NCBI GenBank assembly: GCA_947176505.1
Contig: CAMWQW010000019.1
Span: 16,436 to 80,435 of the forward strand
Reading direction: 5' to 3'
DNA from: an uncultured Lachnospiraceae bacterium
Lineage (GTDB): Bacteria; Bacillota; Clostridia; Lachnospirales; Lachnospiraceae
Length of the DNA stretch: 64,000 bases
Positions within the stretch are counted from its first letter, which is position 1. The number at the start of each line of letters is the position of its first letter. A model generated the notes under the pieces. That model was not told where the DNA came from. It saw only the letters and a list, made by a program, of their open reading frames with translations, and made no database searches. The translations under genes and the position numbers were made by a program. Below are positions 1-64,000 of this stretch, piece by piece.

Positions 1-1276
1 TTCTGCTTCGTGATCTGGATTTGTCCACCATGTAGAATGCCTGCGTAATCTTTGACACTTCTTCCTCCGGGATGCCGATACCGTAATCTCTGACGGTAAA
101 CCTGTATCCCTCCGCTTCCGAATGTCCTTCCACTTCAATTCTGCTTCCTTGTTCTGATGCCTTGCAGGCATTATCTAAAAGATTCACGAGCACTGTCTGA
201 ATCAGACTGAAATCCGCCATTACATACGCCTCCTCGTAAGTAAACGCAAACTCCATGCTCCTATTCGGAAGAAACATGCTGCGAAGATACTCAAATAAGG
301 CTGTCACCGGCATTCTCTGGAGCTTTGCCCCTTCTTTCTTCGTCACGATAATATCCAGAAGACGCAACGACATTGCTTCGAGTCTTTTTCCCTCTGTATA
401 AATATAATTGGCAGAAAGAAGGCTCTTCTCTTCATCCAGCTTTCTTGAACGCAGCATATCGGCATAACCAATAATAGAAGTAAGCGGCGTTTTTAATTCA
501 TGCGCAAAAGCGCCCACGAAGTCTTCTCGCGCCTGCACTTCGTCCTCCAACTGTCCAATCGTCTTCTCTAGTTCTTCCGACATATGGTTGAAGTCCTGCG
601 TCAGCTGTCCCAACTCATCACTGCTGACCTGTTTCGCGCGGTAACTGTAATCGCCGGCAGCCATCTCTTTCGTCGCCCTCATCAGAAGCCTAATCGGCTT
701 AGTCAGCTGTGAGGAAATAAAGTACATAATCACAATGCCGAGAACAAGCATGAGCATCATCAACCGTCTGTATACAGTAAATCCCATTTTCCGCTCCTCA
801 AACACCTGTGATACATCCCTGAGTGTTTCCAGATACAGTACTCTTCCAAGTGCATTGACACTGCTGGACGTCTGGATATAGTAATGCTCTCCCAATTGAA
901 TCACACGATACGAATACCTGTTTTCCTCCGTGGAAGCCAGCAGCTCTCCGTCCGTCTCAAATCCGTCACTGGCATAGAGAATATTCTTGCTTTCATCGGA
1001 AAGTCTGATCAATCGTCCTGTTCCCTGTCCGCGTGCTTCCAGATTGGAAGCAATCTGCTCTACCGAGCTGTCCTGCAGCAGGTCATATTTCACCGGAACA
1101 TTGAGCGCCGCCGTCTCAAATGCAAACCGTAAAATGCTGTTCTCATCAAGCGCCTGACCGGCTTCCCTCTCCAGCGAAGTCTCAAACACATAATTCACAA
1201 AATAGAACCCACTAAGACCAAGTGTGAGAGCTATGATAATCGTAGTCCACAGTAAAAGTTTTTGGGAAAATTTCAT
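1..1276 (-). CDS. Sensor histidine kinase (3' end cut by window edge)
   Basis: Membrane histidine kinase of a two-component system; it should autophosphorylate on His and pass phosphate to the response regulator just upstream. The translation begins MKFSQKLLLWTT, with a first membrane segment, an extracytoplasmic sensor region of roughly 130 residues, a second membrane segment, a HAMP linker (PIRLLMRATKEMAAGDY), the HisKA H-box (FAHELKTPLTSIIGY) and a HATPase N-box (LLDNACKAS). The G-boxes and C-terminus lie beyond position 1. The start at 1276 follows the response-regulator stop by about 27 bp, so the two are co-transcribed. Family assignment is secure; the signal sensed is unknown. Confidence 0.93.
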   Translation of the reverse strand, partial: MKFSQKLLLWTTIIIALTLGLSGFYFVNYVFETSLEREAGQALDENSILRFAFETAALNVPVKYDLLQDSSVEQIASNLEARGQGTGRLIRLSDESKNILYASDGFETDGELLASTEENRYSYRVIQLGEHYYIQTSSSVNALGRVLYLETLRDVSQVFEERKMGFTVYRRLMMLMLVLGIVIMYFISSQLTKPIRLLMRATKEMAAGDYSYRAKQVSSDELGQLTQDFNHMSEELEKTIGQLEDEVQAREDFVGAFAHELKTPLTSIIGYADMLRSRKLDEEKSLLSANYIYTEGKRLEAMSLRLLDIIVTKKEGAKLQRMPVTALFEYLRSMFLPNRSMEFAFTYEEAYVMADFSLIQTVLVNLLDNACKASEQGSRIEVEGHSEAEGYRFTVRDYGIGIPEEEVSKITQAFYMVDKSRSRSR

Positions 1277-1303
1277 CTCAATCTCCACGTGTGATTTTCA
1301 CAC

Positions 1304-1993
1304 TTAATTACATGCTGCTCTGTTTTTCGAGTTTGCGGAGCTAATCTCCAGCCGATATCCTACCTTGTATACTGCTACAAGATTTTTCTCCCATCCCAGC
1401 TTCTTTCTGAGCCTCTGTACATGAAGATCTAACGTTCTGCTGTTGGCATAATACTCGTCGTCCCATACTTTTTCATACAGGTTCTCACGAAACAAAGCTA
1501 CATTTATGTTCTCTGCGAAAAGCATCAACAAATCAAACTCTTTGCTGGTAAGCGGCACAGGATTTCCTGACCGTGTCACCCGTCTCGCCTCTATGTCAAT
1601 CTCAATCTCGCCGACGGTAAGTTTCTTCTCCGCCTTGTTATATCTGCGCAGAACCGCTTCCACTCTTGCAAGAAGCTCCGTCACATCAAAAGGCTTAATC
1701 AAGTAATCGTCCGCCCCAAGCTTTAGTCCTTTTACTCGATCCCTTACTTCATGCTTTGCCGAGATAAAAATAACCGGAACTTTATATGGTTTTATGTAAT
1801 CCATCACGTCATAGCCATCCGCACCCGGCAGCATAATGTCGAGAAGTACCAAGTCAAATGTATTGTTCTCAACTGCATCTATTGCCGCCAGCCCGTCCTG
1901 TACTGCCGTACAGGAATATCCTGCCGCCGACAGGTTCATATCAATCAAATCACAAATCGGCTTTTCATCATCTACAATCAGTATCTTAATCAT
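1304..1993 (-). CDS. OmpR/PhoB-family response regulator
   Basis: DNA-binding response regulator, partner of the adjacent kinase. The receiver domain occupies about residues 1-115, with acidic pocket D8/D9, phosphoacceptor D52 (LLDIMLP) and K100 (IKPFD). A winged-helix Trans_reg_C domain follows (LTSKEFDLLMLFAEN, then LHVQRLRKKLG). The ATG at 1993 is preferred over one 21 bp further upstream: it overlaps the stop of the preceding VCBS-like gene in an ATGA arrangement and has a GGAG-rich sequence just before it, implying translational coupling. The usual Thr/Ser switch residue is Ser78 (FISAK). Confidence 0.93.
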   Translation of the reverse strand: MIKILIVDDEKPICDLIDMNLSAAGYSCTAVQDGLAAIDAVENNTFDLVLLDIMLPGADGYDVMDYIKPYKVPVIFISAKHEVRDRVKGLKLGADDYLIKPFDVTELLARVEAVLRRYNKAEKKLTVGEIEIDIEARRVTRSGNPVPLTSKEFDLLMLFAENINVALFRENLYEKVWDDEYYANSRTLDLHVQRLRKKLGWEKNLVAVYKVGYRLEISSANSKNRAACN

Positions 1994-3159
1994 GTCTCCG
2001 GACTCCACCCCCAATAAGCTCTCGCCTTCTCTACAAGTCCTGCAACTGTATCTTCATCGCTGCATATTACTTTCTTCTTCACTTCCGTATCCGTCTCGAA
2101 TCCACCGGTACGCTGATAATAAATCTCATAATCGCTCTTAATAAGTACCTCGTTATTATTGCCTGCATAGCTGTATCTTGCCAGCACCAGTATATCCTTC
2201 ATGCCGTCCCCGTCAATATCCCTGCAGGCAATCCCCTTGAGTGCGTACAGATTATCGAAATCACCCATTGGTTGGAAACTCCACACAATATTTCCCTGCT
2301 CGTTCACAAGATAAATCATAAATGTAGCAAACTCTGCCATCGTGTATGTTCCCGGCATCACTTCCAGATACCCCAGCTTCTCAAACTGTCTGGAATAATC
2401 CTGTTCGGCGGTAATCACAAAACCGTTGCGTAAAAGTTCTCTTTTGGTGGATGCCGTGTAGAGAAATTCCGTTGAACGTCCGTCTCTGACATAAGCGATA
2501 ATACTCTCTGCGCTCTTGTTCATCCCAAATCGGTTAATCTTATCGGAAATACGGTAGTCCCGATAAAACCCTTCGTCTCCCTGAAACAGCACGTCCCCCA
2601 CCTTATAGGTCTTGCCCGAATAAGAACCGGTCTTGTTCCTGCAATCCGCAATCAGTATGATATCCATTCTGCCGTCTCTGTTTAAATCCTGAAAAGAAAC
2701 TGCACATATGGCACGTACCGGTTGTTCTAAACTACCGATATTCCAACTGTTGACGGCAAGTTGATCCGTCCTGTACACCACCGTTCCGTCTTCTTTTGTA
2801 AAAAACAAGGCAAGACGATGATAGTTTTCTTCCATCGCCGGCACAAGAAAAACCTCTCCGAAACATTTCGTCTCAATCGGGAAAATCTGATTATCTATCA
2901 CGCGAAATCCATTGTCATTAATCTCCCACTGCCTCTCTATGGCGTTAAGCCTCGCCTGATAGTCTTCGTAGTCAGCAAGAAGCTGACGGTCAGACTCCTG
3001 CTGTTTTAACAATTCATCCTCTATGGCGCTCTTGTCAACTGCACTGACATACAGCGGACAAAAACCGGATATCAAAACCGCCAGACAGAGAAAAACGGTA
3101 AACACTATGAAATTAGTTTTTGTCCCTATTACTTTGGTAAATTGATTTTTCTTCTGCAC
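1990..3159 (-). CDS. Exported VCBS/FG-GAP-like protein upstream of a two-component system
   Basis: A 389-residue protein with an N-terminal hydrophobic segment (FIVFTVFLCLAVLISG), so it is exported or anchored outside the membrane. A short helical stretch follows, then a beta-rich domain with two calcium-loop-like motifs typical of FG-GAP/VCBS repeats: DLNRDGRMDIILIAD and DIDGDGMKDILVLA. No catalytic residues were recognised. It is the first gene of the unit and overlaps the response-regulator start by 4 bp, so it probably helps the kinase sense something at the surface; that role is inference. Between its start and the purB stop there is only about 50 bp. Confidence 0.75.
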   Translation of the reverse strand: MQKKNQFTKVIGTKTNFIVFTVFLCLAVLISGFCPLYVSAVDKSAIEDELLKQQESDRQLLADYEDYQARLNAIERQWEINDNGFRVIDNQIFPIETKCFGEVFLVPAMEENYHRLALFFTKEDGTVVYRTDQLAVNSWNIGSLEQPVRAICAVSFQDLNRDGRMDIILIADCRNKTGSYSGKTYKVGDVLFQGDEGFYRDYRISDKINRFGMNKSAESIIAYVRDGRSTEFLYTASTKRELLRNGFVITAEQDYSRQFEKLGYLEVMPGTYTMAEFATFMIYLVNEQGNIVWSFQPMGDFDNLYALKGIACRDIDGDGMKDILVLARYSYAGNNNEVLIKSDYEIYYQRTGGFETDTEVKKKVICSDEDTVAGLVEKARAYWGWSPET

Positions 3160-3207
3160 ACTGCCACCGGTTTTCCTTTGTAGGAGCCTTTATGGCTCTC
3201 TTATCGC

Positions 3208-4659
3208 CTATACATTAATCTCCGCTTTTACGCCAAGCAGCTCCTTATTTTCTTCCAGTATCGGGTTCACAACCTCCGACAGGAATTTCTCCACCTGAAG
3301 GGGAGCTCGTCCCACATATCTGGACGGATCCATCGTCTTTGATAAATCTTCCTGCGTCAAATTAAAAGCAGGGTCAGCAGCAATCAGCTCAAGGAGATTA
3401 TTTTCCTTACCTTCGCGCTTCACATTAGCTCCTGCCTCCATGGACAGCTCTCTGATCTTCTCATGCAGTTCCTGACGATTACCTCCCATCTTCACGGCAT
3501 CCATCATGATATTCTCCGTCGCCATAAAGGGCAGTTCGCTCATCAGGCGCTTCGTGATAACTTTATCATAAACTACCAGTCCATCCACTACGTTCAGGCA
3601 TAAGTCAAGAATGCCGTCAACTGCCAGAAACGCCTCCGGAATGGACAGTCTCTTATTGGCTGAATCGTCTAATGTTCTCTCAAACCACTGTGTAGCAGAA
3701 GTAATTGCCGGGTTTAATGCATCTATCATCACATATCTGGACAGAGACGCGATACGCTCGCTTCTCATCGGATTTCTCTTGTATGCCATGGCTGAAGAAC
3801 CAATCTGACTCTTCTCAAAAGGCTCTTCCACTTCTTTCAAATGCTGCAGCAGCCGGATATCGTTGGACATCTTATGCGCCGATGCTGCAATACCTGCAAG
3901 CACGTTACATACCCTTGTATCAACTTTACGGGAATAGGTCTGTCCGGACACCGGATAGCATTTCTCAAATCCCATCTTCCCTGCAATCATCGGGTCAATC
4001 TTGTCAATCGTCTCCTGATCGCCGTCAAACAATTCGAGAAATGAAGCCTGCGTTCCCGTCGTTCCTTTGGAACCGAGCAGCTTCATAGTGGACAGCACAT
4101 AGTCTAAGTCCTCCAAGTCAAGGCAGAACTCCTGTGTCCACAGCGTTGCTCTCTTACCGACAGTCGTGGGCTGAGCCGGCTGAAAATGGGTAAATGCAAG
4201 AGTCGGCAAATTCTTATACTGCCCTGCAAACTTCGCAAGCTCCGCAATAACGTTCACCAGTTTCTTCTTCACTAATCTCAAAGCTTCCGTCATCACAATA
4301 ATATCCGTGTTATCTCCCACATAGCAGGAGGTAGCACCCAGATGGATAATACCCGCTGCCTTCGGGCACTGCTGTCCGTAAGCATAGACATGGCTCATCA
4401 CGTCATGACGCACTTCTTTCTCTCGGGCTTTTGCCACGTCATAATTAATGTCTTCGGCATGCGCCTTTAACTCATCAATCTGTTCTTGCGTAATGACCGG
4501 CTCCCCGTTCTGGCAAAGCCCTAGCTCCATCTCCGTCTCAGCCAAAGCAATCCACAGCTTCCTCCACGTCCTGAATTTCATATCAGGTGAGAAAATATAC
4601 TGCATCTCCTTGCTTGCATAGCGCTCCGATAACGGGCTTACATATTTGTCTGTACTCAT
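3208..4659 (-). CDS. purB: Adenylosuccinate lyase
   Basis: Cytosolic lyase of purine synthesis: it splits SAICAR to AICAR plus fumarate and adenylosuccinate to AMP plus fumarate. Family marks are the N-terminal SPLSERYAS, the HDVMSHVYAYG region with a catalytic His, THFQPAQPTTVGKR, and the mobile signature loop SSAMAYKRNPMRSERI carrying the catalytic Ser. The ATG at 4659 (MSTDKY) has an AGGAG site and gives 483 residues, normal for the family; an in-frame start 31 codons further upstream lacks support. purF lies about 1.5 kb upstream on the same strand but is separated by unrelated genes. Confidence 0.97.
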   Translation of the reverse strand: MSTDKYVSPLSERYASKEMQYIFSPDMKFRTWRKLWIALAETEMELGLCQNGEPVITQEQIDELKAHAEDINYDVAKAREKEVRHDVMSHVYAYGQQCPKAAGIIHLGATSCYVGDNTDIIVMTEALRLVKKKLVNVIAELAKFAGQYKNLPTLAFTHFQPAQPTTVGKRATLWTQEFCLDLEDLDYVLSTMKLLGSKGTTGTQASFLELFDGDQETIDKIDPMIAGKMGFEKCYPVSGQTYSRKVDTRVCNVLAGIAASAHKMSNDIRLLQHLKEVEEPFEKSQIGSSAMAYKRNPMRSERIASLSRYVMIDALNPAITSATQWFERTLDDSANKRLSIPEAFLAVDGILDLCLNVVDGLVVYDKVITKRLMSELPFMATENIMMDAVKMGGNRQELHEKIRELSMEAGANVKREGKENNLLELIAADPAFNLTQEDLSKTMDPSRYVGRAPLQVEKFLSEVVNPILEENKELLGVKAEINV

Positions 4660-4808
4660 AGCTTTTCTCCTGTTCTTCTGAGTTATATTTCTCCCTTTTC
4701 GGAAAAGTGTTCCTGCTGTATAAAACTTGAAATATAATATATATTCCTGCATTAATTACTGATTTTGCATTCACTTAACAGTCCTGCAAACGGGAAGTTA
4801 CATTGCTG

Positions 4809-5120
4809 TTATTTTTTCAGAAAATCGCTAAATTCTTTCAATTCCTTTTTTGTATCTTCTGAAAGTCTGTTATATGCTGTATCATGAATTGCTCCCTCTA
4901 ATGTATATAAATGTACCAGACACACATTTGGATATTTCTGCTTTAGCTTAAGACTTGATTATAAAATATTTGCATGCTGCCTACAATGTATTTTTATAAG
5001 CGCATTTTTCATAGGTACACAATTCCGGAAAGGGAGTTGTATTGTTAATTTCATCGCAAACGCATCACATAAATATTGTAGCACAATATGCGTATACTGT
5101 GCGAACTGAATAAAATATCT
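4809..5120 (-). pseudogene. Decayed gene fragment with in-frame stop
   Basis: One minus-strand frame stays readable from just after the kinase-like gene's stop down to a TAA at 4809-4811, broken by a single in-frame TAA at 4959-4961. On both sides of that stop the translation looks like real helical protein (QYTHIVLQYLCDAFAMKL before; KYPNVCLVHLYTLEGAIHD and TKKELKEFSDFLKK after). A single C-to-T change would turn Gln (CAA) into that stop. No start codon with a ribosome binding site was found. I do not recognise the family. It fills the otherwise gene-free gap between purB and the kinase-like gene. Confidence 0.45.
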
Positions 5121-5690
5121 TCAAGAATGTTCTTTCATATATTGTAAAAATTCCGGAGTTTTCGACCAGTATTTTATGCCCCAATTTTCAAAATTCCATT
5201 CATCCATATACTCATTACATTCAAAATCAATATAATATACTTCCTCATTCTGAACCACAAAATTGGTCGGAAAATAGTCTATATTTGTGTGAGCAGCATA
5301 TAGTAAAGTACACATATGATGCAACTGATCAAGATAGGTAGATTTCATCTTATCCTGCAAAACCAATTCATAAATTGTATCACCATCAATAAATTCCTTC
5401 AGAATCCGCTCATTTTCAATATCAACATCCACCATATCCGGAATCTTTATTCCTATTTGCTTTAAACGGTTATAATCGTTTATCTCAGCTTCCATCTTAT
5501 TGCCAAATTGATAATAATCACAGGGTTCATGATGGATTTGTTTCAAGACGTATTTTTCTGCCTGATTTGTCGCCAGATAAGAATATCCGCCCTTTCCTTT
5601 TCCCAACAGTTTTAATATTGTATATTCTTTTCCGTTTAAAAGCATCATATTATTGTTCATAATCGCTGTCCTCTTCTCAACTGTCTTCAT
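5121..5690 (-). CDS. Small protein-kinase-like protein
   Basis: A 189-residue protein with a minimal kinase fold. It has a glycine-rich loop (LLGKGKGGYSYLA), a Lys in the VLKQIH strand, a hinge-like segment (LKEFIDGDTIYEL), a catalytic-loop-like stretch (HTNIDYFPTNFVV) and a metal-binding IDFE in place of DFG. The HTNxDxxPTNF order resembles RIO/Bud32 or aminoglycoside-phosphotransferase-like kinases rather than eukaryote-type Hanks kinases. No membrane segment is present. It starts 12 bp after the DUF3795 gene with GGAGAAAG in front of the ATG, so the two are probably one transcript. Substrate unknown. Confidence 0.7.
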   Translation of the reverse strand: MKTVEKRTAIMNNNMMLLNGKEYTILKLLGKGKGGYSYLATNQAEKYVLKQIHHEPCDYYQFGNKMEAEINDYNRLKQIGIKIPDMVDVDIENERILKEFIDGDTIYELVLQDKMKSTYLDQLHHMCTLLYAAHTNIDYFPTNFVVQNEEVYYIDFECNEYMDEWNFENWGIKYWSKTPEFLQYMKEHS

Positions 5691-5702
5691 TTTCTTTCTC
5701 CA

Positions 5703-6080
5703 TTACATCCGTTCTCCTGTTCTGATAAAATCAATCAACTCCTCTATATCTTCAAAATCATCATAGTCGCCATGGAATCCATCCCTGTGATAAATAATTC
5801 CGTTTTTTTCATTTCTTTCAAGGCAGTCGAGCAGAGTCTCAAGTCCATACCGTTTAGCAAACATCGTAAATGCGTACGGCTTAGTCTTTGACAGAAATCC
5901 CCTCCTGCAGTCATTTTCACATAAGAAACAATTGGATATTCCTTTTGCAAGAGAACAGTTTCGATTGTCACACCATTCTTTATCAGGGCATTCACCGGCA
6001 CTGCATCCGTTACAGCTATCGTTTTTTGAACATAAGCAACAAGCCAGTCCGCATCTTGCAATCTCAAGTTCTCTTTTCAT
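5703..6080 (-). CDS. DUF3795 cysteine-rich protein
   Basis: A 125-residue cytosolic protein packed with cysteines near its N-terminus: ARCGLACCLCSKNDSCNGC, followed by further Cys in CPDKEWCDNRNCSLAKG and CFLCENDC. This spacing is typical of DUF3795 proteins, thought to bind zinc or another metal; the function is unknown. The ATG at 6080 is chosen because GAGGGA precedes it; an earlier in-frame start adds 17 unlikely residues. The C-terminus is acidic (DYDDFEDIEELIDFIR). It sits between purF and the small kinase-like gene on the same strand. Confidence 0.8.
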   Translation of the reverse strand: MKRELEIARCGLACCLCSKNDSCNGCSAGECPDKEWCDNRNCSLAKGISNCFLCENDCRRGFLSKTKPYAFTMFAKRYGLETLLDCLERNEKNGIIYHRDGFHGDYDDFEDIEELIDFIRTGERM

Positions 6081-6152
6081 TCTAATCCCTCTTTCATTTC
6101 TCCTCTTCATTATGGAAAACGTGCAACGCACGGCTCACAATTCTATTGTTTC

Positions 6153-7589
6153 TCAGCGTTCATACTCTCCTCTGATGTCTTCCTCCGGCGGCGTAAGCGG
6201 ATACTGTCCCGTAAAGCAGCCTTTACAGATTTCCAGACCGTCAACAATTTCTTCTAATCGTTCCATCTTAAGATAACCGAGAGAATCCGCACCGATAATC
6301 TTACAAATCTCCTCCACGGAACGTTCATAGGCAATTAACTGCTCTCTTGCCGGCACATCCGTACCGAAATAGCATGGGTATAAAAATGGTGGAGAGCTCA
6401 CTCTCATATGTACTTCTTTTGCCCCAGCTTCCCGCAGCATTTTGACGATACGGTCCGAAGTTGTCCCTCTGACAATCGAATCATCTATCATAATAATGCG
6501 CTTACCGTTTACCGCCTCTTTGACCGCATTAAGCTTAACCTGAACGCTGCTCTCACGGCTCTTCTGCCCCGGCTTGATAAAAGTCCGTCCTACATAGGTG
6601 TTTTTCACGAATGCTTGTCCGTACGGGATACCGGACTGCATCGAATATCCCAAAGCCGCACAGTTGCCTGACTCCGGCACGCCCACCACCAAATCCGCTT
6701 CCACAGGTGAATCCATTGCGAGAAATCTGCCTGCCATGACACGGGAGTTATAGACGCTGACACCGTCAATACGACTGTCCGGTCTGGCAAAATATATATA
6801 CTCGAAGATACATCTTCCATGCTGCTTTCTCGGAAGACACATGTTCCTATTCGATTCAAGTCCTTTGTCCGGCGAAATCGTAACAATCTCTCCCGGCTCC
6901 ACATCTCTTACAAATTCTGCACCGATGGTATCAAGAGCACAGGTTTCCGAAGCGAAGATGTATGCATTGTCCCTCTTTCCGATACAAAGCGGTTTAAATC
7001 CGTAAGGATCTCTTGCTCCGATTAACTTGCGGGGCGACATGACTACCAGTGAGTAGGCACCTTTCATCTTATACATGGCGCGTCCCACAGCCTCCTCCAC
7101 GCTCTTACTGTTTAACCGTTCTCTGGCAATATGATAAGCGATGACTTCCGAGTCTATCGTCGTCTGAAAAATCGCGCCGGAATATTCCAGTTCATGCCGA
7201 AGTTCAGCCGCATTGATTAAATTGCCGTTATGTGAAAGTCCCAATGTTCCTTTTACATAATTTAACACTAACGGCTGAGCGTTTTCTCTTGTACTGCTGC
7301 CCGTTGTCGAATAACGGACATGCCCGACACCGATATCGCCTTTTAATTTCTCCAGTGTTTCCGGGGTAAAGTTCTCGTTTAAAAGCCCCATCTCCTTAGT
7401 GCTTAGCACTTTTCCTTTGGGTCCGGCAGTGTCACTGACCGCAATGCCGCAGCTTTCCTGCCCTCTGTGCTGCAATGCGAATAACCCATAATAGATTGTG
7501 GACGCCACGTCGCCGCCGTCAAAATCATAGATACCGAATACACCGCACTCCTCACCTAACTTGTCTGTCTGCTCTGTCTTTGTGCTCAT
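6153..7589 (-). CDS. purF: Amidophosphoribosyltransferase
   Basis: First committed enzyme of purine synthesis: PRPP plus glutamine gives 5-phosphoribosylamine. An N-terminal propeptide of 14 residues precedes the nucleophile Cys15 (EECGVFGIYDF), which must be exposed by processing in this class. The class II glutaminase domain has GHVRYSTTGS and LSHNGNL; the PRTase domain carries the PRPP loop IIMIDDSIVRGTTSDR. Cysteines near residues 255, 407 and 457 fit the Fe-S-containing Bacillus-type enzyme. The ATG at 7589 has GGAGAGG seven bases upstream; an in-frame TTG two codons earlier is less likely. It follows the coiled-coil membrane gene by 41 bp. Confidence 0.97.
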   Translation of the reverse strand: MSTKTEQTDKLGEECGVFGIYDFDGGDVASTIYYGLFALQHRGQESCGIAVSDTAGPKGKVLSTKEMGLLNENFTPETLEKLKGDIGVGHVRYSTTGSSTRENAQPLVLNYVKGTLGLSHNGNLINAAELRHELEYSGAIFQTTIDSEVIAYHIARERLNSKSVEEAVGRAMYKMKGAYSLVVMSPRKLIGARDPYGFKPLCIGKRDNAYIFASETCALDTIGAEFVRDVEPGEIVTISPDKGLESNRNMCLPRKQHGRCIFEYIYFARPDSRIDGVSVYNSRVMAGRFLAMDSPVEADLVVGVPESGNCAALGYSMQSGIPYGQAFVKNTYVGRTFIKPGQKSRESSVQVKLNAVKEAVNGKRIIMIDDSIVRGTTSDRIVKMLREAGAKEVHMRVSSPPFLYPCYFGTDVPAREQLIAYERSVEEICKIIGADSLGYLKMERLEEIVDGLEICKGCFTGQYPLTPPEEDIRGEYER

Positions 7590-7630
7590 TCCCAATCCTC
7601 TCCTGCGTTTTCACACAACATCCATACCTG

Positions 7631-8818
7631 CTATGATTTCGCAAACTTCTTCTCGTACTCCTCCACCGATGCCATAATCTCCTTGGCGTACTGCGGATAT
7701 TTCTCCACCAATGCCTTAATTTCTTTCTGTGAACCGCCCGCCACAACTTCTTTGTTATAATCCATCCGACGGCGCAGAGACTGCCTTCTGATAATCAGAT
7801 TATGACGTATCTCTACCATTTCCTTGTGATCCAGAATAGCCTCCGTCTGATGCAGCCACACTGCCGGGTCTTTAATCTGATACCTCTTTAAAATCTGCAA
7901 AAGCTCCTGTTCATTGTAGTCAAGATCCAACTCCGCTCTCCTGAATTTCTCGCGCTCCTCTTTTTCAATTTTATAATTTTCCCACAATTGCATCAGTTCC
8001 TGCGCACTGGATACGCCATACTTCAAATAAAGATAGTCTAACAGATTCGTATTGTTGACATATCGGATTTTGACTTTATTTTGCAACAGAATAATCTTAT
8101 TGATTCCGGTCTCCACACGGTGGAGTTCCTTTCTGGCATCCACATGTTTGACGTAAATCACTGTAATCGCAATCGCGGCAGCGGCAGCAGTCACCAGATA
8201 ACCGGCGTGAGTATCCATATCTAAGAAGAACTGCAACAGCAGCAGAAGCAGTATACAGAGTCCAAGCGCTGCCACACAGATAAACGCCATACCTCTCGTA
8301 TCCGATATGATATGCATCACTTCATTTTTCCGATACAGGTACGCATGCTTCTCGCCTTCCAGTCTGTTCAAGTCCTGTCTGATCAGATCCTGATAGTCTT
8401 CAGCCTCCGTAAGTTTTTGATAACCCTCTTCAACCTCATCGGCTATCCGCTCTATATGCTGGTACTTTTCATCACTAATCCTGCGGGGTCGTTCCATGAA
8501 ATCAGCTTTACTGTCCTGTAACAGTGACACTCTCTTTGCACATTCCTTAAGCTGTTCACTTTCCTCCGGAGGAAGCGCCTCTATCTCTTCCATATCCTTC
8601 AGATAAGATGTGACCATATCATACTCAAATGTTAAATTCTCCAATTCCCGCGTTGCATCCGCCATCCGCTCGAGGCAGTTCTTGACATAATCATTTCTCT
8701 GCTCTTTATTATGATAATCAATCTGATGGGAGACCTCTTCGTCCTCCCACTCCTCATCGTGTATGTCAGATTCATCACTTTTTCGAAACTTATTAATTAA
8801 ATTTTTAAACCAACCCAT
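7631..8818 (-). CDS. Coiled-coil membrane protein of the solenoid operon
   Basis: Unrecognised 395-residue protein. A very acidic N-terminus (SDIHDEEWEDEE) leads into a long charged helical region predicted to form coiled coil up to about residue 170. Two adjacent membrane segments follow (FICVAALGLCILLLLLLQFF and LVTAAAAAIAITVIYV), then a second coiled coil to the end. This is a helical hairpin in the membrane with both arms facing the same side, probably the cytoplasm. The start has GGAGACGG upstream. It is the last of four genes starting at 14662 and precedes purF. A scaffold or membrane anchor for its neighbours is inference only. Confidence 0.7.
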   Translation of the reverse strand: MGWFKNLINKFRKSDESDIHDEEWEDEEVSHQIDYHNKEQRNDYVKNCLERMADATRELENLTFEYDMVTSYLKDMEEIEALPPEESEQLKECAKRVSLLQDSKADFMERPRRISDEKYQHIERIADEVEEGYQKLTEAEDYQDLIRQDLNRLEGEKHAYLYRKNEVMHIISDTRGMAFICVAALGLCILLLLLLQFFLDMDTHAGYLVTAAAAAIAITVIYVKHVDARKELHRVETGINKIILLQNKVKIRYVNNTNLLDYLYLKYGVSSAQELMQLWENYKIEKEEREKFRRAELDLDYNEQELLQILKRYQIKDPAVWLHQTEAILDHKEMVEIRHNLIIRRQSLRRRMDYNKEVVAGGSQKEIKALVEKYPQYAKEIMASVEEYEKKFAKS

Positions 8819-8842
8819 TGCCGTCTCCGTTCAAATATACTT

Positions 8843-9724
8843 TTAAGAAACATATTCCCGATACTTTTCTTTTAATCCGATTGTCAGTTTGTCAATTTCC
8901 TGATAATACTGCACATCACTGCCTCCGGTGCCGCTTCCTTCTTCCTTAAATACCTGAAGGGTAAAGAGCATACGATTCTCATCCGTTCCTTCAAACTGCC
9001 CGGAAGCCTGATTCATCCGTCTCTCCACTCTCAGTGATGCATCATGATATTCCGGATGGTCCGCAATGAACGTAATATACTCTTTATCTTCATAATGCAT
9101 ACGCTGAGATGCCAGATACATCTCAAGGCTCTCCGCATTCCTGTCCTGACCATACGCCTGCATAAACCAATCCGCCGCCTGCTCATACATAAACATTCCG
9201 GCACATGTCACTCCCATATTATGCAAAATCGCACTGCGCAGCGTCTTATCTGACTCCGGTACCTGTTCGATCAGACTGTAATACTGTTTGAGAGCCATAA
9301 AATACTTCTTGTTCTGCAGCATATAATCTGCCTTAGCCTTTTTACGCTCGTACGGATTTAGTCCCTCATTGCTTTTGACAACCTGCTCAGTCTGTACGAT
9401 CACTTCCTCCGGATACAGATTTACATATTCTAATATTGTTCCCACAAAGGCAACGGCGGAACCGTTCTGATTCAGCAATGAATAGAGTGTATGCGCCAAA
9501 TCGTTGAGTCCGCATTGTTCATCCAGCCATTGTACGAGTTCCCGCTGCAGCATATCCTGATCTAACAGCTCTGCCTTCTCTACCAAAAGATAACACAACT
9601 CTTCTACCGAATACAAGTTTACATAAAATTTATCTACATAGTATGGTTTCAAGGCATATTTGCCTGTCCCCAGAATAATCTGACTCATGACCGCAGTCAC
9701 ACCTTTCCGTATCTCATCTGTCAT
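8843..9724 (-). CDS. TPR-like helical protein of the solenoid operon
   Basis: A 293-residue soluble protein with no signal peptide or membrane span. The middle has helix pairs with TPR-like spacing (KADYMLQNKKYFMALKQYY, then ILHNMGVTCAGMFMYEQAAD and WFMQAYGQDRNAESLEMYL). The N-terminal part looks like a separate helical domain. The family is not recognised. It lies 24 bp upstream of the coiled-coil membrane gene and about 58 bp downstream of the Hsp70-like gene, on the same strand, so it should be co-expressed with them. A protein-interaction role is likely from the repeats; partner unknown. Confidence 0.65.
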   Translation of the reverse strand: MTDEIRKGVTAVMSQIILGTGKYALKPYYVDKFYVNLYSVEELCYLLVEKAELLDQDMLQRELVQWLDEQCGLNDLAHTLYSLLNQNGSAVAFVGTILEYVNLYPEEVIVQTEQVVKSNEGLNPYERKKAKADYMLQNKKYFMALKQYYSLIEQVPESDKTLRSAILHNMGVTCAGMFMYEQAADWFMQAYGQDRNAESLEMYLASQRMHYEDKEYITFIADHPEYHDASLRVERRMNQASGQFEGTDENRMLFTLQVFKEEGSGTGGSDVQYYQEIDKLTIGLKEKYREYVS

Positions 9725-9782
9725 CTGTAAGTCCGCAAAAGCATATGCCCTACACGGAATATATTACAAAACATAATAAATA

Positions 9783-11090
9783 TCAAGGCACCTCAAAAGT
9801 CTGCTCCCATATCTGATCCGTCGGAGGAAACAGCTCGCCAAACCCCAAATCGGTCACCTTAACCTGCACTTTTTCCGGTGCGCTCATGGACATCTTCAAG
9901 CGATATCTCGTAAAAGGCGCGTTACTGCCTCCGGATAACGAAATCTGCCTCGCCTCTATATTTTTACCTGTAAGCGGCGTAATCACAAAAGCTATTTCCC
10001 GCTCCCCTTCCAAAAGAAATTCACATTCTCTCTCAGCCTCATACCAGTTCTCACCGGCATCCAAAAGCGCATAATAAGATTCTTTTCCTTGGCGCAATAC
10101 ATTCATACCGATATTGGATTTGAGCTTATCCTTTCCAAGAAAGACATGTCTGCTCCCCACTTCGCCGGGTTCCAGCTTTTCCATCAAGCCGTAGCACGCC
10201 CCCTTACTGAAAAGGTTGTTCCCCTGAAAAACTCTCCTATTATGGCAGAGAAATTGCAGTGATTGCACATTCCAGTCTTCTCGAAACCCATCTCCCAACA
10301 AATATGCCGAGGAAACAATCCTTCCTTCACACAGCCGCTTTAAGATTCCCAGAAATCGTTCATCCGCCAGACGGTATGCACCCTGCTTCGTCTCTTCCTC
10401 TTCCGTATCCTCGGGAATGACTAACGTATCATAAACCTGTTCCTCAATCAGCACTACTATCGGCGTCGTGCGCTTATTGCACTCCATTCGGTATGTCTTT
10501 AATCTCATACCGTCATGCTCGCATGCAAGCGCCTGATAAGTCCATAATTCAGGCGGCTGATGCAGCATAAAATAATAGAAGCTTTCCGTATGGCTCTGAA
10601 AGTAAATCTGCGTCGTCTTTAATCCGAGATTCGCCGATGCCTGTACCAGAATCTCCACCATTCTGTCATCCAGTTCATCCACTGTGAACATAATCGAATG
10701 TATCTTTTCGATTGTAGTGATAAAGTTTAACAGCGTCATACTCCGTTTTAAGAAAAGAGTGAGCAGTGCCACAGGATCATAAGACTCGCCATCCAGCTCA
10801 ATCTCCCCACCTTTTCTCGCAAGCTTTAAAAGCCCTTCCACGGGAATCATAGCCTCTTCCCCTGCGTTCTTGACAGCATCCTTACCGTAAAACCACTGAT
10901 TAACCCCTTCTCGTTTACATAACATTGTCGGAATATTATACTGTTTTGTACCCACAACGGTAGCAACCGTATCTGCATCTTCCTCTCCGTAGACGTAATA
11001 GCTAATCTGAGAATATTTCTCCCCCAGATCGTAACCGACCAGAACGCTTCCCTTATGCAGTTTGCCTTCTTCTTTCCTATCTAAGAACAT
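9783..11090 (-). CDS. DUF5716-type protein with degenerate Hsp70/actin-like fold
   Basis: A 435-residue protein. I believe it belongs to DUF5716, recalled and not searched. The motif order resembles Hsp70: a phosphate-1-like strand (VGYDLGEKYSQISYY), then IPTMLCK and WFYGKDA like the early DnaK segments, a middle helix-strand unit (VDELDDRMVEILVQASANLG, then QSHTESFYYFML), and an adenosine-motif-like end (AYLLGDGF, then NNLFSKGACYGL). The second phosphate loop, DxGGGTxD in DnaK, is not recognisable, so ATPase activity is doubtful. A beta-rich C-terminal domain follows. Its ribosome site AGGAGG overlaps the stop of the upstream 1187-residue gene, so the pair is tightly coupled. Confidence 0.75.
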   Translation of the reverse strand: MFLDRKEEGKLHKGSVLVGYDLGEKYSQISYYVYGEEDADTVATVVGTKQYNIPTMLCKREGVNQWFYGKDAVKNAGEEAMIPVEGLLKLARKGGEIELDGESYDPVALLTLFLKRSMTLLNFITTIEKIHSIMFTVDELDDRMVEILVQASANLGLKTTQIYFQSHTESFYYFMLHQPPELWTYQALACEHDGMRLKTYRMECNKRTTPIVVLIEEQVYDTLVIPEDTEEEETKQGAYRLADERFLGILKRLCEGRIVSSAYLLGDGFREDWNVQSLQFLCHNRRVFQGNNLFSKGACYGLMEKLEPGEVGSRHVFLGKDKLKSNIGMNVLRQGKESYYALLDAGENWYEAERECEFLLEGEREIAFVITPLTGKNIEARQISLSGGSNAPFTRYRLKMSMSAPEKVQVKVTDLGFGELFPPTDQIWEQTFEVP

Positions 11091-11098
11091 GATGCCTC

Positions 11099-14000
11099 CT
11101 AGCGCATACGGAATATTTTATCAACCATATAGTCCTGTCTGTAATACTCTCCAAGCAGACCGCCAACCGTATCATAATCATGCAGCGTCTTACCAATCAT
11201 AATATCATTCAACAATGTGAATCTACTCTCAAAATTCTCCTGTGCAATATCGCTCTTATTAATCGTGCCGCTCTTCGTCAACTGCTCGTTACCCTCTGAC
11301 TCCTCAGTAATATAGAACTGAAGACGCTCGCCGAAAAAGAGGATAAATTCCTTAACGCAGATACCTGCAAACATATCCTTCATCTCTTCCTTGCAATACT
11401 CATTCTCCGTATTGTCCCCACTCTGAATCACATAGTGAATCACAGCCCTGCAGCCGGGTTTGGTCCGATATTCTACAATCGTCTTATCCTGATACTCATC
11501 CATCTGAGGTATGTAACCTTGGTATTCTTTGTAGACCGGCAGCACAATCTGTTCCTCCAGAAGCTCCTTAAGGAAGTTACAACATGCGGCTCTTGACACC
11601 TCGTTCTGTTCCTGTTTATCCTCCGCATAATATTGCAGACACGCTATCTTGCACACCGAATGAAGCGATACACCTTCCTGATACAGCTGCAGTACACTCT
11701 GAAAAATATACGGTTCCGTAATATGTTCCTCTATCGCGTAATCGTAGCAGCATTGAGACAGGAACGCCGCCTTCAGTCCATCACTGCCGATACCCTTACT
11801 GTATGTACGGAAAATCTCCATTTTCTCCCCGACATGCGCTCCTGTATAAAGCATTTGTATCAACATGCGCTCGCACAGCGCGTATGTATCCACGCCAAAA
11901 TCCTTAGCCGCTTTCCATATGTCCCGCATATCCTTGATACTGCCATTTAAATAACGTATCAGATATTCCAGTATATTCTCGTCATATTTTCCCTTTTTCA
12001 CCACATAGAATAAGATACCTGTCATGAGCGGGCTTTCCACTGTCTCTTCTTCATCCAGCAGCCTGCTGCATAGTTTCGCTAAAATCTTAGCATCCACACC
12101 GTATGGTCCATAGCGGCATACCCAATTGTACGCCTCTTCATACATCCCGCGCACTACCATGTAACGTATTATTTCCTTGCGGTCTCTTCTGGAAACATCA
12201 TCCGGCTTAAGTTCCAGCAAATAGTCATCTAGCTCACGCATCCTGTCCTTTTCATAATAGAAATGCACCAGCATCATACGCATCTCACGTTTCATCATTT
12301 CTTCCATCCGGTCAGATCTGGAAAGAAGCAGGACAAAGTCCGCGTTATCGTCACGCACAGTAAAGGTATTCTGATATTCAAAGCATGTATAAATGGCATA
12401 TCCCGGATCATCACGCACATAAGGCGCCACCATCAGAGCAAGCTTGGCAGGACTTAGCAGTACTTCCATACTGTAATCTATACTCACCGTATATCGGTTT
12501 CCCTCCCCATCATCCAACAGTACTTTGCAGTCCGAATCATAAATCGGAACCTGCGCCCTGCCGTCAATCACAGGATATACATGTTCGCCTACGCCATAAG
12601 GATACACGAGGATTACCTCTTTAACTTTATCGGATGCCACTCTGATTTCCCGCATGAAAAGGAGTAAAACAAGCTGTTTCGCGCTTTCTTCATCAACCAT
12701 TGGCAGACTAATCAGATTTCGATATAGATATGCCAAGTCTTTATTGATCCTGCCTCTCCTGATTTGTTCGGTCACAAAACGCTCAATCGCCGCAGAATAG
12801 TTTACATAAATATCCGGCATTTCTTCCCTATGCCGATACACATAAGCATATAAATACGCTGTAATCTCATAATGCAAGTCACTTTGATATGCAAAATACA
12901 TCAGAATCATCTTTGGCAAAGGACCATTATACTCCAACGAGATGGACATCATATAATATTCATATAATCTTGTAATCCGAAGATTCTCTTCCACCCCTGC
13001 ACGATACCATTCAAAATACTTCTCACCGTAACGGTTTCCTTTGATGAGTAATGTACAGACAGCATGGAGGATATCACTCCGGGGATTCATCTCATAACAC
13101 CCTTTTAAAATCTTGAAAATATTGTCCGAATATGTCTTCTGCTTCTGCGCCAAATACACCACTTGCAGAATAATCTCTTCTTTCATCAGACCGTTTTTCA
13201 CCGCAAAAAGCAGTATCTGCTGTTCAAAGGCGTCCAGTTTCAAAAGCATGGGCGGATTCATGCAAAATAAGTGCCATGCTTCAATATAGATGACGGGTGA
13301 TGCGCAGTGATAACGGAATAATTCCTCCAACAGCTCCCACTTGTGTGAAGAGTTCTTGACATACTCCTCGGATAAATACATTAACAGCCACGCAATGCGC
13401 CAATTACCTCTGTTACGCTCATAGACATCAGCCACTTCTGCTGCCACATCATCCACATACTCGTCGTCTTTACTGTACAATGTCGTGAGGTACAAATAAT
13501 AGCACCACAGTTCCGGGCACTTCTCACGTCTCAGGATTACCTGTTCTTCATGCTTTTCAATCATCCACTTTGCTTCATTGTAACGCTCCTCGGTCAACAG
13601 AATCTGAGCCTGAAACAGTTTGAGCGTAATATCCTTATCATCCAGCTCCATCATACGGTTAAGAAGCTGATTCGTCTCAGTCATCCATGTCTTAGCGCTG
13701 ATTTTCCTAAGACGGAATGCTTGATAATATTCCATCATTTCTACCGTAAGTCTGCCTTTTTCTTTATGTAATCCCAATGCTTTCCTTCCGGTCATGTGCA
13801 GCACAACCGTAACCGGAATCTTCATCACACCATGCTCCTGTACTAACAGAATGGCGCCGTAATTATTTCCCGCATGCAGTTTCTCGATATCTACATAGTA
13901 ATAGACTCTGTAAATATTCCCCAGAAAAGAAGAGTCTGTCGCAGTATCCTCTTCCACCCGCAGAAACTCTCCCTCGGTCTCTATTCCCAAATGAGTATAT

Positions 14001-14662
14001 CCCCATCCGTTTCTGCCAACCACTAATGCATAGCGGGTCGTTTGAAGCGGATCCTCTATCTTAATCGATGTTTCCTCCGGTATGTACTCCACCGGCTTTT
14101 TCTTATGAATCTCCAGAAGAAATTCTTCGACATTATGCTCATTACCCTTCACTGCCGATAGTCCGTGGTAAGCTGCAAGATGCTGTTTGTCATTTCCTGT
14201 GAACACTTGTTTAAACTCGTCAGAATAGAACAACTTGACCGCTTCATCCCAGTTACTTTTAGCCAGATTGGTAAAATGGAACAGATTCTTGATATTTCCC
14301 AGACTGGATACAATGACTTCGGGCACAATCGTTACCGAAAAAGGAAGATAGTATTCCCCCTGATTGGAAATCACATTGAAAGCCCCTTTCACCTCTTCGC
14401 CCACTTCCATGCCGTGCGCGTCAAAGCGATAGTGAATTTCATCCTGACTTCCGCTAAACGTCTGCGTCAGACATTCCATACGAAGATCGGAGGACACCAC
14501 ATGACCTTCCGTCACACGTCCTTCCGGTCCATATACCATGAAAAAATCTTCCACTACCGTATCAATATGCGTTGATAACTCAATACGCGGACAGGAAAAG
14601 TCCAGAGAACCGGTACCAGCATTAAATTTTCCGTTTAAGATCTCCTCAATTACCTGTTTCAC
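11099..14662 (-). CDS. Giant alpha-solenoid protein (DUF5717-type)
   Basis: A 1187-residue protein, probably DUF5717 (family recalled, not searched). About residues 1-310 are beta-rich, with two sandwich-like segments (FFMVYGPEGRVTEGHVV; GEYYLPFSVTIVPEVIV). The rest is mostly helical pairs resembling TPR/solenoid repeats (ERYNEAKWMIEKHEEQVIL; RGMYEEAYNWVCRYGPYG), with a beta insert around residues 690-790. No signal peptide or membrane span is seen, so it should be cytosolic. It starts with GTG at 14662 (AGAGG ten bases upstream) and is the first gene of the operon behind a clear promoter. Function unknown; the architecture suggests a large scaffold. Confidence 0.75.
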   Translation of the reverse strand: MKQVIEEILNGKFNAGTGSLDFSCPRIELSTHIDTVVEDFFMVYGPEGRVTEGHVVSSDLRMECLTQTFSGSQDEIHYRFDAHGMEVGEEVKGAFNVISNQGEYYLPFSVTIVPEVIVSSLGNIKNLFHFTNLAKSNWDEAVKLFYSDEFKQVFTGNDKQHLAAYHGLSAVKGNEHNVEEFLLEIHKKKPVEYIPEETSIKIEDPLQTTRYALVVGRNGWGYTHLGIETEGEFLRVEEDTATDSSFLGNIYRVYYYVDIEKLHAGNNYGAILLVQEHGVMKIPVTVVLHMTGRKALGLHKEKGRLTVEMMEYYQAFRLRKISAKTWMTETNQLLNRMMELDDKDITLKLFQAQILLTEERYNEAKWMIEKHEEQVILRREKCPELWCYYLYLTTLYSKDDEYVDDVAAEVADVYERNRGNWRIAWLLMYLSEEYVKNSSHKWELLEELFRYHCASPVIYIEAWHLFCMNPPMLLKLDAFEQQILLFAVKNGLMKEEIILQVVYLAQKQKTYSDNIFKILKGCYEMNPRSDILHAVCTLLIKGNRYGEKYFEWYRAGVEENLRITRLYEYYMMSISLEYNGPLPKMILMYFAYQSDLHYEITAYLYAYVYRHREEMPDIYVNYSAAIERFVTEQIRRGRINKDLAYLYRNLISLPMVDEESAKQLVLLLFMREIRVASDKVKEVILVYPYGVGEHVYPVIDGRAQVPIYDSDCKVLLDDGEGNRYTVSIDYSMEVLLSPAKLALMVAPYVRDDPGYAIYTCFEYQNTFTVRDDNADFVLLLSRSDRMEEMMKREMRMMLVHFYYEKDRMRELDDYLLELKPDDVSRRDRKEIIRYMVVRGMYEEAYNWVCRYGPYGVDAKILAKLCSRLLDEEETVESPLMTGILFYVVKKGKYDENILEYLIRYLNGSIKDMRDIWKAAKDFGVDTYALCERMLIQMLYTGAHVGEKMEIFRTYSKGIGSDGLKAAFLSQCCYDYAIEEHITEPYIFQSVLQLYQEGVSLHSVCKIACLQYYAEDKQEQNEVSRAACCNFLKELLEEQIVLPVYKEYQGYIPQMDEYQDKTIVEYRTKPGCRAVIHYVIQSGDNTENEYCKEEMKDMFAGICVKEFILFFGERLQFYITEESEGNEQLTKSGTINKSDIAQENFESRFTLLNDIMIGKTLHDYDTVGGLLGEYYRQDYMVDKIFRMR

Positions 14663-14703
14663 GTTTAAACGACCTCTTACACTTTTCTTACATAGTTATT
14701 AAA

Positions 14704-14733
14704 ATTATACCATTTATAGGGTGGGCTGTGCAA
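14704..14733 (-). promoter_or_regulatory. Sigma-A-type promoter of the solenoid operon
   Basis: Read on the minus strand, TTGCAC (14728-14733) and TATAAT (14704-14709) are separated by 18 bp and lie about 40 bp upstream of the GTG start at 14662. This is the best promoter match for the four-gene operon and possibly for purF. Confidence 0.7.
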
Positions 14734-14775
14734 CCTTTAATCAATCTGTGCATACCATATTAGGAAGAGAACACT

Positions 14776-16053
14776 ATGAGGTTTTTTATGGAAGAGCCTA
14801 TCTTAAAAAGTATGCAGTCCGAAGGAACCGAACAGGGCAGGCTGCAGGTCAACGTTACTGCCAACGTTGGTCTGATACCGATTCAAAATGCCAGTATCAC
14901 CATCTCTTATACCGGCGAACCGAACAGTACCTTAGAAACCCTGACGACAGATTCCTCCGGTCAGACTGATACCGTGTCGTTAAACGCTCCGCCCCTCGAA
15001 TACAGCCTGACTCCCAATTCTCCCATGCCATATGCGGAATATACATTAAACATTACCGCCCCGGGATATGAGTCCGTAACTGTATCCGGTGTAGAAATAC
15101 TACCCGATGTGACAGCCGTACAAAATATCGAAATGACCCCCACCGAGACAGCGCAGGAGCCGGAAGAAACGATTGTAATCCCGGATCATACCCTCTATGG
15201 AGATTACCCACCTAAAATTCCGGAAGATGAAATCAAACCCATGGACGAATCCGGCGAGATTGTCCTAAGCCGAGTCGTTATTCCGGAATATATCATTGTA
15301 CATGACGGCGTTCCCTCCGATTACACCGCCTCAAATTATTACGTCAAATATCGTGATTACATTAAAAACGTAGTTTCGTCAGAGATATATGCCACTTGGC
15401 CGGAGAACGCTATCTATGCCAACACGCTCGCCATTATGTCCTTTACATTAAACCGGGTCTATACGGAGTGGTATCGGAATCAAGGTTATGACTTCACCAT
15501 CACTTCCTCCACCGCCTACGACCAGAAATGGATGCGCGGAAGAAACATCTACGCCAACGTGGACAGACTGGTAGATTCCATTTTTGCCAATTATCTCTCC
15601 CGTCCCGGCGTACGCCAGCCTATTTTTACATCATATTGTGACGGAAAGAATGTCACTTGTAACGGCTTAAGTCAGTGGGGTTCCAAATATCTTGGAGATG
15701 AAGGCTATTCACCCATCGAAATCATACGTTATTATTACGGAAGCGATATGTATATCAACACTGCCGTAGCCGTATCCGGCGTACCTTCTTCGTGGCCCGG
15801 CTATAACCTGAACGTCGGTGCTTCCGGAGACAAAGTGTTGCAGATTCAGCAGCAGCTCAACCGCATCTCCCAGAACTATCCGGCAATTCCACGCATCACG
15901 GCAGACGGCATCTACGGTAATAACACCGCCAATGCAGTGCGCACTTTCCAGCGCATCTTTAACCTGCCACAGTCGGGCATCGTAGATTATCCGACATGGT
16001 ATAAGATTTCCGAGATATATGTGGGAGTAAGCAGAATCGCGGAACCGTCGTAA
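14776..16053 (+). CDS. SpoIID/LytB-like protein with C-terminal peptidoglycan-binding domain
   Basis: A 425-residue protein with three parts. The N-terminus is an Ig-like or carboxypeptidase-regulatory-like beta domain (about residues 20-120). The middle (about 165-330) resembles SpoIID/LytB-type proteins: YYVKYRDYIKNVVSSEIYAT, then ANTLAIMSFTLNRVY and CNGLSQWGSKYLG. The C-terminus is a PG_binding_1 domain (LQIQQQLNRISQNYP, then DGIYGNNTANAVRTFQRIF). No signal peptide is visible, which is odd for a wall-acting protein and fits a mother-cell or spore-coat location only as inference. An AGGAAGAG site precedes the ATG. It diverges from the solenoid operon and converges on the arabinofuranosidase gene. 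Confidence 0.8.
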   Translation: MRFFMEEPILKSMQSEGTEQGRLQVNVTANVGLIPIQNASITISYTGEPNSTLETLTTDSSGQTDTVSLNAPPLEYSLTPNSPMPYAEYTLNITAPGYESVTVSGVEILPDVTAVQNIEMTPTETAQEPEETIVIPDHTLYGDYPPKIPEDEIKPMDESGEIVLSRVVIPEYIIVHDGVPSDYTASNYYVKYRDYIKNVVSSEIYATWPENAIYANTLAIMSFTLNRVYTEWYRNQGYDFTITSSTAYDQKWMRGRNIYANVDRLVDSIFANYLSRPGVRQPIFTSYCDGKNVTCNGLSQWGSKYLGDEGYSPIEIIRYYYGSDMYINTAVAVSGVPSSWPGYNLNVGASGDKVLQIQQQLNRISQNYPAIPRITADGIYGNNTANAVRTFQRIFNLPQSGIVDYPTWYKISEIYVGVSRIAEPS

Positions 16054-16110
16054 AAAATAAGTAATTCTCTTCGAGAGCAGCTTTGCAGGATTCGCTGCGC
16101 GAACTCGAAT

Positions 16111-16149
16111 AAAGCCTGCAAACATCACTTTCTCATGTTTGCAGGCTTT
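16111..16149. terminator. Bidirectional terminator hairpin
   Basis: A perfect 15-bp inverted repeat (16111-16125 with 16135-16149; AAAGCCTGCAAACAT on the left) with a 9-base loop sits between the convergent SpoIID-like and arabinofuranosidase genes. A/T pairs close the stem, so it can end transcription in both directions. Confidence 0.85.
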
Positions 16150-16154
16150 ATATG

Positions 16155-18329
16155 TCAATCACTCAGTCCCAACAAGTGTATCACCGTCAAAGAATTGGCT
16201 GGCGCCACATACTCAAACGACTGACCGATTGAAAACTTACTCTCCTCAGGTACCACCGCCATCTCATTAAAGCTGTTCATAGCTTTCTTATCTGCCCCGG
16301 TTAACACCGTCATATCCGCCTCCGGAAGGAAACATGTGATATCTCTGCCCTCCAAAATCACATTCATAGGAATGTCCTCATCCGATACATTGACCATCTT
16401 AAGAACCACATCGCCGTCCATATCAACTGCCGACTCGTAGAGCGTCTGGTCCGCCGCTCCCGTAAGTTCTGTGTTGAAACTGTAGTCTCCCGCATAATTG
16501 CCATACATCTGCTGTACATAATAATTTGCCGAACCAAAAATACCGTCATTGGAATAGAAAATCATGTCCGGAACCCACTGATTCAGCTTCGCATGGGAAA
16601 ACAGAGGTGCATAACATGCCATCTCGACCACATCGCCGTTCTTCTCAAGTCCCGTCATATAGGCTGCTTCGGCAAGCGCCGCCTCCAACGTATTTGCTTT
16701 CGCCGCATACTCACCAAGGAAAACTTTCGCCTGTGCATCTCTATCGTAACTGTCGTACCGGTGTGTGTTTGCCAAAAACCATTCCGGCGTCTCATAATAA
16801 TGCTCATCCACCAGCGTAGTAACAGAGTCCGGATTTAAAATCAGATAATTCCAGCCATCCTCACTGGCAGACACCGTACCGTTTGCCACAATCAGTTCCA
16901 CGTCTCCATAAAGCTCAGGATCAGACGCTGCTGCCTCCTCAAAAGCTTTCACAAACTGCTTATAATGCTGATGGTACTCACTCTGCCACTGTTCATTACC
17001 AATCCCGATATATTTCAGCTCAAAAGGCTCCTCGTGTCCCATGGCAATCCGCACCGCACCCCATGTTGTGTTCTCATCACCTTTACAAAATTCCACCAAG
17101 TCAAGAGCGTCCTGTACATACTGCTTAAACTCTTCGTCCGCAATACTGTACACTTTATAAAAAGGACTCTGTATTTCACATGTCATACCCGCATTAAGCA
17201 CAGGCACCGGCATACACTCAAGCGCCTCGCAAAATTCAAAATACTCATAAAATCCCAGCCCGTATGTCGTGTAATAAGGATTTGCCTTGGAGCCCTGCCA
17301 GATGCTCTTACCTTGCGGACGCGCTGCAATATCTCCCACTGTACTTTCTCCATTGATGTCAAAGGCAAGACCGTCTCCAATGGAATCCTTCCAACTGTAG
17401 ATACTCTCTTCATCCCTTCCCTCAATCACACATCCGCCGGGAAAACGTAAGAATGTGGGATTTAACGCTTCCAGATACTCACCGAAGTCTTTACGAATCG
17501 GAAGCCCTTTATAGGTATCCTGCGGCATCATGGAAATCATGTCAAAGCACGCCGTTCCAGCCGGAAATGCCACTGCCAGACGTACTTTTCTATTCGCCGT
17601 GACATCTGCCGTCAAAGTCGTCTCAAACTTATGCCACTGATCCGATATCCCGTCCACTGTCTGTTCGTCATAAACCGTGCCGTCCTCGTTATACAGCGTT
17701 ACATAGACCGTATCAACAGAACCGTCTTCCGATTTACAATAAAACGACACATCATAGGAAGCTCCCTGTGTGATTGCCATGCCCTCCAAGTATCCCTCAT
17801 TGCTGATTCCCTCATAGGGTTTCACGGAAGATGTCCCCGTATTATGTACCACCACATACTGCGGGTTATTCTCGTTGAGCGCCGTGCCGTCCTCACTCCC
17901 GTCATGTACCTCAAAAGTCACCGCCTCATTTGTCGGTTCCCATCCGTGCAGCTGCTCATCCCGTGCTTCTATTCCGTACTCGAACGAACGGTTCTTCACC
18001 ATCTCCACATACATGCCGCCATCCACCGCATAGTTGATGTCCTCCAAGAAAAGTCCGAACAACGTATCGGAAATCTTCTGGCTTTCCTCAAGATTCTCCA
18101 AACTAATATCCACCTTATAAGTGATGCCTCCTGCTGCCTGACCGTCCCCGGATTCAACTTGTGTCCCTGAAGCGTTGTCTGCTTGATCCACTGTGTTCTC
18201 ATACTCTGACGTCCTGTCTGCTGCCACATTTTCTGCGCTTGTTGCCGAATCTCCACCGCACCCGGCTATATTCGCCGCCAACACGACACATAATCCATAT
18301 GTCACTGCTTTTTGAAGTACCTTTTTCAT
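16155..18329 (-). CDS. GH51 alpha-L-arabinofuranosidase lipoprotein
   Basis: Secreted glycosidase that removes arabinofuranosyl side chains from plant arabinans and arabinoxylans. The 724-residue precursor has a lipoprotein signal ending at LAANIAGC (lipid Cys24), a Ser/Asp-rich linker, and the start of the catalytic unit (DTLFGLFLEDINYAVDGG). A carbohydrate-binding-like beta sandwich is inserted at about residues 155-270. The GH51 barrel follows, with acid/base E446 (GIGNEQW) and nucleophile E540 (FLGEYAAK), and a C-terminal beta domain. The ATG at 18329 has a very strong GGAGGGAGG site and replaces an upstream in-frame start. The lipid anchor would keep it at the cell surface. Confidence 0.93.
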   Translation of the reverse strand: MKKVLQKAVTYGLCVVLAANIAGCGGDSATSAENVAADRTSEYENTVDQADNASGTQVESGDGQAAGGITYKVDISLENLEESQKISDTLFGLFLEDINYAVDGGMYVEMVKNRSFEYGIEARDEQLHGWEPTNEAVTFEVHDGSEDGTALNENNPQYVVVHNTGTSSVKPYEGISNEGYLEGMAITQGASYDVSFYCKSEDGSVDTVYVTLYNEDGTVYDEQTVDGISDQWHKFETTLTADVTANRKVRLAVAFPAGTACFDMISMMPQDTYKGLPIRKDFGEYLEALNPTFLRFPGGCVIEGRDEESIYSWKDSIGDGLAFDINGESTVGDIAARPQGKSIWQGSKANPYYTTYGLGFYEYFEFCEALECMPVPVLNAGMTCEIQSPFYKVYSIADEEFKQYVQDALDLVEFCKGDENTTWGAVRIAMGHEEPFELKYIGIGNEQWQSEYHQHYKQFVKAFEEAAASDPELYGDVELIVANGTVSASEDGWNYLILNPDSVTTLVDEHYYETPEWFLANTHRYDSYDRDAQAKVFLGEYAAKANTLEAALAEAAYMTGLEKNGDVVEMACYAPLFSHAKLNQWVPDMIFYSNDGIFGSANYYVQQMYGNYAGDYSFNTELTGAADQTLYESAVDMDGDVVLKMVNVSDEDIPMNVILEGRDITCFLPEADMTVLTGADKKAMNSFNEMAVVPEESKFSIGQSFEYVAPANSLTVIHLLGLSD

Positions 18330-18420
18330 CGGTTTCCTCCCTCCTTCACCGCCTACGGACATCAAATCTGCAGGCATATATATTTTAGATTTTTCAAAAT
18401 TATTTTAAATCATTATATAT

Positions 18421-18561
18421 CTATTGGTATAAAAAGGCAAGGTCGATTTCAGTCAACCCGACAAGTTCGGAAATCCGCTCCCCGTCAGTGAACGAACTTT
18501 TCACTTTCTCTGTCGTGCGGCAGATTGTTTCATAAATTGAAATGCTCAAATAGTATACAGA
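18421..18561 (-). pseudogene. Short open remnant next to the ABC/two-component block
   Basis: On the minus strand a frame reads SISIYETICRTTEKVK, then DGERISELVGLTEIDLAFLY, and stops at 18421. It begins inside the 3' end of the ABC ATPase gene and has no convincing start codon or ribosome site, so it looks like the C-terminal remnant of a longer protein. The family is not recognised. Confidence 0.35.
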
Positions 18562-19175
18562 TTACCATACCTTAATTGAAAAATAATGTCTGCCTGTGTT
18601 GCCAATTCGTTTGAATGAGTTACAACAATTACACATTTGTTCAGCTCATGTGCGCTTTCTTTTAATACGTTGATAATCCCACCCGCTGTATCCTCGTCTA
18701 AATTTCCCGTTGGTTCATCAGCTAAAATAACGGGGGTATCAGAAGCCAGTGCACGGGCGATAGCTACACGTTGCTGCTGCCCTCCGGACAACTTCATTAC
18801 ATTGCGCTTTACTTCTTCATCTGTTAATCCAAGTCGTTCCAATATCGGCAATACATTTTGCTTTGCTGTCAGTTCTGCATTTTCAATAGGGGTCATATAG
18901 TCAATAAGGTTATAACTTTGAAATATCAAAGAAACATGATTGCGCCTGTGATATTCAAGCCCCCGTTGTAAGATATTTTCCCGTTCAAAGAGAATTGCGC
19001 CTTTTTGAGGAATATCAAGCCCGCCAATCAGCGACAACAATGTTGTTTTGCCGGAGCCGGACGCGCCAATAATGGCATACATTTTTCCGGCTTCAAACTC
19101 TGCGTTTATATCTGATAAAACCGGTTGTCCATTCTTGTAAGCATATTGTATTTCGTTCACTTCTAAAATAGCCAT
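18546..19175 (-). CDS. ABC transporter ATP-binding protein (MacB/LolD/BceA type)
   Basis: A 209-residue ATPase with Walker A (GASGSGKTTLL), Q-loop region (IFQSYNLIDYMTP), ABC signature (LSGGQQQRVAIARAL), Walker B (VILADEPTGNLDE) and H-loop (VVTHSNE). The LSGGQQQR plus DEPTGNLDE combination marks the LolD/MacB group that partners FtsX-like permeases. It follows the permease gene by 15 bp in the same operon. Together they probably export or sense a peptide, lipid or antibiotic; the substrate cannot be read from sequence. The base composition looks more AT-rich by eye than the flanking genes. Confidence 0.93.
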   Translation of the reverse strand: MAILEVNEIQYAYKNGQPVLSDINAEFEAGKMYAIIGASGSGKTTLLSLIGGLDIPQKGAILFERENILQRGLEYHRRNHVSLIFQSYNLIDYMTPIENAELTAKQNVLPILERLGLTDEEVKRNVMKLSGGQQQRVAIARALASDTPVILADEPTGNLDEDTAGGIINVLKESAHELNKCVIVVTHSNELATQADIIFQLRYGNLYTI

Positions 19176-19190
19176 TTTACATATCCTCCC

Positions 19191-20639
19191 TTAACTCATT
19201 TTGGATAATATTTCTCGTGGTTTTAAGCGCATTATCGTTAGTGAGGATGCTCCTACCGAAAGAATGATAATTGCAATACCTATGATATAGAGCTGCAGCA
19301 CATTATATATGCTAACGGTTGTGTGAATCTGTGCTTCCTCTGTTTCTGTTTCAACTGCTGATATTTCAACATCAACATTATTTTTCTGTTGCTGTGGCGT
19401 ATCTGATAGGGCTAAACCGTCTTTTATGCTGATTGAAATACCGTCACTGCTATATCCGTCTTTTAGTTGAGTTACTATCCCTGTCGGTTCTTCTCTAGCA
19501 GGAGTAGTTTGTTGCAGCAAACCATTCGCCAGTTGATTTGCAACAGTATTACTTGTTACATAAGAAAATCCAAAAGCAAACACCGCAATCATTAAAACTT
19601 CTGTCAAATATTGACTGATGATGTTTACTTTTGCAATACCAAGAGAAAGAAATACCCCTGTTTCGTGAATACGGCTTCTGCCCCACATAGTAAGAACTAA
19701 AGAGAGAATGATTGCACTGACAATCGCAATTACAATAATCATAGTCGTTACCAAAGTTTGAACTTTCTGCAATGGCGCAGCAGCTTCTAAATATGTTTCA
19801 CTATTTGTTATAACTTCAAAAGCACGCCAATCGATAGAGGACAAATTTTTCACATCCGAGATAATATGATCAAGCTGCGCCGGGTCAAAAACATCAAATG
19901 TCACACTTTCAAATCCCGCTGGCATATTTCCAAACAAATTTTGTAAAGTTTGAAAATCAATAAAAATCTGGTTTTCTGCTTTTTCATAAGTAACGATATT
20001 TTCATACATTGGATCTGGTTTCAGAATTTCATAAATACCGATAATCTTAACCGTCGCTGTATTGTCACTTTGTATAGAAATGGCGTCGCCTAATTTCAGA
20101 CCATTTTTCTCCGCTAAGGCATTGCTGATGACTGCAACATTCTTTTCATTTTCTGTAATGTGGTTTCCTTCAATCAAGTTAAATTTTTCTGATTGAAAGA
20201 AATTATTGTTTTGCGTATCTATGACACTCCAAGCATAGATTAAATTGTTGTATTCTGCTTTCATAGGGACATTTCCGGGAAATATATCAAGATTTGTGTA
20301 AACGAACGTATGTGTTTCAGCGCTATAGTTTTTAATCCCGTTAATGGTTATAACAGTGTCAATAATTTCTCGCGTAATAGGATATTCCGTATAGAGTTCT
20401 ACATTGCCCTCATTGTCAACAGTTTTCTTTGCATAAGGATTGTTGTCTGAAAGATCAACTACCATTTGAAACTCACCGCCTAAAGCCTCTCGTAAATTAC
20501 GTTGCGCTTCCTGTGATGATTTTGCAATCGAAAGTCCCGTTAATACAAAAGTTGCCATGACAAGAAGTATAAAAAAGAGCAAGATACTCTTACCCTTCTT
20601 CCTTGTGACGTATAAAAACGCCCGTTTGGTAGTTCCCAT
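19191..20639 (-). CDS. FtsX/MacB-like ABC transporter permease
   Basis: A 482-residue membrane protein. One N-terminal span (ILLFFILLVMATFVLTGL) is followed by a large extracytoplasmic MacB_PCD-like domain (about residues 45-290), then three membrane spans. The first of these is TTMIIVIAIVSAIILSLVLT and the last is LYIIGIAIIILSVGASSLTI. A hydrophilic insert of about 70 residues lies between the penultimate and last spans (SISIKDGLALSDTPQQQK, then EISAVETETEEAQ). The short N-terminal basic region and the single-span/three-span plan match MacB-type permeases. GGAGGTACTAAA precedes the ATG. It is the first gene of a two-gene operon preceded by a promoter box shared with the neighbouring two-component system. 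Confidence 0.9.
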   Translation of the reverse strand: MGTTKRAFLYVTRKKGKSILLFFILLVMATFVLTGLSIAKSSQEAQRNLREALGGEFQMVVDLSDNNPYAKKTVDNEGNVELYTEYPITREIIDTVITINGIKNYSAETHTFVYTNLDIFPGNVPMKAEYNNLIYAWSVIDTQNNNFFQSEKFNLIEGNHITENEKNVAVISNALAEKNGLKLGDAISIQSDNTATVKIIGIYEILKPDPMYENIVTYEKAENQIFIDFQTLQNLFGNMPAGFESVTFDVFDPAQLDHIISDVKNLSSIDWRAFEVITNSETYLEAAAPLQKVQTLVTTMIIVIAIVSAIILSLVLTMWGRSRIHETGVFLSLGIAKVNIISQYLTEVLMIAVFAFGFSYVTSNTVANQLANGLLQQTTPAREEPTGIVTQLKDGYSSDGISISIKDGLALSDTPQQQKNNVDVEISAVETETEEAQIHTTVSIYNVLQLYIIGIAIIILSVGASSLTIMRLKPREILSKMS

Positions 20640-20695
20640 TTTAGTACCTCCGTTTTCTGCTGTTTGTTTTATGGAACAGTGGTATCTTAACTTTC

Positions 20696-20717
20696 CAATG
20701 TGGAACCAGTATGAAAC
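20696..20717 (-). promoter_or_regulatory. Candidate response-regulator box upstream of the ABC operon
   Basis: A 22-bp sequence lies about 57 bp before the permease start. It matches a segment upstream of the response-regulator gene (22601-22622) at 17 of 22 positions. On the minus strand the shared parts are TTTCATA and TCCACATTG. A second TTCATA lies 11 bp further upstream, and a short TTCCA/TGGAA inverted repeat (20693-20705) overlaps it. It is probably the binding site of the adjacent OmpR-type regulator. Confidence 0.55.
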
Positions 20718-20740
20718 ATATATGAAGTGAATAAGGAATT

Positions 20741-20775
20741 GAAAAAGCTCCCCATTTTTTGGAGAGCTTTTTTTG
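20741..20775 (-). terminator. Rho-independent terminator after the kinase gene
   Basis: A 10-bp stem with one mismatch (20744-20753 with 20761-20770), closed by an AT-rich loop and followed on the minus strand by a run of T. It sits immediately after the histidine kinase stop, separating the two-component operon from the ABC operon. Confidence 0.8.
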
Positions 20776-20778
20776 TTA

Positions 20779-21906
20779 CTATATTACTGTATCCAGATTG
20801 ATAACGAACTTCATTCCCGACGGTTCTTTCATGGGAAGAAACGCATAAGAAATACCCATAGATTTTAGAAATGTATCTACAATATATAGTCCAAGCCCAT
20901 TGCCGCCTCTATCACGGTTTCGGTCAAAGTCGGGGCGATAAAACGGTTCAAAAAGATGTTGTAATGTGTCTATGGGGATAGGGATACATTCATTTTCTAC
21001 GATAATTCTCTGCCTGTCGAAGTATACAGAAATTTTTCCACCCTTTTCCGTATATGCAACAGCATTAGCAAGAATATTTGAGATTGCTTTTTCAAACATA
21101 TGTGGCGGCAATACCACGGAAAAATTATCTTCTATATCAAGGTGGAAAACGATACCTTTTGTCTTAGCAATAAGTATATAAGGTTCGCACAAGCAGGAAA
21201 TCATATTTGACAGGTCAACTCTTATCGCTGTTTCGTTCTTTGCAGACACACCCAGCTTTGAAGCTTCAAGTATATCATGTATCATTTCTGCAAGGTGTTC
21301 TGTCATTTCTTTACATTCCGGCAAAAAAGTGTCATAGTCTTTATACTTCCCAATTCCAAGTATCATATTTTCTAAAGTGGCATTTAACGCTGTGATAGGC
21401 GTTTTTAATTCATGCGAAGCAGCCCGCAGAAAATCAACCTTTGATCTTTCACTTTCACTTACACGCTGCTTCTCAATTTCAAGGTTCTCAATCGTTGATA
21501 ACAAACTTTGATATAAATAATTGATATTATCAGCTAATATACCGATTTCGTCTTTTGGATTGATATTACAAAAAACTCCCTCTTGCATTTGCGCCATTTG
21601 TCCTGTAACCATACTGATATGCTTTATAGGAACAGTAAACTTTCTTGAGAATAAAAAAGAACAGATTATTGAAACAATCACACAACAAATTAAAGATAAT
21701 GGCAAGGCCTTCAAAACGGCTTTTGTAACATAGTCTGTTACATTCAGACTTGTGCTGAAAGACGTTTCTACTTGTGAATTAACTGAAACATCAAGCCATT
21801 CCGGTTGGGTAAATAAGTAGAGCAGCATGTGAGCTATGCCGACAATAAAAAGCATAAGACCCAATGTGTAAGCAAAGGTTTTAGGAAATATTTTTATCTG
21901 TTTCAT
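20779..21906 (-). CDS. Sensor histidine kinase paired with the ABC exporter
   Basis: A 375-residue membrane kinase: span 1 near residues 11-31, an extracytoplasmic loop of about 45 residues, span 2 near 70-90 (LPLSLICCVIVSIICSFLFS), a HAMP linker, HisKA H-box (RAASHELKTPITALNA, His near 165), N-box (ISNILANAVAYTEKG) and G-box (DRGGNGLGLYIVDTFL). The short sensor loop is typical of VanS-like or antibiotic-sensing kinases working with an ABC transporter. Its ATG overlaps the regulator stop (TAATG), so the pair is translationally coupled. It should control the adjacent permease/ATPase operon. Confidence 0.92.
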   Translation of the reverse strand: MKQIKIFPKTFAYTLGLMLFIVGIAHMLLYLFTQPEWLDVSVNSQVETSFSTSLNVTDYVTKAVLKALPLSLICCVIVSIICSFLFSRKFTVPIKHISMVTGQMAQMQEGVFCNINPKDEIGILADNINYLYQSLLSTIENLEIEKQRVSESERSKVDFLRAASHELKTPITALNATLENMILGIGKYKDYDTFLPECKEMTEHLAEMIHDILEASKLGVSAKNETAIRVDLSNMISCLCEPYILIAKTKGIVFHLDIEDNFSVVLPPHMFEKAISNILANAVAYTEKGGKISVYFDRQRIIVENECIPIPIDTLQHLFEPFYRPDFDRNRDRGGNGLGLYIVDTFLKSMGISYAFLPMKEPSGMKFVINLDTVI

Positions 21907-22568
21907 TATTCTACCTCATATTTGTAACCAATACCTTTAACCGTAACAATACAGTCAAGTCGGAGTTTTTTTCGCAGGTTCTTAATGTAAGTATCAACCG
22001 TTCTGTCAATAATAGGATAACTGTCACCCCACAAATCATCAAGTATCTGCGAACGGGTAAGTACCAGCCCTTTATGCTCCACAAGCAATTTTAGCAGATC
22101 AATTTCTTTTGGGGTAATGTCAATCTTACTACTACCGTCTTTTGCCGTATAGCCGGAAAAATCAACTGTCACATCGCCAAAAGTCATTATATCGGGCATG
22201 ATACTTTTTCCACTTCGGCGTAAGAGGGCTGTAATGCGCCGCCCTAATAAAATCATGGAAAAAGGCTTTGTAATATAATCGTCAGCCTGTTCATCAAAGC
22301 TTGTCACTTGTGTATATTCATCTTCAACGGCTGTCAACATAAGAATAGGAACTGAACTCTTCCCCCGTATCTCATGCAAAACAGAAAGCCCGGATATTTG
22401 GGGCAGCATAATGTCTAGGACAACAAGATCAATATTATTCGTGTCAAATATTTGTAATGCACTTCCACCGTCATAAGCGGGAATTATTTTGTGTCCTGCA
22501 GATTTTAGATATTCACATACTGCTTCGTTTGTTTTTACATCATCTTCTACAATAAGTAATGTTGCCAT
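21906..22568 (-). CDS. OmpR-family response regulator paired with the ABC exporter
   Basis: A 220-residue regulator. The receiver domain has E8/D9/D10, phosphoacceptor D52 (VVLDIMLPQ), Thr in MLTAVED and the conserved Lys in ITKPFS. The winged helix carries ITPKEIDLLKLLVEHKG and VDTYIKNLRKKLR, typical of VanR/PhoB-like proteins. GGAGGTGC precedes the ATG. It is first in the operon with the kinase. A 22-bp box just upstream is nearly repeated in front of the ABC operon, suggesting autoregulation plus transporter control. Confidence 0.94.
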   Translation of the reverse strand: MATLLIVEDDVKTNEAVCEYLKSAGHKIIPAYDGGSALQIFDTNNIDLVVLDIMLPQISGLSVLHEIRGKSSVPILMLTAVEDEYTQVTSFDEQADDYITKPFSMILLGRRITALLRRSGKSIMPDIMTFGDVTVDFSGYTAKDGSSKIDITPKEIDLLKLLVEHKGLVLTRSQILDDLWGDSYPIIDRTVDTYIKNLRKKLRLDCIVTVKGIGYKYEVE

Positions 22569-22600
22569 AAAAGCACCTCCTTACTTTAAGTTTATCATAT

Positions 22601-22622
22601 CAATGTGGAGCAAATATGAAAT
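22601..22622 (-). promoter_or_regulatory. Candidate autoregulatory box upstream of the response regulator
   Basis: Partner copy of the box at 20696-20717; read on the plus strand, CAATGTGGA and TATGAAA are common to both. A possible minus-strand -10 (TATGAT) lies immediately downstream, so bound regulator would sit at the -35 region. Confidence 0.5.
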
Positions 22623-22711
22623 CGTCCTATTTTCAGGGAAGTTTTATGTCTTTTATCGGCTGATGATCACAAAAGATAACACAAAGGAATATTAAGCAAA
22701 ACTTAATATAA

Positions 22712-22740
22712 TTGTGTGTACGCTTGTGTTAGGATAATGT
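22712..22740 (+). promoter_or_regulatory. Likely promoter of the small lipoprotein gene
   Basis: TTGTGT (22712-22717) and TAATGT (22735-22740) are separated by 17 bp, upstream of the plus-strand lipoprotein gene, with a GGGGAGG ribosome site following. It is divergent from the response-regulator promoter. Confidence 0.45.
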
Positions 22741-22773
22741 TATTGAATAATTCATCGGGGAGGATAATCAATA

Positions 22774-23229
22774 ATGACTAAGAAAAAAGTAGCTCCTTTT
22801 TTTATCGGAATTATAATTGTGGCTGCAAGTTTAACAGCATGTCAGCAATCAGATACACGAGGTATAGATACAATAACCCTAAATGGCAAAGAGTATTATA
22901 TGATTGCTACTGAATTGCAACTTCGTTCCATTAGCACATACGGGCTTGATAAAAACTATATGCAACAAAATGATATTGAAATATCAGATGAAGAATGGAT
23001 ACCAATAGGAACATCTGATAATCCGTTTACTGGTTCTTACAACGGAAATGGATTCAAAATTATTGGTTTCACTGATAAGCATTCTGATAGTACACTTTTT
23101 GGAAGTGCAAACGGTGCTGACTTGTATAACATCACTTTTTCGTATAAAAATACGGAAAATATTGATATCGAGGAGAAGGTTTGCAAAAACGAGGACAAAT
23201 GTCAGATTTATGATATATTTTCTGAATAA
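22774..23229 (+). CDS. Small lipoprotein with GLUG-like motif
   Basis: A 151-residue precursor with a lipoprotein signal (IIIVAASLTAC, lipid Cys23), so it is anchored on the outer face of the membrane. After a short beta region (ITLNGKEYYMIATELQLRSI) comes a GLUG-like segment (GTSDNPFTGSYNGNGFKIIG), a motif found in many surface proteins. The C-terminus is charged with two cysteines (VCKNEDKC). No enzymatic signature is seen. It is divergent from the two-component genes and shares their AT-rich composition; a link to the ABC exporter is possible but only inferred from position. Confidence 0.75.
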   Translation: MTKKKVAPFFIGIIIVAASLTACQQSDTRGIDTITLNGKEYYMIATELQLRSISTYGLDKNYMQQNDIEISDEEWIPIGTSDNPFTGSYNGNGFKIIGFTDKHSDSTLFGSANGADLYNITFSYKNTENIDIEEKVCKNEDKCQIYDIFSE

Positions 23230-23280
23230 TAAATTGCGTAATTTTGATTATAAAGTTTTTGATAGACTATAATTTCGGTA

Positions 23281-23331
23281 TTGACTAAACATATTAAAGT
23301 TGCTATATTGTACTTGTACAATAAGTACAAT
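23281..23331 (+). promoter_or_regulatory. Promoter and overlapping palindromic operator of the GntR/ABC operon
   Basis: TTGACT (23281-23286), a 17-bp spacer and TATATT (23304-23309) form a good sigma-A promoter. From 23307 to 23331 runs an inverted repeat ATTGTAC-N11-GTACAAT, with a central TTGTACAA. It covers the -10 and the expected start site, an ideal place for autorepression by the YtrA-type GntR regulator encoded next. Confidence 0.75.
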
Positions 23332-23350
23332 TGTGAATAAAGAGGTACAC

Positions 23351-23725
23351 ATGGAAATCATTATCAGTAACAATGCTGACAAACCGATTTATGAACAAAT
23401 CACATCGCAGGTAAAAGCAATGATCATGAACGGTGAACTCCAGGCAGGTGATACAATCCCATCCATGCGGGCGCTTGCGAAATCCATCCATGTAAGCGTC
23501 ATCACAGTCCAAAAAGCTTATGAAGACTTACAGAGGGACGGATTTATCGAGACCACAATCGGCAGAGGAAGCTTCGTGTCGGCACAAAACAAAGAATTTT
23601 ATCAGGAAGAGCAGCAGCGTATTGCAGAGGAACATTTGCAGGCAGCAGCGGAAATCGGACGGACAAGTAATATTTCTCTCGAAAAACTGACGGAACTGTT
23701 AGCCTTATTCTATCGGGAAAATTAA
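23351..23725 (+). CDS. GntR-family regulator, YtrA subfamily
   Basis: A 124-residue repressor-type regulator. The winged helix is at about residues 10-75 (KPIYEQITSQVKAMIMNGEL, then SMRALAKSIHVSVITVQKAY and TTIGRGSFVSAQN), followed by a short helical dimerisation tail of about 45 residues. The short C-terminus is the hallmark of the YtrA group, which lacks the FadR/HutC ligand domain. The ATG at 23351 has AGAGG upstream; an earlier in-frame start would lie inside the operator. It is the first gene of an operon with an ABC-2 ATPase and permease, and probably represses its own operon. Confidence 0.93.
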   Translation: MEIIISNNADKPIYEQITSQVKAMIMNGELQAGDTIPSMRALAKSIHVSVITVQKAYEDLQRDGFIETTIGRGSFVSAQNKEFYQEEQQRIAEEHLQAAAEIGRTSNISLEKLTELLALFYREN

Positions 23726-23744
23726 CATAGAAAGGACAGATCAG

Positions 23745-24611
23745 ATGGAAAACATTTTAGAAGTACAGCAGGTTTCCAAAACATTTCCGAAATCAAATTT
23801 TACATTAGATAAATTATCTTTTGCCTTACCCTACGGAGCAATTATGGGCTTCGTAGGCGAAAACGGCGCGGGTAAGACTACCACCATTGGCTGCATCTTG
23901 AATACAATCCACAAAGACATCGGAAACGTAAAACTGTTCGGCAAAGAAATGCTGGATGGCGACACTGACATTCGCGAGCGAATCGGTGTTGTCTATGACA
24001 CAGATAATTTCCCCGGCTTCTGGACGGTAAAACAGTTGTCACGAGTCATGGCTGGGCTTTATAAGAATTGGGACCACGCCCTGTTCCAAAAATATATAGA
24101 AAATTTTCATTTACCGGCTACCCAAAAAATAAAGCACTATTCCAGAGGTATGTCGATGCAGCTCGCCATTGCTGCCGCTTTGTCACACCATCCGAAATTA
24201 TTAATCCTAGATGAAGCAACCAGCGGCTTAGACCCTGTCATGCGTGACGAAATACTGGATGTTTTTCTGGAATTTGTGCAGGAAGAAGACCATTCCATTC
24301 TTCTTTCTTCCCATATCACAAGCGACTTGGAAAAAGTAGCGGACTATATCACTTTTATCCATAACGGCAGGCTCATTACAACCGTTTCCAAAAATGATTT
24401 GGCTTATCATTACGCCGTTATGCGTTGCAAAGAAAGCCAGTTTCTCGCATTAGATCCCTGTGATATTCTTGCCTGCCGCAAACGAGATTTTCAGATTGAC
24501 GTATTAGTGGCTGATGGAAAAAAAGCAGAACGCAAATATAAAGATGTCGTTATCGACCATGTTTCAGTTGATGAAATGATGCTGTTGTTGGTAAAGGGGG
24601 AACGGATATGA
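23745..24611 (+). CDS. ABC-2 type transporter ATP-binding protein
   Basis: A 288-residue ATPase with Walker A (GENGAGKTTTIGCIL), a Q-loop region replaced by VVYDTDNFPGFW, a variant signature (HYSRGMSMQLAIAAALS), Walker B (LLILDEATSGLDP) and H-loop (LLSSHITSDLE). The YSRGM signature and roughly 60-residue C-terminal extension fit the YtrB/CcmA group of peptide or antibiotic resistance exporters. It follows the GntR gene by 19 bp and overlaps the permease start by 4 bp. Confidence 0.93.
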   Translation: MENILEVQQVSKTFPKSNFTLDKLSFALPYGAIMGFVGENGAGKTTTIGCILNTIHKDIGNVKLFGKEMLDGDTDIRERIGVVYDTDNFPGFWTVKQLSRVMAGLYKNWDHALFQKYIENFHLPATQKIKHYSRGMSMQLAIAAALSHHPKLLILDEATSGLDPVMRDEILDVFLEFVQEEDHSILLSSHITSDLEKVADYITFIHNGRLITTVSKNDLAYHYAVMRCKESQFLALDPCDILACRKRDFQIDVLVADGKKAERKYKDVVIDHVSVDEMMLLLVKGERI

Positions 24612-25264
24612 AAGGACTCATGAAAAGCAACTTATATGCGACATCTGCAAATGCCAAAATCTTCTCGGCTGTTATGGCTTTGCTTGGAATCTTTATGATT
24701 GTTATGGGTAGTAAAATCCCGGCACTTATCATTGGATATATGCTGTCAGTCATGGTTGGCTTCTCATTTATTTCAATTGCAAGCGTATGCAAAGATAGCA
24801 CTGCCAAGTGGGCAAAACACAAACTGACCGCGCCACTCAAAAGAGCCGATATTATAAAAAGCTTTTTCGCAAGCCAGCTTTTATGGCTTGTTATGGGAAT
24901 GACTTTTGCCGGAACCACTGTTACATTGTGCATAGCGTTACACGGTTATCCGTTTGACAGAACTACTGATATCTTCATGCTGTTTGTCGTCGGAATCGGA
25001 GTCAGCCTTTTTATGGGAGCAATTTTCTTTCCGCTATTCTTCCTTGGCGGAGACGAACGTAATGAAGTGCTTTTAATTGTCAGCATATTATGCAGTATCG
25101 GCATCATCATAGGGCTTATCATATTGATCAACTCCTTCTTTCCGTCACCTATGAACACATTACAGCTCATTTTAGGCGGCACAATAATTCTAGCCTGCTC
25201 AATATTGACATTCACTTTATCTTATCCGCTGACTGTCAAAATTTTCAAACGGAAAGAATACTGA
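24608..25264 (+). CDS. ABC-2 type permease
   Basis: A 218-residue membrane protein with about six hydrophobic spans (for example IFSAVMALLGIFMIVMGSKI, LLWLVMGMTFAGTTVTLCIA, ILGGTIILACSILTFTLSYP). Between spans two and three a short cytoplasmic loop (KDSTAKWAKHKLTAPLKRAD) matches the coupling loop of ABC-2 permeases found with YtrA regulators. Its ATG overlaps the ATPase stop (ATGA). Substrate unknown; such modules often answer cell-wall-active compounds. Confidence 0.88.
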   Translation: MKGLMKSNLYATSANAKIFSAVMALLGIFMIVMGSKIPALIIGYMLSVMVGFSFISIASVCKDSTAKWAKHKLTAPLKRADIIKSFFASQLLWLVMGMTFAGTTVTLCIALHGYPFDRTTDIFMLFVVGIGVSLFMGAIFFPLFFLGGDERNEVLLIVSILCSIGIIIGLIILINSFFPSPMNTLQLILGGTIILACSILTFTLSYPLTVKIFKRKEY

Positions 25265-25276
25265 TTTCTCAAAAAA

Positions 25277-25311
25277 GGAAATGAACCAGCCGTAAGGCGT
25301 AATTCATTCCC
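25277..25311. terminator. Possible terminator between convergent operons
   Basis: A 9-bp imperfect stem (25277-25285 with 25303-25311) with a smaller GCC/GGC inner stem lies between the permease stop and the htpG stop. The T-run is weak, so termination efficiency is uncertain. Confidence 0.4.
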
Positions 25312-25329
25312 TTAATTTAGTTTACATAA

Positions 25330-27450
25330 CTATTTTGTCAGTAACATCATAATATCATTGCTTCTGGCAACAAACTTCGTCATTGCCTCCGGCTCGAGAG
25401 GCGCCTGCTGTAACAGTGCCAAATCATAAAGCTGCTCGCAGATCATCTTCACATTGTCACCTTCCTGATTGTCCAGCACATACTGCACTAAAGGATGGTT
25501 TGCATTCAGAATCAGTGTCTCGCCTTCCTTACCGAATGCACCCATGTCCATTCCCGGCATGGAGTACATCTTCATCATATCCTGCATTCTGCGTGTCTCT
25601 TCAGACAACGTAATCATGGAAGAAATCTTCTTGTTTTTCAGCTTCTCAATCTTTACTTTGATGGCATCTTTCTTAAGAACCTTCTTCATCAGCTTGGCAA
25701 CTGCCTCCGCCTGCTCTTCCATCTCTTTCTCTGCTTTCTTGGAAGTCTTCGCTTTAAACACATCCGTCAGGTCCGCATCGATCCTCTGGAACTTGATTCC
25801 TTCATTCTTTGCCTCAAGCTGCGACACAAATGGCTGGTCGATATTGTGTGTCAGAACAACCGCGTCCATCTTAGCAGACTTAAACATATTAATATACTGA
25901 CTCTGCTGCTTCTCGTCAGTCACGTAATAGATAACTTTCTCTTTCTTCTCTTCCTCTGCTTCGACAGTATCACCGTTTTCATCGACAACCTCACCGTCCA
26001 CCTTCTCGGCTTCTTCAACTGCCTCAGATTCTACTTTCTCGCCATTCTCATCGACTACCTCGGCTTCCACTTTCTCGCCGTTCTCATCGACAGCATCAGA
26101 TTCAGCGTCGTCTGGATCAATTTTATTGACTTCCAGACATTCCGGAAGCGTCATATACTCACCATCCAAGTTCTTGAAAAGAATATAGTCTGTCATCTTC
26201 TCGCAGAACTTATCATCCTTTAAGCAGCCGAACTTGATGAACGGACTGATGTCATCCCAATATTTCTCGTATTCCTCTTTCTCTGTCTTGCACATACCGG
26301 ACAACTTATCCGCAACCTTCTTCGTGATATACTCACTGATTTTCTTCACGAATCCATCATTCTGTAATGCACTTCGTGATACGTTGAGCGGCAGGTCCGG
26401 ACAGTCAATCACACCTTTTAGCAAAAGTAAAAACTCAGGAATGACTTCCTTGATGTTGTCGGCGATAAACACCTGATTGTTATACAATTTAATCGTGCCC
26501 TCGATGGACTCATATTCCATATTAATCTTCGGGAAGTAAAGGATACCCTTCATATTGAACGGATAGTCCATATTCAAGTGAATCCAGAAGAGAGGTTCCT
26601 TGTAATCCTGAAATACCTTACGGTAAAATTCCAGATATTCTTCTTTGGAACATTCATTGGGATGCTTTGTCCAAAGAGGACAGGTTTCATTGAGCAGCTC
26701 CGGGCGCTTCTTAATCTTTAATTTCTGCTCGTCTTCTTCCTTTTCTTTCTTAATCTCCTCGACTACTTCATCGGTATTCAGCTTTTCATCTTCCTTGATA
26801 ATCTGTGTCTCCGTAGTGTTTGCCTTGGAAAGATAAATCTCTGTAGGCATGAAGGAACAATATTTCTTGATAACCTCTTTCGCCTTATACTCATTGCAGA
26901 ACTCCAAGCAGTCTTCATTAATGTAGAGTGTAATCTCAGTACCGACTTTGGTTCTGTCACCTTCCTGCATATCGAATTCAGTTCCGCCATCACATTCCCA
27001 GTGTACTGCCTGTGCGCCGTCCTGATAAGACAACGTATCAATATGCACCTCATCCGCCACCATAAATGCCGAGTAGAATCCCAGACCGAAATGCCCGATA
27101 ATCTGATCTTCGTTTGCCTTGTCTTTATATTTCTCGATAAAATCCGTCGCTCCGGAAAAAGCAATCTGATTAATATACTCTTCCACTTCCGTCGCTGTCA
27201 TTCCGATACCATTATCAATAAATTTCAAAGTCTTCTCTTCCGGATTGACAATTACCTCTATCTTCGCCTTGTAATCATCCGCCAAGGCGTACTCGCCCAT
27301 CATATCCAACTTCTTCAATTTCGTAATCGCATCGCATCCGTTAGAAATCAGCTCCCTGAAAAAGATGTCATGATCGGAGTATAACCACTTCTTGATAATC
27401 GGGAAAATATTATCGCTGTTAATTGATAAGTTTCCATGTTTCGCTGCCAT
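25330..27450 (-). CDS. htpG: Hsp90-family chaperone HtpG with acidic repeat insert
   Basis: Cytosolic ATP-driven chaperone. The N-terminal GHKL ATPase domain shows FFRELISNGCDAITKL, DNGIGM and GHFGLGFYSAFMVAD. A charged linker follows (EEIKKEKEEDEQKLKIKKRP), then the middle domain (RSALQNDGFVKKISEYITKK) and a C-terminal dimerisation domain ending near NDIMMLLTK. At 706 residues it is longer than typical HtpG (about 620-640). The excess is mainly an acidic repeat at about residues 446-498 built on DENGEKVE-like units. A sigma-A promoter and a perfect CIRCE lie upstream, so HrcA should repress it. Confidence 0.96.
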   Translation of the reverse strand: MAAKHGNLSINSDNIFPIIKKWLYSDHDIFFRELISNGCDAITKLKKLDMMGEYALADDYKAKIEVIVNPEEKTLKFIDNGIGMTATEVEEYINQIAFSGATDFIEKYKDKANEDQIIGHFGLGFYSAFMVADEVHIDTLSYQDGAQAVHWECDGGTEFDMQEGDRTKVGTEITLYINEDCLEFCNEYKAKEVIKKYCSFMPTEIYLSKANTTETQIIKEDEKLNTDEVVEEIKKEKEEDEQKLKIKKRPELLNETCPLWTKHPNECSKEEYLEFYRKVFQDYKEPLFWIHLNMDYPFNMKGILYFPKINMEYESIEGTIKLYNNQVFIADNIKEVIPEFLLLLKGVIDCPDLPLNVSRSALQNDGFVKKISEYITKKVADKLSGMCKTEKEEYEKYWDDISPFIKFGCLKDDKFCEKMTDYILFKNLDGEYMTLPECLEVNKIDPDDAESDAVDENGEKVEAEVVDENGEKVESEAVEEAEKVDGEVVDENGDTVEAEEEKKEKVIYYVTDEKQQSQYINMFKSAKMDAVVLTHNIDQPFVSQLEAKNEGIKFQRIDADLTDVFKAKTSKKAEKEMEEQAEAVAKLMKKVLKKDAIKVKIEKLKNKKISSMITLSEETRRMQDMMKMYSMPGMDMGAFGKEGETLILNANHPLVQYVLDNQEGDNVKMICEQLYDLALLQQAPLEPEAMTKFVARSNDIMMLLTK
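25957..26112 (-). repeat. Tandem acidic repeat inside htpG
   Basis: Within htpG the coding sequence repeats a unit translated as VDENGEKVEAEV and close variants (VDENGEKVESEA, VDENGDTVEAEE), plus a shorter EEAEKVDGE unit. It lies between the middle-domain strands ending in VNKIDPDD and starting with KVIYYVTDE, where other HtpG proteins have a short acidic loop. Confidence 0.85.
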
Positions 27451-27519
27451 TTTACCACGTTCCTTTCTTCTTTCTTCCTATATTAATCCCTTCCACATGG
27501 GATTTCTCATCTAGTGGAT

Positions 27520-27548
27520 AGTTTAATACGCCGCAAAAGAGAAGTCAA
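27520..27548 (-). promoter_or_regulatory. htpG promoter
   Basis: On the minus strand TTGACT (27543-27548), 17 bp and TAAACT (27520-27525) form a good sigma-A promoter about 70 bp upstream of the start codon. The CIRCE element begins 8 bp upstream of its -35. A second possible -10 (TATAAT, minus strand near 27591-27596) would place CIRCE in the initially transcribed region. Confidence 0.75.
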
Positions 27549-27555
27549 GACAAAA

Positions 27556-27582
27556 TTAGCACTCAATGCTATTGAGTGCTAA
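27556..27582. promoter_or_regulatory. CIRCE element (HrcA operator)
   Basis: A perfect match to the consensus TTAGCACTC-N9-GAGTGCTAA. CIRCE is the operator of the heat-shock repressor HrcA, usually found before groES and hrcA-dnaK. Here it controls htpG. Confidence 0.95.
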
Positions 27583-27649
27583 TAACAACCATTATATTCC
27601 CGTTTTATGCGCGTTTGCGTAATTCTAAACTTTTTCTAAACTCATAGCG

Positions 27650-28717
27650 CTATTCGCCGAAATACTCTGTATACACATTAAAGAAGTTCATCGTTTGTAC
27701 CGATTCATCATGTATAAATCCTACGCTGTTCCACAATTCTTCATTCAAATTTCTTGTTAACGTCGCCACATAGGCGTCATACTCTTGTCCAAATGCCTCC
27801 GCCCTTCTCTGGTCTACGATTTTAATCTTATTGGCATCTGTCTCATCTTTATTAAATGTGTTAAGGCATTTGATAATATGATACCCAAACTCTGTCTCCA
27901 CAATCTCACTGATCTCATCTTTACCAAGGTTGAAAGCCGCCGTCTCAAAGGCTTCTTCCATCTCGCCTTTACCGAAAGAATATGTGCCTTTGTCATCCTC
28001 GCTATAGCGTCGGATCAGTTCATCGAAGTCCTCTCCTTCTTTCGCCAGTTCGAGCACTTCACACGCCTCTTCATACGCGCTTCTCTTCGCCTGCTCCGTA
28101 TACTCTATCTTCTTGCCGGTACCATCTAACGCATATGTCTTAATCAGAATATGCTGTACGGTAATCGTCCGGGCTTCGTCATCGCTGATCTCCGGATTAA
28201 TATCTTTAATCGTATACTGGTATACCTTCTCTGCCAAAGCAAACTCCGTGTACAGCTCACTGATGGTTTTTTTCGAGACGCCCATCTTCTCAATTTCAGT
28301 TTCATTGAGCGAACTGTAATAGGTGTTTGCGGCATTTTCTACCTGCGCTTTTTCCTCATCGCTAAGCTCCACCTCATACCGCTTCGCCATCAGATTCATC
28401 GTCTTGATTCGCGCAATCTGTGCCAATGCAATGTCCTTGACATTTTGTTCAAGCGTCACTCCGTCCACATTCGTATTCCATATTTCTGTCCCGTACACAC
28501 TCTCATACCTGTTCTGAATATTGGTCAGATACACCATAATCTCCGGAAGCGAGCATGTGCTTGTCTCGATTCGGAACACTTCGTCCTTCTCAAATCCGGT
28601 AGTAAGAACCACTTTAGTGCCGATATTATTGCTGTTTCCGCATCCTGCCACGCTCCCAGCCGCCATGATAGCTGCAATTAGCACTCCTGCAAATTTTTTC
28701 CATAGTTTAACAATCAT
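27650..28717 (-). CDS. PrsA-like peptidyl-prolyl isomerase lipoprotein
   Basis: Extracytoplasmic foldase. The 355-residue precursor has a lipobox (MAAGSVAGC, lipid Cys26), a SurA/PrsA-like helical N-domain (residues about 45-180, with a QNVKDIALAQIARIK helix), and a parvulin domain (about 185-300). The parvulin motifs are TITVQHILIKT, FDELIRRYSEDDKGTYSFG and FGYHIIKCLNTF. In the family it helps secreted proteins fold at the membrane-wall interface. It lies upstream of htpG on the same strand, with the htpG promoter and CIRCE between them, so it is a separate unit. The ribosome site is GGAATCCG-like and weak. Confidence 0.9.
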   Translation of the reverse strand: MIVKLWKKFAGVLIAAIMAAGSVAGCGNSNNIGTKVVLTTGFEKDEVFRIETSTCSLPEIMVYLTNIQNRYESVYGTEIWNTNVDGVTLEQNVKDIALAQIARIKTMNLMAKRYEVELSDEEKAQVENAANTYYSSLNETEIEKMGVSKKTISELYTEFALAEKVYQYTIKDINPEISDDEARTITVQHILIKTYALDGTGKKIEYTEQAKRSAYEEACEVLELAKEGEDFDELIRRYSEDDKGTYSFGKGEMEEAFETAAFNLGKDEISEIVETEFGYHIIKCLNTFNKDETDANKIKIVDQRRAEAFGQEYDAYVATLTRNLNEELWNSVGFIHDESVQTMNFFNVYTEYFGE

Positions 28718-28738
28718 AGATTCGGATTCCTTCTCTTC

Positions 28739-29497
28739 TTATTGTATGACATTTCCTGATTTATCATACCACACTTCCCCGTTCGTCAGCACATAATCCT
28801 CTCCCGTGAGGATTGCATGAGCATAATCTTTCGCCGACGTCAGTTTTCTCCTGAAAGCAATACCACCGCCAAATAAATGCGTTCCGTGAATATCTGAACC
28901 AGCACTCATCGGCAGTTTATACTTACGGGCATATGCAATCGCCTTATCGTCAAATGCCGGATTGTTATGTCCACTGCTTTTTGAGTTAGAATGCGTAGCG
29001 TTAACGGCTTCCACACCGTCCACCCACTCCGGGTATAAACGAATTTCCGGAATATACGATTCCTCCCTGAAAGGATGGGCATGTATCACCATACCGCCCG
29101 CCGCATGGACAAGCCGGTACTGTTCTTCTACGGATGCATTAAGAATCTGTGGCGTACTCCTCATCCACACAGGATCTATCCCATAAATTAAAAATTCCGT
29201 TCCACGATATCCTGCTTCATATCCGAAGAAAACATCAAGCCCGATCCGGTCTCCTTCCGCTTTGGCATGTTCATATCCTGATACGAAAACATCCACCCAC
29301 TCTTCCCAATCAAGATTCCTGTCAACAGCAGTATTGCCGCCCCAGTTATGGTCTGTCACAAAAATGCCGCTGTAACCGTATTCTTTGCATGCCCTCGCCA
29401 TTTCGCTGCCTGTACATCTTGCGCAGGCGCTAGATTCCGAAGTATGCAGATGTGTCTCATACAAGTATGGGTAAGTTTGCCGTAGCATTGTATTCAT
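28739..29497 (-). CDS. PHP-domain metal-dependent phosphoesterase
   Basis: A protein of about 252 residues in the PHP (polymerase and histidinol phosphatase) superfamily. Motif I YETHLHTSESSACARCTG, motif II VTDHNWGGNTAVD, a downstream metal ligand region GMVIHAHPFREES, and the C-terminal SAGSDIHGTHLFGGG supply the His/Asp metal ligands. Such proteins hydrolyse phosphoesters (for example nucleoside 3',5'-bisphosphates or histidinol phosphate); the substrate here is unknown. ATGs at 29500 and 29497 follow GGAGGC. The long upstream in-frame extension, reading through an intergenic repeat, is not coding. Confidence 0.88.
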   Translation of the reverse strand: MNTMLRQTYPYLYETHLHTSESSACARCTGSEMARACKEYGYSGIFVTDHNWGGNTAVDRNLDWEEWVDVFVSGYEHAKAEGDRIGLDVFFGYEAGYRGTEFLIYGIDPVWMRSTPQILNASVEEQYRLVHAAGGMVIHAHPFREESYIPEIRLYPEWVDGVEAVNATHSNSKSSGHNNPAFDDKAIAYARKYKLPMSAGSDIHGTHLFGGGIAFRRKLTSAKDYAHAILTGEDYVLTNGEVWYDKSGNVIQ

Positions 29498-29542
29498 CAT
29501 TGCCTCCGTATAGAAATTTACGTTATCGTCTTTCTCACAAAA

Positions 29543-29587
29543 AATCGTCGCTCGGCAGCGACGATTCAGAGAATGCTCCGCATTCTC
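29543..29587. repeat. Twin intergenic hairpins upstream of the PHP gene
   Basis: Two perfect hairpins in tandem: AATCGTCGCT/AGCGACGATT with loop CGGC (29543-29566), and GAGAATGC/GCATTCTC with loop TCC (29569-29587). No T-run follows, so they look like extragenic palindromes rather than terminators. The 29501-29749 gap contains these, the dispersed repeat beside them, and no gene. Confidence 0.7.
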
Positions 29588-29620
29588 CTTGAATGGTTTA
29601 CACTGTCGCAATTTCCTATA
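29580..29620 (-). repeat. Dispersed 41-bp intergenic repeat, copy 1
   Basis: Matches 58780-58820 in 35 of 41 positions. The most conserved part, on the plus strand, contains CTGTCGCA and TTTCCTATA. Both copies lie upstream of minus-strand genes and in both cases give a false N-terminal extension reading YRKxRQxKxFKENA. Confidence 0.75.
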
Positions 29621-29749
29621 GAACAAAAGGGGACTAAATTGCATGCCGTAGGCATTTCAACCTAATCCCTCTCGCCTCTAACTTTATATCCCGTTTATAT
29701 TCTGCCGTGCAGGTCTGCTTCTGCCCGCATCACAGTGTCAGTACTGTAA

Positions 29750-30775
29750 TTACTTAATCACATGAATCCATCCTTCGGGTGCCTCAATACGACCCATCTG
29801 GATTCCCGTTAACGTATCATACAGTTTCTTGGTAATCGGTCCCATCTCGCTCATACCGCTGGGAAGTGCAATCTCTTTCCCATGGTCAACAATCTTGCCA
29901 ACCGGAGAAATGACCGCAGCCGTGCCACACAAACCACACTCCGCGAACTCTTTCACTTCCTCTAAAGCAATCTCTCTCTCCTCCACTTCCAGACCAAGAT
30001 AGTCCTTGGCAACAACCATCAGGGAACGTCTCGTAATGGAAGGAAGAATGCTATCAGACTTCGGTGTTACTACCTTGTTATCCTTCGTCACAAACAGGAA
30101 GTTCGCACCGCCCGTCTCTTCCACATATGTTCTGGTCGCCGCATCCAGATACATATTCTCATCGTATCCTTCCTCATGCGCCGTCACAATAGCATGCAGA
30201 CTCATGGCATAATTGAGTCCGGCTTTGATATGACCTGTACCGTGCGGCGCAGCTCTGTCAAAATCACTCACTTTGATAGTCAAAGGCTTCACGCCGCCCT
30301 TAAAGTAAGGACCTACCGGTGTGGTGAAAACTCTGAACTGGTATTCGTCCGCAGGTCTTACACCGATTACGGCAGAACTGGCAAACATATACGGCCGGAT
30401 ATATAATGTTGCACCGGAACCGTAAGGCGGCACATAGGCTTCATTTGCAGCAACAGTGTCTACCACTGCCTGTACGAAACGCTCCTTAGGAAATACCGGC
30501 ATCTCCAGTCTCTTACAGGTGTCTTCCATACGCTGTGCATTCAAATCCGGACGGAAAGTAACGATATGACCGTCCTGTGTCGTGTACGCTTTCATGCCCT
30601 CGAAGCATGTCTGTGCATACTGTAATACTCCGGCGCATTCGTTAATCACAATATTGGCATCGGATACAAGTGCACCCTCATCCCATGCTCCGTTCTCATA
30701 GTTCGCCACGAATCTCTGATCCGTCTCATGATAGTTGAATCCGAGATTCGCCCAGTCGATATTCTTTTTTTCCAT
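29750..30775 (-). CDS. ilvE: Branched-chain amino acid aminotransferase
   Basis: PLP-dependent class IV transaminase interconverting Leu, Ile and Val with their 2-oxo acids using glutamate/2-oxoglutarate. Of 341 residues, FEGMKAYTTQDG and FRPDLNAQRM are early family motifs. RPYMFASSAVIGV, HGTGHIKAGLNYAMSL (PLP Lys) and YVEETGGANFLFV follow, then GLCGTAAVISPVG near the end. It is the longer BCAT type, as in eukaryotes and many Firmicutes. The ATG at 30775 follows AAGGAG/GGGGAG; the upstream in-frame codon is a poor start. A TATAAT (minus strand, 30842-30847) is the likely -10, though its TTGACT lies only 14 bp away. Confidence 0.96.
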   Translation of the reverse strand: MEKKNIDWANLGFNYHETDQRFVANYENGAWDEGALVSDANIVINECAGVLQYAQTCFEGMKAYTTQDGHIVTFRPDLNAQRMEDTCKRLEMPVFPKERFVQAVVDTVAANEAYVPPYGSGATLYIRPYMFASSAVIGVRPADEYQFRVFTTPVGPYFKGGVKPLTIKVSDFDRAAPHGTGHIKAGLNYAMSLHAIVTAHEEGYDENMYLDAATRTYVEETGGANFLFVTKDNKVVTPKSDSILPSITRRSLMVVAKDYLGLEVEEREIALEEVKEFAECGLCGTAAVISPVGKIVDHGKEIALPSGMSEMGPITKKLYDTLTGIQMGRIEAPEGWIHVIK

Positions 30776-30897
30776 CTTCTCCCCACTCCTTCTGTATCCA
30801 AATTTCTTTTTCACAATACATCACAAATATTCTTTTTTAATATTATACCTTTATCCTCAAAAGTCAAGACAGGATTCGGTTACTCCGCATTCCATCC

Positions 30898-32886
30898 TTA
30901 TAGCACTGCATTAACTATTTCCAATGCAATGTCATAAGCATAATCCTTCACCGCCTTCTCGCATAGACGCAGCATCTTCTTATCCGACTCCGGACGGTCA
31001 TATTTCTTCAGTTCTTCAATCTTTTCATTGACACTGTCGCCGTCAAAATCATCCAGACGTCCGGCAAGCTCCCTAAGAGCCTTCTTCCAGTCATCTTCCG
31101 TAATCTGCAGATTTTCTTCCTTTTTCGGCTTCTGCTCTGTCTCTTCCGACTCCGCATTCTCCTCCGCCTCTTGATCCAGATATACCTTCAGGCTGGTGCG
31201 CATATTTTTCATCATATTGAACAGAATCGGGGAACGGACTTCCACATCCTCCAGACGTCCGGCTTTACTCATCTTCTCTAATTCAAAGGCTTCGTCGGCA
31301 AGACCGTCGGCTCCGACATTGCGCGCATTACCTTTTAAGGAATGAACAATAATCGCGTAGCCCGGCATATCTCCTTTCTTCAGGAAATCTCGGAGTGCCT
31401 CTTCCTTCTCCTTCAAAATCAAGTGGAAATCATGAAGCACCTTACTGTATAACGCCTTATCTCCGCCCATGTATTTGAGTCCGTTGCGAATATTAAATCC
31501 TATCACATAAAGCTGGCTTTCTTTGATATCCAGTGCCATCTCCGCCGCTTCACGGTCATAGTCCCTCTCCATATTCTGCGCCTGTGTCAGATAGACTACG
31601 TTATCCGGCAGATATTCAATCAACATGTTCTCAAATTTATCCGCATCAATAGGTTTCGTCAGATAATCCTGAAATCCTTCATTGAGATAAAATTCTCTGG
31701 CGCCTGCCACCGCATTCGCCGTCAACGCAATGATCGGGATGTCCGCCGACGGATTTCCTTCCTGCGCTCTGATTGCATGCAGCGTCTCAACACCATCCAT
31801 AACCGGCATCATATGGTCCAGACAAATCAAATGATACGTCTTGCGTTTAATCAGCTCCAAGCACTCTTCTCCGCTTCCCGCCACATCAATCTGTAATCTG
31901 GTCTGCTTGAGCAATCCCTGCGCCACTGCCAGATTCATCGCATTGTCGTCAACGATCAGTATCCTTCCCATAGGCGCTATAAATTTCTGGCTGTAATTCT
32001 CCGTGCTGTGCAGACTCTCATTGTACTGTTTCTCAAAATCGCCAAGTGGCTTATTGTCTATGACTTTCTGTACGATGCTGAAAGAAAATGCCGATCCCTT
32101 GCCGTAAACGCTCTGCACTTCCAGCTTACCGCCCATCATCTCCACCAATCGGTTTGTAATGGCAAGTCCCAGACCTGTTCTGTCTTTCTTGCTCCTGACA
32201 GTAGTATCCATCCGCTGGAAAACACCAAATAATTTCGGTATATCTGACTTCTTAATACCAGCCCCTGTATCTTTCACAAAAATATCAAGTTCAATCTCAT
32301 CCTCCGACACCTGCTTCCAGCCAAGATGCAGCGTTATTTTGCCTTTCTCGGTATATTTCACCGCATTGGACAACAGATTGGAAATCACCTGCCGGATATG
32401 GATTTCATCCCCCGACAGCTTATACGGAACATCCTTCGCGATATCCAGCTCCAGTTCCAGTTTCTTCTTACGAAGCTGTAAGGAGATACCATTGATCAAG
32501 TCATTCAAAAGAGAACTGATATCATAAATACCTTCCATCAGACTCATCTGCCCAGCTTCCAGTTTTGTGAAATCCAAAATATCACTGACCAGCGTGAGCA
32601 GAATATTACCCGCCTGCCTGATATCCAGCGCATACTCTTTAATCGCCTCATCCTGACTCTCACGGATAATCAATTCATTTAATCCCAATATCGTATTGAT
32701 AGGCGTCCTCAGTTCATGGGACATATTCGCCAGAAAAATATCTCTGGCGCTGTCCGCTTTCTTGGCAGCGTTGATTGCTTCTTCCAGCTCCACGTTTTTC
32801 CGTTCAAGCTGTTCCTCCGCCCGAATGAGTGTAGAATCCTGCCCACCTTTGTTGGCTGCCGTTGCCTGTTCAGTTTCGTTCCCCAT
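30898..32886 (-). CDS. Sensorless hybrid histidine kinase with receiver and Hpt domains
   Basis: A 662-residue multi-domain phosphorelay protein. A short coiled coil (about 20-50) leads to HisKA (FLANMSHELRTPINTILG, His57), HATPase (ISNLLSNAVKYTEKGK; DRTGLGLAITNRLVEMMGG), a receiver (D357 in LICLDHMMPVMDG; K411 in YLTKPID) and an Hpt domain (H515 in HSLKGNARNVGADGL). A charged C-terminal helical tail follows. There is no membrane segment or recognisable sensor domain, so input probably comes from a partner protein. It lies 15 bp downstream of folA on the same strand. No output DNA-binding domain or separate regulator is nearby. Confidence 0.93.
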   Translation of the reverse strand: MGNETEQATAANKGGQDSTLIRAEEQLERKNVELEEAINAAKKADSARDIFLANMSHELRTPINTILGLNELIIRESQDEAIKEYALDIRQAGNILLTLVSDILDFTKLEAGQMSLMEGIYDISSLLNDLINGISLQLRKKKLELELDIAKDVPYKLSGDEIHIRQVISNLLSNAVKYTEKGKITLHLGWKQVSEDEIELDIFVKDTGAGIKKSDIPKLFGVFQRMDTTVRSKKDRTGLGLAITNRLVEMMGGKLEVQSVYGKGSAFSFSIVQKVIDNKPLGDFEKQYNESLHSTENYSQKFIAPMGRILIVDDNAMNLAVAQGLLKQTRLQIDVAGSGEECLELIKRKTYHLICLDHMMPVMDGVETLHAIRAQEGNPSADIPIIALTANAVAGAREFYLNEGFQDYLTKPIDADKFENMLIEYLPDNVVYLTQAQNMERDYDREAAEMALDIKESQLYVIGFNIRNGLKYMGGDKALYSKVLHDFHLILKEKEEALRDFLKKGDMPGYAIIVHSLKGNARNVGADGLADEAFELEKMSKAGRLEDVEVRSPILFNMMKNMRTSLKVYLDQEAEENAESEETEQKPKKEENLQITEDDWKKALRELAGRLDDFDGDSVNEKIEELKKYDRPESDKKMLRLCEKAVKDYAYDIALEIVNAVL

Positions 32887-32901
32887 AAAATATCCCCTTC
32901 C

Positions 32902-33393
32902 CTATTTCCTGCGCTCATACTTCACAAATTCATACGCGATATCAAAATATGTCTGCTCCTCACTGTCCGCCGTAATCTCCCACTCCCCACTCTCGTCCAG
33001 ATTCGGGAAATAAGCGTCCGCTTCATACTCATGATCAATCTTCGTCACATGCGCCACATCGCAATATGGAAGCATCATCCGGTATACACTCTCGCCACCG
33101 ATGATATAAACATCCTCCCCCGGATAATCCTTGAGCTTCTCCAAAAGCTCCTCTTTGCTATGTACCACAATTGCATCCTTCACCTGATAGTCCGGATTCG
33201 TGGAGAGAATAATATTTGTCCTGTTCTTTAAGGGCATTCCCTGCGGAAACGTCTCAAGCGTTTTCCTGCCAAGCACCACCACCTTGCCCGTTGTCTCCTG
33301 CCGGAAAAATTTGTGATCCGCCGGAATGCTGACAAGCAGGCTGTTTTTACAGCCGATTGCCCAGTTGTTGTCTACTGCTACGATTAGATTCAT
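32902..33393 (-). CDS. folA: Dihydrofolate reductase
   Basis: NADPH-dependent reduction of dihydrofolate to tetrahydrofolate. The 163-residue sequence has the N-terminal VAVDNNWAIGCKNSLLVSIP, the cofactor motif GKVVVLGRKTLETFPQG, and the second glycine loop VYIIGGESVYRMMLPYCD. Length and motifs match the chromosomal FolA class. GGAGGATTCGT precedes the ATG. It follows thyA on the same strand, a common pairing because thymidylate synthase generates the dihydrofolate that this enzyme recycles. Confidence 0.96.
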   Translation of the reverse strand: MNLIVAVDNNWAIGCKNSLLVSIPADHKFFRQETTGKVVVLGRKTLETFPQGMPLKNRTNIILSTNPDYQVKDAIVVHSKEELLEKLKDYPGEDVYIIGGESVYRMMLPYCDVAHVTKIDHEYEADAYFPNLDESGEWEITADSEEQTYFDIAYEFVKYERRK

Positions 33394-33475
33394 ACGAATC
33401 CTCCTTATATATTTTCTCTGTCACGTTTTTATCTTCTATTCCAAAATACAAGTTTACATAACTTGAAACAAATCA

Positions 33476-34324
33476 CTATATCGCAACAGGTATATTCTCC
33501 ACCTGAGGACCCGTCACATAATTCTCCACCTTTACATCATTCCTTGTAAATTCATAGAAATCTTTAATCTCCGGATTGAGCTGGAACGTCGGTGCATCGT
33601 AAACCGGTCTTGTAATCAGCTCTTCTATGATAGGAATATGCCTGTCATAAATATGTGCATCCGCAATCACGTGAACCAATTCTCCCACTTCCATGCCGCA
33701 CACCTGTGCCAGCATATGGACTAACACCGCATACTGCACCACATTCCAGTTATTGGCAGTAAGTACATCTTGTGAACGCTGATTTAAAACTGCATTCAAG
33801 GTCAGCTTATCATGCCCCTTCTTCTGCGTCACATTGAAAGTCATGCTGTATGCACACGGATACAGATTCATCTCATGCAAATCCTGATGAACATATATGT
33901 TTGTCATAATGCGGCGGCTGAACGGATTGTTCTTTAAATCATAGATGACCCGGTCAACCTGATCCATCATTCCTTCTTTATACCGATGTTTGACTCCCAT
34001 CTGGTATCCGTAAGCCTTACCGATAGAGCCGTCCTCATCCGCCCATTCATCCCAGATATGACTGTGCAGGTCGTTGACATTATTGGATTTGCGCTGCCAT
34101 ATCCACAGCATCTCGTCCGTTGCACTCTTTAAGGCTGTCTTACGAAGCGTCATAATCGGAAATTCTTTCGACAAGTCATATCTGTTGACCACGCCGAACT
34201 TCTTCACCGTATATGCCGCCGTGCCGTCCGCCCAGTGGGGTCTTACCTTCTCCCCCTCAGTGCTCGTCCCGTTCTCCAGAATATCCTTACACATACTAAT
34301 AAAAATATGATCTGCTGCACTCAT
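33476..34324 (-). CDS. thyA: Thymidylate synthase
   Basis: Converts dUMP to dTMP using methylene-tetrahydrofolate. Of 282 residues, key segments are the early Arg motif (TEGEKVRPHWADGTAAYTVK), the WDEWADEDGSIGKAYGYQ region, the phosphate-binding NPFSRRIMTN, the catalytic Cys157 (NLYPCAYSMTFNV), NQRSQDVLTANNWNVVQYA and the HIYDRH dUMP-binding motif. It lies upstream of folA with an 82-bp gap. The start is supported by an upstream GGAG. Confidence 0.96.
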   Translation of the reverse strand: MSAADHIFISMCKDILENGTSTEGEKVRPHWADGTAAYTVKKFGVVNRYDLSKEFPIMTLRKTALKSATDEMLWIWQRKSNNVNDLHSHIWDEWADEDGSIGKAYGYQMGVKHRYKEGMMDQVDRVIYDLKNNPFSRRIMTNIYVHQDLHEMNLYPCAYSMTFNVTQKKGHDKLTLNAVLNQRSQDVLTANNWNVVQYAVLVHMLAQVCGMEVGELVHVIADAHIYDRHIPIIEELITRPVYDAPTFQLNPEIKDFYEFTRNDVKVENYVTGPQVENIPVAI

Positions 34325-34367
34325 TGCTGTTCTACTCCTCTTTCTTTATTAATTATCTCAGCCACGG

Positions 34368-34442
34368 GAAGAATGCACGCTCCTCGCATTCTCGCAGACA
34401 TAGTATAGTTGTACTTAAGCTGCGTATGATGCTGCTTAAGTG
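34368..34442 (-). repeat. Two hairpins between thyA and the RNase gene
   Basis: An AGAATGC/GCATTCT hairpin (about 34368-34395) and an ACTTAAGC/GCTTAAGT hairpin (about 34412-34440) fill the gap downstream of the beta-CASP RNase stop. Neither has a convincing T-run; they may stabilise or end the RNase mRNA. The first resembles the hairpin at 29569-29587. Confidence 0.45.
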
Positions 34443-34458
34443 TAACACTATGCCTTCT

Positions 34459-36060
34459 TCATGTTTTATCCCACTTATCGCACAACGAATTAATCTGATC
34501 CGCAAACTTCGCCAAATCCTTATTCGCACCGCCCTCATTCTTATGGATAACGGCAATAAGCCTCTGCCCGCTGGCAAGCAGCCTTGCAAAGACGTCGGAT
34601 ATACCACGGACTTTCTTCTTAACCGCAACCGGCTCAGCCTCATAGATAAATGTACCTTCTACCAAATCAAACCTCGTTCCGCTGTAAGGCGCATAGGCTT
34701 CTATCTTATGTTCCACTTTCAGACATTCCGTAAACAGCTTGCAGACACTGTCCTCACCATGTACGACAAACACTTTCTGCAGCCTGCTTTCAAATCCCTT
34801 TATCCAGTCAAGCAGTCCGTTCTTGTCCGCATGTCCGCTCATACCGATCAGTTTCATAATCTGCGCGCGGATTTCAATCTGTTCTCCGAACAGTTTCACT
34901 TCTTTGGCACCCTCAACAATATGCCTGCCGAGCGTCCCCATCGCCTGATAACCAACGAAAAGAATCGTACACTCCGGTCGCCAGAGATTATGTTTCAAAT
35001 GATGTCTGATACGCCCTGCCTCACACATGCCCGATGCCGAGATAATAACCTTCGGACTGGTCTCAAAGTTAATGGCTTTTGATTCTTCACTGGTGATTGC
35101 CAGTCTCAGTCCCGGAAATACAAGGGGATTGATTCCCTGTCTCACCAGTTCCATAGATTCTTCGTCAAAGCAGTCATGCTCATTCTTCTGGAAAATGCCG
35201 GTAGCTTCCACCGCCAGCGGACTATCCACATAAACCGGAAAATCCTCATGTCCTTTCACCAGTCCGTCAGCCTTGATCTGCCGCAGGAAATAAAGCAGCT
35301 CCTGCGTTCTTCCGACTGCAAAAGAAGGAATTACGACATTGCCTCCCCTGTCAAAAGTCGTCTGCAATATCTTCGTAAGCTCTCCTATGTAATCCGGTTT
35401 CTGCGTACTGTGCAGCCTGTCCCCATAGGTAGACTCCATCACTACATAATCTGCTTCCTTAGTCAGCTTGGGATTCTTAATCAACGGCTGATCACTGTTG
35501 CCGATATCTCCGGAGAAAACAATTTTCTTCGTCACTCCCTCCTCCGTCGCCCACACTTCGATACTGGATGATCCGAGAAGATGCCCTATATCCGTAAACC
35601 TTATTTTTACACCGTCGCAGACTGTAATGATGCTCTCGTATGCACAAGGCACAAGCCTTCTAACTGCCCCGTCCGCATCCTCCATCGTATAAAGAGGCTC
35701 TATTACCGCATTGTCTGTACTTCTCTTCGCCTTGCGGTTCTTCCACTCCGCCTCATGCATCTGGATATGCGCACAATCCCGAAGCATAATGCTGCACAAA
35801 TCGCAGGTCGCCTCTGTCGCATAAATGCTCCCCCTGAACCCTCTGGCATACAATAACGGAATCAAACCGGAATGATCCACATGCGCATGCGTCAGAAACA
35901 CATAATCTATCAGCGCAGGATCCGCCGGCAGTTCACAATTCTCAAAAATATTCGCTCCCTGCTCCATACCGTAATCAACCAATATATTCTTTTCCCCGAC
36001 ACGCAGGTAATGACAACTGCCCGTAACCTCATGGTCAGCGCCGATAAACATAAGTTCCAT
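34459..36060 (-). CDS. Beta-CASP metallo-beta-lactamase RNase
   Basis: A 533-residue zinc-dependent hydrolase of the MBL/beta-CASP superfamily (CPSF73/YSH1-like, exoribonuclease type). Motif 2 FLTHAHVDHSGLIPLLY binds two Zn ions; further ligands are in SCHYLRVGEKNILVDYGM and FSGDIGNSDQPLI. The beta-CASP part has ESTYGDRLH, SFAVGRTQELLYFLRQ and SASGMCEAGRIRHHLKH. The RNA-metabolising motif SGHADKNGLLDW and HGEDSVCKLF follow. AGGAGGGC precedes the ATG. RNA processing or turnover in the cytoplasm is the likely role; the exact substrate is unknown. Confidence 0.92.
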   Translation of the reverse strand: MELMFIGADHEVTGSCHYLRVGEKNILVDYGMEQGANIFENCELPADPALIDYVFLTHAHVDHSGLIPLLYARGFRGSIYATEATCDLCSIMLRDCAHIQMHEAEWKNRKAKRSTDNAVIEPLYTMEDADGAVRRLVPCAYESIITVCDGVKIRFTDIGHLLGSSSIEVWATEEGVTKKIVFSGDIGNSDQPLIKNPKLTKEADYVVMESTYGDRLHSTQKPDYIGELTKILQTTFDRGGNVVIPSFAVGRTQELLYFLRQIKADGLVKGHEDFPVYVDSPLAVEATGIFQKNEHDCFDEESMELVRQGINPLVFPGLRLAITSEESKAINFETSPKVIISASGMCEAGRIRHHLKHNLWRPECTILFVGYQAMGTLGRHIVEGAKEVKLFGEQIEIRAQIMKLIGMSGHADKNGLLDWIKGFESRLQKVFVVHGEDSVCKLFTECLKVEHKIEAYAPYSGTRFDLVEGTFIYEAEPVAVKKKVRGISDVFARLLASGQRLIAVIHKNEGGANKDLAKFADQINSLCDKWDKT

Positions 36061-36294
36061 AAGAAGCCCTCCTAAAAACCCCGCAATAGAAACAGACTAA
36101 AAATCCGCCTCCAAATATGTACGCAAGCAAAATAGTTCTATATGTAATCTATCATACCATTTTTTAAATTATGCGTAAATAAATTTCACCAACTCCTATT
36201 GTATTTCGAAAAACTTTTTACAAAAAACAGCAACTTCGACTCTTTTTTCCATATGATATACAATATAGAATGATCCAAACGAGGTGACCGTGTC

Positions 36295-36930
36295 ATGCCT
36301 TCTGCTTTTGCGGCGCTTATTCTTTTTCTGACTGCCGTATCCATTGACTCATTAACCGCCGGACTCACTTACGGCACACAGCGGGTTCATATCAGACCTC
36401 TCTCTTATCTTATCCTCGCCTGCGTACCTGCTGCTTTTATCACTGCTGCCAACCGTATCGGTTCACATATCTTAAGTTTTCTTCCGGATGCCGCCCTGCC
36501 TTTTCTCTCCTTTACCTTATTGGCAATCTTAGGACTCAGCAAGCTTTTGGAGAGCCTGATACGCCTTTTGGCTCACAAATACCCCAGTCTCACGAGAAAC
36601 TGGGGTTGTAAAATCAAACAGATTAATATCATCTTCACTATCTACCTGTCACCGGAGGACGCCAATCAGGAAGATCTGCATCTCCTGACACCAAAGGAAG
36701 CTCTCCTTCTGTCTCTGGCTCTTTCTCTGGACAGCGTACTTGTCGGTATGGCTTTCCACACAGGACCGATTCCTTTAGCCGTACTCTTTTTGCTTGCTTC
36801 GCTTTTTAATCTTCTGCTCTTCGCATTCGGATACGGTTTCGGACATCTGATTTCCTCTGTACTTCACGTCGATTTGTCATGGCTTAGCGGTCTGTTCCTG
36901 CTGTTGTTGGCAGTGCAGGCTCTGTTCTGA
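36295..36930 (+). CDS. ytaF: YtaF-like sporulation membrane protein (MntP fold)
   Basis: A 211-residue, six-span membrane protein. The first half has AVSIDSLTAGLTYGTQ and the second half ALSLDSVLVGMAFHTG, an internal duplication with a conserved Asp in each half, typical of the MntP/YtaF group. The central hydrophilic loop (SPEDANQEDLHLLTPKEA) is as expected. YtaF members are linked to sporulation; related MntP proteins export Mn2+. GAGGTGACC precedes the ATG. Its last 47 bp overlap the 3' end of the convergent P-type ATPase gene. Confidence 0.85.
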   Translation: MPSAFAALILFLTAVSIDSLTAGLTYGTQRVHIRPLSYLILACVPAAFITAANRIGSHILSFLPDAALPFLSFTLLAILGLSKLLESLIRLLAHKYPSLTRNWGCKIKQINIIFTIYLSPEDANQEDLHLLTPKEALLLSLALSLDSVLVGMAFHTGPIPLAVLFLLASLFNLLLFAFGYGFGHLISSVLHVDLSWLSGLFLLLLAVQALF

Positions 36931-39646
36931 TTCCGATTGGCTCTCCTTCCGGTTTTGGCGGCGCTTCGTGTCGCCTGCCCCTGCCGACCACTGCCAGCAG
37001 CTCATGTACAATCAGCGGTGTCGTAGATAATGCAATCAACTGCATCCATTCCGAAAATCCAAGCCGCACCGTCCCAAACAGACGAATGAGAGGCGTGATT
37101 TCCGTCACTGCAACCTGAAGCGCAATTCCAATGATAAACGCACCTATCATGTACGGATTGTTTCTGTGGTTCATCTTAAACACCGAGCGGTTAACATCCC
37201 TCATTCCTATGGCATGGAATAACTGACTGATGCCAAGTACCATGAAAGCGTGCGTCTGCGCTTTGGCAAGCACCGTTGATATTTTCAGCCCTTCAACAAC
37301 GTTATGTAAACTAATTGGAAGTCCTTCCGCTACGATTCTGTCATAGGGTACCTTCAAAAAAGCCGCAAGACTCACACCGCCGATTACAAGCCCGTAGCAG
37401 ATGACGCAGAGCAGTCCGCCCTTTGCGAAAAGTGATTCCCCGCGCCTGCGCGGTTTCTCGCTCATCAGGCTCTCTCCCTCATTGTCATCCACTCCCAGCG
37501 CCAATGCCGGAAGTGAATCCGTAATCAGGTTAATCCATAAGATAAAGCTCGCCTTTAACGGACTTGGCAGCCCCGCTATGATTGTGAGGAGCATCGTCAT
37601 GATTTCTCCAAGATTGGAGGATAAAAGGAACAGTACCGACTTCCTGATATTCTCATAGATGCCTCTGCCTTCCTTGATTGCCAAATGTATTGTAGCAAAA
37701 TTATCGTCCATCAGCACAAAGTCCGCCGCTCCGCGCGCCACATCCGTACCGTTTAGTCCCATGGCAATTCCGATATCCGCCGCCTGCAAGGAAGGTGCAT
37801 CATTGACTCCATCACCCGTCATGGCTACCGTCTTACCAAGCGTTCGGTATCCTTCCACAATTCTTACCTTGTGCTCCGGCGTCACTCTGGCAAAAACCTT
37901 AATCTCCTGCAGTTTTTGCAGGAAACTGTTATCTTTCAGTTGATCCAGTTCTTTTCCGGTCATACATTGCTTAGGATTTTCTGCAATCCCAAGCTCCTTG
38001 GCAATGGAGTATGCAGTGTCGGGATGATCACCTGTAATCATGACTGTAGCCACTCCCGCCTTTTCAAAATCAGCTACCGCCGCTACCGCCTCCTGTCTGA
38101 CCGGATCCTGCATACTGAGAAGTCCTAAGAAAACCATGTTCTTTTCCTGCATGCTGCCACTTGTCTCCATTGCCAGCGCAAGCACGCGTCTGCCCTCTCC
38201 CATCAGACGTTTCTGTATGCCTGTTATGTCGTCTCTGTCCGAAGGTGTCAGCTCACACAATTGTCCTTGCCTGTATATCCGGTCACATCTTTCCAGAATA
38301 CGTTCTGCCGCTCCCTTAGAATAAGCAATCAGTGTATTGCCGTCCCGGTGTACCGTGGTCATCATTTTACGCTCCGAATCAAACCCCTTTTCTTCAATGC
38401 GGGGATAATTCAGCCGGAATTTCTCTATATCCGCATTGCAGTCCTTTGCCATGTAAAGCAGCGCGAGCTCCGTGGGATCGCCGATTCGCTCCTCCTCCGT
38501 CAACACTCCGTCGTTACATAAAATGCATCCTGACATGAAATACCTTCGCTCCGTACTCCCGGTCTGTCCGCCTTCCACCGTAAAAAAATCCTGTAATTTA
38601 TCCCGTGTAACAAGTTTTCCTTCCAGATAACATTCCGTCACCGTCATTTTGTTCTGTGTCAGCGTACCGGTCTTGTCGGAACAAACCACTTCCACAGCTC
38701 CCAATGTCTCCACGGAAGACAGCTTGCGCACGATTGTCTTGGCACGTACCATACGGGAAACGCTCAATGCAAGCACAATCGTCACGATTGCCGGAAGCCC
38801 CTCCGGAACAGCCGCCACTGCCAGTGATACGGAGGTAAGAAGCATCTCGCCCACATCTCTCTTCTGTAAAACTGCCACAACAAACAGAAGCACACAGATT
38901 CCCACCGCCAAAAAGCTCAATATTTTGCCCAACTCTCCCAGTTTCACCTGCAGCGGCGTCAGCTTTTCTTTGTCCTCATGCAGCATATCCGCGATATGTC
39001 CGATACGGGTTTCCATGCCGGTTGCAACCACCACTCCTTTGCCCCGTCCCTTGGTCATATAAGTAGACATATACGCCATATTGGCATGGCTGTTATCTCC
39101 CGCAGTCTCCACTACATGCGATGCGTCTTTTTCTACCGCAACAGACTCTCCTGTAAGGGTAGACTCTTCTATGCAAATCCCCTGAGATTCAATTAGTCGC
39201 AAGTCTGCCGGAATCATATTTCCCGCTTCCAGAAGTACAATATCCCCCTGAACTAAGTCTTCTGCCGGAACTTTTATACGTTTACCTTCGCGCACTACAT
39301 ACGCCTGCGGAGAAGATATCTTCTTGAGTGCTTCCACAGCCTTGCCGGCTTTTCCCTCTTGTATAATCCCCACCGTAGCATTTAAGACGACAACCGTGAT
39401 AATAATGATTGCGTCCCCTACTTCATGCAGCAACAGGGATATCGCCATTGCCACCACCAAAATCAGAATTAACGGATCGTTGAGCTGCTCCAAAATCATC
39501 TGACCTACACTCTTCTTCTCTTGGTCTTTGAGTCTGTTTGCTCCGTATTTTGTCTTGCGCTCCATCGCTTCTCTGCGCATAAGCCCCTTATCCTTATCCG
39601 TCTCTAGCAGCCTAAGCGCTTCAGCCACCGTCTTCATCTCATACAT
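36884..39646 (-). CDS. P-type cation ATPase, Ca2+ (SERCA-like) group
   Basis: A 920-residue membrane pump, probably exporting Ca2+. It has the N-terminal cation-ATPase domain, the actuator motif ESTLTGESVAVEK, PEGLPA in span 4 (residues 281-286, with the ion-binding Glu), and the phosphorylation motif CSDKTGTLTQNKMTV (D324). VMITGDHPDTA, AMTGDGVNDAPSLQAADIGI and NLITDSLPALALGVDDNEGE in span 6 complete it. The full motif set and about ten spans indicate a working enzyme. The ATG at 39646 has GGGAGGAAGAGG in front; an in-frame start 14 codons upstream is less likely. The C-terminal end is a basic, Pro-rich tail. Confidence 0.94.
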   Translation of the reverse strand: MYEMKTVAEALRLLETDKDKGLMRREAMERKTKYGANRLKDQEKKSVGQMILEQLNDPLILILVVAMAISLLLHEVGDAIIIITVVVLNATVGIIQEGKAGKAVEALKKISSPQAYVVREGKRIKVPAEDLVQGDIVLLEAGNMIPADLRLIESQGICIEESTLTGESVAVEKDASHVVETAGDNSHANMAYMSTYMTKGRGKGVVVATGMETRIGHIADMLHEDKEKLTPLQVKLGELGKILSFLAVGICVLLFVVAVLQKRDVGEMLLTSVSLAVAAVPEGLPAIVTIVLALSVSRMVRAKTIVRKLSSVETLGAVEVVCSDKTGTLTQNKMTVTECYLEGKLVTRDKLQDFFTVEGGQTGSTERRYFMSGCILCNDGVLTEEERIGDPTELALLYMAKDCNADIEKFRLNYPRIEEKGFDSERKMMTTVHRDGNTLIAYSKGAAERILERCDRIYRQGQLCELTPSDRDDITGIQKRLMGEGRRVLALAMETSGSMQEKNMVFLGLLSMQDPVRQEAVAAVADFEKAGVATVMITGDHPDTAYSIAKELGIAENPKQCMTGKELDQLKDNSFLQKLQEIKVFARVTPEHKVRIVEGYRTLGKTVAMTGDGVNDAPSLQAADIGIAMGLNGTDVARGAADFVLMDDNFATIHLAIKEGRGIYENIRKSVLFLLSSNLGEIMTMLLTIIAGLPSPLKASFILWINLITDSLPALALGVDDNEGESLMSEKPRRRGESLFAKGGLLCVICYGLVIGGVSLAAFLKVPYDRIVAEGLPISLHNVVEGLKISTVLAKAQTHAFMVLGISQLFHAIGMRDVNRSVFKMNHRNNPYMIGAFIIGIALQVAVTEITPLIRLFGTVRLGFSEWMQLIALSTTPLIVHELLAVVGRGRRHEAPPKPEGEPIGIRTEPALPTTAGTDR

Positions 39647-39821
39647 GCCTCTTCCTCCCGCATCCTCACTATTGCTGTTATCCGGCAAGTCCCTGTACGG
39701 TTTGCACCGCTACATACCGCCAAGCACATCGTATATACATGCAGATACATGGCACGGCATGAAAATAATACTGCATGTACAAATAGTGTTTTGTATGATA
39801 TATGCGAGGGATGTCCTGATT

Positions 39822-40568
39822 ATGACACTTGTCCGATTGTGCGGCTACACTATCACGGAATATATCAGAAACCGCAGACTGGCGCTTGCCGGAAAAGAAC
39901 TTCTGACGACTGACATTTCGGTGATAGACCTTGCCATGAAGTACGGATATGATTCACCTGACAGCTTTACCAAGGCTTTTGCCCGTTTCCACGGATATCC
40001 CCCTCTCACGGTGCGCAAGAATAGGGCTATGTGCAAAGCATTCGCACCGCTGCAATTAACAATATCATTGAAAGGTGGTTATGCTATGGACTACAGAATT
40101 ACGACCAAAGAGGCATTCAGCGTTCTGGGTGTCTCCAAAAATTTTCGCTATGAGAACGCGAATCAGGAAATCCCTGCATTCTGGCAGGAGCACTATGCTT
40201 CCGGAAAAGGAGAGCATGTTTGCGGCATGTTCGGAATCAATATTGACCCGCAGATGGGATATGAGAGCTTTGAATATCTGATTGCCGATCTTTACAATCC
40301 GTCTAAGGATATTCCCGACGGATTTACGGTAATAACAATTCCCGCTTTTACATGGGCTGTCTTTCCCTGTAAAGGTGCTCTTCCGGATTCTATGAAGGAC
40401 GTAAACAATAAGATTTTCTCCGAATGGCTTCCGGCATTGCAGGATTACGAATTCGCGGAAGGCTACTGCGTAGAGATGTACGATATGCTAAGCAAATATC
40501 CGAACGGCGCTGCTGATGAGAATTATTACACCGAAATATGGATTCCAATCAAAAAGAAAGAACACTGA
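39822..40568 (+). CDS. AraC/GyrI-like regulator, N-terminally truncated
   Basis: The reading frame encodes the second half of an AraC DNA-binding domain (ITEYIRNRRLALAGKELL, then VIDLAMKYGYDSPDSFTKAF and FARFHGYPPLTVRK) followed by a GyrI-like ligand-binding domain (MDYRITTKEAFSVLGVSKNF to YYTEIWIPIKK). The usual first 45 or so residues, including the first helix-turn-helix, are missing; the ATG at 39822 with an upstream GAGG is the earliest plausible start. It may be a decaying gene. A separate ATG at 40086 with AGGTGG could make the ligand domain alone. It is divergent from the Ca2+ ATPase gene. Confidence 0.65.
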   Translation: MTLVRLCGYTITEYIRNRRLALAGKELLTTDISVIDLAMKYGYDSPDSFTKAFARFHGYPPLTVRKNRAMCKAFAPLQLTISLKGGYAMDYRITTKEAFSVLGVSKNFRYENANQEIPAFWQEHYASGKGEHVCGMFGINIDPQMGYESFEYLIADLYNPSKDIPDGFTVITIPAFTWAVFPCKGALPDSMKDVNNKIFSEWLPALQDYEFAEGYCVEMYDMLSKYPNGAADENYYTEIWIPIKKKEH

Positions 40569-40589
40569 TATTCAGACATGTCATAAACC

Positions 40590-40616
40590 AAGGAGCTTCC
40601 TCATCAGAAGCTCCTT
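40590..40616. terminator. Bidirectional terminator overlapping the greA stop
   Basis: A perfect 10-bp stem AAGGAGCTTC (40590-40599) with GAAGCTCCTT (40607-40616) and a 7-base loop. The greA stop codon (40604-40606) lies in the loop, and the last greA codons form one arm. It serves the convergent AraC-like gene as well. Confidence 0.75.
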
Positions 40617-41107
40617 AACTTGTCGGTTCCGTCATCGACCGTATTCTCTATTGATTTCACCACAACATAATATCCGACTCCGGGATTTACTTCCACATAG
40701 ACCCGGTCGCCCGCCTTATGCCCAAGCAGCGCCTTACCGAGAGGAGATTCCGTACTGATCAATCCCTCCAAGGAATTACCCCGGACCGTGGTGACTAACT
40801 TATACTTCTCGACCATATCATCTTCCTCGAAGTATACCTCTACCGTGTTGTTCATTCCCACCTCGTCTTCCGCCGATTCGTCGGAGACAATCACTGCTGT
40901 CTTAATCATCCTTTCCAGATAACGGATGCGGCTTTCGTTCTGGTTCTTGACCTTCTTTGCTGCGTGATACTCGAAATTCTCACTCAAATCTCCGTGTGCT
41001 CTCGCTGTCTTAACGTCCTCAAGCGCTTCTTTGCGCACCACAAGCTTGCGGTATTCGATTTCTTCCTCCATCTTCTTGATGTCTTGTTTTGTCAATTCAT
41101 TATGCAT
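40604..41107 (-). CDS. greA: Transcription elongation factor GreA-family
   Basis: A 167-residue cytosolic factor that enters the RNA polymerase secondary channel and stimulates cleavage of backtracked RNA. The N-terminal coiled coil has the catalytic acidic tip in ARAHGDLSENFEYHAAK. The C-terminal FKBP-like domain includes STESPLGKALLGHKAGD (normally ISxxSPxGxALLGxxxGD). The C-terminus is slightly divergent from the standard GreA, so a GreA/GreB-family label is safest. GGGAG lies about 12 bases before the ATG. Confidence 0.88.
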   Translation of the reverse strand: MHNELTKQDIKKMEEEIEYRKLVVRKEALEDVKTARAHGDLSENFEYHAAKKVKNQNESRIRYLERMIKTAVIVSDESAEDEVGMNNTVEVYFEEDDMVEKYKLVTTVRGNSLEGLISTESPLGKALLGHKAGDRVYVEVNPGVGYYVVVKSIENTVDDGTDKLRSF

Positions 41108-41138
41108 GGATTTACTTTACTCCCTTTCCATTCAATTC

Positions 41139-41636
41139 TTAGCTATCTATCATAAAATTTCTGTCAAAGGCTCTCACCGTCTCGCGATTCAGTTCATCGT
41201 TATAAATATCCGATTCAAAATATTTTCCCCCACGAATACCTTTCATATATCCTTCTTTCAGTTCCATAGCCATAAACGCAGGATAATTGTAACCCTCGGA
41301 ATCCGTTATATCATAAACTGCTGCTTCTTTAAAACCAAACTGTGGATAATACTCTGGTCTGCCAAAAAATAATATTGCACCATAACCAAGCCTTTTTGCC
41401 TGTTCTATCATTTCACGAACAAGTGCTTTTCCAACACCCCGGCACTGATATTCGGGCAGCACACTTAAAGGACCAAAATTCAGAACCGGAAGTACCTGAT
41501 TCTCTTTTTTGACAACAGCATTACTGCAAATAATGTGCCCCCTCCTTATACGCTCAGGATAATTGAATGCGGCTCTTGTTATTTCCTCTACTCTTCGATA
41601 ATCTTTTTCTTCTTCAAGTCTAACACTTATATCCAT
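41139..41636 (-). CDS. GNAT-family N-acetyltransferase, possibly internally shortened
   Basis: A 165-residue acetyltransferase-like protein. The acetyl-CoA motif is clear (LSVLPEYQCRGVGKALVREM, with the Q/RxxGxG/A pattern), followed by GYGAILFFGRPEYYPQFGF as in YhbS-like members. Between the N-terminal helix (RRVEEITRAAFNY) and the strand before motif A there are only about 28 residues, fewer than usual, so strands beta2-beta3 may be partly missing. Substrate unknown. It stands alone between greA and the long envelope operon. Confidence 0.8.
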   Translation of the reverse strand: MDISVRLEEEKDYRRVEEITRAAFNYPERIRRGHIICSNAVVKKENQVLPVLNFGPLSVLPEYQCRGVGKALVREMIEQAKRLGYGAILFFGRPEYYPQFGFKEAAVYDITDSEGYNYPAFMAMELKEGYMKGIRGGKYFESDIYNDELNRETVRAFDRNFMIDS

Positions 41637-41704
41637 ATAACCCTCTACTACGCTAATTTTCCAATTCCCAGCCCTTGGATTTCCGAACTCTCTTCTTTAA
41701 AAAA

Positions 41705-44700
41705 TCAAATATTCCTGTCATCCCTTTTCCTGAGCAGCTGAGACGTATCCAATGTCTGTTCCGATGACTCCTTCTTTTTTGCTTTCTTCTCAGACTTCTT
41801 TTCTGGTTTATTTACTGCCTCCTCTCCATGCTGCTTTTCTGACTCTGTTCCCGCTCTCTCGTTCTTCTCTGAGTCCTTCAAAGAATCTTCTGCCGTTCTC
41901 TCCCGCTTTGCACGCTTTCCACTAAACCCTACCTTCACAAATCCCGGCACAAACTGGAACCGCCGCATTGCCACATCTGCGACGAACAGACATAGGGCAA
42001 GGAAAATCAGCCAGTTTGTGATAGGATAGCTCTCTCTTGCTCCTGTGGAAATCCGTTCAAAGACAGAGTCCTCATCCGTGATGATCCTGCCATACTGCTC
42101 CACAAACTTCAAATACGAATCCGTACTCACATTAAACTTATACTCATCCGAAAACTGCACCGCGGCGGCTGTTGTCAGATAACTTTGCGTCTCACCATCC
42201 TCACTGCGGCGTATATTGAAATGATATAGCCCTGTCTGCGGTGTAGAAATTTCCGCTGTATATTGTCCCGGTGCTGTGGCATGAAGCTTCTCTTCCGTAG
42301 TCTGCCCCTCCGGATCGATCACCGTCACCAGAATCTCTGTGCCGCTTGTGTAATCCTCCGTCTGATAAGTGACTTCTGTCTGTTCTCCCACCGTCACCAC
42401 GTCCACTCTGTCCTCGCCCATATCGGCATTTCCGGTGGAATAATCCACAATCCGCTTCCACAACTGGACATAGTCATCTTCGCCTGCAAAGGCGCCGCTC
42501 CACTCGCCGGTAACGTCACTGTTCCACGCAACAGTCCTGCCAAGTCCGTACTGCCATACCGTAAGGATAGGATTTTCTTTGTCTGCAGATACGATAACCG
42601 GGTTTGCGGCTGTCTTGGGGGTTGCGGCAATATAACCATAAATCACCGGCCAGCCATCGGTAAAAAGATTGCTTGTCAGTTCATGGCTCCCTTGCACCTT
42701 CAGCGAAAATACACCGTTCTGGATATAGCTGTCACTTCCCAGAAAGACTTCTCTTGCAAAGATCTTGGGTATGTCGCTGGCTAAATCCGAATAATAATAT
42801 CTGCCGCCGCACCTGTCAGCTAACTGTTCAAGGAGCTGCGTATCTGAAAAACTTCCCACTGCCACAGTAGAGAGCGTGATTCCCTCTGCATTATAGGCGT
42901 TTATCACATCCTGAAAATGATTCGTCTCTCCCATACCATCCGTCAGAAGAACTACATGTTTAATGGATGCCTCACTTTCCGAAACCGCCTCGCACGCCTC
43001 CAAAAGAGCAGGCTTAATGGTTGTCCCGCCGCCTTCGCTAATGTGCGCGATCTCATCCTTGATGGCTGCCTTGTCATCTGCCGTGGTGAGCTCTACCTGC
43101 CACTCATACTGGTCATCAAAGGTCAGCACACCCACCTGATCCGAATCTCTCAGGTTATCCACTGCCACCATAGCAGCCCTGATGGCAATATCCAGATTGC
43201 TGCCGCCAGAGTCCGTGGCTTCACTGATCATACTGCCGGAATGATCGATGACCATCACCATAGCCATGGAAGGAATCTCATTTAAGCTCCTTGGCTGCAT
43301 ATCTACCGGAAGCACCGTCTCAAGCACCGTGTTCCGATATCCGCCCAGTGCGAAGCTGTCCTCACCGCCGCAGCAAATCAAGCCGCATCCGTAATCCTTC
43401 ACATAAGTCTCCAGATTGTCCAGAAAACCGTCGGGCAGATCATCTATATAAGTATCAGCCAGAACAATAGACTTGTAGGCTGACATGGCATCGATATTGT
43501 CCGGTGCGTTCAGGGCGGAGACCACATGATAATCACAACCTGCCGCGCGCAGCACAGGGTCAAATGCCGAAACATCAACGCCCTGCCCGGCAATCAGCAG
43601 GATCTTGGGCGCAGACTCCACCACGGAATACGCGCTGAAGGAATCATTCTCCGGGCAGGTATCCCCCGGTGCCTCCACCTGTACCCTGAGATTCTCCATG
43701 GCGCCACTGTCCGCATCCACGTCAACCTGTGCGCCGAACACAAAGCGGTTGCTCCCCCTGTTTAAATGAACACTGTTTGATGCCGTCCGGGCACTTCCAT
43801 TGTAAAGCGCTATGACCGCGTCCGTATCATAATTACTCTCCACCAATACAGTGACTGCATATTTATCTCCGGGATGCAGATAAGAGGGAAGGCTCACATT
43901 GTCAATATAGGTATCAGGTGTCTCCTCGTCCTCATAAAGCAAAGTCAGAAACTCTACTCCGCTTGTAGAAAGCGCCTGTCCCATATGCGCTACATCTCCT
44001 CGGGTCTGTTTCCCGTCTGTGAGCACCACCAGCCTTCCACTGTAATCTTCCGGAACGAGTGTAAGCGCTTTGGAAATGGCATCCTCAAAATTGGTTGCCG
44101 TTTTCTCCGGCAGCGTCAGTAATCCTCCGTAATAACCTTCCTCCGTCAGAAACTGCTCCACAAGTGCATTTTTTCCAAAAGTCACAATACCATAGGCATT
44201 GCCTGCAGGCATTTTCGCAATAACAGACTGCAGGTACTTTCCGGACTCCTCAAGATGCTCCTCATTGCTGTCGGAGAGGTCCACTACAAAAACAGTGGCA
44301 GTCCGGCTGCTGCCCAAATGTACCTGTATCCCCAAAAGAGCTAAAACCGCACACGCAGCCACCGCCCCTCTCACAGCCAGATAAAACTTTCCTCTATATC
44401 TCATCTGGCGCACATAAACAATCCATTCTACGATTAAAAACGCCAGCGCCAGCAGCAGGAAAAGATTTCTCACCGCCCGCTTCACCTTTTGCAGCTTTAT
44501 CTCTTCTGTGCTGCCGACAGAAGCGGCGGTCTCTCTTCCATCCGACTCCGTGGCGGTCTGGAAACGCACCACATAAGTTTCCTGATGCTCCCCATTTCCC
44601 ACCTGATACAGACCGGCTTTTCCCGGACGGCTGTCAAACGCAAGCTCATCCGGCTCTGCCCAAGACTTAAGGACAATCTCTTCTCCGGCATAATAAACAT

Positions 44701-46162
44701 TTTCCGCAAGCCATGATGTGTCAGTCAGATAGACCATGACATTGGTCAGAAAAACCGGAAATTCCGCTCTTAACGGAAAATCCGACTCACGGGGATCAAA
44801 TCCCACCACGACCTCTTTACTGCCGTCCAGCTCCCTGTAATAGCCTGCGCATTTCCCATCATATTCTAAAAAACTCACCGCTCCTTCCGGAAGCGCAAAG
44901 CAGTACGCAGTATTCACCCCTATGCTAAATCCGGACAGACCGTCGGTCAGATCACAGTCCTTCATATGCAATACGACATTTTGAAGTGTCTCTACAGTTT
45001 CCTTTCTGGCATCACCAAAAATCAGCCGGTTCTTTCCTTCCGTCCCCGGAATCTGTCCCGCATCATAAATTACCACATTATAATCATCAAGAGTATCTGT
45101 CTTTGCCCGGGCAATGTTCTCGCCTGTAATGGCAAGATACGCCTTTTCAATAAAAATGTTTCCCTCTCCGACAAGCAGTCCCTTCACCTGATTCTTCGGG
45201 CTTTTGACCGCCTCCGAAACATTATCCGCGTCAAGGCTCTCTACGGCGCCTCCCTCAAAAGTGATTCCGTCAATACAGGACCTTAGAGTCTGTCCCTGCC
45301 ATTCCACCTGTTCAAACAAACAGGTGTTACTCTCCGAAGGTGCAAGCTGCATCTGTTTCAGCGCAATCAGATTCTCACCCTCGTCATACAGACTGACGTC
45401 AAAGGTAACTTCGCTGTCGCTGTAATTGACCATGCTCACCATCACATCATAAGTTCCGTCCTCCTGAGCGGTGAATACCGTGTATTCATTCGCCACATTG
45501 GAAGAAGCCTCACCGAACACACGAAGCTCCTTCTCTGCGCTGCCCCGTAGTTCTTCAAAACCCGCTGCGCCCGCGCCATCCGTATATACAATCAGATCCG
45601 CCGCATTTTCCGCATCATCTCCCACAAGCGCATCTATAGTTCCCTGTGCCTGCGCTAGATTTCCTCCGCTGTCACTGCATGCAATCCCTTTAAGCGCCCG
45701 GATCAGGCTGTCTGCGTCCGCCATGTCCACAGCCAGAAGCTTTGTCCCCAGCGCATCCTCCGTCACGATGGAGAAACGTGTATCCTCTGCCGTCCTCACA
45801 TAATCGCAGGCATCCGCCACAGCTTCCTCCAGACGAGTCTTCCCTGAACCTGTCATATGCTGCATACTTGCGCTTGTATCAAACAGCAGTATCTTTCTTC
45901 CGCCGCTTGACCCCTCTGACCTGATAAAAGGCGACATCAGCGCGACCACCAGCAGTATCACGATCAGAATCTGCAGATACATGAGAATGTTGTGCACAAA
46001 CTTCTCGAAAAAGGTCTTTGACTGCTCATTTTTCAGCAATTTCTGCCAGAGAAGATTGGAAGAAATCAGATAATCCTCTCCCTTTGGCTTAAGCAAATAT
46101 AAAATTATAATGATTGGAACCGCAGCCAGAAAAGCCAGCGGCCATAAGTTCTCAAATATCAT
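41705..46162 (-). CDS. Large BatA-like membrane protein with three VWA-like segments
   Basis: A 1485-residue membrane protein and last gene of the envelope operon. The N-terminus is BatA-like: two membrane spans (PLAFLAAVPIIIILYLL; LMYLQILIVILLVVALM), then a VWA-like segment with D95-T-S-A-S. Spans at about 565-583 and 596-612 precede a second VWA-like segment (VFVVDLSDSNEEH). A glutamine-amidotransferase-like segment follows (ICCGGEDSFALGG, about 930), then a third VWA with an intact MIDAS motif (MVIDHSGSM, D973). A final span near 1395 and a Lys/Glu-rich tail (KPEKKSEKKAKKKE) end it. Its start overlaps the DUF58 gene by 11 bp. It is probably a surface assembly partner of MoxR/DUF58. Confidence 0.85.
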   Translation of the reverse strand: MIFENLWPLAFLAAVPIIIILYLLKPKGEDYLISSNLLWQKLLKNEQSKTFFEKFVHNILMYLQILIVILLVVALMSPFIRSEGSSGGRKILLFDTSASMQHMTGSGKTRLEEAVADACDYVRTAEDTRFSIVTEDALGTKLLAVDMADADSLIRALKGIACSDSGGNLAQAQGTIDALVGDDAENAADLIVYTDGAGAAGFEELRGSAEKELRVFGEASSNVANEYTVFTAQEDGTYDVMVSMVNYSDSEVTFDVSLYDEGENLIALKQMQLAPSESNTCLFEQVEWQGQTLRSCIDGITFEGGAVESLDADNVSEAVKSPKNQVKGLLVGEGNIFIEKAYLAITGENIARAKTDTLDDYNVVIYDAGQIPGTEGKNRLIFGDARKETVETLQNVVLHMKDCDLTDGLSGFSIGVNTAYCFALPEGAVSFLEYDGKCAGYYRELDGSKEVVVGFDPRESDFPLRAEFPVFLTNVMVYLTDTSWLAENVYYAGEEIVLKSWAEPDELAFDSRPGKAGLYQVGNGEHQETYVVRFQTATESDGRETAASVGSTEEIKLQKVKRAVRNLFLLLALAFLIVEWIVYVRQMRYRGKFYLAVRGAVAACAVLALLGIQVHLGSSRTATVFVVDLSDSNEEHLEESGKYLQSVIAKMPAGNAYGIVTFGKNALVEQFLTEEGYYGGLLTLPEKTATNFEDAISKALTLVPEDYSGRLVVLTDGKQTRGDVAHMGQALSTSGVEFLTLLYEDEETPDTYIDNVSLPSYLHPGDKYAVTVLVESNYDTDAVIALYNGSARTASNSVHLNRGSNRFVFGAQVDVDADSGAMENLRVQVEAPGDTCPENDSFSAYSVVESAPKILLIAGQGVDVSAFDPVLRAAGCDYHVVSALNAPDNIDAMSAYKSIVLADTYIDDLPDGFLDNLETYVKDYGCGLICCGGEDSFALGGYRNTVLETVLPVDMQPRSLNEIPSMAMVMVIDHSGSMISEATDSGGSNLDIAIRAAMVAVDNLRDSDQVGVLTFDDQYEWQVELTTADDKAAIKDEIAHISEGGGTTIKPALLEACEAVSESEASIKHVVLLTDGMGETNHFQDVINAYNAEGITLSTVAVGSFSDTQLLEQLADRCGGRYYYSDLASDIPKIFAREVFLGSDSYIQNGVFSLKVQGSHELTSNLFTDGWPVIYGYIAATPKTAANPVIVSADKENPILTVWQYGLGRTVAWNSDVTGEWSGAFAGEDDYVQLWKRIVDYSTGNADMGEDRVDVVTVGEQTEVTYQTEDYTSGTEILVTVIDPEGQTTEEKLHATAPGQYTAEISTPQTGLYHFNIRRSEDGETQSYLTTAAAVQFSDEYKFNVSTDSYLKFVEQYGRIITDEDSVFERISTGARESYPITNWLIFLALCLFVADVAMRRFQFVPGFVKVGFSGKRAKRERTAEDSLKDSEKNERAGTESEKQHGEEAVNKPEKKSEKKAKKKESSEQTLDTSQLLRKRDDRNI

Positions 46163-47033
46163 ATAGCATCCTTAAATCCTGAAAAATCAGTCGATAGATA
46201 TCCGTCCCGGTGCTGCATACCGCGTAGAATGCACCTGCCTTTACGCATTCCCGCCGTATCCGGTCCGTAAATTCCTGCAGGGACTTCTCATATGTCCGGA
46301 TACTTCCGGCATCCAATGTAACACGCAGTGTACTTTGATCCTCCATATCAATCAGATTCCGTGTGCCCGTTAGTTCCACGGAAAGCTCTTCCTTCGCCAG
46401 CACATGCAACAGTACGATTTTCTGCTTTCTGTAATTTAAGAAACGCAGCATCTTTTGCAGAGTCTCCTGTTCCTGCTCCAGAAAAGTCTCCTGCAGAAAA
46501 TCGCTGATCAGAATGGTCACGCCCGTTCCTTTCATGGGAAGCCCGCCGACAGCTTTTGCAATATCCACCGTTCCCACAAAAGAACGCTTCTCTAACCAGT
46601 CTACAAGTCGGGGCAAGGCTCTCTTTCCGCCTTCCGCCACAAAAGGCAGATGCATCCTACCCATATCATAGAGGACGACACGGTCCATGCCATTTAATCC
46701 CATATGGGAAAAAGCCGCCGCCAGCATACAGGCAAGCTCACTCTTTTTCTTCTCCCCGTAATCCATGGAGGCACTGGTATCGATCAGGATCGAAACCAAT
46801 GCTTCCTTTTCCTCCATATATTCCTTGATATAGAACCTGTCCAGACGCCCATAGGCATTCCAGTCAATGCGGCGTATATCGTCTCCCGGCATATACTCCC
46901 TGAAATCTGAAAATTCCATGGAAGAACCTTTCTGTATGGATTTACGGTTTCCGGTCAGGTTCATGGATGTTCTGTGCCCCATAGCCAGTCTAAGTCTTGA
47001 CAGCCTGTCAAAAAATGCAGCGTCCAACATCAT
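46152..47033 (-). CDS. DUF58 domain protein
   Basis: A 293-residue protein of the DUF58 family, which accompanies MoxR ATPases and VWA proteins. The signature is FREYMPGDDIRRIDWNAYGR, followed by a VWA-like fold starting with VSILIDTSASMDYG (MIDAS-like DTSAS) and TILISDFLQE. No membrane span is evident, so it is cytosolic or membrane-associated through partners. It lies 23 bp after moxR and overlaps the next gene. The role is inferred from gene context in the family: MoxR-assisted assembly or activation of an envelope complex. Confidence 0.92.
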   Translation of the reverse strand: MMLDAAFFDRLSRLRLAMGHRTSMNLTGNRKSIQKGSSMEFSDFREYMPGDDIRRIDWNAYGRLDRFYIKEYMEEKEALVSILIDTSASMDYGEKKKSELACMLAAAFSHMGLNGMDRVVLYDMGRMHLPFVAEGGKRALPRLVDWLEKRSFVGTVDIAKAVGGLPMKGTGVTILISDFLQETFLEQEQETLQKMLRFLNYRKQKIVLLHVLAKEELSVELTGTRNLIDMEDQSTLRVTLDAGSIRTYEKSLQEFTDRIRRECVKAGAFYAVCSTGTDIYRLIFQDLRMLYDI

Positions 47034-47056
47034 AACTACCTATTCACTCCTATTCC

Positions 47057-48037
<981 letters not shown>

Positions 48038-48078
48038 ATTTCTGTCGCCTCCATATCTAACTGATTTCTAACTGATTT

Positions 48079-49416
48079 CTAATTATTAAAACTTGCAAAA
48101 TACTCTTTTATAATGTCCTCCATACCACTTGGATACCGTTGTGCGGCAATCCCCTCATAAGCATTCTGCTCATAACTTCCGATCACTTCCTCATAGGATG
48201 TATGCGCCCCTTCCCAGTTCAATCCGTTCTGGGCACGAAAATACTCGGAAGTTTCATGATTTCCAACATTTCCCGTGAGGTTCCCGCTATCCGCAACGGC
48301 ATTCGGGACGCTGATATAATCATGTGGCGTACTGTTGCTGCCATCTCCTCTTCCATTTCCGGAACCGCCGCCTTCACCCTGCCCGTTTTGACCGTTGCCG
48401 TCTCCGTTTCCACTCTGTCCGTTTTGTCCGTCGTCGTTGCCAGCTCCGTTTCCACTTTGTCCGTTGCCGTTACCGTCTCCGGTATCTCCCTGTCCGCTCT
48501 GTCCATTGCCGTCTCCGGCATCACCCTGTCCACCACTGCCCTGTCCTGTTCCGGAACCATCGCTCTTTGCCTGCCTCATATCACTCATCTTCTTAAGCCG
48601 GTCCGCCATTTCCTGCATAGCATCTGCTGAAACAACAGAAACTCCCGCCCCGTCTTGCAGATCCTGTATGATATCGGATAACTGGCTGCTCATATTTTCG
48701 TATTTATAACTAAGCTTCTGAGATGCGGCTGTCAACATCTTGTCCGAATCCGCCTGCTGATACTCTGCAATCGAGGATTCAAGACTTTCCGTCATCTCGC
48801 GAAGCATCTCCTGCTGTTCCTCCGTCAATTCCTCCTGAGCAAGCTGTTCCAATGCTTCTATAATCTCTTCTATTTCATCCTCTTTCTCCTTCGCCTCTTC
48901 CTGCACGCTGTGAAGTTCTCTGGCACGATCCTTTGCTCCGGAAGGAAGTACGGAAAGTCCCACGGAAAGCACAATCAAAAGAAAAAGCAGCCCAATTCTT
49001 TTCAAAGAAGGTCTAAGAGGAATTTGAATCCTCTCCCTATGCTCTCTTAGCTGTTTCATGGCGTCCTCCCGCTGAAGCCTGATTAATGCTCCTTCTTCGT
49101 CAAGATGCTCATAAGCCGTAACAATCCGTTCGTCAAAACCAAATCCATCCATCCTAAGCGCCGCCTGTTCCATGGTAGTCCGCTTTATAAGCATCACCAC
49201 GAACACTGCCATCTCAGCCAAAAGAAACGCCAGTATCATATAAAGATCGGCATAGTAAAGAGGCGCAAAAAGCGCCACAACCTGAAAAAGAAGCCCCGCC
49301 CCTGCACCGATGCTCAGGGCAGAAACAGATTTTTTCAATAAATCCGCAATATTCATCCTGCGCCTGAAGACCCGTATTATTTTCAGAAATTCTCTCTGCT
49401 CCATACTAATAACCAT
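48079..49416 (-). CDS. Membrane protein with coiled coil and Gly/Asn/Gln-rich repeats
   Basis: A 445-residue protein not assigned to a firm family (a distant DUF4175-like relation is possible). It has two adjacent spans near residues 35-75 (IGAGAGLLFQVVALFAPLYY; MILAFLLAEMAVFVVMLI) and another near 142-158 (IGLLFLLIVLSVGLSVL). A long Glu-rich coiled coil follows (about 165-290), then a low-complexity stretch of about 65 residues built on GDGNGQSGQ-like units, then a structured C-terminus ending PSGMEDIIKEYFASF. It lies between the ABC permease and moxR genes. A stalk or assembly role is inference. Confidence 0.7.
   Translation of the reverse strand: MVISMEQREFLKIIRVFRRRMNIADLLKKSVSALSIGAGAGLLFQVVALFAPLYYADLYMILAFLLAEMAVFVVMLIKRTTMEQAALRMDGFGFDERIVTAYEHLDEEGALIRLQREDAMKQLREHRERIQIPLRPSLKRIGLLFLLIVLSVGLSVLPSGAKDRARELHSVQEEAKEKEDEIEEIIEALEQLAQEELTEEQQEMLREMTESLESSIAEYQQADSDKMLTAASQKLSYKYENMSSQLSDIIQDLQDGAGVSVVSADAMQEMADRLKKMSDMRQAKSDGSGTGQGSGGQGDAGDGNGQSGQGDTGDGNGNGQSGNGAGNDDGQNGQSGNGDGNGQNGQGEGGGSGNGRGDGSNSTPHDYISVPNAVADSGNLTGNVGNHETSEYFRAQNGLNWEGAHTSYEEVIGSYEQNAYEGIAAQRYPSGMEDIIKEYFASFNN
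48345..48552 (-). repeat. Gly/Asn/Gln-coding minisatellite
   Basis: Short in-frame repeats encoding GDGNGQSGQ, GNGQSGNGAGN and related units. The DNA recurs as alternating GGN-AAY-GGN triplets, so copy number may vary between strains by slippage without shifting the frame when whole units are lost. Confidence 0.75.
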
Positions 49417-49438
49417 GTCTTTCTCTTATACTTCATAT

Positions 49439-49487
49439 GGCAAGCGTTTGCCGAGATGCGTAACATCCCGAAACTGAGCTTCGCTCA
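49439..49487. repeat. Cluster of three short hairpins in the operon gap
   Basis: GGCAA/TTGCC, GATG/CATC and TGAGC/GCTCA hairpins follow one another in the 68-bp gap between the permease stop and the next gene. The last contains the permease stop codon. There is no T-run, so it may act as an mRNA processing or stability element inside the operon rather than a terminator. Confidence 0.4.
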
Positions 49488-50387
49488 ATTTTGTTTACGT
49501 TTCCTGCCCGAGGAAGCATTCATGGGATTTACCTTCCATGCGGCTGCAAGCAGAAGCAGGAAGGATAACAGGAAAATACATGCGGCTGACAAAAACATCC
49601 ACACCTTGCCCTGTGATAAATGATAAGTTAAAAATCCCACTTCACTCCTTGTAAAGTTGGAAGTTTCCCCTCCGAAAAGCGATTCGCCTGCCATAAGCTG
49701 CATAAAGAATTCCTCATAAAATATGATTGGATTAAACAACAATGGCAGCATCGATTCGCCCATATTTTCCACCTGCGCCACAAGCCCTTTTAACATCATA
49801 GGGAGAAACGTAAGTATATAAATAACAAAATAAAATGCGTAAGATAATATAACAGCCGTTATAGACCGGTGGCAGAGGGCGGAACAAAGAATCCCGACAC
49901 TGCCTGAGAGTAACGACAGAAGGATAATGGTAAGTACAAAGTAAAACAAATAGCTCCAGCTAAGACCTCCCACCACAAAAGCCAATGCCATAATCGGCAT
50001 TCCAGCTGCCACAAAAAACAAGATTCGCAGCACCGCAGACATCACTTTTCCCAATACAATAGAAAAAGGGGACATACATGTGGTTAACATAATGTCAAAA
50101 GTCTGCCGTTCTTTCTCCCCTGAAATCGCAGAAGCTGTAATGATCGGTACGATCAATGCAACAATACACACCTGCGCAACGGAAAGCACCGGAAACAGAT
50201 AGATTAAATATCCATATACATTACCATAGCTGTAAAAGCTGCTCCCCATCTGCTGTATAACTGACAATGCCAGAAGAAACGCCATCGTCAGCACCGCCTC
50301 ATAAGCAAACAATCCCCAGCTTAAGCGCATACTGCGGGCTGTTACCTGTAAATCTTTCTTTACAATAGGATTCCATCGTAGCTTCAC
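49485..50387 (-). CDS. ABC-2 type permease of the envelope operon
   Basis: A 300-residue membrane protein with about six spans (for example GLFAYEAVLTMAFLLALSVI, VAQVCIVALIVPIITASAIS, FVVGGLSWSYLFYFVLTIIL). The sequence SGEKERQTFDIMLTTCMSPF, after the second span, is the hallmark of ABC-2/GldF-like permeases. Its start overlaps the ATPase stop by 4 bp. With that ATPase it forms an exporter or Gld-like motor pair; the transported molecule is unknown. The 686-residue protein upstream would be the GldG-like companion. Confidence 0.88.
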   Translation of the reverse strand: MKLRWNPIVKKDLQVTARSMRLSWGLFAYEAVLTMAFLLALSVIQQMGSSFYSYGNVYGYLIYLFPVLSVAQVCIVALIVPIITASAISGEKERQTFDIMLTTCMSPFSIVLGKVMSAVLRILFFVAAGMPIMALAFVVGGLSWSYLFYFVLTIILLSLLSGSVGILCSALCHRSITAVILSYAFYFVIYILTFLPMMLKGLVAQVENMGESMLPLLFNPIIFYEEFFMQLMAGESLFGGETSNFTRSEVGFLTYHLSQGKVWMFLSAACIFLLSFLLLLAAAWKVNPMNASSGRKRKQN

Positions 50388-51310
50388 TGTGCGCCACCTC
50401 CCGTCAACTGCATGAACAATGACTCCAGACTGCCTTCCTCTCTGTAAAATCCGGTAAGAACAACCTGATTTTGAATCATAAGTCCAATAAGAGCACTAAT
50501 TTCCTCATCTGCGCCGCTAAACAGTATCATAATTTCGTTTTCTCTGACAGACTCTATCTTAACTCCCGCCTGTTCCTTCAGAATCCTTGTGGCTGTTTCC
50601 ATGCCGGAAGCAATCTGGATGTGCATCCTTTTTCCGCCCGATATCTGCTGCATGATATCCTCGATTCTGCCAGCCGTAATCAATTGTCCGCGGTTCATGA
50701 TACCAATACTGTTGCACATCTCCGAAAGCTCTGAAAGAATATGGGAACTGATGACAATGGTCTTTCCCATGGAGTGAAGATTTTTCAGTAATTCTTTCAT
50801 TTCCACTCTGGCTCTTGGATCAAGCCCCGAGCTTGGCTCATCCAGAATCAGTAGTCTGGGATTATGCAATAGTGCCCTTGCCACGCAGAGGCGTTGTTTC
50901 ATTCCGCGGGAGAGCGTGTCCACATAAACCTCCTTTTTATCAGAAAGATTGACTAACTCCAGCAAATCATCTGTCAATTTGGTAATATCGCGGGAATGCA
51001 TTCCATACATGGAACCATACATATCCATATATTCCCGCACCTTCAGATTGTCATATACTCCAAAAAAATCGGGTACATACCCAATCATTCTTTTCATTTC
51101 TTTGCTTCCTACTGCCGCTGCGGTACTGCCGATTCTCACCGAACCTCTGCTTGCCCGAAGCAGCCCGCAGACGATTCGTATCGTAGTCGTCTTTCCTGCA
51201 CCGTTCGGACCCACAAATCCAAACAGGTCCCCTTCAGGAATATGCAGTGACAAGTGATTTACCGCCGTAAAAGAACCATAATTTTTTGTCAGATCATTAA
51301 TATACAGCAT
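50384..51310 (-). CDS. ABC transporter ATPase of the envelope operon
   Basis: A 308-residue ATPase with Walker A (GPNGAGKTTTIRIVCGLL), Q-loop region (IGYVPDFFGVYDNLKV), signature (TLSRGMKQRLCVARALL), Walker B (LLILDEPSSGLDPRA) and H-loop (VISSHILSELSEMC). A C-terminal domain of about 90 residues is typical of the ABC-2/GldA group. The ATG at 51310 (MLYIND) with an upstream AAGGG is chosen; an earlier in-frame start overlaps the preceding gene. It pairs with the permease directly downstream. Confidence 0.94.
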   Translation of the reverse strand: MLYINDLTKNYGSFTAVNHLSLHIPEGDLFGFVGPNGAGKTTTIRIVCGLLRASRGSVRIGSTAAAVGSKEMKRMIGYVPDFFGVYDNLKVREYMDMYGSMYGMHSRDITKLTDDLLELVNLSDKKEVYVDTLSRGMKQRLCVARALLHNPRLLILDEPSSGLDPRARVEMKELLKNLHSMGKTIVISSHILSELSEMCNSIGIMNRGQLITAGRIEDIMQQISGGKRMHIQIASGMETATRILKEQAGVKIESVRENEIMILFSGADEEISALIGLMIQNQVVLTGFYREEGSLESLFMQLTGGGAQ

Positions 51311-51330
51311 ATTAATACCCTTGCCTTTCT

Positions 51331-53316
51331 CTATTGAACCGCATAGAGACATCCGTAAGACACCTCACTGCACTTATCGTCTACCACCTTATCCCAATCC
51401 TCAATTACGCCGATGATTACCGTCTTATCCGGGTCTTCCGCGGAGTAAGTAGAAGAGACTCCTATGCCCAAAGCTGTCAGGATATCTATGTCCTTCGCCA
51501 TTTCACCGCTCCGGGCTTCCCGCAAAAAGCTGTAATAGTAGCCCGCCAATCCATTGTAATACCCGCTGTCATTATTATATACCACTTCCGTTGTTTCCAG
51601 CTTAATCTCCGCTCCTGCCGGAAGATCTTTGTAGACAAACAAGTCCTCTCCCTTGCTCACTGCGAAATATTTAAAATTCTGTCCGGTATCATTGGTAACC
51701 GTTCCTCTGATGCTCTGCTGTCCACTATATTTCAGGTCACTGTAAATACCGCCTTTTTTCGGCTCCTTAATCATGCCTGCCTGAAAGTAGCCGTCTTCAA
51801 AACCGATTGATGGATTAATGCCAAAGAAAAGTCTGCCGCCTTCCTTCCGGATATGATAGTAATAGTCCTCATCACTGCTCTTATAACTGCTGTCTTCCAA
51901 AGGACCCACATATTCATATCCTTCTGCCAGACGCAACGCCCACTCTTTGTGCCCGGCATCATAGCAGTGCAGATAAGTCCGTGCATTTCCCTTATCAAAA
52001 AGGTTCTCTACCGTCACGGAGTATACATTGGTGCTCACTACCTCAAAGCCTCTTCCAGCCCAATATACAAGAAAGATTCCCACAAGCGTCGTTACAGGCA
52101 CGGCAATCCAGTAGTAATCCCGCTTCTTTGCGAAGCGCAGAATCAGGTACAGAACGGGACCTACAAATATCACGTACAAGATTACAATCAATTTCAACCA
52201 TCCAAACTGCAGGCGGTTGCTGCCATTTCCCAAATAGCTGCTGATACTTGTGAGATAATACTTACCATCATAATAAGAAGTATATTGCCCTGATCCGTAA
52301 CCTGAACTTGCATAACCGCTCACCTGCTCTACCATGCTCTCCACGAAGCTTTTCTGTTGTTCATAATTACCGGCGGCGTTAAGCTTCTCTACTTCCGACA
52401 GCGAGTATGGCAGAATCCCCACTGCGCCATTTCCCTGAGAACACAGTAGGACAAAGATATCATATCCTTGTTTATAGTTACCGTTCACATCAATCAGTTC
52501 TGCCATATGGAGCTGTGAAACGTCCACATAATCACTGAAGCCGTATGTACCTTCTCCCGGGTCATAGATTCTGGAACATTGTATTCCCAGCTCATCAAAG
52601 CCTGTCAATACATCCTCGGCATTCTCCCCCGTACCAATAATCAACATTCCTCCATTATCCCGCCACTGCCTGATATTTTCTAATGTCTTGTCTGACAGAA
52701 CACCGGTATTATAACTGTCGATTACCAGAAAGTCTAACGCATCCAAGGAATCTGCCAGCTTGTCCTGATCCAGTTGCTCCAGCCTTATCGGGTAATTCTT
52801 ACCATAATAGTAAAATTCATTTCCTCCCATATCCAGATAGGTCAACGACATATATTCATCACTTAGGATCCCCATAGTCAATGCTTCTACTTCTTCCTGC
52901 AAAAGCCGTCTAAACTCCTTTTGTGCCACCTTCCCTTCCTTTTGAGAGAGGAGAGTTACCTGCACCGCCCCGTCTGTGCGGTCTATGCTGTCTTTCGGCA
53001 CCTTGACCACGAACTGCTTCGCACTGCCCTGCGGCAGGGACAGTTCTGTATCATAAGCGCAGTCATTTAATCCTCCATAGTAGTCTTCAGTTATCTTCAG
53101 CCGCACTGTTCCTTCCCAGTCCTGCCCCTGATTTTCAACCTGCAGTTGAATCTCATATGCAGACTGATCCGATGGCAGCATCTTTGCATCAATTACAAAT
53201 GTCTGCTCCTTAGCTTTTACCGTCATTCCTGCTTTTCCCATGCAGACACCGCAAAGCACAATCCCCAAGATAAGAAGCATGCAAAACCTTTTGTTTCTTC
53301 TGATTTTAATTCCCAT
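51331..53316 (-). CDS. Large membrane protein upstream of the ABC genes (GldG/DUF4350-like)
   Basis: A 661-residue exported protein. A signal or anchor segment is at the N-terminus (FCMLLILGIVLCGVCMGKAG), then an Ig-like beta region, and a GATase1-like segment (LDFLVIDSYNTGVLSDKTLE, then QWRDNGGMLIIGTGENAEDV). Two spans near residues 380-440 (LKLIVILYVIFVGPVLYLIL; IAVPVTTLVGIFLVYWAG) precede a long extracytoplasmic C-terminal half. This layout resembles GldG or DUF4350-type partners of ABC-2 transporters, but identity is not certain. The ATG at 53316 (MGIKIR) is preferred. It lies 25 bp after the DD-carboxypeptidase gene and 20 bp before the ABC ATPase. Confidence 0.72.
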   Translation of the reverse strand: MGIKIRRNKRFCMLLILGIVLCGVCMGKAGMTVKAKEQTFVIDAKMLPSDQSAYEIQLQVENQGQDWEGTVRLKITEDYYGGLNDCAYDTELSLPQGSAKQFVVKVPKDSIDRTDGAVQVTLLSQKEGKVAQKEFRRLLQEEVEALTMGILSDEYMSLTYLDMGGNEFYYYGKNYPIRLEQLDQDKLADSLDALDFLVIDSYNTGVLSDKTLENIRQWRDNGGMLIIGTGENAEDVLTGFDELGIQCSRIYDPGEGTYGFSDYVDVSQLHMAELIDVNGNYKQGYDIFVLLCSQGNGAVGILPYSLSEVEKLNAAGNYEQQKSFVESMVEQVSGYASSGYGSGQYTSYYDGKYYLTSISSYLGNGSNRLQFGWLKLIVILYVIFVGPVLYLILRFAKKRDYYWIAVPVTTLVGIFLVYWAGRGFEVVSTNVYSVTVENLFDKGNARTYLHCYDAGHKEWALRLAEGYEYVGPLEDSSYKSSDEDYYYHIRKEGGRLFFGINPSIGFEDGYFQAGMIKEPKKGGIYSDLKYSGQQSIRGTVTNDTGQNFKYFAVSKGEDLFVYKDLPAGAEIKLETTEVVYNNDSGYYNGLAGYYYSFLREARSGEMAKDIDILTALGIGVSSTYSAEDPDKTVIIGVIEDWDKVVDDKCSEVSYGCLYAVQ

Positions 53317-53341
53317 ATCTATCCCCTCGTATTTTCTATAA

Positions 53342-54793
53342 TTAACGATTTCTTGCCGTCCGAATAATCTGATCCACCGCCGCCTCCGCATGTACGGGTA
53401 ACTTGCCGGAAGCCCGGTCCTCTGCTCCGGTTTCCGGTTCTTCTATGCCTGTATAGAAAGCATTTAGGGCGTATCTTGCCAACAATCCTGAAACACGTCC
53501 CCTCTCTATGGAGTCCTCAGTTCCCAAGACAATCACTACCAGATCATGCCCTGTAGTTCCGTCGTCCGCAGTCAGGGATGTGACAAGGCAGGCTCCGGCT
53601 TTGTTGGTAGTTCCAGTCTTCAATCCGGTGACTTCGGGCAGATTGTACAGAAGCGGGTTGGTATTACGCACTTCAAGGTCAAGGGACTCTAACGTTGCTT
53701 CCTCAAGAGAAGTAATGTCCGTAATCTGGGGATAGACTTTCAAAAGATAAGATACCAACCGAAACATATCCTCAGCACTCATGCTATTCTGGCGCTTTGC
53801 CGGAATGAAATCTTCTGTATAAGAGGGCAGCCCATTACTGTTGAAAAAAATTGTTTGGGAAAGTCCTAAATCCTGCGCTTTCTGATTCATCATCTGTACA
53901 AAAGCTTCCTCCGAACCGGCAATAGATTCCGCCAGACACAATGCGCATTCGTTGCTGGAAGGCAGAAGCGCGCCCAGTAAAAGTTCCTGTACGGTAATCT
54001 GCTCTCCGGCTTTCAAGGGAATCACTCCATCACCCGAAGCAGATAGCGCTTGAACCGCATCAGAAATAGTGACCGTCTCCTCAAGGGTAATCTGCCCTGC
54101 CGAGATGGCATCCATAGTCAGAAGGCAGGTCATGAGTTTGGAAGTGCTTGCTATAGGATAGGACCAGTCGGACTGATACCGATAGTATATTTCTCCGGTG
54201 GTGGCGTCTCCTACCAGCACACTGTTTACTCCGTAAAAGTAACCGGATTCTTCCAAAGTAACTGGGGAAATGCTAAAAGACTCCTGTGTATGAATCTGTA
54301 GCGAGCCTGCAGCAGAAACAGTAATGTCCACATCCAGAATCATAGCCAAATCTGCTGCCATCATGAAGCAATCATAATCGCCGGAAGGCAGTTTCATAAT
54401 CATTGTATAATAAGATACAGTTTGCTCGTTTACATTAAATTCGTTTCTCCGTAGAGCAATATCCGGGTTTTCGCTGTCTTCCCAAGGGATGTTTTCCACT
54501 CCCACGGGAGTGTAGATACTTCCCGTATTCAAGGAAACGGTATTGTTCGTAATTTCCAGAGAGAAAGCTTTGTCCGTATCTTTAAGAGTCATAGCTATGT
54601 CCCGCAGAGAGAGATAAGTATTGTAATCGTAGCTAAGATCCAAGGTTTTCACGGTGTATGCAGCGCCGGCATCCGTCTCTACCCGGCAGGTTCCGGGAAT
54701 TTCAAAGCTTGCTGCTGCCCTGATTGGCAGGATGGAACATATCAGAATTACAGACAACATAAGGGAACTTATTTTATGTAAGATTATTTTCAT
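53342..54793 (-). CDS. D-alanyl-D-alanine carboxypeptidase with copper-amine-oxidase-like N-domain
   Basis: Secreted penicillin-binding serine peptidase trimming D-Ala from peptidoglycan stem peptides. Of 483 residues, a signal peptide (LMLSVILICSILPIRAAA) is followed by a stalk domain similar to copper-amine-oxidase N domains (TYLSLRDIAMTLKDTDKAFS). The S11 peptidase domain has S216-T-S-K219, SSN (LLPSSNECALCLAES) and KTG (TGLKTGTTNKAGACLV). The conserved set indicates an active enzyme. No C-terminal amphipathic anchor domain was recognised. The ATG at 54793 is preferred. It is second in the nine-gene unit, 17 bp after the anchored protein gene. Confidence 0.93.
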   Translation of the reverse strand: MKIILHKISSLMLSVILICSILPIRAAASFEIPGTCRVETDAGAAYTVKTLDLSYDYNTYLSLRDIAMTLKDTDKAFSLEITNNTVSLNTGSIYTPVGVENIPWEDSENPDIALRRNEFNVNEQTVSYYTMIMKLPSGDYDCFMMAADLAMILDVDITVSAAGSLQIHTQESFSISPVTLEESGYFYGVNSVLVGDATTGEIYYRYQSDWSYPIASTSKLMTCLLTMDAISAGQITLEETVTISDAVQALSASGDGVIPLKAGEQITVQELLLGALLPSSNECALCLAESIAGSEEAFVQMMNQKAQDLGLSQTIFFNSNGLPSYTEDFIPAKRQNSMSAEDMFRLVSYLLKVYPQITDITSLEEATLESLDLEVRNTNPLLYNLPEVTGLKTGTTNKAGACLVTSLTADDGTTGHDLVVIVLGTEDSIERGRVSGLLARYALNAFYTGIEEPETGAEDRASGKLPVHAEAAVDQIIRTARNR

Positions 54794-54810
54794 GGCATCT
54801 CCCTTCCCGC

Positions 54811-55542
54811 TCAATTTTGTGGTTGCTTTAAAGTATATATTATAGGATAATTATCCGAAAAAAGTCCGGAAGGAACAGAATCGGTTTCTTCGGACAGAAT
54901 CAGACTGGAATCCTTCCGAATATAGTATTCCGCCTTTGTAGCAACAAACCCACCGTCGTCAAATCGTCTGGTAAGAATACCTTCTGCTGCTTCATAAGTT
55001 CCGCTGCCGTCATACTCAGCCTGTAACTCTTCCAATGAAGGCAGCAGGGCAGGAGCATAGGACATCAGATAAGAAACCGTAGACATTCCAAAAGTTTCGT
55101 TTACAAGAGTTTCCATAGCCTCCTTGTCTGTGCTGCCCGTATAGCCTGCCATACGAAGTCTCTCGGCTAAAAGTTCCTGAAATGCCACGGCAAATGCCTC
55201 ATAGGCTGCCTGATTGCAGACATCATAGCTTTCCGGTACAACATTGCACCTAAAAGTTCCCTCAGAGTGAGCGGTCTGCTCAAAAGACAAATTGACCCGC
55301 ACAGTCAATCTCGGCATATAAGACTCCATATCCTCCAGAGAGACAGAAACGGCTTCTATCTCTTGCAGCCAGCTAAGAGCTGTGATAGCAGCCTGTTCTG
55401 TCACGTCCAGTTCTGTAGTCCACTCTCCCGAAAGGTTCTTGTCATCTGATGCAAAAAAGTGCAAATACGTCAAAAAAGCGGTGGAAATGCTTAAGGTTAG
55501 AATCAATAGGATAAATACGACATTTTTAATGGTTTTTCTCAC
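54811..55542 (-). CDS. Membrane-anchored extracytoplasmic protein, first gene of the envelope operon
   Basis: A 243-residue protein with a single N-terminal membrane anchor (VVFILLILTLSISTAFLTYL) and an extracytoplasmic domain with mixed helix and strand (MPRLTVRVNLSFEQTAH, then EAFAVAFQELLAERLRMAGY). No catalytic motif was recognised. It is directly behind a TTGACA promoter and 17 bp before the DD-carboxypeptidase gene, so it probably works with it, perhaps as an activator or anchor. That role is inference. Confidence 0.65.
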   Translation of the reverse strand: MRKTIKNVVFILLILTLSISTAFLTYLHFFASDDKNLSGEWTTELDVTEQAAITALSWLQEIEAVSVSLEDMESYMPRLTVRVNLSFEQTAHSEGTFRCNVVPESYDVCNQAAYEAFAVAFQELLAERLRMAGYTGSTDKEAMETLVNETFGMSTVSYLMSYAPALLPSLEELQAEYDGSGTYEAAEGILTRRFDDGGFVATKAEYYIRKDSSLILSEETDSVPSGLFSDNYPIIYTLKQPQN

Positions 55543-55625
55543 AGAAATACCCCCTGCCCGTAGCAGCGGGCGTCTCTTCCTAAGAAGTGTGTTAATTGGA
55601 AACAGAATTTCATGTATTATTTATT

Positions 55626-55654
55626 ACGGTAGCGCATTTTAGGTAAATTGTCAA
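55626..55654 (-). promoter_or_regulatory. Promoter of the nine-gene envelope operon
   Basis: On the minus strand TTGACA (55649-55654), a 17-bp spacer and TACCGT (55626-55631) lie about 85 bp upstream of the first gene. The -35 is perfect and the -10 is weak, which suggests activation or a moderate basal level. Confidence 0.6.
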
Positions 55655-55690
55655 CGATATAGACGCTCTCAAACCCCCTCAAAACAAACT

Positions 55691-56548
55691 TTAAAACAAA
55701 CTGTTCACCCAATTTTCCACACTTTCACTAAACTCATCTGCCCATTCAGTTATTTTTTCATCTTCCATTTCCTCTAATTCTTTAATTCTCTGTTGTACTT
55801 CTTCAGAATAATCTTCCGCATTGATATTTCCCATGCACGCATTAAGCAGTTCTTCGTCAAGATGGAGTATCCATGCGCCCTTCTCCCGACGGGCAGTAGC
55901 CGTCACATCAAACGTGCAAGTCTCGTCCTTGTCATAGGCTTTTATGATTGCGAGCAGACCATCGTCATCCATTATTTGCGACAAATCTTTTATCATCTGA
56001 CCAAGCCCTGTTCCCTCACTTGCTATCATGTTTTCCCAGATACTCATCTCATACTTTCCCATCACCCCATTCATGTCGAGATTTGTAATCTCCATCGTAA
56101 TTTCAGCCTTGTCACCGTCTTCTTCCACATTCTTGATTTCCCATGTGAGATTTTTCAGCATTTCCTCATATAACTCATGGTGGAACTCATACTTTTCTTT
56201 ACCTTTACCAAATTTCATGCCCGGCTGAAGAAGTTCATTAAAAACACGGTACTCACTTCTTGTCGGTATCCCAATCCAATTGTATTCCGTCTGAATATAA
56301 TTGTCCGTGTACATATTGAATCGCTCTAAATCCAACGTTTTCATACTCTCTAACACACTCTCTGCCGTTTCCTCTGCCGAAAGGACGCTGCCACCCATCG
56401 CTCCTTTCGCATGTACGCTGCATGCACTAAGGAAGATACACCCGAGCAGTGCCATGCTACAGAATAGCGCTTTCACGCTTCTTAGTTCTTTTGCAATTTT
56501 CAGCCTTTCTGATTTCACTTGGTTCAATTTCATCTTTTTCACTCTCAT
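55691..56548 (-). CDS. Lipoprotein of unknown function
   Basis: A 285-residue precursor with a long basic N-region and a lipobox (MALLGCIFLSAC, lipid Cys43). The mature part has two alpha/beta repeats of the kind seen in DUF5105/DUF4878-like lipoproteins (AEETAESVLESMKTLDLERF; LTWEIKNVEEDGDKAEITME), ending in a Glu-rich helix. The ATG at 56548 follows GGAGG with 8-base spacing; other in-frame starts upstream are less good. It is a single gene with its own promoter, between the envelope operon and the GHKL/LytTR genes. Function unknown. Confidence 0.72.
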   Translation of the reverse strand: MRVKKMKLNQVKSERLKIAKELRSVKALFCSMALLGCIFLSACSVHAKGAMGGSVLSAEETAESVLESMKTLDLERFNMYTDNYIQTEYNWIGIPTRSEYRVFNELLQPGMKFGKGKEKYEFHHELYEEMLKNLTWEIKNVEEDGDKAEITMEITNLDMNGVMGKYEMSIWENMIASEGTGLGQMIKDLSQIMDDDGLLAIIKAYDKDETCTFDVTATARREKGAWILHLDEELLNACMGNINAEDYSEEVQQRIKELEEMEDEKITEWADEFSESVENWVNSLF

Positions 56549-56637
56549 TATCTTTTCCTCCATTCCGGAACGCATCTGGTTATCAGCTGCCTTGTCTTTT
56601 ACAATTGCAGCCAATCACTGCGCTCCTCTTTACCTGC

Positions 56638-56678
56638 ATTATATTTCCGACATCTTGACCGCACAACGGGGATGTCAA
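56638..56678 (-). promoter_or_regulatory. Promoter of the lipoprotein gene with overlapping inverted repeats
   Basis: On the minus strand TTGTGC (56661-56666), 17 bp and TATAAT (56638-56643) form the likely promoter. Two overlapping inverted repeats, GACATC/GATGTC (56649-56676) and TTGAC/GTCAA (56655-56678), enclose the -35, suggesting a regulator site. Confidence 0.55.
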
Positions 56679-56697
56679 GAACCGTCGGTAAGACAAC

Positions 56698-56723
56698 AAA
56701 AAAAGACGCCGAAACGTCTTTTT
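56698..56723 (-). terminator. Terminator of the GHKL/LytTR operon
   Basis: Stem AAAAAGACG (56700-56708) with CGTCTTTTT (56715-56723), a 6-base loop and a T-run on the minus strand. It overlaps the stop codon of the kinase gene. Confidence 0.85.
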
Positions 56724-58035
56724 ATTCGATTGACTCTATCGAATCAATCGGTATCATTGCCGCAAATGAAAACCACCCGCCTTCACACTTTAGCACGCTT
56801 GTTCCCCTGTTTTTCCTGATTACGGATTCCACATTCAGTAAACCGATTCCATGCAGCGCCTTATTGCGCTTGCTCGTCACAATCCTGTTGTCCTTAATCC
56901 GAACAGTTTCCTTGACCGGATTGCGGATTGACAAAACAAGCTGATTATCTTCCACCACCATCTTAAACTGTATTACCTTGTTTTGTGTAAGCTTCTCACA
57001 CGCCTCTATCGCATTGTCCAGAAGATTTCCCAGCAGCGTTACAATATCTTCCTCACTGATTGTAAGCCCCGACAAGTCGCCGGAAACCATCGTCATGACA
57101 ATCCCCTTCTCACACGCCTCCTGATACTTTCGGTTCAACATCACATTAACCACCACATGGTCTGTATTCACGCACATCTCGCCCTGACGAAGACTTCCGT
57201 TCAAGTCCGATATATATTTCATTGCTTCCTTCGTCCGTCCGCTTTCTATCATTCCCTGAATACAGTTTAGCTGATTCTTATAATCATGCCAGAAACGCCT
57301 CTGCTGCTCATACCGCTCCTTCATGCTCTGATACAAATTCATCTGATTCTGCGTCTGTTCATGTAAAAGACGCAGCTCCTGCATTTCAGATTCCTTTTCC
57401 AGCATGTTAACCATATAATAAAGTCCCAGCACATAAACCGTTGCGAATCCCGTAAGGGCTGCCAGTCTGGCGTAGGTGTCCCATATGCTGCCATTGTTCG
57501 TCATCATGACAAAAGCGATACTCACCATGATACCGATAAGCGAAAATATTGTAAATTTTCCCCATCTCATCCCCGGCAATCTGCGCGCTCGCTTCCTGAA
57601 ACGATAGCGAAGCGCTACCATCAAACATAAATAACCGATATCCAAAACCGGTTCCATCATATTGTTCACAACCTCATAACTCTCCAGTGGAATTATGTAA
57701 ACCGCAGAAGCAAAAATTGCAGAAGCAATCCAGTAAATCCCACAAAAAACTACCGACAGCATCAGATTTTTCTTCACACTTATTCGAAAATAAATCTGTG
57801 CCACAAGGAAAACTATTATAATCACCCTCACCGGCTGTAAAATATAAGGCGGAATCTTCGTTACGGCAATCACCATGAAACCGGCTGCAAATGCCAAAAC
57901 AGTCGTGTGTTGTATCCAATCATATCTCATTTTCCGTCTCGGCACGATAGTCTCAAAGAATACCTGACAGCTCATCCCCATAATAAGTGACAAAAAAATA
58001 CTCCTGATTATAAGTCCAAACATTTCTCCCATCAC
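56722..58035 (-). CDS. AgrC-like GHKL sensor histidine kinase
   Basis: A 437-residue membrane kinase with about six spans in the first 210 residues, a coiled-coil linker (NMLEKESEMQELRLLHEQTQ), the phosphoacceptor region QQRRFWHDYKNQLNCIQGMI (His250), and a GHKL ATPase domain (LLGNLLDNAIEACEKL; NKALHGIGLLNVESVI). The polytopic sensor plus GHKL is the AgrC/ComD type that usually detects peptides. No AgrB protease or obvious precursor peptide gene lies next to it. Its start overlaps the LytTR regulator stop by 4 bp, so they form one operon. Confidence 0.92.
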   Translation of the reverse strand: MMGEMFGLIIRSIFLSLIMGMSCQVFFETIVPRRKMRYDWIQHTTVLAFAAGFMVIAVTKIPPYILQPVRVIIIVFLVAQIYFRISVKKNLMLSVVFCGIYWIASAIFASAVYIIPLESYEVVNNMMEPVLDIGYLCLMVALRYRFRKRARRLPGMRWGKFTIFSLIGIMVSIAFVMMTNNGSIWDTYARLAALTGFATVYVLGLYYMVNMLEKESEMQELRLLHEQTQNQMNLYQSMKERYEQQRRFWHDYKNQLNCIQGMIESGRTKEAMKYISDLNGSLRQGEMCVNTDHVVVNVMLNRKYQEACEKGIVMTMVSGDLSGLTISEEDIVTLLGNLLDNAIEACEKLTQNKVIQFKMVVEDNQLVLSIRNPVKETVRIKDNRIVTSKRNKALHGIGLLNVESVIRKNRGTSVLKCEGGWFSFAAMIPIDSIESIE

Positions 58036-58745
58036 ATCGCTCCTTTATAATCCACGAATGATTCCTTCGCCATCTGAAATCTGGGTCGCGGAATAGGAAG
58101 TTCTTCTCCCGTGTCAAGAAACGCAGTATAGTTGTTGATCCTTCGAATATGCTTCATATTCACAAGATAGCTCTTGTGAATCCGCAAAAAACGATATCCC
58201 GCCAATTTTTCCTCTATTACATCAAGTTTATCGTAAATCTGATATGTCGTTTCCTCATCCTCCATATAATGAAAGATTGATTTATGTCCCCTGCTCTCAA
58301 CATACAAAATGTTGTCCGTATACAGTTTCTTTTCCCCTTCCATGAATACAAAGTTCACCTGCGCGACCTGCATCTTCTGCAATATCGCCCGCATACACTC
58401 CTCCAGAGCGCCTTCTAAGTTGTCCTTCATCAGATAACGAACCGCATTTACCTTGTATCCTTCCAGTGCATAATCAATGAAAGCTGTCACAAATACAATA
58501 TAAGTATCACTGTGAAAAGAACGTATCCTCTCCGCCGTCTGAATCCCGTCCATCTCCTCCATGTTGATATCCAGAAAAACGATGTTGAATTTCACGCTGT
58601 TCTCACACTGTTCTAAGAACTCTTTTCCTGACAAAAAGACATGCAGCTCATACGGCATCTCTCTCCTTTGCATATACCTATCCAACAGCCGTTTCATCTT
58701 GTCTCGATAAAATTGTTCATCATCACATATTGCAATCTGCAGCAT
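58032..58745 (-). CDS. LytTR-family response regulator (AgrA-like)
   Basis: A 237-residue regulator. The receiver domain starts MLQIAICDDEQFYRDKMKRL with phosphoacceptor D59 (NIVFLDINMEEMDG). The C-terminal LytTR DNA-binding domain has LYVESRGHKSIFHYMEDEET, FLRIHKSYLVNMKHIRRIN and LPIPRPRFQMAKESFV. The ATG at 58745 has a strong GGAGG site; the longer in-frame extension runs through a dispersed intergenic repeat and is not coding. It is first in the operon with the AgrC-like kinase. Its target promoters are unknown. Confidence 0.94.
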   Translation of the reverse strand: MLQIAICDDEQFYRDKMKRLLDRYMQRREMPYELHVFLSGKEFLEQCENSVKFNIVFLDINMEEMDGIQTAERIRSFHSDTYIVFVTAFIDYALEGYKVNAVRYLMKDNLEGALEECMRAILQKMQVAQVNFVFMEGEKKLYTDNILYVESRGHKSIFHYMEDEETTYQIYDKLDVIEEKLAGYRFLRIHKSYLVNMKHIRRINNYTAFLDTGEELPIPRPRFQMAKESFVDYKGAM

Positions 58746-58779
58746 ATATATCCTCCGCTTAGTTCGTTTCCCTGTGTCT

Positions 58780-58820
58780 GCATTTTCCTTAAATATTTTA
58801 CTCTGTCGCACTTTCCTATA
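58780..58820 (-). repeat. Dispersed 41-bp intergenic repeat, copy 2
   Basis: Second copy of the element at 29580-29620 (35 of 41 identical). It sits between the XRE-gene terminator and the LytTR gene. It lacks a convincing sigma-A promoter of its own. Confidence 0.75.
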
Positions 58821-58829
58821 ACATAAGAA

Positions 58830-58855
58830 AATCCCAGAGTGGCGGCTCTGGGATT
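58830..58855 (-). terminator. Terminator of the small XRE gene
   Basis: Perfect 10-bp stem AATCCCAGAG (58830-58839) with CTCTGGGATT (58846-58855) and a 6-base loop, followed on the minus strand by TTTTC. It lies directly after the XRE gene stop. Confidence 0.85.
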
Positions 58856-58878
58856 CTAACATTTATAAAATATACACT

Positions 58879-59076
58879 TTAATCAACAAATTCTAGCACC
58901 TCATTTGGAGTACAGCCCAGAATTTTACAAAGCTTCTCCAATGTATCTACCGTAATTCCTCGATTGTGCCTCAAACTGGTAACGGTTCTCGGATTTATAT
59001 TATGTTTATGGATAAGAGCATACGTTGTTACCCCTTTATTCTCCATCGTCCTCCATAGAGGCTCATAACTAACCAT
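58879..59076 (-). CDS. Small XRE/Cro-like regulator
   Basis: A 65-residue, single-domain helix-turn-helix protein (MENKGVTTYALIHKHNI, then TVTSLRHNRGITVDTLEKLC and CTPNEVLEFVD), similar to YozG-like regulators. The ATG at 59076 (MVSYEP) is preferred because GGAGGG precedes it. It faces the divergent gene at 59262 across a large perfect inverted repeat made of two operator-like half sites, which it probably binds. The small size suggests a dimeric repressor. Confidence 0.88.
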   Translation of the reverse strand: MVSYEPLWRTMENKGVTTYALIHKHNINPRTVTSLRHNRGITVDTLEKLCKILGCTPNEVLEFVD

Positions 59077-59128
59077 ACTTACCCTCCGCATCACACATAA
59101 TAAGATTATGATGCAGAAAATATTTCTT

Positions 59129-59185
59129 GAATATACATAAAAATGTATCTATAATATTCATGTAGATACATTTTTATGTATATTC
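59129..59185. promoter_or_regulatory. Perfect 23-bp inverted repeat, double operator between divergent genes
   Basis: Left arm 59129-59151 and right arm 59163-59185 are exact reverse complements separated by 11 bp. Each arm contains its own smaller palindrome, ATACAT-AAAA-ATGTAT. This gives two operator-like sites with centres about 34 bp apart, as in Cro/CI-type switches. It lies between the XRE gene and the gene at 59262. Confidence 0.8.
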
Positions 59186-59261
59186 ATAAATTCAACTTAT
59201 GTCTTAACAGTAAACAGCAATATAATTTTAAAACCAATCAAACACATGAAAGAAGAAACAT

Positions 59262-59687
59262 ATGACTCTAGCCGACTTCCAAACATTAATCAGCAATACC
59301 TTATCTAATCAAGAGGAAATCATCCATATACTTAACTCAGATACTTCATTATTAGTCAACTGTACTGATGGCTCTAATTTTTTCATAAACATACTGGAAT
59401 CCAAACAAACATTTATACATGACGATTATGCGGAAAAATACGTAAATGAATATATGACAACACATTCAAAGGAAGATTTTGCGCAAGACATATTGAACCT
59501 AGCATCCCATCATTCCGTATTCCTTTTATACTTCATGATTTTTACTAAATTAGAAGAAATGGGAGTCATTGACAGAGGACTACTCTATCACCTTATTGAC
59601 AACATCATACATTATGAAAATGAAATAGATGAATTTACGGCAAGATTAATGAGTCATCTCAAACTAAATGACAACCGTTCAGATTAA
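59262..59687 (+). CDS. Unknown protein divergent from the XRE regulator
   Basis: A 141-residue protein, mostly helical and without signal peptide or membrane span. No family is recognised. The N-terminus reads MTLADFQTLISNTLSNQEEI, a central beta-like segment (SLLVNCTDGSNFFINI) follows, then helices (HSVFLLYFMIFTKLEEMGVI). The codon use is AT-rich. The weak GAAGAA site fits the ATG at 59262. Being paired with a small XRE regulator across a large operator suggests an XRE-controlled accessory gene; its action cannot be inferred. Confidence 0.55.
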   Translation: MTLADFQTLISNTLSNQEEIIHILNSDTSLLVNCTDGSNFFINILESKQTFIHDDYAEKYVNEYMTTHSKEDFAQDILNLASHHSVFLLYFMIFTKLEEMGVIDRGLLYHLIDNIIHYENEIDEFTARLMSHLKLNDNRSD

Positions 59688-59913
59688 ATTATCTATCCTC
59701 AACGGATATGACTTATTCTTATCATTTTCCATAAAAATCCGCCAAAATAGATATCTATTGACATCTATGGAATCCTATTTTAATCTTTCTACCCCGCAGG
59801 GAGGCACAATACCCCTATCATACGTCCTGCGGGAACCAGTCCTTTCCCAATACCAGCCGATAGGAGAAGATACTGCCTTAAAGGCATTGGAAGCCTTGCA
59901 GATACGGAGATAA
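59668..59913 (+). CDS. Possible small protein downstream of the XRE-controlled gene
   Basis: An 81-residue frame overlapping the previous gene by 20 bp. There is no ribosome site at its first ATG; a second ATG at 59766 would give MESYFNLSTPQGGTIPLSY. The C-terminal half (LREPVLSQYQPIGEDTALKA) looks protein-like, and a terminator follows 3 bp after the stop, so it may be a real small gene or the tail of a decayed one. Family not recognised. Confidence 0.3.
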   Translation: MTTVQIKLSILNGYDLFLSFSIKIRQNRYLLTSMESYFNLSTPQGGTIPLSYVLREPVLSQYQPIGEDTALKALEALQIRR

Positions 59914-59915
59914 AG

Positions 59916-59954
59916 AAATGCCGTTGCTTAGTTTTTATCCATGCAACGGCATTT
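59916..59954 (+). terminator. Terminator after the XRE-controlled genes
   Basis: Perfect 12-bp stem AAATGCCGTTGC (59916-59927) with GCAACGGCATTT (59943-59954), loop of 15 bases, followed by TGGGCGG. It marks the end of the plus-strand unit. Confidence 0.75.
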
Positions 59955-59961
59955 TGGGCGG

Positions 59962-60010
59962 AGCTGTCAATAGCGGCTCGCAGAGCCGTTCATCTTGCTA
60001 TTGACTAGCT
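59962..60010. repeat. Nested inverted repeat
   Basis: An outer 13-bp arm (59962-59974, AGCTGTCAATAGC) pairs with 59997-60010 with one bulged base. Inside it a CGGCTC/GAGCCG hairpin (59974-59988) forms. It lies just past the terminator and before the 3' end of the gene at 60023; it could form a cruciform or act as a second terminator. Confidence 0.55.
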
Positions 60011-60022
60011 CGGCTGGCTTTG

Positions 60023-60538
60023 CTAAGACACTGAATATTGTGGTAAATTCTGCAACAAAGAAAACGTGTTATCTATGTTTTGCCTGTGCCAATTTATCGA
60101 CTTCCAACTATCAGTAGCTGCGCCTAATACTCCAACATTCAGAAAACTATTTCCTGTTGCAATTGTTCCAGAGGCACGAAATTCACTCCATTCTTTGTTC
60201 TGCACCGAGAGGCATATGGTGTCCGTATCTGTTGTGAAGGTGACTTCATAATTTAATTTGTTGACCTCGGTAATTTTTACAGACTGGAGTGTATCATAAG
60301 GGATTCGCAATGCAATTTCCTTCTTTGGAAACATACCTGCAAAAAAGATAACCTTGAGGGGAAGAAAGACAATTTCTTCTTCACACAGCTGCATGATGTA
60401 ATATTCTAAAGTAAAAAAATGGATTAACTTGCTGCCTAAAGAATCGTCGGGTGCATAATTTGCAACGATACAGGCATGTTCTTTGGGTTCATACCCTAAC
60501 TCTTTAATGATTTTTCTGACATTTTTTTCTCTTGCCAT
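60023..60538 (-). CDS. Unknown protein with PH-like beta domain
   Basis: A 171-residue cytosolic protein. The body has the alternating hydrophobic pattern of a bacterial PH-like domain (LYYIMQLCEEEIVFLPL-type segment, then IALRIPYDTLQSVKITEVNK and YEVTFTTDTDTICLSVQ), with a helical C-terminus (WHRQNIDNTFSLLQNLPQY). No family was firmly recognised. AAGGAG lies 10 bases before the ATG. It is isolated on the minus strand between the XRE-controlled genes and the mobile-element remnants. Confidence 0.6.
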   Translation of the reverse strand: MAREKNVRKIIKELGYEPKEHACIVANYAPDDSLGSKLIHFFTLEYYIMQLCEEEIVFLPLKVIFFAGMFPKKEIALRIPYDTLQSVKITEVNKLNYEVTFTTDTDTICLSVQNKEWSEFRASGTIATGNSFLNVGVLGAATDSWKSINWHRQNIDNTFSLLQNLPQYSVS

Positions 60539-60730
60539 TGATGTATATCTCCTTTCAAATTCTGATAGACTTTCCTATCGTCCATATCATAAACTATTTC
60601 AATCTAAATGTAAAGTATTTATTACTATTTGACATAAAAAAATTCTTGCATATCTTTTTGATGATAAGCAAGAAGGCTCATTTAGGGAACGCGAATCAGG
60701 AGCAGGGGTTAAGATGCTTTGTAGTGTACG

Positions 60731-61048
60731 TTATCTGATTTTCCTTAAAATCAATAATGCAATATCAGCCGTTAAAAGAAACAGGGTATAAACTGTCTGT
60801 ATCCCATTTGCCAACCGGACGATGTTATCCATAGCCCATATTAGTGCATATGCGAAAATATTCAGGAGGCCAAACAGCATGACATAAGAGATCAGTGAAG
60901 CCGTCGCAATAAGCCCACGACCACGTTCATCCCGTCCCTCTTTCGAAAAATAGAAGTATACGAAAAAGCCTAAAAACAGGAAACCAAGCCCTGCATTTAT
61001 TTTCATAAAAATCCTGTTGTCAAATAAAATAGTCAGCCAATCAATCAT
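60731..61048 (-). CDS. Small membrane protein paired with an XRE regulator
   Basis: A 105-residue protein with three hydrophobic spans (INAGLGFLFLGFFVYFYF; ATASLISYVMLFGLLNIFAY; TVYTLFLLTADIALLIL). It starts immediately at the stop of the XRE gene, so the two are translated together. Such two-gene cassettes (XRE repressor plus small membrane protein) are common in Firmicutes; function unknown. Confidence 0.75.
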   Translation of the reverse strand: MIDWLTILFDNRIFMKINAGLGFLFLGFFVYFYFSKEGRDERGRGLIATASLISYVMLFGLLNIFAYALIWAMDNIVRLANGIQTVYTLFLLTADIALLILRKIR

Positions 61049-61269
61049 TACGGTTCCTCCTTAAAGTCAAATAAATCTTCAATCGTAACTTCAAATACTC
61101 TTGCAATACTGTATGCGAGCAGCATAGAGGGATTATATCGATTTCGTTCGAGCTGTATAATCGTTTGTCGTGATACACCCACAAGGTCAGCGAGTTCTTG
61201 TTGGCTCATTCGTTTTGTCGCTCTGTAAATGTGTATCTTGCTGTCGAAAGAATATTTCTGCTTCGCCAT
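61048..61269 (-). CDS. XRE-family regulator (YozG-like)
   Basis: A 73-residue single-domain helix-turn-helix protein: MSQQELADLVGVSRQTIIQL is the HTH, followed by NPSMLLAYSIARVFEVTIED. It is full length for the YozG-like group. GGGAG-rich sequence precedes the ATG. The downstream membrane protein gene abuts it. It probably represses the two-gene cassette. Confidence 0.92.
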   Translation of the reverse strand: MAKQKYSFDSKIHIYRATKRMSQQELADLVGVSRQTIIQLERNRYNPSMLLAYSIARVFEVTIEDLFDFKEEP

Positions 61270-61319
61270 TCAATCGCTCCCTCCGCTCAAAATGAAATCA
61301 TCGGCTTATTATAACGTAT

Positions 61320-61691
61320 TTCTTTCATTTTGTCTAAGAAAGTTTATTGTGTTTCTTTGTCGGGTCAAAGAAACTGTTCGCCATCTATGACTCATATAAC
61401 CATTTTAACGCACCGTCGCAAGGACCGCGCATGAGTGGGGATAAGAGGAACCCGAGATGGTGACCACAGAACGCAACTATATCCTTACCTATAAGGATAA
61501 TTATAACGCCCTGCTCGGTTACATGCATAAAAATATATGTAAAAAGATACTTTCCGCACCCTCTTATAAAAATGTAATCAAAAAGGCAGTCGTAAATTTT
61601 GATAGGAGTTCGGCTGTCTTTTGTAGTCTTTTCACATCTTCCAAATTACTGTGGAATGATTGTTTCATTTTGCTAATTTCGACAAGATATG
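61320..61691 (+). pseudogene. Mobile-element remnant with short truncated reading frame
   Basis: This gap of about 420 bp has no intact gene. A frame starting at the ATG at 61457, with GAGG nine bases upstream, reads MVTTERNYILTYKDNYNALL and about 20 more plausible residues. It then runs through a terminator hairpin (61581-61622), so it is probably the 5' end of a truncated gene. The leader just upstream (CCGTCGCAAGGACCGCGC) is GC-rich against an AT-rich background. It sits next to a relaxase fragment, suggesting remains of an integrative element. Confidence 0.35.
61581..61622 (+). terminator. Terminator-like hairpin in the remnant region
   Basis: A 12-bp stem with two G-T pairs (61581-61592, AAAAGGCAGTCG, with 61611-61622, CGGCTGTCTTTT), followed by more T-rich sequence on the plus strand. 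Confidence 0.55.
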
Positions 61692-62078
61692 CTATGCTTG
61701 TCCTGTTGTCATACCCAATCCGGCAACGGAAAAGGGGTGCATATGTAGTTCTTTGTAAATTAATTTAGCGCATTTTTGATTCAGTGCGGCTTGTCCTTTC
61801 CGTTTCGCCCAATACTCACGCTCGGTAATGCGGTTCTTGCTCCCATGCAATAAGTCAATCTGATAGAGGTTTTCCCGGTGGCACATCTCCATGACTTCCG
61901 CTTTGAAATATTCCATAGCTGCGTCCGTACAGCGGTGCTTGCAGCCCTCTCTTGTGTCGGCTGGTCTTTCCATGTAGGGCAACAGCGGCACTTCCGCAAT
62001 CCGCAAAGAATTGATTACGATATGCACATGGATATATGGCAAAGTTTTAGGAAACTTTTTGATATAACTTTTCGACAA
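61692..62078 (-). pseudogene. Relaxase fragment (Tn1549/VirD2-type mobilisation protein)
   Basis: The frame translates to part of a MobA/VirD2-like relaxase: PYIHVHIVINSLRIAEVPLL carries the HxH metal-binding motif of relaxases. RREGCKHRC-like and YFKAEVMEMCHRENLYQIDL, then SKNRITEREYWAKRKGQAAL are typical of Tn1549-type relaxases. At 128 residues it lacks the catalytic Tyr domain at the N-terminus and the long C-terminus, so it is a truncated remnant. The first residues (MSKSYIKKFPKT) and last (HMHPFSVAGLGMTTGQ) look like unrelated joins. Confidence 0.7.
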
Positions 62079-62107
62079 AGTTGGAAAATCGGCACGTTTT
62101 TTGGCGC

Positions 62108-62139
62108 AAAAAAACAGGAAACCTTTTTTTGATTTCCTG
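62108..62139 (-). terminator. Terminator of the winged-helix gene
   Basis: Stem CAGGAAA (62115-62121) with TTTCCTG (62133-62139), followed on the minus strand by seven T. It lies about 40 bp after the stop of the winged-helix gene. Confidence 0.85.
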
Positions 62140-62177
62140 CTTTCTGACTGCCTAAAATGGCGGCGGTTATTCGGTTG

Positions 62178-62582
62178 TTATTCCCCGAAAGCAAACTTGT
62201 AGCCTATACCTAAAACGGTCTTTATGTAGGTGGGATTTTTGCTGTCCGGCTCTATCTTTTTCCGTAAATTGCATATCACGCTGGCAACGCTTGACTGGCA
62301 GCTTTCGCTCTCCATGCTCCACACGGATTCAAAGATTTGCGCCTTTGTGAATACCCGCCCCGGACTGGCGGCAAGGCAGCAGAGTGCGACGTATTCCAAA
62401 CGTGTGAGGTATATGTCTGCCCCGTCTTTTAATACCCGGCGTTGGTGCAGCCTTATTTCCAATCCCGGAAAAACCAATGCTGGGGATTGCGGCGGCTGTA
62501 TGGCTTCCAGCGGTATCATATCGGCAAGGGCAGCTATGGCTTTTTCAACCGCTTTTTCTTCTGTGTCGTTGAATGTAAGCAT
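62178..62582 (-). CDS. Stand-alone OmpR-type winged-helix DNA-binding protein
   Basis: A 134-residue protein with a short N-terminal helix (EEKAVEKAIAALADMIPLEA) followed by a Trans_reg_C winged helix (YLTRLEYVALCCLAASPGRV, then FTKAQIFESVWSMESES and YIKTVLGIGYKFAFGE). There is no receiver domain, so it is not a two-component regulator. Such lone winged-helix proteins are common on Firmicutes integrative elements, which fits the adjacent relaxase fragment. The ATG at 62582 has no good ribosome site; a GTG eight codons upstream is possible. Confidence 0.75.
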   Translation of the reverse strand: MLTFNDTEEKAVEKAIAALADMIPLEAIQPPQSPALVFPGLEIRLHQRRVLKDGADIYLTRLEYVALCCLAASPGRVFTKAQIFESVWSMESESCQSSVASVICNLRKKIEPDSKNPTYIKTVLGIGYKFAFGE

Positions 62583-62721
62583 GATTATTTTACCGACAAA
62601 TCTCACCCCCTGTCATGTAGCCTGTCCGTCAAAACGGAAAGCTCATGGGAAAAATACACTTAGGATAAATAGTCATTTCTTTTTTTTGATAATACCGCTA
62701 AGCGATACTTCTACATTTGCT

Positions 62722-64000
62722 TCAATTTGATGCAATTCCTATATATGATAAAATATATTTTGCTATCTCCTCTGACACTTGATAATGTGTTATAAATTCT
62801 CCCCGATCACTATATTCACCCGGAATTATTTCCTCGATATAATAATTACCATTGCTTTTATAAAGTATCTCGGTATACATTTCTTTTAACTCTTTTTTAT
62901 TATCCCTTGATAACATAAATCTAACAATTTGACATTCAATTTCTCCGGGTTTTGGCGCGTTATCTGCATATTCCCACTGTTCCAGAGCCAACCCGTTTAG
63001 ATATTGCGCTATTTCAGAAATATCGTCTATTTCATTCAGTAATGTGCTTTTGTCTGCTCCGTAAAACTGTATCTTCTGCTCTTTAGAAGTCTTGCGTAGT
63101 TCCTTTTCTGTAAATGATGTTTTTCCTTGATAATATCGGGCATTCTCTATAAATGATGTGTCTCCTTCATAATATCGGGCAGCCTCTATATCATCTGTTT
63201 TTTCAATATCATTATTTGGCACATAAAAATCAAGTCCCCACTCATCCAGTATGTCCTTCGCTGTTATATTCTTATTTAGCTCTAAATCTTCCGGCGCATT
63301 GAGAAACCGTCCCGCCTTTTCTGATATTCTGGCTATTGTTTCTACTTCTTGATTATAATCTCGTATAATATATTCACCTTTACTGGAAATATAAAATTCT
63401 AAGGTACTCATATTAACTAACTGTTTTCCATCCTGTAAAAATATAGGTTCATCAATTACCTCATATGATATATAGCTATATACCAAGTCTATATCTTCAG
63501 GCAACTGTTCCATATCATTCCAAGATTCAATATCCAGTTGTTTTACGAACCTTTCTATTTCTTTATTATTGTCAATGATACCAATCATCTCACCAGAAGC
63601 TGTAATAATTTCAGTAAATTGTTTTTTTTCTTCATCGTTTCCGAAAATATCTGCGGCAGCTTCCATGAATGATTTCTTTTCATTAGCAATAGAAGGGGCA
63701 GCGTATGCACCAGTTACAAAAAAGCAGATACAAACGGCAACCGTGAAAATAGCAGTAATGGCAATAATCACTTTTGATTTTTTCCTAAATTTCATAATCG
63801 CACCTAACCTTTCTTTTAACTGTTCTGCTCCCTCTGTCAAAGTGACGGAAGCTAAAGAACTTTTGTAGAGATTGTTTGACTTCAAAAAGGAAATTAGTAT
63901 ATCTCCATACTCACGTCTTGCGGTATCGTCAAGTATAGATATAACTTTTTCATCACATGACAATTCACAAGATTTGTTCACTTCTTTTTCCAACAGGTAT
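62722..64000 (-). CDS. BlaR1/M56-family peptidase-type sensor (5' end outside window)
   Basis: The frame is open to the right edge, so the gene starts beyond 64000 and only its C-terminal 426 or so residues are visible. KSCELSCDEKVI with REYGDILISFL is typical of the M56 (BlaR1/MecR1) region after the HExxH zinc site, which would be upstream. The membrane span VIIAITAIFTVAVCICFFVTG follows at about residue 75-95 of the visible part. The large extracytoplasmic remainder does not resemble a penicillin-binding domain; it has an internal near-repeat (ARYYEGDTSFIENARYYQGK). A BlaI-like regulator would be expected just outside. Confidence 0.75.
   Translation of the reverse strand, partial: YLLEKEVNKSCELSCDEKVISILDDTARREYGDILISFLKSNNLYKSSLASVTLTEGAEQLKERLGAIMKFRKKSKVIIAITAIFTVAVCICFFVTGAYAAPSIANEKKSFMEAAADIFGNDEEKKQFTEIITASGEMIGIIDNNKEIERFVKQLDIESWNDMEQLPEDIDLVYSYISYEVIDEPIFLQDGKQLVNMSTLEFYISSKGEYIIRDYNQEVETIARISEKAGRFLNAPEDLELNKNITAKDILDEWGLDFYVPNNDIEKTDDIEAARYYEGDTSFIENARYYQGKTSFTEKELRKTSKEQKIQFYGADKSTLLNEIDDISEIAQYLNGLALEQWEYADNAPKPGEIECQIVRFMLSRDNKKELKEMYTEILYKSNGNYYIEEIIPGEYSDRGEFITHYQVSEEIAKYILSYIGIASN

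Follow-up and report, generated by a model that had tools for sequence, protein, structure and literature searches.

A conserved Lachnospiraceae operon encoding an Hsp70-like DUF5716 protein and a DUF5717 protein of predicted sandwich-and-solenoid architecture

The operon and its products

The window (the whole 64,000-nucleotide stretch of DNA analysed here, from an uncultured Lachnospiraceae bacterium) carries at 7631..14662 four minus-strand ORFs separated by gaps of 8, 58 and 24 bp, the ORF listing agreeing on this point with a preliminary description made from the sequence alone. They form an operon of order S-B-T with an optional K, where S is the DUF5717 protein, B the DUF5716 protein, T a TPR-like protein and K the CC protein (Table 1). 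This order is kept across the Lachnospiraceae genomes compared, so the arrangement is not due to chance.

Table 1. Genes and promoter-like site at the locus, in window coordinates.
Feature	Coordinates	Strand	Remarks
Promoter-like site TGCACA-17-TATAAT	14732-14704	minus	10/12 consensus matches, 17-bp spacer, TG before -10
DUF5717 protein (S)	11099-14662	minus	1187 aa, GTG start
DUF5716 protein (B)	9783-11090	minus	435 aa
TPR-like protein (T)	8843-9724	minus	293 aa
CC protein (K), optional fourth gene	7631-8818	minus	395 aa
purF-like gene (presumed)	6153-7589	minus	ATG at 7589, 41 bp after CC gene

A promoter-like site stands in front of S; there are 30 consensus sites in 10 kb (shuffle mean, 21.7), and a site that is one of seven reaching 10 matches is plausible, not proven. 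At the other end, no terminator-like site was found between the CC gene and the next gene, which we take to be purF-like; given this and the short gap, the latter may share the operon transcript as a possible read-through fifth gene. The gene flanking the operon differs between genomes, and a purF-like gene adjoins it in only part of them. The window showed neither a tRNA nor an Rfam match reaching the gathering threshold.

The first two proteins are what the preliminary description had believed them to be. On S, the Pfam models PF18984/PF18983 score E = 0 (DUF5717_N) and 1.3e-100 (DUF5717), i.e., 1029 and 337 bits over the whole protein against a curated cut-off of 25; B matches PF18980 (DUF5716_C) at 9.4e-102, with 340 bits for a cut-off of 34.7. 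NCBIfam gave no name above cut-off for any of the four proteins; a VapB match on DUF5717 (1.6e-4, 22 of 60 bits) was disregarded. The AlphaFold2 model of DUF5717 (pLDDT 83.9, pTM 0.59, 52 of 77 eligible relatives used in the alignment) bears out the beta-plus-solenoid architecture proposed earlier, with two predicted N-terminal beta sandwiches (about 1-120 and 190-290), an alpha solenoid (293-668), a beta insert (670-735), a second solenoid (739-1058) and a C-terminal beta domain (1060-1135). For this model, Foldseek returned local matches only (TMq 0.07-0.13), the matching chains belonging to ciliary central-pair structures and TPR-scaffold complexes, and the DUF5717 profile had no match in the PDB. 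phmmer searches of DUF5716 and DUF5717 against the PDB gave nothing usable, the hits to SpoIIQ (0.64) and ApxC (0.21) being judged due to chance.

The TPR-like protein matches TPR_12 at 1.2e-4, below the Pfam cut-off; it is related, by HMM and alignment, to a sister-family protein (locus L158) that is a clear TPR protein (TPR_2, 5e-26). Neither a membrane hairpin (hydropathy) nor a clear coiled-coil excess (heptad count) was detected in DUF5717, DUF5716 or the TPR-like protein. The CC protein, which finds nothing below E 0.2 in Pfam, has a hydropathy hairpin at residues 177-195 and 205-223, and 60 of its 368 heptad windows score in a simple count (mean 10.8 and maximum 51 in 100 shuffles). Hydropathy, thus, supports the membrane hairpin announced in the preliminary description; as for the coiled coils said to flank it, the count supports one mainly before it, with fewer windows after, where a further helical part follows.

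Distribution in the family and the order

DUF5717 is found in 293 of the 299 family genomes sampled, mostly as a single copy, whereas nothing beyond the order matched clearly in the class and phylum samples; two partial matches in the same class (2.0e-6 and 2.3e-4) were taken as chance TPR-like similarity. Five of the six family genomes lacking DUF5717 also lack DUF5716, and the sixth, G310, whose assembly is 67% complete, carries DUF5716 but gave no match for DUF5717. Across 116 genomes of the order, DUF5717 occurs with DUF5716_C in 59 (four of them below the Pfam cut-off), alone in 3 and not at all, like DUF5716_C, in 54, while DUF5716_C alone was never seen; this is a co-occurrence of clusters, since, beyond the family, Hsp70-C (see below) can give a DUF5716_C match as well.

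Lack of co-conservation of the four genes had been named in advance as an outcome that would speak against a joint system. It is not what the genomes show for S, B and T, whose order is conserved across the family, but the CC protein was found in only 67 of 150 family genomes, in two of these weakly, and is therefore not part of the operon core. The four-part membrane system initially proposed is thereby reduced to an S-B-T core with an optional membrane-hairpin gene, which is also present at the sister-family loci L156 and L175. At 19 loci without CC, reading by eye revealed no hairpin look-alike directly after T, the genes there being presumably ordinary metabolic, transport or tRNA-synthetase genes. 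At locus L153, paired hydrophobic stretches do occur in two short proteins, encoded one and two genes further along. As the family-locus survey covers the best 80 of 357 loci, near relatives and the four-gene form are over-represented in it; a further comparison used 20 family loci hand-picked from a longer list.

DUF5716 and the multi-Hsp70 cluster of sister families

The Hsp70-like character of DUF5716, first suspected from its motif order, is now supported by profile and structure comparisons. Its profile matches DnaK in the PDB (E 1.3e-4), and its model (pLDDT 88.6, pTM 0.83, 61 of 70 eligible relatives used) places a nucleotide-binding domain (NBD) and a beta substrate-binding domain (SBD-beta) in one chain that ends in strands, with no helix and, thus, no predicted helical lid. 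Foldseek with this model gave a best E of 5.7e-20, over both domains; of the 50 rows listed, 48 name a member of the Hsp70 family, by itself or in a complex, including Ssz1 complexes (RAC entries 6sr6 and 5mb9), and the remaining two are ciliary entries whose chain is unnamed. The window protein does not reach the Pfam HSP70 model PF00012; the B protein of sister-family locus L158 reaches it at 1.4e-17.

That protein belongs to a larger arrangement. Among 20 sister loci, hand-picked out of 48 matching sister genomes, 18 show the order S-A-G-B-C-D-T (DUF5717, Hsp70-A, GrpE-like, Hsp70-B, Hsp70-C, Hsp70-vWA, TPR), and the other two are sub-strings of it. Hsp70-A, -C and -D have intact ATP motifs, D being fused to a vWA domain; the GrpE-like protein carries a long extension; Hsp70-B has broken ATP motifs here, too, with a spacing of lobe IIB length present. 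The window operon has the relatives of S, B and T in the same order, whereas in its family the GrpE-like gene (G) and all three Hsp70s with intact motifs (A, C and D) are missing from the locus, and B is without most of the lobe IIB stretch. It matches the seven-gene cluster with genes missing, and from these sequence comparisons the family form looks like a remnant of a larger set; alternatively, A, C, D and G may have been gained in the sister families. In open-licence PubMed Central text, we recognised no paper describing the seven-gene cluster, only related chaperone papers.

In a quick Hsp70 tree, built without bootstrap and midpoint-rooted, 23 family DUF5716 rows (hand-picked, here and for the motif counts, from more than 100 family loci) form one group with SH-aLRT support of 98, which joins B of L156 (97) and B of L172 (99), long branches being flagged, that of the L156 join included. 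Hsp70-A, -C and -D each form a separate group, and B is not a single group. Judging from sequence and model, DUF5716 is an Hsp70 by descent that groups with sister-family Hsp70-B.

Its ATP motifs are eroded. The catalytic-lysine column holds K in 55/55 A/C/D/DnaK rows, 0/18 B rows and 0/24 rows of the DUF5716 group, the L156 row being counted in both of the latter (its duplicate was omitted from the tree), and the phosphate-2 aspartate (DnaK D201 column) is distributed likewise, in 55/55 A/C/D/DnaK rows versus 0/18 and 0/24. The second adenosine glycine is found in none of the 24 DUF5716-group rows; the first is kept in all 24 and the first aspartate in 20. Between the phosphate-2 and adenosine motifs there are 65-78 aa in the 23 family rows, 134-152 in the 18 B rows and 143 in three DnaKs, so that family DUF5716 is short of about 70 residues, a stretch that we take, from the topology, to be the position of Hsp70 lobe IIB. 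The lysine, phosphate-2, adenosine and spacing measures played no part in selecting rows; the phosphate-1 contrast between A/C/D and B holds by construction, as rows were chosen by the presence or absence of that motif. DUF5716, thus, shares with canonical DnaK/Hsp70 the fold of both domains and the motif order, but departs from the ATP-cycling pattern of phosphate-1, catalytic-lysine, phosphate-2 and adenosine motifs and lacks the lobe IIB stretch and the helical lid; unlike in the DnaK/GrpE system, none of the four operon genes is identified by Pfam as an exchange factor. The protein seems unable to hydrolyse ATP; nucleotide binding may remain, since the first aspartate and one adenosine glycine are kept. 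Neither these losses nor the match to the seven-gene cluster can be seen from a single window.

A candidate ATP-independent platform

Ssz1 of the eukaryotic ribosome-associated complex (RAC) is described as an Hsp70 with an NBD and a rudimentary SBD-beta, no helical lid and no hydrolysis, held in a stable partner complex (PMC10191838); it binds ATP, its NBD is described with a lobe IIB, and it pairs with a ribosome-located J-domain protein. DUF5716, known here from sequence and model, resembles it in having an NBD and SBD-beta, no lid and eroded catalytic residues, and differs in largely lacking the lobe IIB stretch and in its candidate partners, DUF5717 and the TPR protein. No J-domain partner is listed among the Pfam matches of the four window and ten sister-cluster proteins (one table giving the best 25 of 28).

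We favour, at a probability of roughly 60%, the reading that the operon encodes a scaffold for client holding or assembly that works without ATP and can be compared with Ssz1 in the RAC. The window genome, with DnaK as its only strong Hsp70 match and one GrpE, fits this reading, as do the 103 of 120 family genomes with exactly one GrpE match. The family form S-B-T would have arisen by loss from the larger cluster; DUF5716 would be a constitutive, nucleotide-independent subunit docking on the DUF5717 solenoid (a docking suggested by gene order alone) and presenting its lidless SBD-beta to client segments, with the TPR protein as adaptor and the CC protein, where present, as its membrane anchor. 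The platform of the sister families would, in addition, bring in the three active Hsp70s together with their exchange factor; that of the window family would have outlived them, serving either as a holdase/assembly scaffold that needs no ATP or as a nucleator from which the housekeeping DnaK receives clients. That nearly the whole family carries it points to a housekeeping client.

A somewhat unlikely alternative is that DUF5716 is a cofactor of the housekeeping DnaK, assisting it as a partner or in nucleotide exchange in the manner of Hsp110-like Hsp70s, with DUF5717 and the TPR protein delivering DnaK to one client and ATP being borrowed from DnaK. The window genome retains DnaK and one GrpE, and B sits among motif-intact Hsp70s in sister families; Ssz1, too, works with an active Hsp70 (PMC10191838). 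The absence of a J domain from the Pfam matches listed argues against such a role, as does the position of dnaK on a different contig from the operon.

The eroded catalytic motifs would also suit a purely structural Hsp70-derived domain, e.g., a cytoskeleton- or envelope-associated one, in a complex without a chaperone role, and so would the local fold matches of DUF5717 and the membrane hairpin protein attached in part of the family. We consider this unlikely, as DUF5716 retains SBD-beta, and the motif-intact Hsp70s and GrpE-like protein of the sister clusters make the context look chaperone-like.

An anti-phage or other conflict system is highly improbable: some GTPase-centred conflict systems, GAP1-N2 among them, do place HSP70 and GrpE close to a beta-repeat/TPR or DnaJ protein (eLife 2020, PMC7159879), much as sister clusters combine HSP70, GrpE-like and TPR proteins, but the latter hold four Hsp70s in fixed order, no GTPase, GAP1 or tubulin was found in the window operon or ten sister proteins (Pfam; other neighbours by eye only), the operon is near-universal and mostly single-copy, 151 pattern stretches on viral contigs yielded no confirmed relative, and PADLOC gave only a weak mad3 match on the CC protein (9.4e-4, 16.8 bits) and nothing for the other three.

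Returning to the scaffold reading, we venture a broader and more tentative picture, in which members of one order would possess a chaperone machine not described before, with three active Hsp70s and a dead one, a GrpE-like protein of its own and, as scaffold, a giant sandwich-plus-solenoid protein; a large family of the gut might have shed the engines and the exchange factor and kept the dead Hsp70, itself minus the lobe gripped by the exchange factor, as a near-universal ATP-independent assembly platform. Lachnospiraceae are prominent in the gut, yet for an operon carried by nearly the whole family we found no study of DUF5717 or DUF5716 in open-licence PubMed Central full text, where DUF5717 had no hit and DUF5716 a single, apparently unrelated, paper. 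Two orphan Pfam families now gain context, DUF5716 an Hsp70 fold and ancestry supported by sequence and model, and DUF5717 a predicted architecture and constant partners. With sister families as the likely source, living relatives may represent both stages, and the operon raises the question of what an Hsp70 does without ATP cycling.

Operon and surroundings

Among the open reading frames of the window, the operon of the preliminary description was confirmed at its claimed positions as four minus-strand genes with intergenic gaps of 8, 58 and 24 bp, and upstream of them a promoter-like site whose -10 element is perfect. Pfam agrees with the names proposed for the first two products: the first is DUF5717 by N- and C-terminal models, and the second is DUF5716 by the DUF5716_C model. 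The TPR match of the third protein is below the Pfam threshold, and the fourth (CC) protein has no usable Pfam match. Hydropathy gives the CC protein one membrane hairpin, with none in the other three, and a heptad count backs its coiled coil chiefly on the N-terminal side of the hairpin, less so after it.

A gene that we assume to be purF-like lies 41 bp past the fourth gene, no terminator-like site being seen between them; this neighbour varies from genome to genome. On the other side, the SpoIID/LytB-like gene is divergent from the operon and shares its intergenic region; a similar gene is present in many related loci. The MoxR-type cluster is a further ATPase and vWA set inside the same window.

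Features surrounding the operon (window positions)
Feature	Position	Strand	Evidence
SpoIID/LytB-like protein with peptidoglycan-binding domain	14776-16053	+	PG_binding_1 6.3e-15; SpoIID 2.9e-6
Small kinase resembling RIO1/Bud32	5121-5690	-	RIO1 3.3e-5 (passes its cut-off); Bud32 model 1.4e-8 (short of its cut-off)
Cysteine-rich 142-aa protein	5703-6131	-	No match in Pfam or NCBIfam
MoxR-type AAA+ / DUF58 / 1485-aa BatA-vWA-GATase-like cluster	41705-48037	-	
Hsp90 gene (~11 kb from operon)	25330-27450	-	HSP90 7.1e-63

The DUF5717-DUF5716-TPR core in Lachnospiraceae

DUF5717 is modelled (pLDDT 83.9, pTM 0.59) as a pair of beta sandwiches, two stretches of helical solenoid separated by a beta insert, and a beta domain at the C-terminus, which bears out the beta-plus-solenoid protein anticipated earlier. 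Its Foldseek matches are local only and low in TM-score; they are to ciliary central-pair chains (1.7e-6, ~290 columns), which we take to be Ig-type repeats, and to a Ctr9/Paf1 complex entry (5.2e-6). The modelled protein has the look of a scaffold, a shared function with the matched chains not being implied.

DUF5716 is an Hsp70 by descent. The window protein gives no match to the Pfam HSP70 model; a profile of 24 DUF5716 relatives searched against the PDB matched DnaK (E = 1.3e-4), and the predicted model (pLDDT 88.6, pTM 0.83) matches Hsp70s across both domains (best E = 5.7e-20), both in support of the Hsp70 likeness first noticed by eye. Normalised by query length, these matches have moderate TM-scores (0.43-0.60), probably because the two domains sit in a different relative position.

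DUF5717 is present in 293 of 299 sampled Lachnospiraceae genomes (243 of the 246 of good quality); five of the six genomes without it also lack DUF5716, and the sixth is 67% complete. It matched 10 of 291 genomes in a class sample (the window genome plus nine others from its family) and DUF5716_C matched 5 of 398 in a phylum sample, all from the window's own family, both samples including few members of the order's other families. Named records of relatives are mostly titled Lachnospiraceae. The preliminary description treated the four genes as one unit, and this holds for the core: its order is kept in 9/9 further family loci (DUF5717 being just 853 aa in L021) and 20/20 additional ones, and of the 80 nearest loci 78 have DUF5716 and 76 have TPR, with contig ends accounting for the misses.

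It does not hold for the CC gene, an optional member with matches in 67 of 150 family genomes, two of them weak (~1e-4), and missing from 17 of 20 diverse family loci; no look-alike was seen directly after the TPR gene in those 17 loci, L017 or L021. Of 40 strong CC matches for which the place of DUF5717 is listed, 37 are no more than ~4 kb away from it, and the other three are on different contigs. In six genomes (G341, G418, G371, G368, G307, G399), the CC match is interrupted by one or two in-frame stops, reflecting either decay of an optional gene or sequencing errors.

The seven-gene cluster of sister families

Across the order, DUF5716_C matched 59 of 116 genomes (55 above cut-off), 11 from Lachnospiraceae and 48 from other families, usually in two adjacent proteins of ~500-580 aa each. 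We studied 20 loci from these 48 genomes; 18 carry, on a single strand, DUF5717, Hsp70-A, a GrpE-like gene (G), Hsp70-B, Hsp70-C, Hsp70-D and TPR, and the remaining two keep GBC and GBCD (the latter on a 7-kb contig) in unchanged order. Some loci have gaps of at least several hundred bases; therefore, the cluster is not a single tight operon in all genomes. In one locus (L158), Pfam assigns HSP70 to A (5.1e-76), C (7.4e-63) and D (4.5e-96, with vWA at 1.9e-10), GrpE to G (3.0e-13), and both DUF5716_C (1.5e-26) and HSP70 (1.4e-17) to B.

A sister-family DUF5717 profile matched 62 of the 116 order genomes, including all 59 with DUF5716_C, and, in a class sample of 283 genomes, ten family genomes plus two weak partial matches. 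Presence in the order is patchy (54/116 without a match), and 10 of the 20 DUF5717-negative genomes listed come from four families (f208, f214, f218, f224).

The CC gene also follows the TPR gene in sister loci L156 and L175. Beyond the cluster in these two loci, and also in family loci L017, L143 and L150, lies a presumably valS-like gene, which suggests that the sister cluster and the family operon occupy one ancestral site. In L156 (G968, 4205-7384), the Hsp70-D and TPR genes are each broken into two frames, which could mark an intermediate stage of decay or stem from errors in the sequence.

When all groups are aligned together, the column of the catalytic lysine holds K in 55/55 A, C, D and DnaK rows, 0/18 B rows and 0/24 DUF5716 rows. 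The phosphate-2 glycines, threonine and last aspartate are present in the same 55 rows, and that aspartate is absent from every B (n = 18) and DUF5716 (n = 24) row; the first phosphate motif differs too, a contrast that is not independent as this motif served to sort the rows. Three DnaKs have 143 residues from phosphate-2 to the adenosine motif and the 18 B proteins have 134-152, against 65-78 for 23 DUF5716 proteins of the family. By Hsp70 topology, the missing stretch is presumably most of lobe IIB. GrpE grips lobe IIB of Hsp70, and no GrpE gene is found among the window operon's genes.

Probable reduction and possible mechanism

In a quick tree, the 23 family DUF5716 proteins form one group (98), which joins B of L156 (97) and L172 (99), away from A, C and D; the branching in detail is uncertain because of flagged long branches and because the 16 remaining B rows fall outside this group. 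To us, loss in Lachnospiraceae seems a simpler reading than gain elsewhere, since B of the sister cluster also has broken motifs and sits between motif-intact Hsp70s. Outside the operon, DnaK and a single GrpE are encoded in the window genome, whose remaining HSP70 matches are weak and partial; the genome-wide absence of the cluster Hsp70s covers two family genomes. A single GrpE match was found in 103 of 120 family genomes, two or more in ten and none in seven; in eight of the ten with more than one, those with a listed DUF5717 place, no GrpE match lies within 40 kb of DUF5717 on the same contig. Second, weaker GrpE-like matches (3.6e-14 to 2.6e-6) occur at G350:C3:68664-69128, G356:C7, G327:C4, G394:C64 and G357:C27, on another contig wherever the DUF5717 place is listed.

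At the level of sequence comparison, we regard relatedness, motif loss, the missing stretch, conserved order and co-occurrence as shown. The family form would be a reduction of the larger cluster, in which DUF5716 might dock on DUF5717 and hold clients without ATP through its SBD-beta (the lidless substrate-binding domain), the TPR protein serving as a putative adaptor and the CC protein as a possible tether.

The nearest mechanistic parallel is Ssz1, the Hsp70 of the eukaryotic ribosome-associated complex, and by analogy DUF5716 may act likewise; PMC10191838 describes Ssz1 as having neither ATP hydrolysis nor lid, and a rudimentary SBD-beta. No counterpart of Ssz1's J partner was found for DUF5716 in the window and sister proteins scanned, and we do not class it with Ssz1. 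The GTPase-centred HSP70 systems of an eLife 2020 paper have HSP70 and GrpE in common with the cluster but otherwise differ in composition. A full-text literature search found no study on DUF5717 or DUF5716, the single paper returned for DUF5716 being unrelated, and nothing recognised as the multi-Hsp70 cluster; "Clostridi" and "Lachnospir" appear nowhere in the main text of a bacterial DnaK-paralogue survey (PMC11019930). What is known here is the Hsp70 machinery; what is unusual is the composition of the cluster and the apparent loss of its engine.
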